Both the position numbers and the translations under genes were made by a program. Below, piece by piece: positions 1 through 41,087 of a DNA stretch of 41,087 nt (positions are counted from its first letter, which is position 1; each line of letters begins with the position of its first letter). Origin of the DNA: a virus; the IMG/VR virus record IMGVR_UViG_3300009314_000031, positions 1-41,087 of that record. One strand, 5' to 3'. The notes under the pieces are model-generated. The model saw only the letters and a program-made list of their open reading frames with translations. It was not told the origin of the DNA and searched no databases.

Positions 1-119
1 ACACGTCTTCTCCCTCTCATTCTGGCCTTTATAGACTCCTCTAGGAACGAGAAAGCGACCGGGTCATATTCCCGATACCTTCCTAGTTCTTCGGGCGTCT
101 TTCCGAGGGCTAAACACAT
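1..119. repeat. Left copy of 119-bp terminal direct repeat
   Basis: These bases are identical to 40969-41087. An exact overlap at both contig ends means the molecule is circular or circularly permuted, with a unit length of 40,968 bp. An overlap of this size is also what a de Bruijn assembler leaves when closing a circle, so it need not be a biological terminal repeat. A tail gene crosses the junction, which supports true continuity. Confidence 0.95.
1..119 (-). CDS. Partial copy of the tail chaperone C-terminal frame, cut by the window edge
   Basis: This is the left-end duplicate of the first 39 codons of the frame annotated in full at 40950-41087. It begins at an ATG (119-117) one base beyond the TGA of the upstream chaperone gene and runs off position 1. 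Count it only once. Confidence 0.7.
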   Translation of the reverse strand, partial: MCLALGKTPEELGRYREYDPVAFSFLEESIKARMRGRRR

Positions 120-120
120 C

Positions 121-618
121 TCAAGTAGAGCTTGGGCTTCTAGGGTCAACACGAAAGGAATCTAACGATGCTCCTGTTTCTTCTGAGGTGAACTTGAGTG
201 CTTCAAGCGTCAGCCTCATGATTAAACCATCCGTTATCCAAGGCTCCTTCTTGGCAAAATCGCCCCGTATCTCTTCCGTAGTGACTACGCTATCAAGCAG
301 TTCGCATAGAACGTCCATAGCTTCATTGTAGTCGCTAAGAGATTCCATTCCTTCGGTCTCTTGCATCTTCGATATTTTCTGATAGTTAATGAAAGCTCTC
401 TGTCTTTCACTACTTGTCATGATGCGGATGTCTAAGGGAATCTCGTCATCTCCTATGGGATAAAAGAACCGCTTGACTTTCCTAGTGACGCCTTTGAGTA
501 ATCGTTCTTTTATTGATAATACGGATTCGTCATATTCCTCTGTTTTTCGTTGTTCATCTCTATCCGCTATCTGGTCAAGCCTTTCCATCCCTAGAGGTTC
601 AGTTCTCTTTTCATCCAC
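121..618 (-). CDS. Tail assembly chaperone (gpG-like), 165 aa
   Basis: This is an acidic, helical 165-residue protein between the tail tube side and the tape measure gene, the usual place of the siphovirus tail assembly chaperone that coats the tape measure during tail growth. It has no recognisable catalytic motif. Its last 12 codons overlap an open +1 frame that continues as good protein sequence across the genome junction, as in gpG/gpGT systems. The start ATG overlaps the end of the preceding 88-aa gene. The role rests on position, size and the frameshift layout, not on a sequence motif. Confidence 0.6.
   Translation of the reverse strand: MDEKRTEPLGMERLDQIADRDEQRKTEEYDESVLSIKERLLKGVTRKVKRFFYPIGDDEIPLDIRIMTSSERQRAFINYQKISKMQETEGMESLSDYNEAMDVLCELLDSVVTTEEIRGDFAKKEPWITDGLIMRLTLEALKFTSEETGASLDSFRVDPRSPSST
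148..161 (-). other. Candidate +1 programmed frameshift site in tail chaperone
   Basis: The zero frame reads TCC TTT CGT GTT here. Slipping +1 at TTT C moves into a frame reading V-L-T-L-E-A-Q-A-L-L-E and then the ATG at 119. The new frame has a stop at 164-162 and the zero frame stops at 123-121, so any switch must lie between them. UUU-C allows re-pairing of the Phe tRNA. The fused product would be about 211 aa. Confidence 0.5.
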
Positions 619-877
619 TTTTCTTCAATCCCTTTTTACTCTCGTCACTCATCCCATACCAATCTACGACATAGAGATGGTATGCGCTGTGGCGATAGTA
701 TTTCATCATAGGACCGAAAAGAAATTCAAGATACTGCCTAAGGTGGACAAGGCTGCCTAGCGGGGCATTGATTATGAACCCGGCTGACATATTAGCCTCT
801 AAGTCCTCGGGCTTTACTTTCGAGAGTGTTTCGTCGAAACCTCCAAACTTTAATTTCTCCATCCTACCTACCCTCAC
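611..877 (-). CDS. Small tail-region protein, 88 aa, unknown
   Basis: This 88-residue protein lies between the putative tail tube gene and the tail chaperone and overlaps the chaperone start. It has a Lys/Gly N-terminus, a central segment (about residues 30-65) with hydrophobic and aromatic residues and a lysine-rich C-terminus. I do not recognise the family. Its place suggests a minor tail or tube-associated protein. The tight overlap indicates translational coupling. Confidence 0.7.
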   Translation of the reverse strand: MRVGRMEKLKFGGFDETLSKVKPEDLEANMSAGFIINAPLGSLVHLRQYLEFLFGPMMKYYRHSAYHLYVVDWYGMSDESKKGLKKSG

Positions 878-885
878 GAAAGAGC

Positions 886-1296
886 TTAGTCCAAAAAGGT
901 CAGATTATACATTTTGCAACTAAATTCCTCTATGACTGCGGCCTCATTCTCGGCTTCCATGTTCGAGAAGTCTATGCTGTCGAATACCACCGACCCTAAG
1001 ATGGCCGGCGTAGTCGGGCCTCTCGGAGTGAGAGAGCCATACCAGACATAAGTTCCAATCTGGAACGTGCCAAGATACAGGTTGTCTACATATCCGTGAC
1101 GGCCCCTTAACTCGAATTCGATGATACCTCTCAGATATTCATTAGGTATCAACTCGCCCATCGGGAACCATCCTCGGTTAGTCTGACGGCCTGAAAACTC
1201 AGCACCTTGCATGAGAGCTAGAACGCTACCCACAGGTGGAGGGTTAGTTGTCGCTATGTATAGTCGGGCATAGAGACCTTCCATTGGTGTGCTCAT
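886..1296 (-). CDS. Probable tail tube (major tail) protein, 136 aa
   Basis: This 136-residue protein is rich in beta-prone and Gly/Pro segments and ends in a short strand-like tail, consistent with the small beta-sandwich of siphovirus tail tube proteins. It sits after the neck genes and before the chaperone, the canonical major tail protein position. A clear intergenic gap of about 80 bp precedes it, room for independent regulation. Identity is inferred from position and size. Confidence 0.55.
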   Translation of the reverse strand: MSTPMEGLYARLYIATTNPPPVGSVLALMQGAEFSGRQTNRGWFPMGELIPNEYLRGIIEFELRGRHGYVDNLYLGTFQIGTYVWYGSLTPRGPTTPAILGSVVFDSIDFSNMEAENEAAVIEEFSCKMYNLTFLD

Positions 1297-1377
1297 TCTT
1301 TTCTTCTCCTTTACAGTCGCAGAGTCACCTACTCTGCTAGACCTGATAGGATAGTCTCGTTAAAGTATAAAAAAGAT

Positions 1378-1851
1378 TTACTGAATGATGTTGACTTGGA
1401 CCTCTATCTCGACCCTCAGCATCCTTGTCTGACGAGTCGTATCATAGAGAGGCGTTCCCCGGTTTCTCGGGAGGACGGCGCTTATCCCGGATGGGACCGT
1501 GTAGGTTTTCCAATCGACCAGAAAAATGCGATAAGCCTCGGCCCTCATCCTTTCAATATTGTCTATGTTATCCCCGACGCTTTCACCAGCCGGAACCCTG
1601 AACCATACATTGACTCCGAATATTTCACGGCTTATCGAGTAGGCTTTGTCGTCGTCGGATGAGTCTCCGAAGAATATCTCGCTGTCTGAATGAGGAAATA
1701 AATGCGACACGGTGACTTGAGGATATTCGGTCTTTTTAGAGTCATACCATCCGGTAGTGAAATGCACATTGGCGACGGCTAAATCTCCGACCAAGGCCCA
1801 CGATGCTGACAGTTTTCCCGATATGGCTTCTTCGATATTCGTGTAGGCCAT
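1378..1851 (-). CDS. Probable tail terminator / neck protein, 157 aa
   Basis: This 157-residue protein follows the head-tail adaptor directly; its ATG overlaps the adaptor's TAA. The alternating beta/helix pattern, with a helix near residues 90-115 and C-terminal strands ending in V-x-I-E-V-x-V, resembles phage tail terminator or tail-completion proteins that cap the tube at the head. No specific motif makes this certain. Confidence 0.5.
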   Translation of the reverse strand: MAYTNIEEAISGKLSASWALVGDLAVANVHFTTGWYDSKKTEYPQVTVSHLFPHSDSEIFFGDSSDDDKAYSISREIFGVNVWFRVPAGESVGDNIDNIERMRAEAYRIFLVDWKTYTVPSGISAVLPRNRGTPLYDTTRQTRMLRVEIEVQVNIIQ

Positions 1852-2487
1852 TTATCCGATGTCCACCCAATTAATTCGATAAGGTTTCAACAAGTCCTTG
1901 AGGGCTTTTTGAAAGATATTTGGCATAGCAAATAGGCTTTGGAACTGTTTACCGCCGCCAGCCATGAAAGAGGCGAAAAGGTCAGGAGCCAAGTTTCGTC
2001 TTACCATGTCAAGGATAATATTTGCACATAGCTGTGCTGTGACGTATTCTACGTCTTGAGGAACAATCCACTGACTAGCTGCATTGAGATAGCCGAAGCT
2101 CCCAAGCATAACGACGTTCTTTTTACCTGTCGGGAAGTTGCCACCGTCATACCTGATATATTGCGGATAGCATACAAAGTCTGAGACTGAGATGGCCGTT
2201 CCATTTATTGTGGCTGTAGTTATCCCAACGAGAGGGCTATACTTCGGCGGTATGAAAAGAATGGACTTGCCTGAGCCGTCGAGCTCCATAGTTCCGAGGC
2301 CCGGGGTTCCGAAACTATGATTTACCCGGCCATCGACGAGCTTTTCAGCTTGAGGGATAAGGGTTTCCTCTATCCATTGGTTGTATGTGGCCTCGCCTAA
2401 GTCCTTGAAGTATGCTAACTGGTCAAATTTTACTTGAGCCAGATACCGGACAAGTTCGGTTCCACAATAATCTGCGAACTCTCCCAA
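1852..2487 (-). CDS. Probable head-tail adaptor (connector), 211 aa
   Basis: This 211-residue protein has N-terminal helices (1-50), a central beta segment and C-terminal helices, the common architecture of gp6/gp15-type connectors that dock below the portal. It is followed by the tail terminator candidate and then the tail tube. The sugar cassette separates it from the capsid gene, which is unusual because connectors normally come directly after the capsid gene. Its ATG sits 14 bp after the epimerase stop. Confidence 0.55.
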   Translation of the reverse strand: MGEFADYCGTELVRYLAQVKFDQLAYFKDLGEATYNQWIEETLIPQAEKLVDGRVNHSFGTPGLGTMELDGSGKSILFIPPKYSPLVGITTATINGTAISVSDFVCYPQYIRYDGGNFPTGKKNVVMLGSFGYLNAASQWIVPQDVEYVTAQLCANIILDMVRRNLAPDLFASFMAGGGKQFQSLFAMPNIFQKALKDLLKPYRINWVDIG

Positions 2488-2500
2488 TGTTCTTCTTTAT

Positions 2501-3445
2501 CTAATTCTCAGTAGGTAATAAAACCCTTCGCCAATAATCGGCCGTCATGTGGAGACCTTGTTTAAGGTTGACTTTGTGAATCCATCCCAGCGTCATGTTT
2601 GCTTTTAAGGGGCTGCCTATGAGAGTGTGAATGTCAAGGGGTCTTTTTGGTATCGTGTACCAAATGACGTTGCCCGCCCAGCCCGTGACGTCCCTACAGT
2701 GATTGACTAGGTTTTCGATTGTGTAGCCTTTTCCGGTGCAGATGTTAAATACCTGTCCTATGGCCATTTTGTTTCCAAGGGCCTTTAGATAGGCTCCTAT
2801 ATGGTCATCGACGTAGAGAAGGTCACGAACCGGGTCAGGCTCTCCTAATCTGACTTCTTTTTGTCCGAGTATCATTTGAGTAAGGATTCTCTCTGTGACG
2901 AAGTGCATATTTTGTTTCCGGCCGTAAGTATTGAAAGGTCTCATTATCGTCATCGGGAAGTCATAGGCATCTTTCACGTATTGGAGATAGAGGCTTGAGG
3001 CCACCTTGGTTACGGCATATGGACTGTTCGGGTTTAAACGATAGTTTTCATCTATCGGGAAGCTGTCATGGATTCCGTATTCCTCAGACGTTCCAGCCGC
3101 TAAGAATTGCTCGAAGTGTTCAACATTAAGCCGTATGGCCTCAGTCAAGTTGATGAGGCCGATATAGTTCACTCTAGCGACTTCTTGAGGATGGTCATAG
3201 CTATAGCTTACCGGACTTATCGAACCGAGATGGATTACCCTGTCCGGTTGAACCATTTTCACTGTCCTTTCTACGGATGAATAATCCCGTAGGTCGGCAA
3301 AAACTGTCTTTACGTTTTCTCCCATGACGAAGCGCCCTGTCACGTATCTGTTCATGGCATAGACGTCATAATCTTCCACTAGCTTAGGAACAAGGTGGCT
3401 ACCGATGAATCCGGTAGACCCCGTCACAAGTATTCTTTCTTTCAT
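2501..3445 (-). CDS. NAD-dependent nucleotide-sugar epimerase/dehydratase (extended SDR)
   Basis: This 314-aa extended short-chain dehydrogenase/reductase acts on NDP-sugars. The Rossmann motif GSTGFIGS lies at 9-16, the TSEEYG segment at 119-124 and the catalytic SPYAVTK (Tyr143, Lys147) follows. RPFNTYGRKQ marks the usual substrate loop. Length is normal. With the neighbouring DegT aminotransferase and hexapeptide acyltransferase it could supply a 4-keto-6-deoxy sugar for amination and acylation, as in perosamine- or bacillosamine-type routes; the exact substrate cannot be read from sequence. Its ATG overlaps the methyltransferase stop (ATGA). Confidence 0.88.
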   Translation of the reverse strand: MKERILVTGSTGFIGSHLVPKLVEDYDVYAMNRYVTGRFVMGENVKTVFADLRDYSSVERTVKMVQPDRVIHLGSISPVSYSYDHPQEVARVNYIGLINLTEAIRLNVEHFEQFLAAGTSEEYGIHDSFPIDENYRLNPNSPYAVTKVASSLYLQYVKDAYDFPMTIMRPFNTYGRKQNMHFVTERILTQMILGQKEVRLGEPDPVRDLLYVDDHIGAYLKALGNKMAIGQVFNICTGKGYTIENLVNHCRDVTGWAGNVIWYTIPKRPLDIHTLIGSPLKANMTLGWIHKVNLKQGLHMTADYWRRVLLPTEN

Positions 3446-3912
3446 TTTTTCACACCTATCATTCTAAAAGCGAATTTACCGCAAGTTAGTTCGAAGTGGA
3501 TTACCTTAAGCCCAAAGAAAATCAGCATCTCTCTAAGTTCGACGGGCCTATAGCACCATCTGATGATATTTGTCTCATAAGCCGTGTTCCCTTCCCCGGC
3601 TGTCCCATAGAGGAACTTACGAGCCTCTTCATTTCCTCTTGAAGCCGCTACTCCGAGGACTTCCATATTCGGCGTATGAATATTGATGCTCCCACCGGGC
3701 TTGAGCCACTTGGCACATTTTCGGAGAAGAGCCTTGGCTTCCATGAAGGTAATGTGGTCGATGACATCTTGGGCTATAATCTCATCAACCGAGTTCTCTT
3801 CGTAATCAATCTCCCTAATATCTGCTAAGACATCTGGTTTAAAACGTTCAAGTTTGTCGATGTTTATATAGCCTTCTCGGTAGTCTTTCCCTGACCCTAG
3901 ATTAAGTTTCAT
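3442..3912 (-). CDS. SAM-dependent methyltransferase, 156 aa
   Basis: This is a compact class I methyltransferase. Motif I (LNLGSGKDYREGY) begins at residue 3, an acidic motif II region follows, D-V-I-D-H-I lies at motif IV and KPGGSINIHTPN at motif post-I/V. Such proteins occur in glycan clusters, where they methylate sugars or act in polysaccharide synthesis. It overlaps the previous gene by 11 bp and the next by 4 bp, inside the sugar cassette. Target unknown. Confidence 0.82.
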   Translation of the reverse strand: MKLNLGSGKDYREGYINIDKLERFKPDVLADIREIDYEENSVDEIIAQDVIDHITFMEAKALLRKCAKWLKPGGSINIHTPNMEVLGVAASRGNEEARKFLYGTAGEGNTAYETNIIRWCYRPVELREMLIFFGLKVIHFELTCGKFAFRMIGVKK

Positions 3913-4339
3913 CCTTCACCATCACCGCAGTATCGGCTTCTTCCTGAACTATTCTATAGATGGCCTTCCCCGGGCTATACTCGCCTTTCGTAGAGTCGTA
4001 GAGCATGACATAACCGCCAGGCTCTAAAAGGTGGTAAGCTATATTCATGCAATTGACCCGTTCCCGGCCATCAATAAAGATAAAATGGAACTTCATATCT
4101 AGTAAGCTCGGGGCCTCGGCGTATCCCTCTTCAAGCCGCACATAGAAGAGATGGACATTCTCGTTCTTCGAAAACTGATGTTTGTATTTGTCATACCATC
4201 GGTGTTCATGCTCGAAGCTCCATATTTCACACTCTGGAACTTCCTCTAGCATTATCTGAATCGAGAAACCGGGGCCCCACTCAAGTATCTTTAGAATCCC
4301 TAGCTCTGGAACGGCATGATGAATCCACCGTCTGAGCAT
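3902..4339 (-). CDS. Small class I methyltransferase-like protein, 145 aa
   Basis: A class I SAM-binding fold is suggested by motif I (ILEWGPGFS, about residues 17-25), an acidic residue after the second strand (SFEHEH), FIFIDGRER as motif IV and EPGGYVMLYD as a later strand. The first ATG is at 4339. The same frame is open for about 26 further codons upstream, to a TGA near 4418, and reads like protein (EASDIGFHSFRD before the Met), yet it contains no ATG, GTG or TTG. The true N-terminus is therefore uncertain. It belongs to the sugar cassette. Confidence 0.7.
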   Translation of the reverse strand: MLRRWIHHAVPELGILKILEWGPGFSIQIMLEEVPECEIWSFEHEHRWYDKYKHQFSKNENVHLFYVRLEEGYAEAPSLLDMKFHFIFIDGRERVNCMNIAYHLLEPGGYVMLYDSTKGEYSPGKAIYRIVQEEADTAVMVKDET

Positions 4340-4359
4340 ATCCCGGAAGCTGTGAAACC

Positions 4360-4488
4360 CTATATCGGAAGCCTCCTTTTCTTCCGTGTCCGGCGAAGGC
4401 TTTTGTAGGATTTCTTCAAGTCAGCGTATTTGATGTAGACCGGATGAGGTTCTTTACACTTAGGGCAATTGACCGTGAACTTGGCCAT
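4360..4488 (-). CDS. Zinc-ribbon mini-protein, 42 aa
   Basis: The 42-residue frame begins MAKFTVNCPKCKEPH, a CxxC knuckle, and ends with a very basic tail (RRTRKKRRLPI). Its 3' half overlaps the open frame upstream of the methyltransferase. It may be a free nucleic-acid-binding mini-protein, or its N-terminus may be joined to the methyltransferase by a -1 frameshift at about 4420. Both readings are inference. Confidence 0.5.
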   Translation of the reverse strand: MAKFTVNCPKCKEPHPVYIKYADLKKSYKSLRRTRKKRRLPI

Positions 4489-4499
4489 AGGTTCTACGG

Positions 4500-5429
4500 T
4501 TAAAGGTTTCTTAGACAAGTAAATAGAGCTCCTAGTTTTTTCGTATAGTTGTGTTCTTTCCTAATGTAATCTGAGAGCCTGAGGATGTTTTCGTGAACGA
4601 TGTCATAGTTCTTTAAAATGTGATTTATCAAAGCCTCAGTCTCTTCGTAGCTCTCAGTCATGTAAGGATACTCGAAACCGAAGTATTGAGGCGTAGCCGG
4701 AATCCGGTATTCTATAATGGGAGTTCCACTTGCTAGAGATTCCATCATCCGAGTCGGCATATAATCCGTTCGGTGACGGTATTCTTGAATCATCCCGAAT
4801 AGAATTTGCTTGGAGTTATACCATTCGTTTAACTGAGGGATTGTAAGCCACTTGTCATCTATTGTTTTAGCGTGCCATTTGAAGTCGTCACGTTTCATAG
4901 CTGGGCCTAGAACAATGTGCTTCTGGGATTCTGTTTTGTTATCAAGCCCGGCGAATCCTAAGCCCTTCCGGGGTAGTCCAAGTGGCTTGAAGAATCGAGG
5001 TCCTACTCCGACTGTGAAGGGATGAGATGCTAGGCCCATGTCCTCGGCCGCTTTTCGGCGTTCTGGCCAAGGTCCTATGATGAGGTCTTGTTTAACCTTG
5101 ATTTTACTGAGATGATTTTCAAGTCCTTCCGGCGTGACGCCCCAAGGCCAACAGACATTGAAATCGCCTCTATAGGGATTCATAGCTGACTCAGCTAAGC
5201 CGAAGCTAAACATGATACGGCCTAACTTGGGGTCGCCTATCGTATCACAATACTCGAGGAAACAGTCGCCTACTTGCTGTGCTAAGGTCTGGTCACCAAG
5301 TCCGGCCGTAAAAAACCACAACTCAGTCTTTTTTCCTATGTAGCGTGAATAGTAATGCGTATCCACTAGCTGACCGGCTATGAGAAAAGTTCGGCCAACC
5401 GTTCTAATTTTATCTGAATCCTTTACCAA
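4500..5429 (-). CDS. Glycosyltransferase, GT-B/CgeB-like, about 309 aa
   Basis: The C-terminal half carries the GT-B signature TRMMESLASGTPIIEY with surrounding segments typical of GT4/CgeB-type transferases. The N-terminal half is less conserved. I chose the TTG at 5429 because it overlaps the acyltransferase stop by a few bases; a longer start at 5561 would lie entirely inside the acyltransferase gene and gives an Arg/Ser-rich, non-protein-like leader. It probably transfers an amino- or acyl-sugar made by the adjacent genes, in the cytoplasm. Confidence 0.72.
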   Translation of the reverse strand: MVKDSDKIRTVGRTFLIAGQLVDTHYYSRYIGKKTELWFFTAGLGDQTLAQQVGDCFLEYCDTIGDPKLGRIMFSFGLAESAMNPYRGDFNVCWPWGVTPEGLENHLSKIKVKQDLIIGPWPERRKAAEDMGLASHPFTVGVGPRFFKPLGLPRKGLGFAGLDNKTESQKHIVLGPAMKRDDFKWHAKTIDDKWLTIPQLNEWYNSKQILFGMIQEYRHRTDYMPTRMMESLASGTPIIEYRIPATPQYFGFEYPYMTESYEETEALINHILKNYDIVHENILRLSDYIRKEHNYTKKLGALFTCLRNL

Positions 5430-6043
5430 TATTCTTCGCCTCTTATAATTCGAGCCGGGTTTCCTACCACGACTTGATTGGGTGGAATGTCTTTGATAAC
5501 GACGGCTCCGGCCCCGACTACAGCACCTTCGCCCACCACTCTCCCCGGTATAATTGTGCACCCAGCCCCAAGGAAAACTCCATCTTTTATCTTGATATTT
5601 CCACAGAGAGTGGTCTTGGGAGATATGGTGCAGTAGTCGCCTATCTCTGTATGATGGCCGATGTTTGTTTGGCCACAGATTAGATTATGATTCCCAACCT
5701 TAGCGTAGGGCCTGATACTGACCCAAGGCTGAATAATGTTTCCTCTTCCAATCTTAATAGTTCCACGATGAATCTCTACTACGTCTGCGACTACATTAGG
5801 CCATTGTAAGGGCTCGAAGAATCCGAGGCCCTTTATCTTATCCCGTTTGGGCCGGGTTTCACCGATGCAAGACGTGAACTTCAAACCTGATGGGTCTTTC
5901 AAGAACTCAAGCTGAACAGGGATACCGTGTATAGTTTCACCCGGCTCTCTGGGGACGTCATAGTATTGGAGAAGGTCAAGGTGGAATAGGGCCGCATTGG
6001 ACCTTGCGAAAGACCCGGCTCCTACCATGACCCAGTCTCTCAT
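5423..6043 (-). CDS. Hexapeptide-repeat sugar acyltransferase (PglD/NeuD-like), 206 aa
   Basis: An N-terminal domain that may bind the sugar nucleotide (MVGAGSFARS, residues 6-15) is followed by left-handed beta-helix hexapeptide repeats from about residue 80 to 195, including NIGHHTEIGDY with the putative catalytic His and the closing VVVGNPARIIRG. This matches acetyltransferases that N- or O-acylate aminosugars. Length is normal. Its ATG overlaps the aminotransferase stop (GAATGA), so the two steps, amination then acylation, are translationally coupled. Confidence 0.87.
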   Translation of the reverse strand: MRDWVMVGAGSFARSNAALFHLDLLQYYDVPREPGETIHGIPVQLEFLKDPSGLKFTSCIGETRPKRDKIKGLGFFEPLQWPNVVADVVEIHRGTIKIGRGNIIQPWVSIRPYAKVGNHNLICGQTNIGHHTEIGDYCTISPKTTLCGNIKIKDGVFLGAGCTIIPGRVVGEGAVVGAGAVVIKDIPPNQVVVGNPARIIRGEEYW

Positions 6044-7146
6044 TCTTCGACAATCTCCTCTATGCAGTCGCAGACGTATTTTATCTGCTCTTCCGTTAGT
6101 TGATTTCCAGAGGGAAGGTTTATCCCTATCTCGGATAGCAGCTCAGCATTGATGAAAGTCTCATCGGTTTTATATGGCGGCTGCACGTGTAGAGGGAAGA
6201 AGAACGTCCGAGTTTCCACGTCCTTCCTGTCAAGCTCCATCATTAACTCGTTCCTATCTAAAGGACAATCGGATTTGAGGACCAAGCTGAACATCCAATA
6301 AACGTTCTTGTATCCCGGAAATTCTACGGGGAATCTGAAGTAGTCTTTATACGGGGCTAGCTCTTTCATGTAGAGCTTGGCATTATTCCGTCTTTTCTCA
6401 GCGTAGTGGTCTATCCTCGGAACTTGGCTTAATCCGAGGGCACCTTGGAGCCCCGACATCCTATAGCCGTAACCGACTTCCTCATGCCAGTAATGTTTAC
6501 CGTGTCTCCCGAAGGCGTGAGTCCTGAGCCATTGAGCCCTTTCATAGACGTTCTGATGGTCCGTAGTTATCATGCCGCCTTCTCCGGTCGTTATTATCTT
6601 GTTGGCATACAGGCTAAAGGCCCCGACGTCTCCGATAGAACCAGTTTTACCCAGCCCCTCTATTTCCGCCCCATGAGACTCGGCCGCATCTTCTATCAGA
6701 TAGAGGTCTCTGTCTTCCGCTATTTCGACTAAGGCTTTCATGTCGCAAGGATGGCCATAGACGTGAACGGGCATTATGGCCACCGTTTTTTTGGTGATTT
6801 TCTCTTTTACCTGTTCAATGTCGATACACCAACTGTCATAATAACTGTCTACGAATACGGGCTTAGTTCCCAGATAATTGACGGCGTTTGCGGAAGCTAT
6901 CATAGTGAATGTGGGCATTATCACCTCGTCGCCCCGTTCTATGTTTAGGGCAGCACAGGATAGATGAAGGGCTGTCGTCCCTGAGCTCGTAGCTATGGCG
7001 TAGCGAGTTCCTACATACTTAGCAAACGCCTTCTCGAATTTTTCTACCCAAGGACTTATTCCACTAATCCATCCCGCCTTCATACATTCTGTTACTGATT
7101 GAATATCCTCTTCCGTAATGTCTGGAGTTGATACAGGAACTTTCAT
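6040..7146 (-). CDS. DegT/DnrJ/EryC1-family PLP aminotransferase, 368 aa
   Basis: This sugar aminotransferase converts a keto-sugar nucleotide to an amino sugar using PLP. EDAAESHGA and SLYANKIITTGEGG (PLP lysine in YANK, about residue 183) are classic family motifs, and ATSSGTTALHL forms the phosphate-binding region. Length is typical. The ATG at 7146 makes an ATGA overlap with the upstream gene; a GTG at 7155 is also possible. With the SDR and acyltransferase it forms a plausible route to an N-acylated deoxyamino sugar. Confidence 0.92.
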   Translation of the reverse strand: MKVPVSTPDITEEDIQSVTECMKAGWISGISPWVEKFEKAFAKYVGTRYAIATSSGTTALHLSCAALNIERGDEVIMPTFTMIASANAVNYLGTKPVFVDSYYDSWCIDIEQVKEKITKKTVAIMPVHVYGHPCDMKALVEIAEDRDLYLIEDAAESHGAEIEGLGKTGSIGDVGAFSLYANKIITTGEGGMITTDHQNVYERAQWLRTHAFGRHGKHYWHEEVGYGYRMSGLQGALGLSQVPRIDHYAEKRRNNAKLYMKELAPYKDYFRFPVEFPGYKNVYWMFSLVLKSDCPLDRNELMMELDRKDVETRTFFFPLHVQPPYKTDETFINAELLSEIGINLPSGNQLTEEQIKYVCDCIEEIVEE

Positions 7147-8861
7147 TTTACCCACCTGAACCTATAGTAAGGCTGCTTCCTTGTTATCTGAATCCGGTTC
7201 TTCTCCTTATAGCGTGGATGGTCACGAAGGGCATGAGGGAACTTAGAGGGTCTCGGTCCCCGTTCTAGTATCATGTCCTCGGGGAGCTTTAACGTGAAGA
7301 AGGCTTCCTCATATACGTTGGGGTCTCCCCGGGCCTTGTAGTAATCCCTCTTTGACTTGAGTTCAGCCTTATTCTTGGCGTTTCCGAAGTGCCATACCTC
7401 GATGTCCTCTATCACTTTCACTCGGCCCCTATAGGCTGTTTCATCCCTTGTGAAGAATCGTCCGAAGCCGTCTAGCGGTGTAGTATGGAATGAGGCAAAG
7501 TTAAGACCGGGAATATCTGTCCAGATTAGCATGGGATGTGGGACGGCGAACTCTCCGAACGGGCTCATTGGATTCAGGCTGTAGGCAACATGGTTGAAGT
7601 CTCCCCAGAAATTGATGAACTTCTTAGGCCGAGCATAGACGTATTGGCCGTTCTGGTTCTCTTCACAGAATTGACGGATTGAAGCCATAGCCTCGGCTGT
7701 ATAGATTTCATCGGCGTCTATGAAGAACATCCACTTAGAGACGCAGATTTGACGTAGGTGTTCCTGTATCTCTTCCTTATTCTCGTAGAGCCCCATCACG
7801 AGGTTTATCTTCTTTTCGGGGTCGGGGAAGAATCTGATAGCCGTGTAGGTGTCCTCATCTTCCTTTATGGCCTCTGCCAACGTCCCTTCGTATCTAGCCT
7901 TGACCGGACCCCAAACTATGTCGATGTGGTCTACGAAATCATATATGGCTTTGAGAGTATATGGAAGGAACTCGGCATCCTTCCAGACCTTGATAGAGGC
8001 CGTGATTAAGGACCTTGTCTGCATGAACATCTTAGAGCTTAGATAACTGAGATTGTCAGTATCAAGAAGCCACTTATCATAGTTGAGCTTGAAGCTATGA
8101 AACTCAAGGGCTCCTATTTGCTGCGAAGCATGTTGAGCCCCGTTATCGTCAATGAAGGGAGCTACCGAATATGTGTGCATTAAAGGCTGATGCCTGATAC
8201 CGACTCGTTCCAAGTCGATGTGCCATGAATGAGTGAGTGGGTCTACCCACACTCCATAGCCCTTTTTCCTCAGGTCCTCACAGAACGGGATATGTGGATA
8301 TGGGTTACTGTATTCCCCGGTTAATTCAACTTCAGACTTAGCCAAGTAGAAGGTCGAGACACTATCAACGCTGAAAGGTTCTGTCCGAGTTAAGCCCGGT
8401 GCATTATAGGGATGGAATCTGCAGCCATCCATGCGATAAACAAAGGTATCAAAGAATGTCTTAGGTTCTCTTCCTTCCGTCCAAACCATGCCGGCGATTA
8501 TGTCCTTGTCATGAGCCATGAGGGCGGGAATAGCGTTTTGTTGAATATCAACGAGGTCGCAGTCGAGATTGAAGTAATAGTCGGCCCCGGATTCCTTGAG
8601 TAGTTTCTGGATGTCCTGTTTTACTCGGGTCAGTTTGGCTCCGTGACGTTCATCCGGGGGAATATAGGGGTCGATGTATATCTCTATCTTGTGCTTTGAG
8701 ACATTCTGCCAATGCTTGAGTATGGCTAAGCTCTTATCGTGGCTTTTACCATACATGACTATTATCTTCTGGATGTCGCCTTCTAGGCGTTCAACTTGGG
8801 TTATGAAACGTGGGAGCCACATTTCGGCGTCTTTCACTTTCGTCGCTACTAACACACTCAT
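7143..8861 (-). CDS. Two-domain GT2-type glycosyltransferase, 572 aa
   Basis: Two GT-A-like halves are visible. The first has YYFNLDCDLVD (Asp100/Asp102) and a conserved downstream acidic segment; the second begins near residue 285 and has WMFFIDADEIY (Asp382-Asp384). DxD pairs bind the metal and nucleotide sugar. A double enzyme could add two residues in sequence, or one half may be regulatory. It overlaps its neighbours by 4 bp on each side. The protein has no obvious membrane segment, so it should act in the cytoplasm on lipid-linked or protein acceptors. Confidence 0.83.
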   Translation of the reverse strand: MSVLVATKVKDAEMWLPRFITQVERLEGDIQKIIVMYGKSHDKSLAILKHWQNVSKHKIEIYIDPYIPPDERHGAKLTRVKQDIQKLLKESGADYYFNLDCDLVDIQQNAIPALMAHDKDIIAGMVWTEGREPKTFFDTFVYRMDGCRFHPYNAPGLTRTEPFSVDSVSTFYLAKSEVELTGEYSNPYPHIPFCEDLRKKGYGVWVDPLTHSWHIDLERVGIRHQPLMHTYSVAPFIDDNGAQHASQQIGALEFHSFKLNYDKWLLDTDNLSYLSSKMFMQTRSLITASIKVWKDAEFLPYTLKAIYDFVDHIDIVWGPVKARYEGTLAEAIKEDEDTYTAIRFFPDPEKKINLVMGLYENKEEIQEHLRQICVSKWMFFIDADEIYTAEAMASIRQFCEENQNGQYVYARPKKFINFWGDFNHVAYSLNPMSPFGEFAVPHPMLIWTDIPGLNFASFHTTPLDGFGRFFTRDETAYRGRVKVIEDIEVWHFGNAKNKAELKSKRDYYKARGDPNVYEEAFFTLKLPEDMILERGPRPSKFPHALRDHPRYKEKNRIQITRKQPYYRFRWVK

Positions 8862-9700
8862 TTTTCTACCTCCAATTTGAAATCGAGACGAACCCCATCT
8901 ACGGCCTTAGCGTAGGCTGTTTTCATGAAGTGGGTCTCATAACCTGATTCGTCTAACTGCTTGATGAGGGCCATCATATCTTTAGCCAGACAGGGCGTGA
9001 ACAATGATATTCGGCCAAGTGATGGGTCTAAATGGTGATGGTCAATTCTCTTATCAGCCGTGATGCCTTCATAGACTTTCATGGCGTCAATGACCAGCAT
9101 CGTTGATATGCGGCTTATTTCTTGGGCGAAGGCCACCTTAGTTATAAAGAAGCTATTGGAAAGATACTTGATTAGCTCAGCTTCTTTATGACTGCAATTT
9201 ATAATCGGACAATCAAAGTCCTTGTAAAGTTCCTCCATGAATTTAGCGACTTCGGGCTTAGAGGCCCCAATCACTATCCTGTCGGGATTCAAGAAATCAT
9301 CATTTGCATGGGCTTGCCTCAAGAACTCAGGATTAGAGGCCACCCAAGGATAGGCCGCTTGAAGCGTGTCAGCCGTTCCCGGAATAACCGTAGACTTGAT
9401 AACGATTATCGGCTGTTTCTTTTCCGGCTCCGGATTCATGGCCCAAGCCTTATGCAGCTCATTGAAAGCATCATAGACTTTACGGAGGTCGCAATTACCA
9501 TCTTCCCGAGCAGGCGTATCTACGCAAATGAATATTACGTCACATTCGGCCATCAACCGTTCTTTCGATGCGATGAACTCTTCGGCCCAGACGGCCCTCA
9601 AATTCCTTATGTCGTTTAATAAAAGGTCATGGCCATATTGGGCAAAACCATATCCAAGAGCTCGGCCTACATAACCGACTCCTACTATCCCGATTATCAT
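8858..9700 (-). CDS. UDP-glucose/GDP-mannose dehydrogenase family, truncated form (280 aa)
   Basis: The N-terminal NAD domain has GVGYVG (6-11) and FICVDTP. The central domain has SNPEFLR (122-128), KYLSNSF (178-184) and the catalytic cysteine region TPCLAKDM (Cys237, Lys240, Asp241). Family members usually exceed 400 aa and end with a C-terminal NDP-sugar-binding domain; this one stops soon after the catalytic region. It could be a minimal uronate-forming dehydrogenase or a substrate-limited variant. Its ATG overlaps the glycosyltransferase stop. Confidence 0.85.
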   Translation of the reverse strand: MIIGIVGVGYVGRALGYGFAQYGHDLLLNDIRNLRAVWAEEFIASKERLMAECDVIFICVDTPAREDGNCDLRKVYDAFNELHKAWAMNPEPEKKQPIIVIKSTVIPGTADTLQAAYPWVASNPEFLRQAHANDDFLNPDRIVIGASKPEVAKFMEELYKDFDCPIINCSHKEAELIKYLSNSFFITKVAFAQEISRISTMLVIDAMKVYEGITADKRIDHHHLDPSLGRISLFTPCLAKDMMALIKQLDESGYETHFMKTAYAKAVDGVRLDFKLEVEK

Positions 9701-10992
9701 AGCCTTCTCTCCGTAAGAGGCTTGTAACTTGTTTCATCTCGCATCTTCTCAATGAAATCAATCCACATCGGATTCACCTTTGACCAGTCATAATCGAGAC
9801 TAAAGTTCCGGCCCTTCTCCCCCAAGTCGGCCCTTTTCCCCGGACTGTTATAGACTTCCGCCAAAGCCTCAGCCGCTAAGAACTCGTCCGCTATTCCCTG
9901 AGTGGCGTCGAGAGGCGTGAAGTATTTAGCGATAGCCCCGGTCTTTGATTTGATGACTGGAATATCCCATCCCCGGCCGTCGCACAGTTCCTTATTGGCT
10001 ACGAAGTCCAAGTAGATGGGTGGAACACCGGAAGCCATAGCCTCAAGGAGTGGAACTTCAAAACCACCGCCTTCTGAGAGGTGGAAGAACACGTCTGCCG
10101 ACCGGGCTATCTCAGCCATCCTTTCCATAGGAACACCCTGCATCATGTGATAGTCGGCTGCCCCAGAACAATACTCTTCGACGTGCAAGACTTTGGCTCC
10201 ATGTGGAATGTCTCTGGCCATCCTCATCCATGAGTGGACATAGACTCGGACATCGCTTTTAGCGTCAGGATTCTGTTCTAAGAATATCTGAAGGGCCGTG
10301 AACATCCTCATGAATGCCTTACGGTAGGGGTCTTTGTTGGCCCCATTGATATGGATTAAGAAGCTATCCTCATTTATCGGAAGGTGCTTCTGTAGGCTGA
10401 AGGCCATCGTGTTTTTTCCCAAGGTATTTTTTATCTGTCTTTGTTCCTCTTTGGATTCTAAGGGTCTCCATAACTTGGTATCAATGCCGAATGGGATGTG
10501 CTCAGCTTGAGGAACCCCGTAGCGGTGTAATTGGTCCGTTCCCCACTTGGTAGGGCTGACACACTTGTATGAAGCCCTAGCCGATAAAACCGTAGACTCC
10601 GGGACGGGCTCATGGTCCACCATGATAATAGGAACCCAGAAGGGATGTATCGGGGCCAAGGTTGGCATCCCGGCTTCTCTAACATAGGCTCCCATCCAGA
10701 TGTCATAAAGCGTAACGAAAAGGTCGGGCTTCCAATGTTTAAAAATAAGGTCAGCAGAACGGTTCCCATGAGGGTCGTCATTCAGCGGTGCATATATGGT
10801 AAGGCCGTTAAGACCCATCATATTGGCCTGAATCCCATAGTTCGCTAGAACTCGGACATCGTAGTACTTGAGCCAATCATAACAGTTCCCAGCACATTGA
10901 ACTCCATAGCCGCTTGGAACGGTCGGCGAATTGCTCAGATACAGAATCTTAAACTCTTTACTATTAGGGGCTACTTTCAATCTTTTCACCAT
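9697..10992 (-). CDS. GT4-family glycosyltransferase, 431 aa
   Basis: This is a GT-B fold retaining transferase. An N-terminal Rossmann half contains a glycine-rich acceptor loop (SGYGVQ), and the C-terminal half has SEGGGFEVPLLEAMASG (about residues 306-322), the EX7E-type donor site. Length is normal. It is the first enzyme of the sugar cassette downstream of the capsid gene and overlaps the end of the preceding 83-aa gene by 29 bp. Confidence 0.88.
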   Translation of the reverse strand: MVKRLKVAPNSKEFKILYLSNSPTVPSGYGVQCAGNCYDWLKYYDVRVLANYGIQANMMGLNGLTIYAPLNDDPHGNRSADLIFKHWKPDLFVTLYDIWMGAYVREAGMPTLAPIHPFWVPIIMVDHEPVPESTVLSARASYKCVSPTKWGTDQLHRYGVPQAEHIPFGIDTKLWRPLESKEEQRQIKNTLGKNTMAFSLQKHLPINEDSFLIHINGANKDPYRKAFMRMFTALQIFLEQNPDAKSDVRVYVHSWMRMARDIPHGAKVLHVEEYCSGAADYHMMQGVPMERMAEIARSADVFFHLSEGGGFEVPLLEAMASGVPPIYLDFVANKELCDGRGWDIPVIKSKTGAIAKYFTPLDATQGIADEFLAAEALAEVYNSPGKRADLGEKGRNFSLDYDWSKVNPMWIDFIEKMRDETSYKPLTERRL

Positions 10993-11215
10993 CGTTGTAA
11001 ATCTTGGGTGGATTACCGTTTATCCGATATTTGAATCTCTCTAAGTCGAGGCCGTATTTTTCAGCTAGAAGTTCCCAGACCTGACCCATTTTTCCGAAAT
11101 AACGGCGACCCCAAGGGTCGGTCATCCACTCAAGTTCTCTTGCCTCTGCTATCAATTCGAGACAGGGCTTACTAATAATCTCAATCGGAAATAGACTCTT
11201 CTCTTCTTGCTCCAT
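10964..11215 (-). CDS. Unknown 83-aa protein between capsid gene and sugar cassette
   Basis: This is a short, charged, mostly helical protein with an aromatic middle (WMTDPWGRRYFG). I do not recognise it. It is the first gene after the capsid gene and a hairpin, and its start lies at the end of three tandem GGATGGA units that supply a strong GGAGG ribosome-binding site. By position it could be a minor virion or capsid-associated protein. Confidence 0.7.
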   Translation of the reverse strand: MEQEEKSLFPIEIISKPCLELIAEARELEWMTDPWGRRYFGKMGQVWELLAEKYGLDLERFKYRINGNPPKIYNDGEKIESSP

Positions 11216-11231
11216 CCTCCATCCTCCATCC
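11211..11231 (-). repeat. Three tandem 7-bp units (GGATGGA) over a ribosome-binding site
   Basis: On the minus strand GGATGGA repeats three times directly ahead of the start codon of the 83-aa gene. Each unit contains ATG and the junctions create GGAGG. Because 7 is not a multiple of 3, change in copy number would shift which ATG is in frame and the spacing of the Shine-Dalgarno sequence. Confidence 0.8.
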
Positions 11232-11247
11232 TGAAACCCTCCTATGT

Positions 11248-11263
11248 GACGGCTTCCACCGTC
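11248..11263 (-). other. Hairpin after the capsid gene
   Basis: GACGG and CCGTC form a perfect 5-bp stem with a 6-base loop, 11 bp beyond the capsid TAA. No T-run follows it, so it is more likely an mRNA-stability or processing hairpin than an archaeal terminator. It resembles the GAAA hairpin in the capsid leader. Confidence 0.5.
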
Positions 11264-11273
11264 GGAGTTGAAC

Positions 11274-12356
11274 TTAGGCTCCGGTCAGGAGCCAGTAGAC
11301 GCCATCTTCACAGACGACGCTTTTTCCAAACCTCACAGATGCGTAGATGTATTTTCTCTGCGTCTGAACAAGATACTGACTTTCCAGTATCGGGTCACGC
11401 TTCTTGGCTGCATGAACCGCATAGCGGCTCATCATTAGGCTGTGGTAGGTACCGGGAGCGTTCTGAACGAGGCTCCCTTTGGGAACGACCACGACATCCA
11501 AGCCAAGATAAGATATGATGTGACCACCGGTGATGACAGACCTATCGCCAAACGTGGCGGCATTCACGAACTGGCTGTCTTGCATCAGTCGGGCCTCTAC
11601 GGCCGGGTGAATGATGAAAACTACCGGTTCACAAGTTCCGCTTCTCATGGAGCCCATCGTCTCTGCGATGAAGGCTGCAGTGATATAGGCTGTCCCTTTA
11701 TCTACTGTCGAGCCGGAGCCCCTGATGTTGGCGATGAAAGCGTTGTCGATACAGGTATCCAGACATGATGCCAGAGAATTGTTTATCTCTGTTAGAGTAT
11801 CCTCTATCATGTCCTCCAAGTCATCTCTACAGACGTAAAGCGAACACTGGTATTCTTCGAGAGTAATGGCCGTCGCACCAATAGTGGGAGCTATGGACAC
11901 TGGTTCAGCACAGCCGGCGGTGCCACAAGTGGCCTTCCCTACCGTTACTACGTGGACCGTGTCACCGGGCTTCCCTTTGATGTCGTCGTGCCATTTGATG
12001 TAAGGAGCTTCCCAGAATGCCGAAGCCGGATATGGACAACACCTAAACACGTCCCTTGCCCAAATCTCCGGAATCGCCGACCCTGCCGAGAGGGCGCCGA
12101 TTGTCTCTGTGAAAAACTCGTTATCCTCGCTTCCCATCCACCGCCAGTTGCCCGTGAAATCCCTCTTGAGATATTCAATGAGGTCGGGCTTGTATGTGTC
12201 TAAGACATCTCCCTTAGGCTCTTCGCCGGGAGTGATGTCGAGTGCACCGGGCTGTGCGGCCGGAACGGAAAATGACTTCATCTCTTCAATGAAGCCTTTA
12301 CGCTGCTCTTCGAGAATGGCCTTTATGTTCACCATATGTGGGGATTCTTCCGTCAT
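11274..12356 (-). CDS. Major capsid protein (HK97 fold), 360 aa
   Basis: Size, position after the protease-scaffold gene and sequence pattern fit an HK97-fold capsid protein: a helical N-terminal arm (1-70), E-loop-like segment, a spine helix and a P-domain/A-domain mix ending in strands (RFGKSVVCEDGVYWLL). It contains ten cysteines, several in closely spaced pairs (CC, CxxxxC), more than usual, which could allow disulfides or metal binding in the shell. It has its own putative promoter and a structured leader, implying separately boosted expression. Confidence 0.85.
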   Translation of the reverse strand: MTEESPHMVNIKAILEEQRKGFIEEMKSFSVPAAQPGALDITPGEEPKGDVLDTYKPDLIEYLKRDFTGNWRWMGSEDNEFFTETIGALSAGSAIPEIWARDVFRCCPYPASAFWEAPYIKWHDDIKGKPGDTVHVVTVGKATCGTAGCAEPVSIAPTIGATAITLEEYQCSLYVCRDDLEDMIEDTLTEINNSLASCLDTCIDNAFIANIRGSGSTVDKGTAYITAAFIAETMGSMRSGTCEPVVFIIHPAVEARLMQDSQFVNAATFGDRSVITGGHIISYLGLDVVVVPKGSLVQNAPGTYHSLMMSRYAVHAAKKRDPILESQYLVQTQRKYIYASVRFGKSVVCEDGVYWLLTGA

Positions 12357-12383
12357 TTGCTTTTCCCTAGTTTCAAGTTGCTT

Positions 12384-12433
12384 CCCCAGTTGGGTTCACG
12401 ACGGCTTTCGCCGGAGACCTTCATAGCGGTCTC
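12384..12433 (-). ncRNA. Structured 5' leader of the capsid gene (three small hairpins)
   Basis: Reading the minus strand toward the capsid ATG there is GAGACC-8 nt-GGTCTC, then CGGC-GAAA-GCCG (a GNRA tetraloop), then a short CCC/GGG stem. The first two stems are perfect and abut one another. They lie 28-78 bases ahead of the start codon in sequence with no credible frame. They could stabilise the abundant capsid mRNA or bind a capsid or assembly protein. Function is inferred. Confidence 0.55.
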
Positions 12434-12445
12434 ACACTCAATATG

Positions 12446-12473
12446 AAAAAAAGGACGGTATCTACTAAATAAG
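12446..12473 (-). promoter_or_regulatory. Putative internal promoter of the capsid gene, with a T7 run
   Basis: CTTATTTA (12473-12466) is a plausible archaeal TATA box; about 26 bp downstream falls near 12443, just before the leader hairpins. Between them lies a run of seven T on the transcribed strand (12452-12446), which could terminate upstream transcripts in archaea. Together they would uncouple capsid expression from the genes before it. Confidence 0.4.
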
Positions 12474-12476
12474 ATT

Positions 12477-12490
12477 ACTTGTTTACAAGT
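12477..12490. other. 14-bp palindrome ACTTGTTTACAAGT
   Basis: Six-base arms ACTTGT/ACAAGT flank TT. It sits just upstream of the putative capsid TATA box and next to the TAA of the zinc-ribbon frame. It may be an operator or activator site for late transcription. Confidence 0.4.
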
Positions 12491-12778
12491 TTACAAAGTC
12501 GGTTTAGCGTAGAGGTCCTGTGTCTCGCTATCTTCTAACGGTGTCGTATGGCCGCACATGATACACTTTTTCCAAGTCAAGGTCGGACTGTAAGCCATGA
12601 AGCCTCAACAATCAGGACATGGCGGGGCCTTACATCCCGGATAGCTATGTTCATATTGGAATGCCGGGTTTTGAACTATCTCTCCGCAGTCCTGACATAG
12701 ATAAGCCTTAATGAGATGTCGAAGCTGCTTCTTAGGTTCTATGTGAACGTGAGCTCCACATGACTTGCATATTAATCA
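12491..12778 (-). pseudogene. Zinc-ribbon frame continuing past TAG-TGA and interrupted by a second TGA
   Basis: In the same frame as the 42-aa zinc protein, the sequence continues after TAG (12781-12779) and TGA (12778-12776) as LICKSCGAH, then LCQDCGEI, PCPDC, a TGA at 12607-12605, and GFM...KCIMCGH to a TAA at 12493-12491. Four CxxC knuckles in frame show coding selection now or recently. The second part has no ATG, GTG or TTG to start from. TGA after CPDC falls where Trp would fit. It is either a decayed gene or one that depends on readthrough. Confidence 0.6.
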
Positions 12779-12907
12779 CTATTGGTATCTGGGATTCGGA
12801 GCTATCTTGCCACAATGGGAGCATCTATAGTGAGGGATTTGTCTACGACATCCGCTACACGATTCTTCTCCTATGTTTCCGTTACAGTGTGGGCACTGGA
12901 ATACCAT
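12779..12907 (-). CDS. Zinc-ribbon mini-protein, 42 aa (N-terminal part of a longer frame)
   Basis: The frame encodes 42 residues with three CxxC knuckles (CPHC, CSGC, CSHC), a double zinc-ribbon arrangement, then TAG. It starts 4 bp after the protease-scaffold stop. The segment CSHCGKIAPNPRYQ right before the TAG matches CQDCGEIVQNPAFQ farther along the same frame, so the stop interrupts a duplicated unit. The protein probably binds zinc and possibly nucleic acid. Confidence 0.7.
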   Translation of the reverse strand: MVFQCPHCNGNIGEESCSGCRRQIPHYRCSHCGKIAPNPRYQ

Positions 12908-12911
12908 GAGC

Positions 12912-15098
12912 CTATATTTTGATGTTGCCCTTTTTATCCATTTCGACGAAGCCTTGGTCTTTGATGAGCTTGTCCAGATACCGGACTCTGCGCTGAACGG
13001 CCTTCTTGTCGGCGTTCAAGTCTTTTACAACTCCTTCCAGTTTTGTTATCTGTCCAAGTAGCTCAGCTATCCTCTCTTCCTGTTCCATGAGCTTCTTAGC
13101 CTCTAGGCTTCGAGATGTGGCACATTCACTGAGGGCTCTAGTCAGACCGGCTACCTTCTCCCTGAGGTCTGCTACCTCTTCTTGAAGGATGGCTCTCTGC
13201 TTTGTTTCCTCGATAGACTTGGCGGTGGCTTTAGAAGCGTTACCGATAGCGGTTGTCATCTCTTCTACGACCTTGGTATGACGGGCTTTAGCGGCCTCTA
13301 CATCCGTTTCTAGCTTTGAGACTTCTCCCTCAAAGATGGTTATTCGGGCCTTCGTTCTGTCGTGGGCTTCCCTCTCTGATTTGAGCTTTGCTTTGTATTC
13401 CTTCAAGTCGGCTCGGGTCTTAGATAGCTTTTCTAGCATCTGGGCCGCTTCGGCCTTGATTTCTTCACCTGTTCCGAGCAGCCTATCCTTGTTTGCTATT
13501 GTGTCATGAAGCTCGGCTATGGTTTCATCCTTGACTCTAAGCTCGGCTGTAGATGTCTCTATCTTCTTGGTAAGTTCCAAGTTCTCTTCGGTGAGCTCAG
13601 CCACCTTCTGTAAGGCTTCCACTAGCCCTATCTTGGTTCCTTGAACGACGCCGACTTGGGGTATGTCTCCATAATCGACGCTTACCTTCTTGAATTTGCT
13701 ACTGACCGCCTGAGGGTCGCCGCTGAGGGCCGTTCCACCGTGAGGTGGCCTGAATAGCTCATCAAGGTCTACATCTTCGCTAGGCTCATAGTCGGGATTC
13801 TCATGCTTAAGTAAGTTCTGCATCAGTTTTCTTATCCTGTTCTTTTCCTTCTCAGGGATGTTGGCTTGCGCTAAACGAGCTAAAGCGTTCCTGACGTTTG
13901 GGATACTGACTTTTCCTTCGGGAGTCCTGTAAGGGAACTTCCGGGCTGTCGGTGGGCCTCCGGGAACATAAGCGAAGCATGAATCGGGCCAATCAGCCTT
14001 GGGTTTAAACTCGGCTATTTCCTCCCATTCAGCCTCTTCGGGGATGGACTCGAAAGCTGAGAGAACTATGTCTATCATGGATTCGTTATTCGTGAAGTTG
14101 TCTGTGATGTCCTTGTCTAGTGGCTCGATGGTTTCCAAACTGTTCTCAGAATTACAGAATGGACAGTTCTTAATCTTCTCGGGTGGGAGAAGAGGTCTGT
14201 TTACCGTCCATCCGCACTGATTACACTGTATTGGATTCCTTTCTTCTTCCAATTTTTTATCTCCTAAATCTACCCCATCCTCCAAACTAAACGACTCCCT
14301 GAAGCTCTTCATTATGCTCTCGTTAAGCATCAGAGGTTGTATCTCTGTTAGAGGGTCTCCGGGGAGTGTATAACCCTTTCTGAGAAGGGCCAGACCCGTG
14401 AAGTGGTAACCGTCCCGAGGGGTCTTTCCTCCGGGGTTTGGGCGACCTTCTATAGATGGGTGAACAATCCATTCATCTTCAGGAATGTCCGGGTCATGGT
14501 CGAGCATCTTCTGTAGAAGCTCATCCGCATTGTCCACCCTGAGAGTTCCTTCCACTGACATATTATCCGCTATGGTAAAATCCATTCGAGTTCTCGGATA
14601 TGGTAGCCACGCACTATAGTCATGGTCTATGTTTACAGGCCTGTAGCTAAGTGACGGGGCCGCTTGAACCATCGTTTTATAGTCTGAGTAATCTCGGTTG
14701 TTCATCGAGATATTGGCCGTTAGGCATCGAATGAGATAGTATTTGGCCGACTTGTCCTTTGAATACATTGAGATTAGTGGCGTGACCCATTGGAAGTCCT
14801 CTGTAAATTGAACTCTTGGGGAATAAGCCAAACCGGGGTTCAGCTTATTTAAATTTACGAATGTCTCAAACTGTTCAATACCCTCATGCTCACCGTAGCG
14901 AACTATGAATAGTCTGAGGATTCGTTTAAAATCGGGGTGCAACCTTGCTTCCATGCCTTCCTTGGTTCTCCACGCATTGTAGCACATTGCTTGTATCTGT
15001 GCTGACGGCCTATTCGGGTCTTCCTTTGTGAGAAGGGAAATGCACCTAGAGATGAAGGCTCCTTGTTCCTCATCTGGGCCGGGCGTGGGAACGGGCAT
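12912..15098 (-). CDS. Prohead protease-scaffold fusion, 728 aa
   Basis: Four regions are seen. Residues 1-50 carry FISRCISLL...QAMCYNAW, a motif found at the start of XkdF-like phage proteins. Residues about 100-260 resemble a prohead serine protease, with candidate His159 (NIDHD) and Ser215 (HPSIEG). A CxxC-x16-CxxC zinc ribbon spans 292-315. A conserved FAYVPGG...RKFPY...NVRNALARL block lies at 375-410. Residues about 490-720 are a long charged coiled coil, typical of a scaffold. It lies just upstream of the capsid gene. The zinc ribbon between the protease and scaffold parts is unusual. The protease call rests on motif resemblance. Confidence 0.75.
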   Translation of the reverse strand: MPVPTPGPDEEQGAFISRCISLLTKEDPNRPSAQIQAMCYNAWRTKEGMEARLHPDFKRILRLFIVRYGEHEGIEQFETFVNLNKLNPGLAYSPRVQFTEDFQWVTPLISMYSKDKSAKYYLIRCLTANISMNNRDYSDYKTMVQAAPSLSYRPVNIDHDYSAWLPYPRTRMDFTIADNMSVEGTLRVDNADELLQKMLDHDPDIPEDEWIVHPSIEGRPNPGGKTPRDGYHFTGLALLRKGYTLPGDPLTEIQPLMLNESIMKSFRESFSLEDGVDLGDKKLEEERNPIQCNQCGWTVNRPLLPPEKIKNCPFCNSENSLETIEPLDKDITDNFTNNESMIDIVLSAFESIPEEAEWEEIAEFKPKADWPDSCFAYVPGGPPTARKFPYRTPEGKVSIPNVRNALARLAQANIPEKEKNRIRKLMQNLLKHENPDYEPSEDVDLDELFRPPHGGTALSGDPQAVSSKFKKVSVDYGDIPQVGVVQGTKIGLVEALQKVAELTEENLELTKKIETSTAELRVKDETIAELHDTIANKDRLLGTGEEIKAEAAQMLEKLSKTRADLKEYKAKLKSEREAHDRTKARITIFEGEVSKLETDVEAAKARHTKVVEEMTTAIGNASKATAKSIEETKQRAILQEEVADLREKVAGLTRALSECATSRSLEAKKLMEQEERIAELLGQITKLEGVVKDLNADKKAVQRRVRYLDKLIKDQGFVEMDKKGNIKI

Positions 15099-15106
15099 CG
15101 AAGCAC

Positions 15107-15262
15107 CTAAACGGGGTTGCTCATCGGCGAGTCTTCTTCTTGCACCGTGTTTTTTGGGGTTTCCCGCTTGGTCATAAGTTCACTATCACGACTGACTTCG
15201 CTTAGTGTAACTTTTTTCCTGAGCTTGTTTCCTCTCCAATCTTCCTTACTTCCTGACATCAT
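15107..15262 (-). CDS. Small charged protein, 51 aa
   Basis: The 51-codon frame starts MMSGSKEDWRGN (or at the second Met) and ends at TAG close to the protease-scaffold start. Its ATGATG overlaps the TGA of the preceding coiled-coil gene, and AAGGAGG gives a strong ribosome-binding site. It is charged and has no motif I recognise. Confidence 0.55.
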   Translation of the reverse strand: MMSGSKEDWRGNKLRKKVTLSEVSRDSELMTKRETPKNTVQEEDSPMSNPV

Positions 15263-15396
15263 GGTTCCTCCTTTTTCTTTCTCTTAGGTCGAGCTTTCAG
15301 GGCCTTCACAGAAGCCTTGAGGGATTCGACTTCTTTCTCAAGCTCCTGAACATAGCTGGTGACCTCTCTCCCCATCGCATTGAAATATCTTACCAT
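15259..15396 (-). CDS. Short coiled-coil protein, 45 aa
   Basis: The 45-residue frame has a heptad-like helix (YVQELEKEVESLKASVKALK) followed by a lysine/arginine-rich tail. AAAGGAGT lies upstream of its ATG, and its TGA overlaps the next start. It may be a small assembly or nucleic-acid-associated factor. Unknown family. Confidence 0.6.
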   Translation of the reverse strand: MVRYFNAMGREVTSYVQELEKEVESLKASVKALKARPKRKKKEEP

Positions 15397-15450
15397 CTGG
15401 GAGTGACTCCTTTAATAACCGTAATCAGTTTTAATGCTAAAACCTTTTCC

Positions 15451-15804
15451 CTATTCTGGCTCTAAATAGTAGACTACCCACTGGCATCTGCATCCCGGAT
15501 GGGCGGGCATCTGCGGAAGGAACCAGTTCGGCTGATAAAACCCGTTGCGACCGCCTTCACTGGCTTTTGTGCAGATAATACATACCCGGTCATCTCCGAC
15601 TGTAAGCCAAGCCAGCCATTTTACCTTGGGCGTGGTCCCGACGATTCTGATGGCATTGTTTACCGTCTTGTATGTGAAATCTTGGGCTAAGAACTCGATT
15701 CGTCGGATTATGCCATCCGGGGTGGTCCAGTAATTATCGTTCTGCTCAATATAGGGTCTTTGATGATAACACGCACAGGTAAGACAGCTACATATCTCCG
15801 ACAA
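15451..15804 (-). CDS. MuF-like head morphogenesis protein, C-terminal part, 117 aa
   Basis: The core has DDRVCIICTKASEGG and later MPAHPGCRCQWVV. A CxxC followed by P-x-HPxCRC is the signature of the phage Mu F-like C-terminal domain found in minor head proteins near the portal. It begins at a TTG overlapping the end of the preceding gene by 17 bp. The N-terminus has a further Cys cluster (CSCLTCACYH). The usual MuF helical part appears to be in the separate upstream frame. Confidence 0.7.
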   Translation of the reverse strand: MSEICSCLTCACYHQRPYIEQNDNYWTTPDGIIRRIEFLAQDFTYKTVNNAIRIVGTTPKVKWLAWLTVGDDRVCIICTKASEGGRNGFYQPNWFLPQMPAHPGCRCQWVVYYLEPE

Positions 15805-16102
15805 TCTTGTTCCATTCCTCGATGGCGTTTTTCGTGAAGTCGTCTATATCGTCCTCTACTTCTCTTTCAGGAATATCAAGACCCTGACGCCTAAAATGAC
15901 GTTCTGTGTCGGACATTAGAAGGTCACGATGGGCCATTATGTCAGCTTTTCCCAAAGTCCGAGCTTGGTCCTTAGTCAGGCGACCGGAGTTTACACCTCT
16001 GAAATGTGACAGGAGCTTCCGGTTTAGTTGACCTTTTCGTATTGTATAGAGTCCAGTCGGCATCATGAATCGCTTGAGGCCCTTAGTGCTAGGTTTACTC
16101 AT
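15788..16102 (-). CDS. Probable N-terminal helical part of a split MuF-like protein, 104 aa
   Basis: This basic helical protein ends in an acidic helical segment (EREVEDDIDDFTKNAIEEW). Its end overlaps the start of the CRC-motif gene by 17 bp in another frame, so the two may be a natural split or joined by recoding. I do not recognise it alone. Its place suits a minor head protein. Confidence 0.55.
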   Translation of the reverse strand: MSKPSTKGLKRFMMPTGLYTIRKGQLNRKLLSHFRGVNSGRLTKDQARTLGKADIMAHRDLLMSDTERHFRRQGLDIPEREVEDDIDDFTKNAIEEWNKIVGDM

Positions 16103-16367
16103 TGTCTCTATGTTCCTTTATGGTAGTCATAATTTTATCGGCTTGTTCTCTTAGTCTCTGTCTCCAAGGTGGTATGACGCTATCCCACGTTCTCTTATTG
16201 AGTTTGGGGACTTGTTTCACTATCTCATGAAGTAGCTCGGCTTGGTCACGGTATTGAATTATTAGTAAGTCTCTTTTTCGGATGTCTCTTTGCTGTCGTC
16301 TATGGAACTCTAGCTCTTCCATGAGTTCTTCTAGCTTTTTCTTCTTGAATAGAATGTAGCCTAGCAT
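16095..16367 (-). CDS. Helical charged protein, about 90 aa
   Basis: The frame begins at ATG 16367 (MLGYILFKKKK), or earlier at ATG 16397 inside the preceding 55-aa gene. It is dominated by basic and acidic helix (LEELMEELEFHRRQQRDIRK) and is probably coiled coil. It lies between the surface-protein array and the MuF-like genes and overlaps the next start. Function unknown. Confidence 0.6.
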   Translation of the reverse strand: MLGYILFKKKKLEELMEELEFHRRQQRDIRKRDLLIIQYRDQAELLHEIVKQVPKLNKRTWDSVIPPWRQRLREQADKIMTTIKEHRDNE

Positions 16368-16369
16368 TG

Positions 16370-16537
16370 TTAATCCACGAAGTAGACTAGCTTCCATCCT
16401 CTTGGGTCATCGGCAGCCCCGATACGAGTTCTGTATATGTGCCGGGATTCTGCACCTACCGTTATGTTCCCCAAGTATTGTAGGCTGTCATCCGTTTCGG
16501 CTAGGTTCTCTGCCTCGGGTTTTGTTATTTCCTCCAC
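16370..16537 (-). CDS. Small protein, 55 aa
   Basis: The GTG start overlaps the TAG of the preceding gene (TAGTG). The 55 residues alternate charged and beta-prone segments and end in WKLVYFVD. There is no recognised motif. Tight packing in the late operon and a GAGGTGAG upstream support it as a gene. Confidence 0.55.
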   Translation of the reverse strand: MEEITKPEAENLAETDDSLQYLGNITVGAESRHIYRTRIGAADDPRGWKLVYFVD

Positions 16538-17364
16538 TAGCTCACCTCCTCATAGAGTTCGTAGACTGCTCGGCCGTCAAGCTGTTGATTAGTTCCTATC
16601 GCAGATGTCATAGCTAATTGTATTGTTCCTAAATGGAAGTCAAAGGCATAATAATAAAAGAAATTATATGCTGTATCATGGGCTAGTGACCTTCCATCCC
16701 GAGTAGGGTCACGTGTCCAATATCTCCATGTATTGTTATTGAAGGTCGCCGTTGTTCCTAAGGCCGCTTCACCATCAATGGTGGTCGTTAGCTCTAAGAC
16801 CTTAGCGGCCGCTTCATCGTTTATCTGCCTCGCTATTACAAAGATAAGCCTTGCATCGACTAAGCCGTCAAAGATGTCATAAAGTGTAAGTGATACCGGA
16901 GGGTCTTGATTTAATACTGCGGTTGGATAATGCTTGTACCACCAGTAAGTTCCCGTTGGGACTTCACCATATTGCACATCACATTCAAGAACTTGATTCG
17001 TACCATTAACTGTATGAATAGCCGCTTCAACCGTGATAACGTGTCCACGTATCGGTACAGCGTAACCAGCATTACGAACAGCAGTAGTAAGGATGAGAGC
17101 ATCTTCTATTGGACTACGGTAAGCAAAATACGTTAAACCACTGACTCCTGCTACAATCCTACCGGAATACTCAGTACCGTCGATAGTAACAAGAATCTCA
17201 ATATCCTTGTTATCAGTCTCATCATTCGTTTGCTCAAGTGTCAAAGCAAAGACTTCACCGAGGGCTACCGTAGCTACTGAATAGTATTTATCTAGAGTGG
17301 GGTCAGCTTGGTCAATGTAGGCTATTGGTTTCATTTCTAACGTTGGGTTTATTTGAACACTCAT
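16537..17364 (-). CDS. Tandem-duplicated virion-surface-like protein (family B, two units), 275 aa
   Basis: Two homologous halves are present: about residues 1-135 and 136-275. Each repeats the pattern of a start with P-x-A-x-x-(N/D)-Q-(D/A)-P, a middle with (R/Q)xNDE, TxDG and an aromatic W/F-Y strand, and an end with an ALGTN/VNGTN-type turn and a beta strand. The same unit occurs singly in the next two genes. All-beta composition and position between portal and capsid suggest a decoration or capsid-fibre protein. Family function unknown. Confidence 0.65.
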   Translation of the reverse strand: MSVQINPTLEMKPIAYIDQADPTLDKYYSVATVALGEVFALTLEQTNDETDNKDIEILVTIDGTEYSGRIVAGVSGLTYFAYRSPIEDALILTTAVRNAGYAVPIRGHVITVEAAIHTVNGTNQVLECDVQYGEVPTGTYWWYKHYPTAVLNQDPPVSLTLYDIFDGLVDARLIFVIARQINDEAAAKVLELTTTIDGEAALGTTATFNNNTWRYWTRDPTRDGRSLAHDTAYNFFYYYAFDFHLGTIQLAMTSAIGTNQQLDGRAVYELYEEVS

Positions 17365-17790
17365 CTAAGTTGGTCTCCACGTCTCATATTGAACTCGAAT
17401 ATCAAACTCAGCGTTTGCTCCCGGTGCATCTACTTGCTGAGCATCAAACTTAATCGACCGTCCTTCTATTGCAGAGTAATAGTTAGGATGATAAATGGAT
17501 GTAGTAACTCTTAATGTTTCAGCATCTTGGTCAAGGTACCAGTAATACCAAGTGTTATCATTGTGTTCTTTATTTGCTACTGAGGTGATAACCCCATCTA
17601 TGGTTAATCTCCCTTGAAGGTTTTTCTGGTTTGCATCATCATCAAGTCTCCGAGTAGCGATAAACAATACTTTAGTTAATCTTGTCGTATCTAATCCGTC
17701 GTAATAAGTTGATACAATGGGTGGGTCTTCATCAACCTCTGATAATGAGTCCTTGTACCAGTAAAACTTATTTCTTCCGTAAACAGGCAT
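17365..17790 (-). CDS. Virion-surface-like protein, family B, 141 aa
   Basis: This is a single family B unit. It shares with its neighbours an N-terminal FYWYKDSL...DEDPP segment, a YYDGLDTT strand, a central RxxDD(A/E) loop, NDNTWYYWY and a C-terminal beta strand after PGANAEFD. It is all-beta and rich in aromatic residues. It lies 1 bp after its downstream neighbour's start in a run of paralogues, a sign of tandem duplication. Probably a virion surface or decoration component. Confidence 0.65.
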   Translation of the reverse strand: MPVYGRNKFYWYKDSLSEVDEDPPIVSTYYDGLDTTRLTKVLFIATRRLDDDANQKNLQGRLTIDGVITSVANKEHNDNTWYYWYLDQDAETLRVTTSIYHPNYYSAIEGRSIKFDAQQVDAPGANAEFDIRVQYETWRPT

Positions 17791-17793
17791 CTT

Positions 17794-18213
17794 TTATACC
17801 TCCTTCCTGATAGCGTATTGAATACGGCAATCAAGTTCAGGGTTAGTTCCAAGTGCTGAAGCAGAACGAACCTCTATTTTAGCTGAACGGTATGGTAATG
17901 GTGAATAGTATCCATACATACGGATTGATAAACCATGCACGTTTCCCTCTGAAATTTGGTGGCGATACCAATAGTACCATGTGTTATTATTTTCAACATA
18001 AGCATAATTTGTCCCGGTTATACCTTCGAGGGTTGTTCTTAGGTTTATTGACTTGCCGTCTGTTTCGTCATTAATCTGTCTGGTTGCGATTGAAAGTATC
18101 TTAACGTATTCGGTAGTATCAAGGCAAGTGTAATAGGTTCCTGAAAGGAAAGGGTCTTCGTTCACGACTGCTATAGGCTGTTTTTCCCAATACCATGTTA
18201 CTGCTCTTCCCAT
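17794..18213 (-). CDS. Virion-surface-like protein, family B, 139 aa
   Basis: This is the third family B gene: WYWEKQPIAVVNEDP at the start, CLDTTEYVKIL, RQINDETDGK, NNNTWYYWY and GTNPELDCRIQY near the end. These blocks align with the preceding and following paralogues by eye. The DNA is more A/T-rich than the neighbouring enzyme genes. Role in host attachment or capsid decoration is inferred from location and beta composition only. Confidence 0.65.
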   Translation of the reverse strand: MGRAVTWYWEKQPIAVVNEDPFLSGTYYTCLDTTEYVKILSIATRQINDETDGKSINLRTTLEGITGTNYAYVENNNTWYYWYRHQISEGNVHGLSIRMYGYYSPLPYRSAKIEVRSASALGTNPELDCRIQYAIRKEV

Positions 18214-18831
18214 CTACATCCTCACCGCCACATAGTCTAAGTCAAGGTCTTTAGCCACGTTCTCATCTGTAGCGATATACAGCTTAGGATAAAGACTAGT
18301 ATGAGTTGGAATATAATCTGTCCTTGGGCTGTTATCCACTTCAACGTCATCTATGTATGAATGGATGTGGAGCCCTCCGTGATTATGAAGTTGCCTTCTG
18401 AAAATGTGCCAATCCGTGTCTAAGGATTGACCAGTGTTTTGACTTGCACCAACATTGTAAGCCTCATTCCTTGTCTGCCAATCACTAGCGGTTTCCGAGA
18501 ACATAAGTCTGTTATCGTTTCCGTTTTGTAGTTCTATGATTAAAACTAAGTTACTTGTATGCGACAGAGAGAATCTAACTTCATAGGTCACTTGGTTTAA
18601 AGTGTTTAGAACCCCATAGTCCCAATCAATATCTGCGTGGTCATTAGTGGTAGCTCCTGTCCTTAGACGACATACTCCACCGGCCATACTGTCTACTACA
18701 GATATAGTAGAACCACCGCTAGTATTTTGACTCCATTCGTCTGCTATTGAATCTCCTAAGAAATGGTCATACCAGAAGAAGCGTCGCCTCTCACTTTCGA
18801 AGTCTTGATGTTCATGAAATATCAAGCTCAT
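18214..18831 (-). CDS. LamG-like virion-surface protein, family A, 205 aa
   Basis: Family A members begin with FWYDxFxGD-x-DEW and end with DYVAVR. This one has FFWYDHFLGDSIADEW, a GGS turn, GGVCRLRTGA, a long beta middle, DTDWHIFRRQ and LDYVAVRM. The alternating strands and the DEW/GG/WH pattern are those of concanavalin/LamG-type jelly rolls, which often bind glycans. Start overlaps the neighbour by 4 bp. Confidence 0.7.
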   Translation of the reverse strand: MSLIFHEHQDFESERRRFFWYDHFLGDSIADEWSQNTSGGSTISVVDSMAGGVCRLRTGATTNDHADIDWDYGVLNTLNQVTYEVRFSLSHTSNLVLIIELQNGNDNRLMFSETASDWQTRNEAYNVGASQNTGQSLDTDWHIFRRQLHNHGGLHIHSYIDDVEVDNSPRTDYIPTHTSLYPKLYIATDENVAKDLDLDYVAVRM

Positions 18832-19475
18832 ATATTTTGTCGCACTCCTACATAGTCAATATCCATATACTTCGCCTCGGCCTCCGTTGTCTCCATAAAG
18901 AATCGTGGCTGTAGGAAATCAGCCGCATCGTCAGGAATGTTTATTGCGATTGGGCTGTTCGCCGTTTCTACTCCATCAATGTAATAATGAACATGGCTAC
19001 CTCCGTGAAGATGGGCCTCAATTCGATAAATATGGAAGTCTGTGTCCATCGCTACACCACTTGTAAGCTGTGTGGTGGCTCCTCCATCTTCAGCGTAAAT
19101 AAACCAAGTGGACCCAGATTCAACAAACTGGATTTGATTATTACTATCAAAGAACAATGAAATCATAGCGTCTAAAGTTCCAACGGTAACTTTGCTGATT
19201 AATACTCGGGCTTCCATAGCGATGAGTTTGTTTACATGAAGGCTTCTCACGTTAGTCCAGTGAATAGAAGTGTCATCTTGAGTTACTGCTCCCGTCGTAA
19301 GTCTAGCTACCCCACCGGTTACGGCATCCACTACGGCGACGCTTCCGGCCCCAACGAGTGTCTGACCCCATTCATCGCCTAATTGGTCTCCGAGGAAATC
19401 ATCATACCAGAATAGTTCTGTCCTTAGAGATTCTAAGCTGAAATGTCCGGCTTGTTTAAGCGATACGTCTAGCAC
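18828..19475 (-). CDS. LamG-like virion-surface protein, family A, 215 aa
   Basis: This is the second family A paralogue: LFWYDDFLGDQLGDEWG, GGVARLTTGA, DTDFHIYRIE, GGSHVHYYIDG and IDYVGVRQ. It is closely related to 18214-18831 and 19776-20405. Jelly-roll-like, with a putative ligand-binding loop rich in His. It may decorate the capsid or bind carbohydrate, possibly the glycans made by the downstream cassette; that link is inference. Confidence 0.7.
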   Translation of the reverse strand: MLDVSLKQAGHFSLESLRTELFWYDDFLGDQLGDEWGQTLVGAGSVAVVDAVTGGVARLTTGAVTQDDTSIHWTNVRSLHVNKLIAMEARVLISKVTVGTLDAMISLFFDSNNQIQFVESGSTWFIYAEDGGATTQLTSGVAMDTDFHIYRIEAHLHGGSHVHYYIDGVETANSPIAINIPDDAADFLQPRFFMETTEAEAKYMDIDYVGVRQNI

Positions 19476-19779
19476 CTCCCGTTGAATCTTCCATGAGCTT
19501 CATTAAAATAGCCTCATCTCTGGATAAGACCGGCTGACCGGTGTATCTAGTGTAAACCTTGAAACATAGCTCCGAACAGAACCACCTTGAGGGCTTCACA
19601 CCTCCTAACTCGTCTTTATCCTTTTCCGGGCTGTCGCCTACTTTTCCAAGTCTGAGGAACTTTCCACATCCGAGGCAATTTATAGCGGCTAGTTTGGGCT
19701 TCCGAGGCTTATACGGAACGACGATATTATGAAGAGGGTCGTGAAACGGGTCTGTGCTGAAAGGCTTGTGTTTACTCAT
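19456..19779 (-). CDS. Zinc-binding protein inserted in the surface-protein array, 107 aa
   Basis: CLGCGKFLR and FCSELCF form a four-Cys zinc site of treble-clef or ribbon type (about residues 35-75), followed by a helical C-terminus. It sits between two family A genes and overlaps both. Similar small Cys4 proteins occur throughout this genome. Function unknown; possibly nucleic-acid or virion associated. Confidence 0.65.
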   Translation of the reverse strand: MSKHKPFSTDPFHDPLHNIVVPYKPRKPKLAAINCLGCGKFLRLGKVGDSPEKDKDELGGVKPSRWFCSELCFKVYTRYTGQPVLSRDEAILMKLMEDSTGGARRIA

Positions 19780-20405
19780 CTTTCTTGCCTCACCGCCACG
19801 TAATCTATTGTCACCGTTTTATTTGCTGTCTCTCTCGCCATCATCCTTATGTATGGTTGTAAGTGTTCTCCGGGAATATTGGTGGTGATTGGGCTATTCG
19901 TAAACTCGGAATCATCATAATAGTAGTGGGCATGATTACTGCCGTGTATATGTGTTTGAATGCGACAATTATGCCAATCTGTATTGAGAGTAGTTCCTGT
20001 ATCTTCGTCTGTCTGGGCACCACCATCTTCCGATAGGATGTGTATGGTGGTGTCTGTAAGGGTGTCGTGTTCAATGATAAGCCGGTTTGAGTCATCAAAA
20101 TCTAATCTGAAGTCATACCATACTAGAGAGATGTCATTTACTTTGGTCCTGAACTCGAAAGCACATTGTTTAGATACTAATAGCGTTCTGATGTCTCCCC
20201 AAGAAAGATAAGCCCAATGATTAAGTGTCGCACAAGTTAGGCGATATGCCGCACCAGTTATTTCATCTACTATGGCTCCGCTTCCACCGGAAACAGTTAA
20301 AGCCCACTCGTCTTTTAGTTGGTCTCCTTCAAAATCGTCATACCAGAAGAGCCTATCCTGTAACGAATCCAGACTTACGTCCTCATGATACGGGAGTAGA
20401 CTCAT
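19776..20405 (-). CDS. LamG-like virion-surface protein, family A, 209 aa
   Basis: This is the first transcribed family A paralogue: LFWYDDFEGDQLKDEW, TVSGGSGAIVD, a long beta middle, NTDWHNCRIQ, GSNHAHYYYDD and IDYVAVRQ. Its similarity to the next two family A genes spans the whole length, so they are in-line duplicates that have diverged. Probably exposed on the virion. Confidence 0.7.
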   Translation of the reverse strand: MSLLPYHEDVSLDSLQDRLFWYDDFEGDQLKDEWALTVSGGSGAIVDEITGAAYRLTCATLNHWAYLSWGDIRTLLVSKQCAFEFRTKVNDISLVWYDFRLDFDDSNRLIIEHDTLTDTTIHILSEDGGAQTDEDTGTTLNTDWHNCRIQTHIHGSNHAHYYYDDSEFTNSPITTNIPGEHLQPYIRMMARETANKTVTIDYVAVRQER

Positions 20406-20407
20406 TA

Positions 20408-20677
20408 CTATGGGCTCCCTGTGTCAAGGGTTCCCGGGTCTACTCTAATATCATAGAATCTTTTAACGTAGTCCGGTAGAGCATTGTTCAATGCTGTCTT
20501 TTCAGGCCCCGTAAGGTCGGGGTCAAACTCCATTCGCATGAGCTTACCACCTCTGCCGACCGACATCCTATCGGGCCGTCTACCTACGACGGTGTTACAG
20601 AAGTCAGACAGCTTTTTGAAGAGCTGAAACTCAAGAGTTATTATCTCGTTGGTCAAGATGCTTCTACTCCTCTCCAC
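20408..20677 (-). CDS. Unknown 89-aa protein near the portal
   Basis: N-terminal helix (EIITLEFQLFKKLSDFC), a basic Gly/Arg middle, then a helical C-terminal half. It overlaps the upstream gene by 25 bp if the ATG is used; an in-frame TTG at about residue 8 is a shorter choice. Unknown family; part of the head gene run. Confidence 0.55.
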   Translation of the reverse strand: MERSRSILTNEIITLEFQLFKKLSDFCNTVVGRRPDRMSVGRGGKLMRMEFDPDLTGPEKTALNNALPDYVKRFYDIRVDPGTLDTGSP

Positions 20678-20892
20678 TCTGCATCGCCATTACAGCGAGT
20701 ATAGACAATCAAGCGGTCTTGCGTGGAGTTGTAAACCGCTACTTCGTGGCCGTTTCCCTTACTTGTGGTGGTCGGTTCTGCCAAGGCTCCCGTCTGTGTT
20801 TCGTAATCTCTCATGGATGAATACTGACTCATCCAATACTGTAGCCAATGACCGAGGCTGATTATGTTCTCTTCCAAGATTGGTTCACTCAT
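20653..20892 (-). CDS. Unknown 79-aa protein near the portal
   Basis: The frame has an amphipathic N-terminal helix with several Trp and Tyr residues (LGHWLQYWMSQY) and a beta-like C-terminal half (NGHEVAVYNSTQDRLIVYTR). The start follows the TAA of the 58-aa gene within 1 bp. It may be a minor head protein. No family recognised. Confidence 0.6.
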   Translation of the reverse strand: MSEPILEENIISLGHWLQYWMSQYSSMRDYETQTGALAEPTTTSKGNGHEVAVYNSTQDRLIVYTRCNGDAEWRGVEAS

Positions 20893-20893
20893 T

Positions 20894-21070
20894 TTATGAG
20901 AACCTCCATCCCCTTTGAAGGTAATAAGAGATATACGCTTTAAGACTTATCCATCTCTCTTCTAGGACTGGTGGGCTTGATGTGTCGGCGGCCGCAAAGG
21001 CCGTTACCATCTCCGATTGCCACTGAAGACCCACGGCTCTGATGTTGTTCATCTCTGTTTCGTCACTCAT
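20894..21070 (-). CDS. Small protein after the portal gene, 58 aa
   Basis: The 58-codon frame begins MSDETEMNNIRAVGLQW behind a GAGGAGGAAG ribosome-binding site and ends at TAA just before the next ATG. Mixed helix with a C-terminal aromatic segment (ISYYLQRGWRF). No motif recognised. Confidence 0.6.
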   Translation of the reverse strand: MSDETEMNNIRAVGLQWQSEMVTAFAAADTSSPPVLEERWISLKAYISYYLQRGWRFS

Positions 21071-21122
21071 CTTCTTCTTCCTCCTCTTCGGGTTCCTCCG
21101 TCGGTTCCTTTATGGGCTCTTA

Positions 21123-22484
21123 TTAAGGTTCTTCCTCAGGAGGTTCCTCTTTATCTTCAGGGCCACCGACTTCCTGTTCCTGTGGAAGTTTGAGGGTCAT
21201 TCCAAGCTGTCTCAGGAGGTCGAAGTATTGCGGCCCGTCTATGTAGCCAAGCTCGATTCCCTTGACTACTATCTGCTCTATTTGCACATCTTCTACGCCG
21301 GTCGGCTCTAAGCCGAAGTTCATCCTTGGGTTCTCCGGGATGGTGATGCCGACGAGTTCAACGATGGGAGCATACCATTCGCCTTCTACGGCCCGTTTGG
21401 CTTCTCGTTGAATGCTTGTGATATGGCGGCCTACGATGTCCTCTAATTTAGTCGCTGAGGCTTCGGTGGCGTTCCTGACATACCAAGGGTTATTGGCTCG
21501 GCTGTAGGCGTAGATTCGTCGGTCAAGATATTCGATATACTGCCAATATGGAACTCTCGGGTCTATTTGCAGGAACTCCACTAAGTTCTCCCTTTCTTCC
21601 GCATCCATGTTGCTGATGAATATGTCTTCGCCTTGATTCCTGTTCATGACAGCGGCTTTAATATTGTCGATGTCTCCTGTATGGGTCCAGATGCCAAGAG
21701 GCCCTATGTAGCGTTCCAGTATTTTGTCTACATCGTCTGTGACTCTACGAATGGTATTGAGAAGTTCTATCATTCCCCGAACATAGCTTGTGCCCCTCGG
21801 GTCAGTTCCCATCTTGCCGTAAGTAAACCATGCGATTCCCTTGTAAATTGTGCGATTTGTATTCCAGCCGAGGTGCTCTATGGTATTCGTGTCTGAGCCT
21901 ACCTTCTGGTGAACTTTGAGGACTTGTCCTGTTAGGGCGTCTGTTTCGATTCCTTCCTTCTGGGCTATGCTGAGAGGATGGATAATTTTTAATTTACTCT
22001 TCTCGAGTGTTTCCTCTAAGTCCTTGCCCTTAGCTAAGATGGTCTCTACTCCACAGAATCCGGCTATCATCGTGAGTTTACCGATATTCACAAGGTATGC
22101 GTCAAGGTTGAACCATTCACCGAACTTATCTACGGCTACCTTAGCCTTGAAATATGGGCTTCTCATGTCTGATGCTGTTTGACCTTCCGGGATTTGAACA
22201 GAATTGTAATAGCCCGAACCGAATGAGCTTTCCTGAAGGTCATCTACAGGTGCTCGGATTAAATCACTGTTATAATAGGCATCGAAATAATCAGTTAGGT
22301 TTGAAACATCGTATTTACGCTTCCCGGGTTCAGTTGTCTGCCGCCAAAACGTTCCTTTGGCAGTGGATACGTCAAGAACCTTCTCTTCGATTGATGGTGG
22401 CCTGAACGGGGCGCTTAACCGGTCAAGCCAACTTTGCCAGAAGCTCTTGTTTACTTCGATTTTCTGTTCGTCACTCAATTCCAT
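21123..22484 (-). CDS. Portal protein, 453 aa
   Basis: The length, position after the terminase and pattern of alpha/beta body with a long helical stem segment (KLEDIVGRHITSIQREAKRAVE, split here across about residues 335-358) fit a SPP1/HK97-type portal, the dodecameric ring for DNA entry. The acidic Pro/Glu C-terminus (about residues 436-453) is typical of disordered portal tails. Its ATG is overlapped by the small zinc-ribbon gene. Confidence 0.82.
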   Translation of the reverse strand: MELSDEQKIEVNKSFWQSWLDRLSAPFRPPSIEEKVLDVSTAKGTFWRQTTEPGKRKYDVSNLTDYFDAYYNSDLIRAPVDDLQESSFGSGYYNSVQIPEGQTASDMRSPYFKAKVAVDKFGEWFNLDAYLVNIGKLTMIAGFCGVETILAKGKDLEETLEKSKLKIIHPLSIAQKEGIETDALTGQVLKVHQKVGSDTNTIEHLGWNTNRTIYKGIAWFTYGKMGTDPRGTSYVRGMIELLNTIRRVTDDVDKILERYIGPLGIWTHTGDIDNIKAAVMNRNQGEDIFISNMDAEERENLVEFLQIDPRVPYWQYIEYLDRRIYAYSRANNPWYVRNATEASATKLEDIVGRHITSIQREAKRAVEGEWYAPIVELVGITIPENPRMNFGLEPTGVEDVQIEQIVVKGIELGYIDGPQYFDLLRQLGMTLKLPQEQEVGGPEDKEEPPEEEP

Positions 22485-22611
22485 TCCTCACATGGTATTC
22501 GTTTTTAACGACAATGAGTTCTCCGCATTTTCCGCATAAAACTTCCTTTACATCAGGACAGTGTTGACAATCATAAACAGGATAAACCCAGCCGCAATCA
22601 TGTCTAGGCAT
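22471..22611 (-). CDS. Zinc-ribbon mini-protein, 46 aa
   Basis: MPRHDCGWVY...CQHC...CGKCGE gives two CxxC knuckles (CQHC and CGKC) with a basic/beta C-terminus. It starts at an ATG overlapping the previous gene's TAG and ends with TGA inside the portal start. One of three consecutive zinc proteins between terminase and portal. Confidence 0.7.
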   Translation of the reverse strand: MPRHDCGWVYPVYDCQHCPDVKEVLCGKCGELIVVKNEYHVRNGIE

Positions 22612-22822
22612 GGTGCTTACCCCACATTGACCGTCTCATAAGCATTACCTTTTTCTCTTCTCTAAGTTCTGAACATTGCTGACATAGCGGCCATACGTTT
22701 TGATGTTGATACCTGTCTTTCTCATTGGGAAGTGGATTCTTACAATCTACGCATATCAGGATTTTACCAAACTCGATGGTCGGTTGGCCTCTGAAGCTAA
22801 TAAAGATACGAGTCTCAGTCAT
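22604..22822 (-). CDS. Zinc-ribbon protein, 72 aa
   Basis: CVDCKNPLP and LCQQCSE (spaced about 18 residues) form a Cys4 zinc site after a short beta N-terminus; the C-terminal third is basic (EEKKVMLMRRSMWGKHHA). Coupled by overlap to both neighbours. Likely nucleic-acid binding; role unknown. Confidence 0.7.
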   Translation of the reverse strand: MTETRIFISFRGQPTIEFGKILICVDCKNPLPNEKDRYQHQNVWPLCQQCSELREEKKVMLMRRSMWGKHHA

Positions 22823-23076
22823 TCTGGCGGGTCTCCCACGATAGCTGTTTGGTCACGGCCTGAAACGTTGAATCCCATGTTCTCTCGTCTTGTGGCACCG
22901 TCGCTTCTGAATGTAATTCCGCAGAAGTTACACTTGAAAAAGTTGGAGTCCGGAACTCTGATGCGGCTTCCATATCTACTCTTCGGGACTCCGACGTTTC
23001 CTTGTCTCCAAATGTCCTCGATTTCATTGCATCCGGGACAACATATCCAAGTGCGAAGATTAGATGGAAGGCTCAT
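22819..23076 (-). CDS. Zinc-ribbon protein, 85 aa
   Basis: CCPGCNEIEDIW and FKCNFCGITFRS make a two-knuckle zinc ribbon separated by a basic linker, followed by a disordered C-terminus. It is the first gene after the large terminase. The Cys pairs resemble those of HNH or ribosomal-type ribbons, but no His-Asn-His catalytic set is visible. Confidence 0.7.
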   Translation of the reverse strand: MSLPSNLRTWICCPGCNEIEDIWRQGNVGVPKSRYGSRIRVPDSNFFKCNFCGITFRSDGATRRENMGFNVSGRDQTAIVGDPPE

Positions 23077-23125
23077 TTAGTTCAAGATAGGTGAAGTTTG
23101 TATTAAAGTTTGATGGAATGCTATT

Positions 23126-24463
23126 CTAATAGGGCCGTTTACCGAAAGATATTTTGGGGCCTCCGGGACGGGGAGTGTTTGACGTGACTCCGTATCTCAA
23201 GGCATCTACGGCGTGGTCATTCTCCTTTTTATCGGCATCATATATTTGAATCTCCGAGATGAGGTTCACGCATCGACGATGAATATAAAGCCTGCATAAA
23301 TTATCGCCTGACATATTTAGACGTGAACCTAGTTCCCTTATTCCGTCCTCACGGCTGCCATATTTCTTGCGGTCATATCCTCGGGCTCTTTTAACATATT
23401 TCTTTAATTTTTTGATTGTCCGGGGTTCCGATGGGTCGCAATACCAGACGCCCTCTCCGTAAATTTCTTCAAAGTCTATGGCGTTATCACCTAAGTCCTC
23501 TTCATCAGCCTGAGTCTTGTAAAACTCATCCAAGGCATAAGCCCTTCCATCTCCATCCCATTTGATTGCTATCTGCGCTGCGGGGTTGGTCCATCCAAAA
23601 TCGTGGCCGTAGGTGGTGGCCCTTAAAGCTGCGACAGGAATAATGGGCTGTCCGGATTCATTGATGAACCATGTCATTCCATCGTCTAGTTCTTCTTCGT
23701 GGATGACGTGAATCGAAAAGTCGAAGGCTAAGCTACCGGCCGCTACGTGGGCAAATCTTCCATAGATAAACCTGTCAGCTAATCCGCCGCTGTGACGCCT
23801 TTCTACGTCCCGGATATAACTCGCAGGAAGGTTCTCTATGTTATCGTAAATACTCATTCGATATACGCCGCTATCGACGTTTCGAAATTCCACGTTTTCA
23901 AAGAAGTTGAAGAGGTCAGAACCGGGGTGGTCCGGGGTGGTTGTCCACCATGACCCCGTAGGATAGCCTTGCTCTGAGCCTATCTGACTGTTCCTAAGTC
24001 TGCGAATAATAACGTCTATGGCTACATCGATATGACGGATAAGACGAGCTTCATCTACGTGAATCCAATCTACCGAAGGACCTTCCGCCGATTCAGGGTC
24101 TTCCAAACTGCCTAGCCATACGACTGTTCCGTTTGAGAAATCTATTCGGAGGTCTCCCCGGTGAAACTGCTTTATGATAGGATTCGTCTCAATAGGCTTT
24201 CCGAGGAAATCTTCGAGTTTGGGAATGAGGATGCGTTTGACCATCCTATACGTGGGCTCGAATATGAAGCCCGTAGAACCGGGGAATTTGAGAGCCCATC
24301 TGAGGTCCTCGTAGACTCCGGCCATAGTCTTACCTGAGCCAGTTCCGGCGATTAAAGCCCTATGAGTCTTGTAATATCTGTCCCTGTGGAATGGGTCCTG
24401 TCCTTTATGAGCCACGTATTTTATGGGATAATAAACGTAGTTATCAATGGTTGTCGACTGCAT
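23126..24463 (-). CDS. terL: Terminase large subunit, 445 aa
   Basis: This is the packaging motor. ATPase: Walker A GTGSGKT (40-46) and Walker B WIHVDE (133-138). RNase H-like nuclease: HDFGW with Asp288, CDPSEP with Asp343 and DHAVDALRYG with Asp416/Asp420. The order and about 445 aa are normal. It overlaps the small terminase by 20 bp. TAG stop. Confidence 0.96.
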   Translation of the reverse strand: MQSTTIDNYVYYPIKYVAHKGQDPFHRDRYYKTHRALIAGTGSGKTMAGVYEDLRWALKFPGSTGFIFEPTYRMVKRILIPKLEDFLGKPIETNPIIKQFHRGDLRIDFSNGTVVWLGSLEDPESAEGPSVDWIHVDEARLIRHIDVAIDVIIRRLRNSQIGSEQGYPTGSWWTTTPDHPGSDLFNFFENVEFRNVDSGVYRMSIYDNIENLPASYIRDVERRHSGGLADRFIYGRFAHVAAGSLAFDFSIHVIHEEELDDGMTWFINESGQPIIPVAALRATTYGHDFGWTNPAAQIAIKWDGDGRAYALDEFYKTQADEEDLGDNAIDFEEIYGEGVWYCDPSEPRTIKKLKKYVKRARGYDRKKYGSREDGIRELGSRLNMSGDNLCRLYIHRRCVNLISEIQIYDADKKENDHAVDALRYGVTSNTPRPGGPKISFGKRPY

Positions 24464-24992
24464 TTCTCAGGTCCTTCTTGACGTCATCCCATTCGGGAGC
24501 ATCTGCATCGTAAAGTCCTATTACAAGGGGAACTGCGCCGCCTTCCACACGGACCTTCTCAGCCACCTTGGGAATCTGCCCCATAGTTTGCCTGAACTCA
24601 AGCTCTTTGAACGTCATATTATTGATTTCTTTAGAAGCCCCGACGGATGCCGAGTCGCTGTTCGACCTGACAGCTTTGTTATACAGGAGCCTCTTATTCT
24701 CCTTCAAATCCGCTAATAATTCTGCGGTAACTTCTCGGTATTCTTCCGGGTCGAACCTTACGAGCTCGGGAAGCCATTTGTCCATATCCCGGATGTCACG
24801 CTTCAAAGTGGACTCCGATGCGGGATAAAGCCTGTTTCCCTCGTCGTCTGTAGCTTCCATCATCATGTTTATAATCGCCATGTATCGGAGACCCTGTTTA
24901 GTCAAGGACAATATTCGAGACCGACGGGCTAGCATGTCCATAGTCCAGCGGTTTTTCTTAATTCCCCCGCTTATAGTATCATCCGATGACAC
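24444..24992 (-). CDS. terS: Terminase small subunit, 182 aa
   Basis: The N-terminal half looks like a DNA-binding helix-turn-helix region (ARRSRILSLTKQGLRYMAI, then SESTLKRDIRDMDKW), the C-terminal half an oligomerisation region (KEINNMTFKELEFRQ). It directly precedes the large subunit. Starts at GTG 24992 behind GGATGGAG. It opens the long late operon, from a promoter shared back to back with the Vsr-like gene. Confidence 0.8.
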   Translation of the reverse strand: MSSDDTISGGIKKNRWTMDMLARRSRILSLTKQGLRYMAIINMMMEATDDEGNRLYPASESTLKRDIRDMDKWLPELVRFDPEEYREVTAELLADLKENKRLLYNKAVRSNSDSASVGASKEINNMTFKELEFRQTMGQIPKVAEKVRVEGGAVPLVIGLYDADAPEWDDVKKDLRNAVDNH

Positions 24993-24995
24993 TGT

Positions 24996-25007
24996 TTCTC
25001 CATCCTA
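24996..25007 (-). promoter_or_regulatory. Late operon leader TAGGATGGAGAA
   Basis: The first G of GGATGG (25005) lies 26.5 bp from the centre of the TATA box at 25028-25035. The same 12 bases occur at 27015-27004 ahead of the ParB-like gene. It combines a probable transcript start with a Shine-Dalgarno-like sequence before the GTG at 24992. Confidence 0.55.
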
Positions 25008-25027
25008 ATTGTCTAATAGCGGATGGG

Positions 25028-25035
25028 TTTATATT
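25028..25035. promoter_or_regulatory. TATA box TTTATATT shared by divergent promoters
   Basis: Centre 25031.5. Reading right, GGTGCGATGG begins 26.5 bp away (25058); reading left, GGATGG begins 26.5 bp away (25005). One AT-rich box can thus serve the Vsr-like gene (+) and the late operon (-). Confidence 0.6.
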
Positions 25036-25057
25036 GCCTTTGTGCTTTTTTTAAGCG

Positions 25058-25067
25058 GGTGCGATGG
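25058..25067 (+). promoter_or_regulatory. Leader motif GGTGCGATGG of the Vsr-like gene
   Basis: One of five exact copies in this genome. It lies 1 base before the GTG start. GGTG can pair with the archaeal 16S 3' end, and its distance from the TATA box fits the transcription start. Confidence 0.6.
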
Positions 25068-25068
25068 C

Positions 25069-25389
25069 GTGGCCGACGTGTTTAGCAAGGAGAAGCGTTC
25101 AGAGATTATGAGTAAGATTCGTAATAAATGGACCAGCCCCGAAAAGAAATACTACGACGAGCATCCTGACGCCTTGCCTCATCCCGATTGGCTACCCTTC
25201 AAACCCGACTTCTTAAAGGATAAGATACCGATATTCCTCGATTCTACGTTTTGGCATGGCTACGTGAAAAGGTGCAAATATGACGGATACGACGAGTTCT
25301 GGTCGAAAAAACTATTCAGGAACATAATGCGGGACGTGTGCCGTGATTCCTTCTGGGGCTTGCTTGACTACGAAGTTATCCTAGTATAG
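25069..25389 (+). CDS. vsr: Vsr-like very-short-patch repair endonuclease, 106 aa
   Basis: Vsr nicks at T:G mismatches left by deamination of 5-methylcytosine. Seen: DVFSKEKRSEIMSKIRNK at the start (family N-terminal block), KPDF (metal Asp), FLDSTFWHGY with the catalytic-site His, and FWSKKLFRNIMRD. It ends at EVILV just before the usual final WE strand, so it is slightly shorter than the family (about 135 aa). GTG start at 25069. It stands alone on the plus strand, near two C5 methyltransferases, a logical partner. Confidence 0.85.
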   Translation: MADVFSKEKRSEIMSKIRNKWTSPEKKYYDEHPDALPHPDWLPFKPDFLKDKIPIFLDSTFWHGYVKRCKYDGYDEFWSKKLFRNIMRDVCRDSFWGLLDYEVILV

Positions 25390-25614
25390 ATGGAACCTAA
25401 ACCCGCATTCCGGACATTCAAGCCTGTTGATAAACCCGTAAGGACGACTCACGTATAATCCATACTCCGGACATTTTGACACGTAATAAGCAAACGGCGC
25501 CCTATGACTCGGTTCCTGATAATGCCCGATGTAAACATATTTGAAAAGCCTCAACCGTATCCTCTGCCAAAGGGAGAGGGAGGAGGGGTGCCGGGGAGGA
25601 GGGAGGGGGCACAT
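25381..25614 (-). CDS. Zinc-ribbon protein, 77 aa
   Basis: The C-terminal LECPECGFRFHLY is a CxxC zinc knuckle; a KCPEYG segment may add a third Cys. The N-terminus is encoded by the G/C tract at 25572-25609 and is low complexity (Pro/Arg/Ser). It starts 5 bp after the C5 methyltransferase stop and ends 9 bp inside the opposite Vsr-like gene. The start is uncertain. Confidence 0.6.
   Translation of the reverse strand: MCPLPPPRHPSSLSLWQRIRLRLFKYVYIGHYQEPSHRAPFAYYVSKCPEYGLYVSRPYGFINRLECPECGFRFHLY
25572..25609 (+). other. G-rich purine tract with quadruplex potential
   Basis: Runs GGG, GGG, GGGG, GGGG, GGG and GGGGG fall within 38 bases separated by 1-5 bases, a canonical G-quadruplex pattern on the plus strand. 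It is the only such tract I found. It overlaps the start of the zinc-ribbon gene on the other strand. Confidence 0.7.
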
Positions 25615-25619
25615 CTACC

Positions 25620-26528
25620 TTAACTTGAATCTATAGGAATAAGTATTCTTTCTTTTATTGTCTTTGCTATGCGATACATCATATTCACGGGGACGGCGTT
25701 TCCTATGATAGTCTTGTTCAGTCTCCAGCTCTTACTGAATATGTAGTCTTCCGGGAATGTCTGTAAATCCGCATAGCTTCTCAATCCTAGCTCTCTCATC
25801 GTGTCCGACCATGCGAAGAATGCTTGCGTAGTTACTGTATGGGCCGGATAGCCTTCGTTTACTATGTGGTTGTTGAACCTTCCCCATTTGAAGCGGTCTC
25901 CCTTAAACGGTTTTCCACGTTCATCGAGTTTTCTTGCGCCCACTATCTTACCCGTAGGAATGGGAAATACGGGGTCCATGCCGAGGTCCTTCCTGACTCC
26001 TATGAATATCACTCGTTCTCTCTTTTGTGGGACTTCGTAATTCACGGAATTAAGGACTTTGGCCTTTACGACGTATCCATAGCTGCGGAGCTCCCTAAGG
26101 ATATTCGCAAACATGAGCTTCATCTTACCGAGGACAAGGCCCTTGACGTTTTCACCGACGAATACCTTTGGCTGAAGTTCTTTCAGGATGTTAGCCCATG
26201 CGTAAAACAGGTAGTTCTTGTCATCCCGGAGTTTCCGTCGTCCACCTATGCTAAATCCTTGACAAGGCGGAGAACCGTCTAGCAAATCAAGGGCTCCCGG
26301 GGCTAGTCCAGTTGTGCTTAAAATGTCATCGGCTGAAACGTTCTTAATATCTGCTACTAATGTCGGTATGTCCGGGAAGTTCTTTTCAAAGATGGCCATT
26401 ATCTTGGGGTCATAATCTGTGGCCAATATCTCGTCATATCCGGCTTTGCAATAGCCCATTGAAGAACCACCGCCTCCGGCGAAGAAACTTATAACTCTGG
26501 GACGAATTTCATTCCGCAACTTGGACAT
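25620..26528 (-). CDS. C5-cytosine DNA methyltransferase, 302 aa
   Basis: It transfers a methyl group to C5 of cytosine. Motif I FFAGGGGSSMGY (15-26), motif IV GSPPCQGFS with catalytic Cys89, motif VI ENVKG (126-130), motif VIII QKRERVIFIG (168-177) and motif X IGNAVPVNM near the end are all present, so it looks active. The target domain is short. Start ATG at 26528 overlaps the ParB-like gene by 40 bp. No cognate restriction enzyme is seen, so it is probably a solitary, protective enzyme. Confidence 0.95.
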   Translation of the reverse strand: MSKLRNEIRPRVISFFAGGGGSSMGYCKAGYDEILATDYDPKIMAIFEKNFPDIPTLVADIKNVSADDILSTTGLAPGALDLLDGSPPCQGFSIGGRRKLRDDKNYLFYAWANILKELQPKVFVGENVKGLVLGKMKLMFANILRELRSYGYVVKAKVLNSVNYEVPQKRERVIFIGVRKDLGMDPVFPIPTGKIVGARKLDERGKPFKGDRFKWGRFNNHIVNEGYPAHTVTTQAFFAWSDTMRELGLRSYADLQTFPEDYIFSKSWRLNKTIIGNAVPVNMMYRIAKTIKERILIPIDSS

Positions 26529-27004
26529 TGAACCTCTCCTAAGTCCTCATCGACATCCATTTCAGCAGCTGTGCCTCGCATCTCTAATACTTGCAAGTGT
26601 TTCATCAGGGCATGCTCCGTAAGTCCTATCATCTCCTTCAGGGCTTCTTCTTCCCCGAAGTCCACTATCCTTTTGAACTCTTCCGCATCCGCATAAAATT
26701 CGTGGCTTCCCTTCAGCTTATTGAGGACTTGTCTTAAAAGCCGCCTATCTATGTCCTTTATCGGGAGCTTGACTATCGGGACGGCTGGAAGGTTCATGGC
26801 TATGGCCTCTTCTGCTCTTTGCTGCCCGTCTGCGACAAATAATTCGTTGTTTGTGATTATGGGAATTATGAAGCCCCATCTTATCATGCTTTCCCGGAGG
26901 GCCTTTCTCTGGCGGTCCGTCATCTTGTTGGGGTTGTCACCGTCAAAAACGAGATTATTGGGATTTACGAACTCTACTTTCGGGATTTCTACTTGAACAC
27001 TCAT
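26489..27004 (-). CDS. ParB-like nuclease-domain protein, 171 aa
   Basis: An N-terminal ParB/sulfiredoxin-type domain is visible: PNNLVFDGDNPNKMTDRQRKALRESMIRWGF, split here as the substrate loop and helix, then VADGQQRAEEAIAMN, the motif of the family. The C-terminal end has CPSCGMKF, a zinc knuckle. Such proteins often travel with phage methyltransferases. Its start is at the leader TAGGATGGAGAA. Role in partition, or as an accessory to the methyltransferase, is not certain. Confidence 0.8.
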   Translation of the reverse strand: MSVQVEIPKVEFVNPNNLVFDGDNPNKMTDRQRKALRESMIRWGFIIPIITNNELFVADGQQRAEEAIAMNLPAVPIVKLPIKDIDRRLLRQVLNKLKGSHEFYADAEEFKRIVDFGEEEALKEMIGLTEHALMKHLQVLEMRGTAAEMDVDEDLGEVQCPSCGMKFVPEL

Positions 27005-27015
27005 TCTCCATCCTA
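27004..27015 (-). promoter_or_regulatory. Leader TAGGATGGAGAA of the ParB/methyltransferase unit
   Basis: Identical 12-mer to that ahead of the late operon. An AT-rich stretch with a weak TATA-like box (TTATCT) is about 26 bp upstream. GGAGAATG places a Shine-Dalgarno next to the ATG. Confidence 0.5.
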
Positions 27016-27077
27016 CTTAGGATTTCACAGACTTTAGAGATAAGTTTTGGGGAAGCGATTATATAATAATATATCAT

Positions 27078-27091
27078 TGATATATATCAAT
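27078..27091. promoter_or_regulatory. 14-bp palindrome TTGATATATATCAA, candidate operator
   Basis: It is a perfect palindrome in the divergent region between the ParB-like (-) and ribbon-helix-helix (+) genes. It covers the TATA position of the plus promoter (centre about 30 bp before GGTGCGATGG). Ribbon-helix-helix proteins bind such palindromes and often repress themselves. Confidence 0.55.
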
Positions 27092-27114
27092 ATAATATAT
27101 ATATCAAAAGGAGC

Positions 27115-27124
27115 GGTGCGATGG
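27115..27124 (+). promoter_or_regulatory. Leader motif GGTGCGATGG at the RHH gene
   Basis: Exact copy of the shared 10-mer. Here the ATG within the motif is the likely start codon (MGRK). Confidence 0.6.
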
Positions 27125-27522
27125 GACGAAAACCTATGAAATTTAGTGACCGCAAGACGGACATGGTTCAGTTTAGGGTGCCAAGGGAAAAGCACGAACT
27201 TATGGACAGGATACAGGTAATAGCGAAGCGTGAGGGAGAGAATGTCAATGACGTCATCATAAGGGCGCTTGACGAATATGACGAAAAGCATTGGAAGGGT
27301 AACTATCAGACCTTGATGGAGAGCTTCGAGGAAGGTGGAGTCAAGTCTAACGGGCAATTCCAGCAAGAGATTATCAGACAGCTTGAACACAGAAAAAGCA
27401 CATACTGGAAGGAAATCATACGAATATTAAAGCAGAAGGGAATCAAGCCTAAGAAGCGGGTTGAGATGGGCAGGGAGATAGCGAAGGCCCTTAAAGACAA
27501 AGAGGTAGAGGTAATATTTTGA
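27121..27522 (+). CDS. Ribbon-helix-helix DNA-binding regulator, 133 aa
   Basis: Residues about 15-50 (MVQFRVPREKHELMDRI, then VNDVIIRALDEY) form a beta-helix-helix of the Arc/CopG type. A longer C-terminal helical region (60-133) is charged. It opens the operon with the second methyltransferase and faces the palindrome at 27078-27091. Likely regulator of this promoter pair. Confidence 0.82.
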   Translation: MGRKPMKFSDRKTDMVQFRVPREKHELMDRIQVIAKREGENVNDVIIRALDEYDEKHWKGNYQTLMESFEEGGVKSNGQFQQEIIRQLEHRKSTYWKEIIRILKQKGIKPKKRVEMGREIAKALKDKEVEVIF

Positions 27523-28127
27523 AGGCCCTAGACTTATTTTGCGGTCTTGGCGGGTGAAGTGACGGATTGGCCGCTGCGGGATTCAATGTCCTTGGTGTTG
27601 AGATTGTCCCTTGGGTGGCCGAAGAATACAAGCATGAAGTAATACTCGCAGATGTATCCTATCTTGACTCATCTAAGTTTAAAGACTACGACGTGATAGT
27701 GGGCAGCCCACCCTGTAGAGATTTTAGCATCATAGACCGGTCCTTTGGTCACAAGTGGAAGAGGCCGCCGGACCCTGAGGGAGAAGGCATGAGGCTTGTC
27801 GAGGTTTTCCTAAATTTCGTCAAAGTAGCGGAACCTAGATTCTGGCTTATGGAGAACGTTCCCGGACTTGCGAAATACATAGGTCCTCCGAAGGCTCATC
27901 CCACACTTGGACAGGGAATGAAGAGGTATTTTTGGGGAGAGTTCCCAAGGTTCCTGATTCCCCGGGATATGAATAAGAAGTTGATACAAGTGAAAAAAAA
28001 ATCGAATTACCCAAGAAAAAAGGCTTTGTTTGAAAGGTCTAGAATCCCGTTCCCGTGCGCCTATTCCTTCGCCAAGGCGTGTGCAGACTTAATACAGGAC
28101 GACCCTTCCGAATATCCTGAGGTCTAG
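27519..28127 (+). CDS. Compact C5-cytosine methyltransferase with in-frame TGA in motif I
   Basis: TTG start overlaps the RHH stop. The frame reads KALDLFCGLGG-TGA-SDGLAAAGF. In this family motif I is DLFCGxGGWS, so the TGA (27555-27557) sits at a Trp. It continues with motif IV SPPCRDFS, motif VI LMENVPG and a short C-terminus; total 202 codons, typical of small viral C5 enzymes lacking a large target domain. Either TGA is read as Trp, or a recent nonsense mutation has inactivated an otherwise intact gene, or it is a sequencing error. A restart at ATG would miss motif I. Confidence 0.8.
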
Positions 28128-28286
28128 TTCATCTTCGATTGCGGCTAGGATTTCCTTGATGTTCTCATAATGCTTTTCGTGGCCGGTCGGGGCATCCCCA
28201 AAGTGGAAGGTCCCCCAGCCCATTTGTCTCCTAAGGCGGTTTCTCTCGGCGTAAAGCTGCTCAAGTGTCATCGCTTTCAAGTTCAT
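28089..28286 (-). CDS. Helical mini-protein, 65 aa
   Basis: Mainly helix (LEQLYAERNRLRRQMG; IKEILAAIEDELDLRI), last gene of the DUF932 operon. It overlaps the end of the opposite methyltransferase gene by 39 bp. No motif recognised; possibly a coiled-coil partner. Confidence 0.6.
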   Translation of the reverse strand: MNLKAMTLEQLYAERNRLRRQMGWGTFHFGDAPTGHEKHYENIKEILAAIEDELDLRIFGRVVLY

Positions 28287-28449
28287 CTTCGTTGAGTTCT
28301 TCGACTATCTCCGGATACTGAGAGCACAGGGATAAGAGCTCTGCGAAGAACCCTTGACACACTTTCCGAGTCTGGTCCTCTATGTTTTGCAGATGCTTGA
28401 CGGCTTTGTTTAGCTTCAAGGCCCTCGCCATGATGTGTTTATGAACCAT
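28261..28449 (-). CDS. Helical mini-protein, 62 aa
   Basis: Helical N-terminal two thirds with an acidic C-terminus (EELNEDELESDD). Start may be ATG 28449 or ATG 28431 (the second Met, MARALK). It overlaps both neighbours in the operon. Unknown function. Confidence 0.6.
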   Translation of the reverse strand: MVHKHIMARALKLNKAVKHLQNIEDQTRKVCQGFFAELLSLCSQYPEIVEELNEDELESDDT

Positions 28450-28570
28450 TGATGAACCTCCTGACGGTTACTACGGTGTTTCCGCAAATCCTCAGCTTCG
28501 TGCAGTTCAGGCAGTTCGTGTTTAAGGTGGCAAAGTAGTCTATCGGGTTGTGCTTCGTGCATACGTTCAT
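28439..28570 (-). CDS. Cys-rich mini-protein, 43 aa
   Basis: MNVCTKH...NCLNCTKLRICG gives a C-x3-H..C-x2-C..C cluster, zinc-finger like. ATG at 28570 overlaps the TGA of the previous gene (ATGA); the longer frame to 28645 lies inside that gene. Confidence 0.6.
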   Translation of the reverse strand: MNVCTKHNPIDYFATLNTNCLNCTKLRICGNTVVTVRRFINGS

Positions 28571-28767
28571 TCTGTCCAGCCCTCCTTGACGTAAATTATA
28601 GCCGTCCAAACTAGGCAGTCTTCTTTGCTGATAGAGTGGACGCATTCTCTGAAGAGGTAGGTTCCCGATTTCTCAGAAAAGACGTTCTCATACCAGAGCT
28701 TTTCGGACCGGTTATACCAGACCCGGAGCTCATGCTTGGGGCCGACTCTTAGCTTGGTGACTTTCAT
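28567..28767 (-). CDS. Mini-protein, 66 aa
   Basis: A beta-rich protein (TKLRVGPKHELRVWYNR; LWYENVFSEKSGTYLF) followed by a C-terminal strand ending GWTE. It follows the DUF932-like gene with a 4-bp overlap. Unknown; conserved pairing with the DUF932-like gene would be informative. Confidence 0.6.
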   Translation of the reverse strand: MKVTKLRVGPKHELRVWYNRSEKLWYENVFSEKSGTYLFRECVHSISKEDCLVWTAIIYVKEGWTE

Positions 28768-30038
28768 TGAACAATCACCAATTCGGCTTCTTTGTCTTGG
28801 TATCTTTCAGGATAGTCCTTTTCGCCAGTCAGCTTCTCGTAGGTGATTGCTCCTTGTTCGTTGTGGAACTTGGCTATTGTCGGGGCTAGGCAGTAGACCT
28901 CTCCGGCTATGCTTTCGAGGATTCTTGTCATGTTCTGCTCTTCACGGCTTTTGCTGCGGCTCTTGATTTCTCCGTGTGTCCGGACCCAGCTTACTGCTTG
29001 GCTGAATCCCCAGACGGTCTCTTCTGCCACGCTTGCCATGATGTTGTCTACCATGTATTTGGGAATCTGCTTCTTGACTGCGTAGGCCACCAAGATGTCC
29101 TCCATCTCCTGTCGGCTCAGGCTCGTCTTTAGGCTTTTCTCGACTAATGCCTCTATGACTGGGGAGTAGTCTACCAAGTCCTCTAAGACTTTCTTGAGCT
29201 TGGCTATCAGCTCGTTTATGTCCGGGATTCTGTTTCCGGTCATGTGTATTTCGTGGGTTCCGAATCCTTGGTCGACGCCCCGGATATTTACGCCCGGGAC
29301 TATGATTTCAAGTTCCTTGGCTGCCCATTCATTTATCCTTACGGCTTTGATTCCGAACATCTGCAGTGGAACTATCCACACGTTTGCCCAATTCATACAG
29401 GCTGGGACTTTGTTGCCGCCGCCATCTCTGTATCTCAGGTCGGTTCCGGGTTTATCGGTCCTTACTCTTGTGGATATTCTCACGGCTGAACGCCCTTTGG
29501 CTAAGTTGTTTCCCGCATCCACGTGTGCCCACAGGCTTATGTTCTTGTTCTCGGTAGGCATCTTGTAAGTCGCCGTGTTTGGCGTAAATTCTACGAGCTC
29601 AGTGTCCTTGCCGAATGTCATGTCTACTGCGTCTTGGACTGCTCCTTTTATCTCCGCCCAGCTTATCTGCTGGTGAAGCATGCTAGAAACGCCCTTGCAC
29701 TCTCCTTCCTCAAAGTGGAATTTGAGCTTGATTGGCTTTCCGTCGCTTTCCCGGAGATTGACTATCTCTTGGATTAGTCCTTGTGACTCGGCTGCTTCCA
29801 TTGCTGTAAGCTCTTTGTATTTGATTCCAATCTTCCTGTAGAAGTATTCGAAGAATCTCCTTACTGCATGTCTATCAATCAAGGTTATCTGTTCGCCGTT
29901 TTCATCTGTCAGTACTATTGTTTTCCTTTTTGGGTTCTTCTCATCCGCTTCAATGCGGACGGTTTGAGGTCCGAAGACCTTCTCATAGAACATCCCTTCA
30001 TCGGGGTGTTCAATTCTGGTTCTTTCAGGTGTTTCCAT
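28764..30038 (-). CDS. DUF932-like protein, 424 aa
   Basis: The central part (NISLWAHVDAGNNLAKGRSA, VRISTRVRTDKPGTDL and later IHMTGNRIPDINE) and the C-terminal WGFSQAVSWVRTHGE resemble the DUF932 plasmid/phage-like family, whose function is not established. Start ATG 30038 is 3 bases after GGTGCGATGG, with TATA box TTATATAA 26.5 bp before the motif. A TTG start at 30056 is the longer alternative. It may act in plasmid-like replication or defence; unproven. Confidence 0.6.
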   Translation of the reverse strand: METPERTRIEHPDEGMFYEKVFGPQTVRIEADEKNPKRKTIVLTDENGEQITLIDRHAVRRFFEYFYRKIGIKYKELTAMEAAESQGLIQEIVNLRESDGKPIKLKFHFEEGECKGVSSMLHQQISWAEIKGAVQDAVDMTFGKDTELVEFTPNTATYKMPTENKNISLWAHVDAGNNLAKGRSAVRISTRVRTDKPGTDLRYRDGGGNKVPACMNWANVWIVPLQMFGIKAVRINEWAAKELEIIVPGVNIRGVDQGFGTHEIHMTGNRIPDINELIAKLKKVLEDLVDYSPVIEALVEKSLKTSLSRQEMEDILVAYAVKKQIPKYMVDNIMASVAEETVWGFSQAVSWVRTHGEIKSRSKSREEQNMTRILESIAGEVYCLAPTIAKFHNEQGAITYEKLTGEKDYPERYQDKEAELVIVQ

Positions 30039-30041
30039 TTT

Positions 30042-30051
30042 CCATCGCACC
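30042..30051 (-). promoter_or_regulatory. Leader motif GGTGCGATGG of the DUF932 operon
   Basis: Exact 10-mer, with TATA box TTATATAA at 30081-30074 centred 26.5 bp upstream. It is 3 bases before the ATG. An inverted repeat ACCTGCA (30049-30055)/TGCAGGT (30093-30099) flanks the promoter. Confidence 0.6.
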
Positions 30052-30132
30052 TGCAAATATTATGCGCTCAGCGTTATATAAGCTCTTCCTGCAGGTATTA
30101 CTTATTAGGAATACGCATTTCAGAGCCCACTT

Positions 30133-30216
30133 TCACCCGCCTCCGGGAAGGTTTTTATTTTTAGACGTCCTTTTTAAACCCGGTTTGCCTCGGTGATGAA
30201 AGTTTTTAACTTCCAT
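30133..30216 (-). CDS. Doubtful 27-aa basic frame
   Basis: ATG within a GGTGCGATGG copy opens a 27-codon frame, Lys/Arg/Gly rich, in the 237-bp divergent intergenic region. It has no motif and may be just leader sequence or an mRNA without a gene. Confidence 0.2.
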   Translation of the reverse strand: MEVKNFHHRGKPGLKRTSKNKNLPGGG

Positions 30217-30222
30217 CGCACC
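30213..30222 (-). promoter_or_regulatory. Extra copy of GGTGCGATGG in the divergent region
   Basis: Same 10-mer on the minus strand, with no well-placed TATA box 26 bp away (the nearest AT-rich box is about 35 bp upstream). It may be a regulatory protein site rather than a leader. Confidence 0.45.
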
Positions 30223-30253
30223 TAGCCGGGGCATGACCACCCAGACAGGTGAA

Positions 30254-30292
30254 TTTATATTTATATAAATTATATAAAAGATGGTGCGATGG
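30254..30292 (+). promoter_or_regulatory. Promoter of the plus-strand regulator operon
   Basis: TTTATATT (30254-30261) is centred 25.5 bp before GGTGCGATGG (30283-30292). The AT-rich stretch from 30252 to 30279 could hold the TATA box and a B-recognition element. The gene start ATG is at 30294. The intergenic region 30039-30293 holds two divergent promoters and no credible gene. Confidence 0.6.
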
Positions 30293-30293
30293 A

Positions 30294-30599
30294 ATGGAAA
30301 ACGCATTAACGGACCCTCTCTTAGAGCCGATAAGAGAAGAGGCATACAGGACAGTCATCCACTACAGCTATGACAGCTTAGGCCGGATGATTCAGGAAAC
30401 CCGGATAAAACTGGAGTCTCAGGAACTTGGAGAGGAAGAGGAGCCCAAAAAGACAATCTACACCGGGGTGGATGCTTTGGCGTCGGTGGAGCACGATGAC
30501 GTGAACTCGTTTTTAGAAAATGGTTATGTCATACTGCACCACTACCAAAAGACCTGCATAATGGCATTGTATCGAAAGGAGGACGAGGGAGGTGAATAA
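30294..30599 (+). CDS. Acidic protein, 101 aa, first gene of the plus-strand operon
   Basis: A helical, acidic protein (MENALTDPL...) with ELGEEEEPKK in the middle and a C-terminal half that alternates helix and strand. ATG at 30294 sits 1 base after GGTGCGATGG; the longer frame from 30249 reads AT-rich promoter sequence and is rejected. Unknown function; overlaps the next gene by 8 bp. Confidence 0.65.
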   Translation: MENALTDPLLEPIREEAYRTVIHYSYDSLGRMIQETRIKLESQELGEEEEPKKTIYTGVDALASVEHDDVNSFLENGYVILHHYQKTCIMALYRKEDEGGE

Positions 30600-30921
30600 A
30601 CTGGAATTTAACCTAGAAGAAACAGGCCTCAGGACCATTTTCAAGGACTATCAGGAATTGGCTATGAAGATATTATGGGAAGATGACGGTAAGAACAGCC
30701 GAGAAGTTTACGCCTTAGTGAACGACCAAATAAAAATCAGCAGAGCCTCAATCATCACCTTCCTGAACGCTATGGTAGAAGAAGGCTACCTGACCTTTGA
30801 AGAGAAATCCGGGAAAGGCGGCTATCACAAAATCTACTATACTCTTATGACAGAAGAAGACTTCCGAGTCCAACTTTACGATAAGATATGTAAGAGAGCA
30901 TGGGAAGAGATGAGAAAATGA
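30592..30921 (+). CDS. Winged-helix regulator, BlaI/MecI-like, 109 aa
   Basis: YQELAMKILWE...SREVYALVN...ISRASIITFLNAMVEEGYLTFE...GGYHKIYYTL is the BlaI/MecI-type wing-helix pattern: helices, recognition helix, then the wing. GTG start at 30592 follows GGAGGTGA. Such repressors bind operators in their own or neighbouring promoters. It is the second gene of the operon. Confidence 0.75.
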   Translation: MNKLEFNLEETGLRTIFKDYQELAMKILWEDDGKNSREVYALVNDQIKISRASIITFLNAMVEEGYLTFEEKSGKGGYHKIYYTLMTEEDFRVQLYDKICKRAWEEMRK

Positions 30922-31406
30922 CCGAGAAAAAGAAAAAAGAAAAGACAGAGGAAACAGGATTCAAGACTGCCGACAAAATAGACATTACCGAAGAGGAAAA
31001 GCGATTCCTTCACGAATGGAACAAGTTTTGGGAAGGCATGGAAAACATGAAAGTCATCGCCATCCAGAACGCCCCGGAGAATACTAGTTTCCATATAAGA
31101 TTCAGGCTGGGAATATTCGAGGGCGAAGTAAAATACACATCACTGCTATCGCGCGCGCGGCCCAAATGGGGACCCGCTAGCGCCTGGCAAACGGGACAAG
31201 ATAACAGGAAATTGGTCGAGGAAATGTTCAACAGTGTAGACGTGGAAATATCCGAAGTAGGAGACGAGATACGGATACGCCCGACTATATTCCTCGGAGA
31301 TGAATGGCAAGGACTGATGAATCAGCTTAACCAATATTTTGACAGGGAATCAGTCAAGTGGAATAAAAGACCAAAGAACGAAGGATACTGGAGTGTCCCG
31401 AAGTAG
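30918..31406 (+). CDS. Unknown 162-aa protein with lysine-rich N-terminus
   Basis: ATG at 30918 overlaps the TGA of the previous gene. MTEKKKKEKTEETG is disordered; the rest mixes helix and beta (FHIRFRLGIFEGEVKY; VEISEVGDEIRIRPTIF). A local GC-rich CGCGCGCGCGG stretch at 31150 codes RARPKWGPASAWQTGQ. Unknown family; the sequence context suggests a DNA-related early protein but no motif shows this. Confidence 0.6.
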   Translation: MTEKKKKEKTEETGFKTADKIDITEEEKRFLHEWNKFWEGMENMKVIAIQNAPENTSFHIRFRLGIFEGEVKYTSLLSRARPKWGPASAWQTGQDNRKLVEEMFNSVDVEISEVGDEIRIRPTIFLGDEWQGLMNQLNQYFDRESVKWNKRPKNEGYWSVPK

Positions 31407-31433
31407 TTAAACCGACGAAAGGAAGAGTAACAA

Positions 31434-31817
31434 GTGAATGACATTCATAGAGATGACGTTTTGGATGGCCGTAATCGTCAGTCTAACTATTTATCTATTG
31501 TATCGGTTCCACGAACTACGCCAGAAGATTTAGACCTGATGGCCCTGAACAAGGTTCTTATCTCCATCATCTATTCGGATAGAGCAAGCAGAGCCTTTCT
31601 AGGCTGGACGTTCAAATCCATAGACATTTACAGGATTCTCGGCGAATGCAGAGCAGCGACAGCCGGAGCCATAGGGTCTAAGGCGAACATACCGGAAGCC
31701 ACAGTGCACAGAATACTCACAAAATTCAAAGACGCCGGACTAATCGAAAGAGTCGGCTACATCAATGTAAAGAAAAAAGGAGGACCCCGGCCCTCACTTT
31801 GGGGGCTTATCATGTGA
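31434..31817 (+). CDS. Winged-helix DNA-binding protein, 127 aa
   Basis: The C-terminal half (ILGECRAATAGAIGSKANIP, then EATVHRILTKFKDAGLIERVGYINV) fits an archaeal-type winged helix: helix-turn-helix at about 75-105 and a short wing. GTG start at 31434 follows GGAAGAG. Likely a transcription regulator. The next gene starts at GTG within its ATGTGA end. Confidence 0.72.
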   Translation: MNDIHRDDVLDGRNRQSNYLSIVSVPRTTPEDLDLMALNKVLISIIYSDRASRAFLGWTFKSIDIYRILGECRAATAGAIGSKANIPEATVHRILTKFKDAGLIERVGYINVKKKGGPRPSLWGLIM

Positions 31818-31960
31818 AGAAACGTGAACGGATACATCAATGCGTCAGATGCAAAGAGCTTGAAAACTACAATACCATTGACTTCTGCATAGCCGGGCAG
31901 AAAGACATACTCTATCCTAAAAAACTGAGGTTCTGCCACCATTTCAAGGAGAAAACCTAA
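31814..31960 (+). CDS. Cys/His zinc mini-protein, 48 aa
   Basis: CVRCKEL, then a Cys and CHHF: a CxxC...C...CHH zinc-binding set. GTG start overlaps the regulator's stop. Small, basic. Typical of archaeal virus zinc mini-proteins. Confidence 0.65.
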   Translation: MKKRERIHQCVRCKELENYNTIDFCIAGQKDILYPKKLRFCHHFKEKT

Positions 31961-32056
31961 ATGAATAGAAAATGCCTTGAATGTCCATTTTATAAACCCA
32001 ATGCTGAAAGGCTGAACGATTGACACATAGAACAAGTCTACGAGGGAAAAGAATGA
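31961..32056 (+). CDS. Small Cys protein frame with an in-frame TGA (31 codons)
   Basis: ATG AAT AGA starts right after the previous TAA; CLECPFYKPNAERLND is followed by TGA (32021-32023), then HIEQVYEGKE and a second TGA that overlaps the next ATG (ATGA). With TGA read as Trp the product is a 31-residue frame that ends exactly in the normal coupling overlap. Without readthrough it is a 20-aa peptide. Confidence 0.45.
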
Positions 32057-32373
32057 GTGTAATATGGAAGGGAAACCAAGTTTACCTTGACAATAAGCGC
32101 ATCGGATGGATAGCAGGAACCACATACAAGTCTCCCCGCATCAGGTCCATGCACTATTTCAGGAACTTTGAGGGTTACGGAATAAGCACGGTCTTATTAC
32201 ATCAGCTAAAGGACAGAGGCGTCGAAAAAATAACGCTTTTCATCTGGGATGGCCAAAGAAGGTATAATTGGACGGCCACCCTGACGGATTTCCTTTACAG
32301 CTCAAGCCCATACAAGCATCAGGACTTCGATGAACAGCTAATACTCCATGAGGACTACTTCCAGAGAACATAA
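32053..32373 (+). CDS. Unknown 106-aa protein
   Basis: MSVIWKGNQVYLDNKRIGWIAGTTY has a beta-sheet start, and a middle of helix with YFRNFEGYGISTVLL. ATG at 32053 overlaps the upstream frame; a longer start at 32020 is rejected because it overlaps the TGA-containing frame. Small alpha/beta; unknown. Confidence 0.55.
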   Translation: MSVIWKGNQVYLDNKRIGWIAGTTYKSPRIRSMHYFRNFEGYGISTVLLHQLKDRGVEKITLFIWDGQRRYNWTATLTDFLYSSSPYKHQDFDEQLILHEDYFQRT

Positions 32374-32737
32374 AACTTTTTTTAATTTATCCCTATTCAT
32401 TACTAGTGCCATTTACTTGAGTGATAACGGGAAAAAATTAGATAAAATTTCAGACCAATTAGCCACGCTCACCGGCACATTTTCACAGTATAAGAAGGAC
32501 ATGGAACGCCGGGTAAACGGGATAGAGGAATCTAATGGAACGATTTTGGCCCAAGTCAATAAAATCCACGTTACCTGTGCTGAGAGATACCATGACATTG
32601 AACAGACCAAGAAGGACATCAAGGAACACAAGGATGACCATAAAGAGGGAGCCTCCAATAAAGAAAGGTGGGCCATAGCCGGTAGTTATCTTACTCAAAT
32701 CATAGTGAAACTTATAGAGTTCTTAAACATCAATTAA
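32348..32737 (+). CDS. Coiled-coil membrane-associated protein (possible XhlA-like holin partner), up to 129 aa
   Basis: Residues about 30-105 are heptad-rich and charged (KKLDKISDQLATLTGTFSQY, then helix). The C-terminal 20 residues (AIAGSYLTQIIVKLIEFL) can sit in a membrane, as in XhlA-type proteins that partner with holins. Start uncertain: ATG 32348 overlaps the preceding gene by 26 bp; TTG 32417 is behind an AT-rich stretch (CTTTTTTTAATTTA) that could contain a TATA box. Confidence 0.55.
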   Translation: MRTTSREHKTFFNLSLFITSAIYLSDNGKKLDKISDQLATLTGTFSQYKKDMERRVNGIEESNGTILAQVNKIHVTCAERYHDIEQTKKDIKEHKDDHKEGASNKERWAIAGSYLTQIIVKLIEFLNIN

Positions 32738-32747
32738 TTCGAGGGTA

Positions 32748-33023
32748 ATGTTGAACATTAACGTCGTAACTACCTTCTTTGCCGCTATAGTCTCAGCTAT
32801 GTTCGGGTATCTCAAGAACAAACCTGACGAGGATTTCCAGCCATCAAAGATAACATCAACGCTTCTTGCCGCAGTATTCGTAGCGTTTCTCTCGGTCTAT
32901 TGGACCGTTGAACCCATAACGGCTGAAGATATATGGATGGTATTCTTCATGCAGACAGGAGCTATCACATACATGGAACGCATCTTGAAGGCTATCTGGC
33001 GAAACTGGTTAAAGGAAACGTAG
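32748..33023 (+). CDS. Putative holin, 91 aa
   Basis: Three hydrophobic segments are visible: about residues 4-21, 37-54 and 60-78, with a charged loop (KNKPDEDFQPSK) and a basic C-terminus (RNWLKET). This fits a small holin. It follows the coiled-coil membrane protein, as holin pairs do. No endolysin was recognised next to it. Start ATG 32748. Confidence 0.55.
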   Translation: MLNINVVTTFFAAIVSAMFGYLKNKPDEDFQPSKITSTLLAAVFVAFLSVYWTVEPITAEDIWMVFFMQTGAITYMERILKAIWRNWLKET

Positions 33024-33490
33024 TGATTACTAATCTAGGGAAGATGGCTATGTATGGAAACGACATTCAACGAAAGGAAGCCATAGAAGATGCGGTATCT
33101 AAGATTGAGCTATTTACGGAGATATACAAGCAATTTGGATTAGAGGCAAATGAAGAGCAAATAATAGCCTTTTTAAGGCAAAAAGCCAATGTAGACATCA
33201 TTAAAGCAAGAAATTACACCCCAAAACTTATCAAAATTTACATAAAGATGCAACAATACCTTACATCCGTCGAAGCTCCTAAACAAGCTCCACGATTGAA
33301 GTCTAAAGGAATCGATAGGAGGGAAATAATCACGCCACCAGAAAACGTACGTTCACAACCTCTCAAGATTCAATATGGAGATATGTATATCCAATTGCCA
33401 CGAAACGACCTAAAGGCTCTAGCTATGGCTAAACAGGCTATTGAATTTATGCAGAACGTTGTCAAAAATGAAAAAGCTAATGAGTTATAA
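33023..33490 (+). CDS. Unknown 155-aa protein
   Basis: GTG at 33023 overlaps the TAG of the holin gene (TAGTG). The protein is mostly helical: a basic N-terminal half, DIIKARNYTPKLIKIYIKM and a C-terminal helix (LKALAMAKQAIEFMQ). It is lysine-rich. The longer frame to 32933 lies in the holin gene and is rejected. Unknown. Confidence 0.6.
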   Translation: MITNLGKMAMYGNDIQRKEAIEDAVSKIELFTEIYKQFGLEANEEQIIAFLRQKANVDIIKARNYTPKLIKIYIKMQQYLTSVEAPKQAPRLKSKGIDRREIITPPENVRSQPLKIQYGDMYIQLPRNDLKALAMAKQAIEFMQNVVKNEKANEL

Positions 33491-33495
33491 TAGAA

Positions 33496-33690
33496 GTGCC
33501 AACGTTGCCTAGCAGCACGGTACCCGTTTTGGTAAGCGGAACGCCTCGGGTAGCTGACGCAGGATTGAATTGGCAATCTTTTATCGGTTACATAGAGAGG
33601 ATAGTAGAAGTCGGCCTAATAGAAATCAGATTAAGAGGCGTTGGTAAAAGTAAGCCCCGTAGAGACATTAGAATTACGGAAAAGGGCTAA
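33496..33690 (+). CDS. Mini-protein, 64 aa
   Basis: GTG start 5 bp after the previous stop. N-terminal Pro/Ser/Val-rich, then a beta/helix core ending in RDIRITEKG. No motif recognised; real mainly by operon position. Confidence 0.45.
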   Translation: MPTLPSSTVPVLVSGTPRVADAGLNWQSFIGYIERIVEVGLIEIRLRGVGKSKPRRDIRITEKG

Positions 33691-33705
33691 CATACGCTTA
33701 GGGTA

Positions 33706-33939
33706 ATGATATGGCTACTCAAGGAGTTTAGGATACCACCGAAGGGAAAAGTGATACCTCCGATATGGGTCTTGGAATACATGACTCGTGGAACGCCACA
33801 GCCAGAGGACATGACTAAGATAGTTGAATCCGACGTCCTAGTGGTTCCCAAGCGTATTAAAAAGCCGGGAGACTTGGATTTCACGCTGAAGGCGGTTCAA
33901 CGTCTACCTAGCGAGGATTCTCTTGACGACGGTTCCTGA
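33706..33939 (+). CDS. Mini-protein, 77 aa, last gene of the plus-strand operon
   Basis: MIWLLKEFRIPPKGKVIPP... is basic then beta-like; the C-terminus is acidic (LPSEDSLDDGS). It overlaps the end of the opposite adhesin gene by 36 bp. Unknown family. No terminator sequence stands out between the two convergent operons. Confidence 0.45.
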   Translation: MIWLLKEFRIPPKGKVIPPIWVLEYMTRGTPQPEDMTKIVESDVLVVPKRIKKPGDLDFTLKAVQRLPSEDSLDDGS

Positions 33940-36042
33940 CCGTAATGAATTATGGGCTATTTCCTGTGGGAAGGATTCACCGTCACCGATGGGGATAATG
34001 GCGAAGTAGTCATTATAGATGCTGTTAGCCCCGGCAGTAGCTTTCCTCACATTGATATATATTGTATCAGTTCCAGATACGTCGTCGGGCGTTATGTCGA
34101 AAACGAGGAAATAGAAAGTGTAAGAAGACGTCAATGTTTTGTAGACATAATTATGTTCCTCATTCCTGAACTCAGCGTCTGTTATGTTTTCCACAAACAT
34201 CCGGCAATCTGAAGCGACTTGGTTTGTATCTCTTAATCTAAAAACGGCGATATATCGGCCTTCAGGTAAATCAGTTTCAGCGATAAACGAATAGCGGTTC
34301 CTCTCGGTGTTAGCGTTCATTAGACACGCTTGGCCACCTGAAGCGGCCCCGTCTGCGACGGCCGTAGCCCCATTTAAAAGGTCAGCATTTTCGCCTTCAA
34401 TAAAAAGGTTCTCTTGAAGTGCGAAGGGAGAAGCCCCGACCATAATTAATTGAGCTACAATATCCGCTATGGCGACGGTGTCACAAATGCAAAGCCTCTC
34501 TGTTCCACTGATAGCATAGTTTTTAGTAGCCCCGTCAGGCTTGTTATTCGCTGAACCTACGAGGATGCACTCCATAGTCGCTTCGTCATCGAAGCTGACC
34601 CCAAAATTATCTGATAGAACGCCATTAGTTGCTCCGGCAGTAACATCTTCATCATTGAACTTTTCATCCCCAATATACTGGAACCTTCTAAGCGTCAATT
34701 GCCTTAACTGATGATAGATTTCTTGCACTGGATTTGTTTTTCTTGGGTTCCATGTATAGAAATATTGGCCCCGTCTAAGCGTGACAAAGCCCTGAAGATA
34801 ATAATCGTTATTGCCCTCAGTATTCGTTAATCTAATTTCAAGGGTGACTTCTTCGGAGGACACTTTCTGAATACCTATTAACTGAGGGTATCGGAGAGTT
34901 AGTGAATCATCTTTAAGCCATCCTTGCGATTCTACTGTCGCTTGTTTCCATGAACCGGCTACGGTGTCATAGAAGTCAAGTCTTAGACCAGATGTTTGGT
35001 CGGGGTCGATAATGACCCTCATAAGGCCATTGTCTATGTAAGGGTCGTTTGCGAAAACGTGGTCTTCATCATAGACTCTGATACCACCGGAATCCGGGTT
35101 GCCATCGTAGAGCTCCACTTCTCCAAGGTGTAGGTTCGCATCTGGAACGTCAAATATCACATTGAAGTCAGGGTAATCAACCTTGACGTAGTTCGTTTTT
35201 GCTTCATTCCCGGAATCGTAGTATGTGGTGTTTTGGCTACCTATCTGATAAGCCGGATAACCGACGTTAAAGTGGTAATCACTGATGTCGAATGGGCTTG
35301 ATGATAATTCGTTCTCTGTAGCGTTTTCAGCGTTAGCTAAGGTGTCTGATTGTTTTAGATAAACGTGCATATGTCTAACGTCACCGGGAGAAGCGTCACC
35401 GGCTACCCCGTTATGGAACACGACTCTCCATATACAAGCCTCAAGGTCGCCGGTAGTTTTAGCGGCCCCGGAATAATCGCTTCCCGACCAAGGTGTGGTG
35501 GTGGTTCCATCAATTCTTTGCATCAAGTAAAGCATGAGGCCGGATTCATCGACGTTGATTACCCAATAAACGCAATTATCCTGATATGGGATAGTTGTTC
35601 TTTGAACGGCCCCTAAATAGAAATACATCTCAATATCTCGATTAACCACAGCACCGGTGTCATCTACGGGAACCTCCATACAAAAAGTAATTTCAAGGCC
35701 ATCAAGAAGTGGAAGAGGTAGTTGGCTGTTTATCCACCCATAGCCGAAAGTTCCGGCCGCATCGGCTTCTCCTTCCATCTCAAGCGTTCCAGAGCCATCA
35801 ATAATTGCGGTAAAGGCTTGTGCGGCATTGATGTTTGCATCCCAACCCTTTTTCCATTGACCTTCGAGAACTTCACCGACGAACTCATCACCGTGAAAGA
35901 GGGCAAGAATTATCTCTGCACCATCTTCTCCGGTTCTATTGAAAGTAGCCGTTCCAATGTCCATAACATATTTTTCGTCATCATCATCTAGTATGATGAT
36001 TGATGTCGTTCCGACGGGGAAAGCTATCTCATAGGCTGGCAT
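33904..36042 (-). CDS. Tail adhesin / receptor-binding protein, 712 aa
   Basis: The last gene of the late operon is a large all-beta protein. The first part (1-350) has LamG-like segments (GTLEMEGEADAAGTFGYGW; DNCVYWVINVDESGLMLYL). The middle is strand-rich with GGIRVYDED. The C-terminal part (about 545-700; FIEGENADLL...GRYIAVFRLRDTN) looks like a carbohydrate-binding jelly roll. Position after the hub and size suit a tail fibre or receptor-binding protein. It ends at TAG. Confidence 0.7.
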   Translation of the reverse strand: MPAYEIAFPVGTTSIIILDDDDEKYVMDIGTATFNRTGEDGAEIILALFHGDEFVGEVLEGQWKKGWDANINAAQAFTAIIDGSGTLEMEGEADAAGTFGYGWINSQLPLPLLDGLEITFCMEVPVDDTGAVVNRDIEMYFYLGAVQRTTIPYQDNCVYWVINVDESGLMLYLMQRIDGTTTTPWSGSDYSGAAKTTGDLEACIWRVVFHNGVAGDASPGDVRHMHVYLKQSDTLANAENATENELSSSPFDISDYHFNVGYPAYQIGSQNTTYYDSGNEAKTNYVKVDYPDFNVIFDVPDANLHLGEVELYDGNPDSGGIRVYDEDHVFANDPYIDNGLMRVIIDPDQTSGLRLDFYDTVAGSWKQATVESQGWLKDDSLTLRYPQLIGIQKVSSEEVTLEIRLTNTEGNNDYYLQGFVTLRRGQYFYTWNPRKTNPVQEIYHQLRQLTLRRFQYIGDEKFNDEDVTAGATNGVLSDNFGVSFDDEATMECILVGSANNKPDGATKNYAISGTERLCICDTVAIADIVAQLIMVGASPFALQENLFIEGENADLLNGATAVADGAASGGQACLMNANTERNRYSFIAETDLPEGRYIAVFRLRDTNQVASDCRMFVENITDAEFRNEEHNYVYKTLTSSYTFYFLVFDITPDDVSGTDTIYINVRKATAGANSIYNDYFAIIPIGDGESFPQEIAHNSLRSGTVVKRILAR

Positions 36043-36045
36043 TTT

Positions 36046-36468
36046 TCATATCCCCCAATCATTTTCCTCTTTATCAATATTCTTACCTCTGTAAGCGTGG
36101 CTGTAAAATGAGACAGTTCCAAGAAAGAACATATTGAGGCCCCAAACATAGTGATGGCCTTCCGGTGTCTCATCATCCACGTATGAGAAGCCGGGCCTTA
36201 GAAGATAATAGCCGTCTTGAGGCTTATCTCCGAAGCCGTGTGTGAACTGACAGTATTGAGTATTTACTAAGTCGTCGTCTAAGTCCTCTCCGTAGGGCCG
36301 GTCGCCGGGAACCCGGTGAATGACTGTGCCGAACTCGGCCTTAGCGAACATCTCCCTAAGCCGAACAAGGCCGTCACTATCTGCTTGGCTTCCTCTCATT
36401 TGAACATCGTAGCCCTTGCGACGATAGCCTACGGGCGTGTCGATTGTTATACTCCCTATTTGAGTCAT
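36046..36468 (-). CDS. Minor tail-tip protein, 140 aa
   Basis: Beta-rich with a metal-like acidic segment (DDDLVNTQYC) and GYYLLRPGFSYVDD. It lies between the tail hub and the adhesin, so a baseplate or tip component is likely. No family recognised. Confidence 0.55.
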   Translation of the reverse strand: MTQIGSITIDTPVGYRRKGYDVQMRGSQADSDGLVRLREMFAKAEFGTVIHRVPGDRPYGEDLDDDLVNTQYCQFTHGFGDKPQDGYYLLRPGFSYVDDETPEGHHYVWGLNMFFLGTVSFYSHAYRGKNIDKEENDWGI

Positions 36469-36668
36469 CTAGTTTTCACTTTCCAATCTTTTCTAATTTC
36501 TTTATCCACCCTCTCATCCTCAGTCTCGAAGAACCGCATCTTAGAAGTCGATATATGGTCTAAGGGAAGGTCTATCTCATCGCCGGGATGAAGGGTTTGA
36601 ACGACGTTATTGAGAACTATCGTGTATGGCCTTTTACCTCGGTATTTCAATTTCAAGCCGTTAGCCAC
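36465..36668 (-). CDS. Small tail-tip protein, 67 aa
   Basis: Starts at GTG 36668 overlapping the end of the tail hub gene. A beta hairpin part (PYTIVLNNVVQTLHPGDEIDL) is followed by a basic helical C-terminus. Possibly a hub-associated peptide or tip stabiliser. Confidence 0.55.
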   Translation of the reverse strand: MANGLKLKYRGKRPYTIVLNNVVQTLHPGDEIDLPLDHISTSKMRFFETEDERVDKEIRKDWKVKTR

Positions 36669-39130
36669 CTACTATGGTCGTCTGTTACTCTCATGTAGTT
36701 CCAGTATTGTGCAAACTTTAGTTTATTGCTAAAGTCAGCCGTTATCTTTTCGCCGCCTACTCCCCATCCCCGATGTAACTTGACTATCCTCAAGGCCTCC
36801 GCTATCTCTAAGCCTTCTTCATCCCAATTAGCGTAGACCATGACGCTATCGCCTATCTCGATGGAACCCGTGATAGTTTTATCAATGAACTCGCCACCGA
36901 TTCTCGTCGTGACTATGTTTCTCTTAATGAGTTCTTGATAGGCCCTTTGACGGGCCATACCTGACGTAGTAATCTCAGCGTCACGATAAGTGAACCAGAA
37001 CTCTTGGCCTTTGTCAGTTATCTCGGCGTTATCCCTGACTTCCTCTACGACCCGGTTCCCATCTGCATCTTCGCCACCAATAACCCTCACGATGTTAGCA
37101 TAGTTTGACCAGTCGAATTGCTTGGAGATGACTTTAATATTCGGGATTGTTCCCGGGGCTCGGCTTGAAGATGCGGCCTTTAGAATGACACTGGCACTTT
37201 TATCCGACCCTCTCCTTGTCGTGAATATTACAGTCCACGTGGTTCCATCATAAGTGACATAGAACTCGGCCCCGGCCAAGTCTGCTAACTTCTTTACCCC
37301 GGTATAAGCGTCCTCATAATCTGTATCAATGCTGACGGCATCCGTTTTCTCTGTGATATCGAACTCGTAAACGTAGGGGTCTGTTCCAGTATCAGTTAGG
37401 AACCCCTGAATTTTAATTTGAGTTTCAGCCGGGTCTACTCCGGCCACGTCTAAGTCAAATGGGGCCGTCTGGTCATCAGCTAAAACGCTACTGTCTGCGG
37501 CCTTAAGAATATCCCATAAGACATCTGTAGCTATACCGACCCCGGAAGCCGTGAGAAGGCCCCATGATTGCATAGCACCCGAAGCCATGACTGTCTCAGT
37601 TGTGAAATCCCCGGTCGTTTCTCCTTTGTAGAGCCTAAGCCCGGTGGGGTCTTCGAGAATAGCCCAACCATCATTAGTCCCGTCGAATCCACCGAAGAAA
37701 TGACCCTGAAGTTCCTCATCCCATTTTCCTGTGCTGAAAACTCTAACCCCTGAAGGGTAGAAGGGCCAACCACTATCGTATCTACTTACTACTTCGACTC
37801 CGTCACGATATTTGAATATCCGAGCCCCAGCAGTAGCATTGACTAGAAGATAAGCACAGCCACTGTCATCAGTGGCCATAGAGCCATAGTTAACATTTAG
37901 ATTGTCTACGGTATCATCATCCCAAGAACCCCCGACACTTGTTTTCCAACATAAAAAGGCATCTCCACCATCAATGACGAATAGATAATGGTCATACTGT
38001 AGATTCGTTCCTGTCTGACATGAATCTATATCGTTTGACGTCGAGACGATTTTACGAACATAAGTGAAGGTTCCGGCTGACCTATCCCAAAGGTATTCAT
38101 CTAGGTCATTAGCCGGGATGTCACAGACTATTCCAATTACGTCGCCATCTGTAGGCTTCGGGGTTACTGCGTGGAGATTCATCCCTTCCGGGCCGTTGAA
38201 CCTATTATTCCATGATACCCCGTCATCTGTTGATTCCCAAGCGGCCCCGGTTCCTCCATTATCCACGACTATCCACATATGGCCTTGGCTATCCCAAGTC
38301 GGGCCCTGATGGAAGTTACCGGCATCAATGTTATTGTCTATGAGAGCCATAGTGACTACACCGGTTTCGTCGTTTATTGTGCCCTGGTAGAAGTCCACGT
38401 TGGCCCCGTCATTTATGAACATATAGACCTTAGAATCGTGCCAAGCGATACCCCAATATTCGGTGCTTGAGTTTACGGCACTGTCGGCCCTTGTCCAAGC
38501 GGCGAAGTCTGTGCTATGATAATAGTAAATGTCGTTACCCTCTCGGGTGAAAATGTAGAATCGTCTTGTAGTTCCATCATACCAGAAGGCCGCATGGCCA
38601 CCGGCCGCACCGAAGTCTGCTATGGTTCGGCCGTTTGCGAACTCATCTTCAAGTTCGTCGCCTTCAAGGTCGTATTCTATGTTAATCTTATTGAATGACT
38701 CTATATCCATGAGGAACTCTATGGACGTATCCCAATCCTGTAAGGCCGTGATATACTCGAAGGTTCCTACTAGGCTTGTGGCAAAGTCTGTCTCACTAAG
38801 TATGGCCGTCAGGGCTGCCGATGTTGTTGAGCTTACAATACTCTGAGAAGTAGTTGGGAAATCGCTAAGTCGGCGTGTCCAATCAAAGCCGGAAACGGGC
38901 ATCGGATGTCGGCCCCGGCTTGAGAACTTGATAGTGGGTTTTTCCTGTCGGCCGTCAAATACTTCGGCCCCATCCCGAGCTATCTGAAATCTGTCGAAGC
39001 CCTCAAGATTCTTTGTGTCTTTCAAGACAGTCTCGAAGGTTGCGATTCCATCTACATCCCAATCCATAGAGACAGATGTGATAGGCTCGGCTTCGCCGTC
39101 AATCTCTATGGTGTATGGATTAGCACTCAC
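36653..39130 (-). CDS. Tail hub protein with an inserted Asp-box propeller, 825 aa
   Basis: The N-terminal 120 residues (YTIEIDGEAEPITSVSMDWD...DGRQEKP) and the C-terminal 160 (GGEDADGNRVVEEVRD...RIVKLHRGWGVGG) resemble the gp27/ Dit-Tal hub fold at the tail tip. Between them (about residues 170-500) is a repeated YW.../SxDxGxxW region: ESTDDGVSWNNRF and similar, an Asp-box (BNR) beta-propeller as in sialidases and glycan-binding proteins. It may bind or trim the host surface glycan. No sialidase Arg triad was identified. Confidence 0.68.
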   Translation of the reverse strand: MSANPYTIEIDGEAEPITSVSMDWDVDGIATFETVLKDTKNLEGFDRFQIARDGAEVFDGRQEKPTIKFSSRGRHPMPVSGFDWTRRLSDFPTTSQSIVSSTTSAALTAILSETDFATSLVGTFEYITALQDWDTSIEFLMDIESFNKINIEYDLEGDELEDEFANGRTIADFGAAGGHAAFWYDGTTRRFYIFTREGNDIYYYHSTDFAAWTRADSAVNSSTEYWGIAWHDSKVYMFINDGANVDFYQGTINDETGVVTMALIDNNIDAGNFHQGPTWDSQGHMWIVVDNGGTGAAWESTDDGVSWNNRFNGPEGMNLHAVTPKPTDGDVIGIVCDIPANDLDEYLWDRSAGTFTYVRKIVSTSNDIDSCQTGTNLQYDHYLFVIDGGDAFLCWKTSVGGSWDDDTVDNLNVNYGSMATDDSGCAYLLVNATAGARIFKYRDGVEVVSRYDSGWPFYPSGVRVFSTGKWDEELQGHFFGGFDGTNDGWAILEDPTGLRLYKGETTGDFTTETVMASGAMQSWGLLTASGVGIATDVLWDILKAADSSVLADDQTAPFDLDVAGVDPAETQIKIQGFLTDTGTDPYVYEFDITEKTDAVSIDTDYEDAYTGVKKLADLAGAEFYVTYDGTTWTVIFTTRRGSDKSASVILKAASSSRAPGTIPNIKVISKQFDWSNYANIVRVIGGEDADGNRVVEEVRDNAEITDKGQEFWFTYRDAEITTSGMARQRAYQELIKRNIVTTRIGGEFIDKTITGSIEIGDSVMVYANWDEEGLEIAEALRIVKLHRGWGVGGEKITADFSNKLKFAQYWNYMRVTDDHSRWLTA

Positions 39131-40539
39131 AGCCTAATCCCTTGCCGTTCCAGTTCTTTGATGAATATATCTGCCGTAACTTGGGCTAACTCCCTTGCAG
39201 AACTTTCATCAAGCCCGATGAAATTACCTATTGAGAACGTGATGCTGTAGCCGCCACCTCCACCACCAGCCCCGCCAATAGGAGATATTGAAACCATTTC
39301 AGGTCCGGCTTCACCGGTTATAAACTTAGTCGGTGTGCTGACCATCCCCCTAAAGCCATGCTGACCCCTTTCCTCCCATCCGGGTTCGTCATAGGTTGGA
39401 ACACTCGGGGTTTTTACTTTCGGGCTTCCTTTTCCAAGGCCGATGAACTTTTTAACAGGCTTAGGTAGCCAATCGAATAGTTCTTCAAACATGCCTCTGA
39501 CGAAGCTACCGAAGGCTGAAATCAAGCTGGTGAAAACGGCTGGCCAATCTGTCTCATCTATGACCCTAGCCATCTCGTATCCTAGCTTGAAGAGGCCCTG
39601 AGCTATCATCAATGGGAGCCTTACTGCGAAACGTCCGAGGCTTGAGAACACCCATTCCCAATCTATGTTCTCGATGATTTCCCATATTTTCTGACCTAGT
39701 CCGTCAAAAATATCTGTGATTAGGCTTACTATTCCCTCCCAATCGCCTTCTTTAATCATCTCTATGACGTCGAGAACCGTAGTTACGAGACTCACGAAGT
39801 TTTCCATCAAATCTGACACTACGGGAATAAGGGCTTCACCGATGACGGTTTTAATATCTACCATAGTAGCCGCAAATCTTTCCTGTGCTAACTGAGTCTC
39901 AGAGATGTTATCACCTAGCTCCTTGGCCTTCTCATTGAGGCTACCGATAGCGGCCGTCATGAAAGCCGTTTTCTTTTCATCTTCTGTTAGCTGTGCGGCC
40001 GTCTTTCCTAGCGTAGCAGCGAAATCATCATAGGCTGCATTAGTATCGACCAGAATACCGAGGTTGTCCAAGATTAACTTAGACTGTCGGCCAATACCCG
40101 TAGTCAAGTCTTGAACGGCCTCTAAAGTAGTCCGACCCATAGCCGCTCCCACTCTCTGTGCGGCCGCAAATAGTTCATCAAGCTCATCCCGGGGAAGGCC
40201 CAATGCCATAGCGTTGTTGGCGGCCGTTAGAAGGTCAATCTCACTGATTGTTCCGCCCACTGCATCTTGCAAACCCTCTATGCTGAGGCCCCAATCTGCT
40301 ACAGGGTCACGCATGTTCTCGAAGGATGTTCTAAGCGTTTCCGCTTTAGCTCCTAATTGAATGGACTCTTGGCCGACGTCGACAAGCGCATTTACGACGT
40401 CACGGGCTAGAAATCCGGCAGCAGACTTGGCTATGTCCTTGAAGGCGCCGCCTATCCCTTTCTTAGCTTGGTCCATTCCTTTTTTCGTATCGTCCTCTAT
40501 AATGAGGCGACCTGAAACAATTACCATTGGTTGAGACAT
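39127..40539 (-). CDS. Tape measure protein, 470 aa
   Basis: A helix-rich protein with hydrophobic segments around the middle and a Gly-rich C-terminal GGAGGGGGGYSI next to FITGEAGPEMVSI, a segment common in tape measure proteins. It follows the chaperone and gp10-like genes and precedes the hub. At about 1.5 angstrom per residue the tail would be near 70 nm, which is short for a siphovirus. N-terminal repeats look like TMP helices (AAQRVGAAMGRTTLEAVQDL). Confidence 0.82.
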   Translation of the reverse strand: MSQPMVIVSGRLIIEDDTKKGMDQAKKGIGGAFKDIAKSAAGFLARDVVNALVDVGQESIQLGAKAETLRTSFENMRDPVADWGLSIEGLQDAVGGTISEIDLLTAANNAMALGLPRDELDELFAAAQRVGAAMGRTTLEAVQDLTTGIGRQSKLILDNLGILVDTNAAYDDFAATLGKTAAQLTEDEKKTAFMTAAIGSLNEKAKELGDNISETQLAQERFAATMVDIKTVIGEALIPVVSDLMENFVSLVTTVLDVIEMIKEGDWEGIVSLITDIFDGLGQKIWEIIENIDWEWVFSSLGRFAVRLPLMIAQGLFKLGYEMARVIDETDWPAVFTSLISAFGSFVRGMFEELFDWLPKPVKKFIGLGKGSPKVKTPSVPTYDEPGWEERGQHGFRGMVSTPTKFITGEAGPEMVSISPIGGAGGGGGGYSITFSIGNFIGLDESSARELAQVTADIFIKELERQGIRL

Positions 40540-40543
40540 CTAA

Positions 40544-40972
40544 TCACCCAGGAATCTTTGCCATTCCCTCCCAAACATATTTTTTAAGCCGGTTATTCCG
40601 AGCCCACCTTAACGCTGGTCTAAAATATGGTCTAGGACGCATAAACCTAGTGCCGTATTCCACATAGGCGGCATAATCCACAATCTGACCTGTTCTCGGG
40701 TTTCTCACGTGACCACCGGCCGCTATACCGACATACGTTGTCCGACCCTGTTTTGTGTATCTCTCTATCCTGATGCTCTTTTTGAGGGCTCCTGTGTCAA
40801 TCGAAACGAGGGACTTGGCTTTAACCTTTGCATCTTCGGCTGTTTTTCTGAGAGCATATACAATAACTGTATGAATCTCATCCGGGATGGTCTTAGCTAA
40901 GACTCTTTCCAGCTCGTCGAGATTTTCCCATCTAATCCCCGCCCGGACTCTACCTACCGGTGTAATTAACAC
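40544..40972 (-). CDS. HK97 gp10-like tail/neck protein, 142 aa
   Basis: Central helix (VIVYALRKTAEDAKVKAKSL), IDTGALKKSI, then VRNPRTGQIVDYAAYVEYG, RPRPYFRPAL: the family pattern of HK97 gp10 tail components. It normally sits with neck genes; here it is between the chaperone and tape measure. GTG start at 40972 overlaps the chaperone C-terminal frame by 23 bp. Confidence 0.85.
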   Translation of the reverse strand: MLITPVGRVRAGIRWENLDELERVLAKTIPDEIHTVIVYALRKTAEDAKVKAKSLVSIDTGALKKSIRIERYTKQGRTTYVGIAAGGHVRNPRTGQIVDYAAYVEYGTRFMRPRPYFRPALRWARNNRLKKYVWEGMAKIPG

Positions 40973-41087
40973 GTCTTCTCCCTCTCATTCTGGCCTTTAT
41001 AGACTCCTCTAGGAACGAGAAAGCGACCGGGTCATATTCCCGATACCTTCCTAGTTCTTCGGGCGTCTTTCCGAGGGCTAAACACAT
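40950..41087 (-). CDS. Tail chaperone C-terminal frame (gpT-like), 45 aa from ATG
   Basis: MCLALGKTPEELGRYREYDP then VAFSFLEES, a helical acidic segment followed by KARMRGRRR. In the circular genome it follows the chaperone gene (121-618) and is joined to it by an open +1 frame (VLTLEAQALLE before the Met). This is the gpGT-like extension, or a separate gene if the ATG is used. The right-end copy is complete. Confidence 0.65.
   Translation of the reverse strand: MCLALGKTPEELGRYREYDPVAFSFLEESIKARMRGRRRVNYTGR
40969..41087. repeat. Right copy of 119-bp terminal direct repeat
   Basis: Identical to 1-119. See the left copy for meaning. Positions after 40968 should be removed when circularising. 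Confidence 0.95.

Follow-up and report, generated by a model that had tools for sequence, protein, structure and literature searches.

A ten-base leader motif repeated in the non-structural region of a likely Bathyarchaeia virus

The ten-base sequence GGTGCGATGG, here termed leader motif A, is a real, non-random and virus-specific leader element, and is most likely a virus-specific tag by which early genes are marked for common control. Five exact copies are present in the window, i.e., the whole virus record of 41,087 bp that was analysed; as the first-pass annotation had reported, all five lie in the non-structural region, and no sixth exact copy was found in the 41,087 bp.

Copies of motif A and their boundary

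The copies of motif A are the following.
25058..25067, plus strand: leader motif A copy 1, GGTGCGATGG, exact; followed by 1 nt and the GTG of the Vsr-like endonuclease gene.
27115..27124, plus strand: leader motif A copy 2, GGTGCGATGG, exact; includes the ATG (27121) of the ribbon-helix-helix (RHH) gene.
30042..30051, minus strand: leader motif A copy 3, GGTGCGATGG, exact; followed by 3 nt and the ATG of the 424-aa protein.
30213..30222, minus strand: leader motif A copy 4, GGTGCGATGG, exact; opens a 5' hairpin and a possible 27-codon ORF.
30283..30292, plus strand: leader motif A copy 5, GGTGCGATGG, exact; followed by 1 nt and the ATG of the 101-aa protein gene.

The copy number by itself is modest, "not overwhelming", evidence. 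In dinucleotide shuffles of the window 0.02 copies of GGTGCGATGG are expected and five were reached in none; in third-order Markov simulations the sequence itself had a mean of 0.09 copies and a maximum of 1, some 10-mer reached five copies in 23 of 100 simulations, and the window holds one other five-copy 10-mer (TCATACCAGA, within coding sequence). The sole one-mismatch copy in the window is found at position 11870, within a structural gene, and the 12-mer GGTGCGATGGAA is present three times. It is because of its position at gene starts, rather than its count, that motif A is beyond chance. Positions no more than 15 nt upstream of a gene start on the same strand account for 1.2% of the two strands together, and every copy with a credible downstream gene (4/4) sits in this zone. 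The copy at 30213 was left out of the placement count because the start of its mini-ORF was picked from the motif itself, and the start codon at 27115 belongs to the motif, so that three fully independent cases are left. All five copies are oriented toward the downstream gene, i.e., with transcription, and each opens a putative transcription unit; the internal genes of those operons carry no copy.

When the five sites are stacked without gaps, positions 1–10 are identical in 5/5 and no column is invariant within 30 bp on either side; pairwise agreement of the flanks is 4–13 of 30 positions, about as random or AT-rich sequence gives. The conserved unit is the ten bases themselves, ending sharply. 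Since the flanks match at chance level only, recent copying of a longer promoter block is unlikely.

A gene start 1–3 bases after the motif, as first described, was confirmed for three copies (1, 3, and 1 nt); at 27115 and 30213 the ATG lies within the motif, and the distance between motif and start codon varies among copies. From GGTG to the start codon there are 7 nt (25058), 9 nt (30042), and 7 nt (30283), which falls within the range seen for the majority of GGTG-type sites elsewhere in the genome, and in these three copies GGTG can be regarded as a possible Shine-Dalgarno sequence. In the two others (27115, 30213) GGTG is 2 nt from the internal ATG, and at 27115 a separate GGAG Shine-Dalgarno lies 7 nt before the ATG of the RHH gene. 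Other genes of the virus have AGGAGG, GGAGGT, GGTGAT, and others as Shine-Dalgarno, without motif A. The proposal of a transcript start combined with a Shine-Dalgarno stood in part: the positions suit starts and GGTG is usable in three copies, but only 4 of the 10 bases are explained, the CGATGG part being left unaccounted for by Shine-Dalgarno pairing. More than ribosome binding is apparently conserved, because the six non-GGTG bases are invariant, the flanks are random, and the Shine-Dalgarno sequences of other genes are varied. The six further invariant bases would fit the accompanying proposal, a viral regulator or recognition of the leader RNA, with a putative reader acting at the DNA or the RNA level.

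TATA boxes, neighbouring genes and leader B

TATA boxes were located with a simple archaeal TATA score, for which matrix and cut-off were our own.
25028..25035, plus strand: TATA box TTTATATT; centre 26.5 bp upstream of motif A copy 1.
25028..25035, the same box on the opposite strand, AATATAAA; centre 24.5 bp upstream of leader B at 25007.
30075..30082, minus strand: TATA box CTTATATA; centre 27.5 bp (TTATATAA: 26.5 bp) upstream of copy 3.
30254..30261, plus strand: TATA box TTTATATT; centre 25.5 bp upstream of copy 5.

For three copies the previously noted spacing was recovered (26.5 bp at 25058, 26.5–27.5 bp at 30042, 25.5 bp at 30283). At 27115 it cannot be fixed because the upstream sequence is one long AT run; the copy at 30213 has its closest TATA-like box at a distance of about 33 bp or more, i.e., about 6 bp or more off. 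Among genes with an upstream non-coding gap of at least 25 bp, a TATA score of at least 12 was found only at motif-headed starts. Comparable scores are reached by TATA-like 8-mers at other places in the window, mostly within genes, so that the TATA score alone does not define promoters. Transcription may start at the first G of motif A or immediately beside it, which fits the TATA spacing at three sites.

The genes and elements beside the copies are given below.
25069..25389, plus strand: Vsr-like endonuclease gene, under copy 1; GTG start; Pfam Vsr, E 1.8e-7.
27076..27091, no strand: perfect palindrome ATTGATATATATCAAT, upstream of the RHH gene; candidate separate operator.
27121..27522, plus strand: Arc/CopG-like ribbon-helix-helix gene, candidate regulator; PHROG Arc-like repressor, E 2e-4; weak RHH_1, E 0.037.
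28764..30038, minus strand: gene for a 424-aa protein, family unassigned; first gene of a leftward operon.
30133-30216, minus strand: possible 27-codon ORF, noticed only through motif A copy 4.
30294..30599, plus strand: gene for a 101-aa protein, family unassigned; first gene of the rightward early operon.
30592..30921, plus strand: BlaI/CopY-like winged-helix gene, candidate regulator, second gene of the copy 5 operon; Pfam Penicillinase_R, E 8.2e-9.

Position 1 of the Vsr profile aligns with residue 2 of the 25069..25389 product. The product of 30592..30921 gave 1.8e-8 against CopY_TcrY, below the cut-off, and a further candidate regulator, a winged-helix protein (31434-31817), is also encoded in a motif-headed operon. 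For the 424-aa protein no convincing Pfam, PHROG, or NCBIfam match was obtained; AlphaFold modelled the 101-aa and RHH proteins with low confidence (pLDDT 56 and 60, respectively). The palindrome at 27076-27091 is a single copy in the window and is missing from the other four motif A sites; that the RHH gene has a palindrome of its own speaks against the RHH protein as reader of motif A. Copy 4 (30213) forms the 5' arm of its own hairpin (GGUGCGAUGGAAGUU / AACUUUCAUCACC). RNA folding of the leaders revealed no common fold (z-scores +1.8 to -1.7), and an Rfam search gave no match.

A second repeated leader, leader B, was found three times in the window.
24997..25007, minus strand: leader B TAGGATGGAGA; heads a leftward operon beginning upstream of the terminase large-subunit gene.
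27005..27015, minus strand: leader B TAGGATGGAGA; heads the ParB-like / cytosine methyltransferase operon; in divergent orientation to motif A copy 2.
856..866, minus strand: leader B TAGGATGGAGA; a late-strand gene likely has its ATG within this copy; no TATA box at a promoter-like distance.

The operon headed by the 24997 copy runs into terminase/packaging and structural genes. Leaders A and B face each other in two divergent regions, 24997(-)/25058(+) and 27005(-)/27115(+); in the former a single TATA box (25028-25035) lies 26.5 bp from leader A and 24.5 bp from leader B, and in the latter the sole TATA candidate for leader B, at 25.5 bp, is a poor one. In the remaining divergent pair, 30213(-)/30283(+), both leaders are of type A and form an inverted repeat with 60 bp between them. 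This arrangement suggests that leaders A and B are two promoter classes.

Relatives, host and viral collections

The terminase has 40–49% identity to the nearest viral contigs and up to 51% to genomes of the class to which a Bathyarchaeota MAG belongs; one terminase relative in that class lies on a 1.1-Mb contig and is presumably a provirus. The host is likely a member of Bathyarchaeia, judging from these similarities, and tailed-type Bathyarchaeia viruses are known (PMC10848311). Structural proteins are shared with a few relative records at 23–74% identity, early proteins hardly at all; the 424-aa, 101-aa, and RHH proteins had no relatives in IMG/VR. A DNA search of phage records gave no match, and comparison of window positions 1-20000 with presumed host-class genomes gave short partial nucleotide similarity only and no clear spacer match.

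Motif A was absent from all relative virus records searched whole (13/13), which is weak evidence because these relatives are distant (40–51% terminase identity, unrelated early regions). Of two Bathyarchaeota MAGs, one contained it, at a background frequency. TATA plus motif A at promoter spacing occurred in 11 of 257 presumed host-class genomes, once each, and about as often in the reversed control, i.e., without enrichment. Leaders A and B top the list of gene-start 9-mers in the window; in ten relatives none of these words was like leader A and no comparable leader repeats were seen, the commonest being found at up to 4 genes and being largely A-rich or ATG-containing. A candidate equivalent, GCAGTAAG at two divergent starts of relative record G012, was rejected (two copies only, differing spacing).

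Three pattern scans were run over 2.9 million viral contigs (IMG/VR). TATA plus motif A gave one match per stretch among the matches listed. The inverted motif pair gave two matches, about the chance expectation of about 1.7 (a rough estimate with an assumed collection size); both were on bacterial-phage-type contigs, lacked the TATA/gene-start arrangement, and were discarded. The pattern TATA, motif A and ATG was found in 17 stretches, which were set aside as mostly coding coincidences judged by the immediate sequence (ORFs listed in L229 and L232); the sole match resembling copy 5 (L230:2008) was likewise rejected, as its stretch holds one copy only. The inspected collection-wide matches look like chance. 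Since neither scans nor relatives gave anything beyond chance, motif A seems to be confined to this virus, or to it and close relatives that the collections lack.

Candidate readers and known systems

We propose, with moderate confidence, that GGTGCGATGG is a class-defining early-promoter element that is recognised on DNA by a protein of the virus, GGTG doubling as Shine-Dalgarno. The host RNA polymerase would transcribe from the TATA box about 26 bp upstream, motif A would span about +1 to +10, and its first four bases would serve as Shine-Dalgarno for the next gene; the fixed, asymmetric, and oriented ten bases would be bound as DNA by the virus-encoded protein, and the early set would be switched together. 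Leader B, facing leader A in two shared divergent regions, would mark another class of promoter. Candidate readers are the Arc-like RHH, the BlaI-like, and the winged-helix proteins; because candidate regulators are themselves encoded in motif-headed operons, repression with feedback would be the likeliest mode. Such regulator families usually bind dyad-symmetric sites, and motif A is asymmetric, unlike these. What we infer here comprises the transcript starts, the early timing, the regulator, and the repression.

The main rival, possible if doubtful, is a translation signal in the leader RNA: GGUG would pair with the 16S rRNA tail, and an RNA-binding factor of the host or the virus would recognise CGAUGG, between GGUG and the start codon, and enhance or prevent the initiation of translation on early mRNAs. 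Motif A always being on the sense strand and at a start codon agrees with this, as do the GGTG spacings of 7, 7, and 9 nt in three copies, normal here, and the start-associated sequences of Cluster K mycobacteriophages offer a precedent (PMC3203893). The start-codon distance varies, however, with the ATG at 27115 inside the motif and served by its own GGAG 7 nt upstream; moreover, no RNA fold is conserved, and copies are found at unit heads only and never at internal genes of those operons. A more specific form, in which early mRNAs start with a 5' RNA tag GGUGCGAUGG that a viral or host factor reads for translation, protection, or shut-off as a set, with UAGGAUGGAGA as a parallel tag on another transcript class, we consider rather improbable; if RNA rather than DNA were read, early mRNAs would be tagged in an unusual manner.

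Also unlikely is an explanation with no dedicated reader, in which the ten bases would suit the host machinery as initiator and Shine-Dalgarno combined and be kept by ordinary selection for strong expression. A very short leader must combine transcript start, Shine-Dalgarno, and start context, the 7–9 nt GGTG spacing is adequate, and the copies accompany strong TATA boxes; yet such constraints normally yield degenerate matches and not ten identical bases at five sites, host-class genomes have no excess (11/257, once each), and other viral genes carry different Shine-Dalgarno sequences. Highly improbable is a dispersed repeat or recombination boundary, a short sequence copied to gene borders that would aid exchange of early modules: although the copies lie at unit borders of a variable early region and one pair is inverted, 60 bp apart, conservation ends exactly at ten bases with random flanks, ten bases are short for homologous exchange, and the relative virus records are without motif A.

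As a proposed early-promoter element read on DNA, motif A resembles in arrangement, with no sequence similarity claimed, the repeats of halovirus HF2, in which two classes of promoter repeat are known, class I (early-middle) and class II (late) (Russ et al. 2021, PMC8707807); the class I transcripts have as their first base a G that belongs to a conserved motif, with TATA at -26 (PMC8707807). HF2 is an archaeal tailed virus, as this virus probably is, and its two repeated promoter classes would have candidate counterparts in leaders A and B; TATA would lie about 26 bp upstream here at three sites if transcripts start at the first G of the motif, the spacing being ambiguous at 27115 and too long at 30213; one HF2 class II repeat lies at a coding-strand change (PMC8707807), and motif A is repeated at several unit heads with no exact copy elsewhere in the genome. 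The putative second class here, leader B, heads the terminase-side and ParB/methyltransferase operons. In HF2 the repeated units, of 58 and 29 bp, take in the promoter core, whereas here ten bases from the presumed start are repeated; HF2 promoters were assayed by reporter and primer extension (PMC8707807), and the promoters here are predictions. Conservation in position, as for HF2-like repeats, was not seen for motif A, which is absent from the 13 distant relative records. SIRV2-type early genes have a virus-specific consensus around a strong TATA/BRE core, for which virus-encoded regulators were suggested, and the regions around the core differ between viruses (PMC11065993); there the BRE/TATA core is shared, whereas here the leader is conserved and the core varies by site.

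Among bacteriophages, the Cluster K start-associated sequences are an asymmetric 13-mer (GGGATAGGAGCCC; 11–19 copies per genome, conserved across the cluster), lie few bases from non-structural start codons, combine a Shine-Dalgarno core with conserved non-pairing bases, and are rare in other phages and hosts (PMC3203893). Motif A is likewise a short asymmetric repeat at non-structural starts, three copies being 1–3 nt before the start; it differs in sequence, in being a 10-mer with five copies in one virus and not found in relatives, in sometimes including the start codon, and in adjoining TATA boxes. Cluster A mycobacteriophage stoperators are asymmetric, transcription-oriented, and bound by the repressor as a monomer (PMC9283540); there are more than 20 of these 13-mer sites, also intergenic away from promoters (PMC9283540), whereas motif A stands at unit heads only. 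No homologue of the Cluster A Rep-type repressor was identified here.

In kind, motif A belongs with known archaeal viral promoter repeats; its sequence and its confinement to the presumed transcribed leader are new. As far as we know, how viruses of Bathyarchaeia-like archaea regulate their genes has been studied hardly at all. An exact, short leader that marks one set of units and faces another leader across shared divergent promoters may help to predict the temporal classes of genes in archaeal viruses that are uncultured, and leaders A and B offer small, testable promoter constructs.

Sites around leader A copy 4 and the ribbon-helix-helix gene

30213-30222, -, copy 4 of leader A (the 10-bp repeat)
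30133-30222, -, predicted 5' hairpin and 27-codon basic ORF (MEVKNFHHRGKPGLKRTSKNKNLPGGG)
27076-27091, 16-bp perfect palindrome ATTGATATATATCAAT
27522-28127, +, cytosine methyltransferase reading frame

Both the predicted hairpin and the 27-codon ORF begin with copy 4; a separate motif copy, 171 bp downstream of copy 4, belongs to the 424-aa gene (28764-30038, -). Instead of this ORF, the interval could hold a small RNA, or it could serve the 424-aa gene as a long leader. The palindrome, present once in the window, lies immediately 5' of the Arc/CopG-like ribbon-helix-helix gene (27121-27522, +), of which it is a candidate autoregulatory operator. The methyltransferase frame has an in-frame TGA inside an N-terminal motif (FCGLGG*SDG): the gene may be broken or recoded, or the TGA may stem from a sequencing or strain difference.

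Other repeats in the window

TCATACCAGA, the sole other 10-mer with five copies besides leader A, occurs at 18767, 19402, 20338, 28688 and 38577; three of these copies lie at comparable distances from the starts of adjacent late genes, and near those neighbouring starts it is probably a shared protein motif. GGATGGA is tandemly repeated at a gene start (11210-11232, -), giving ATGGAGGATGGAGGATGGAG and multiple possible starts.

Second leader and leader-like sequences in other records

Leader B, TAGGATGGAGA, is repeated on the - strand:
856-866, -, leader B
24997-25007, -, leader B
27005-27015, -, leader B

Two of its copies face leader A across divergent promoters. On the viral contig stretch L230 (contig 34% GC), one GGTGCGATGGAATGGAA at 2008 (+) adjoins an AT-rich stretch and resembles leader A copy 5 (30283-30292, +). 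In the relative virus record G012 (stretches L183/L184), GCAGTAAG (~33551 and ~33668) is common to two divergent starts near TATA boxes, with just two copies, unequally spaced; it is possibly that virus's own leader repeat.
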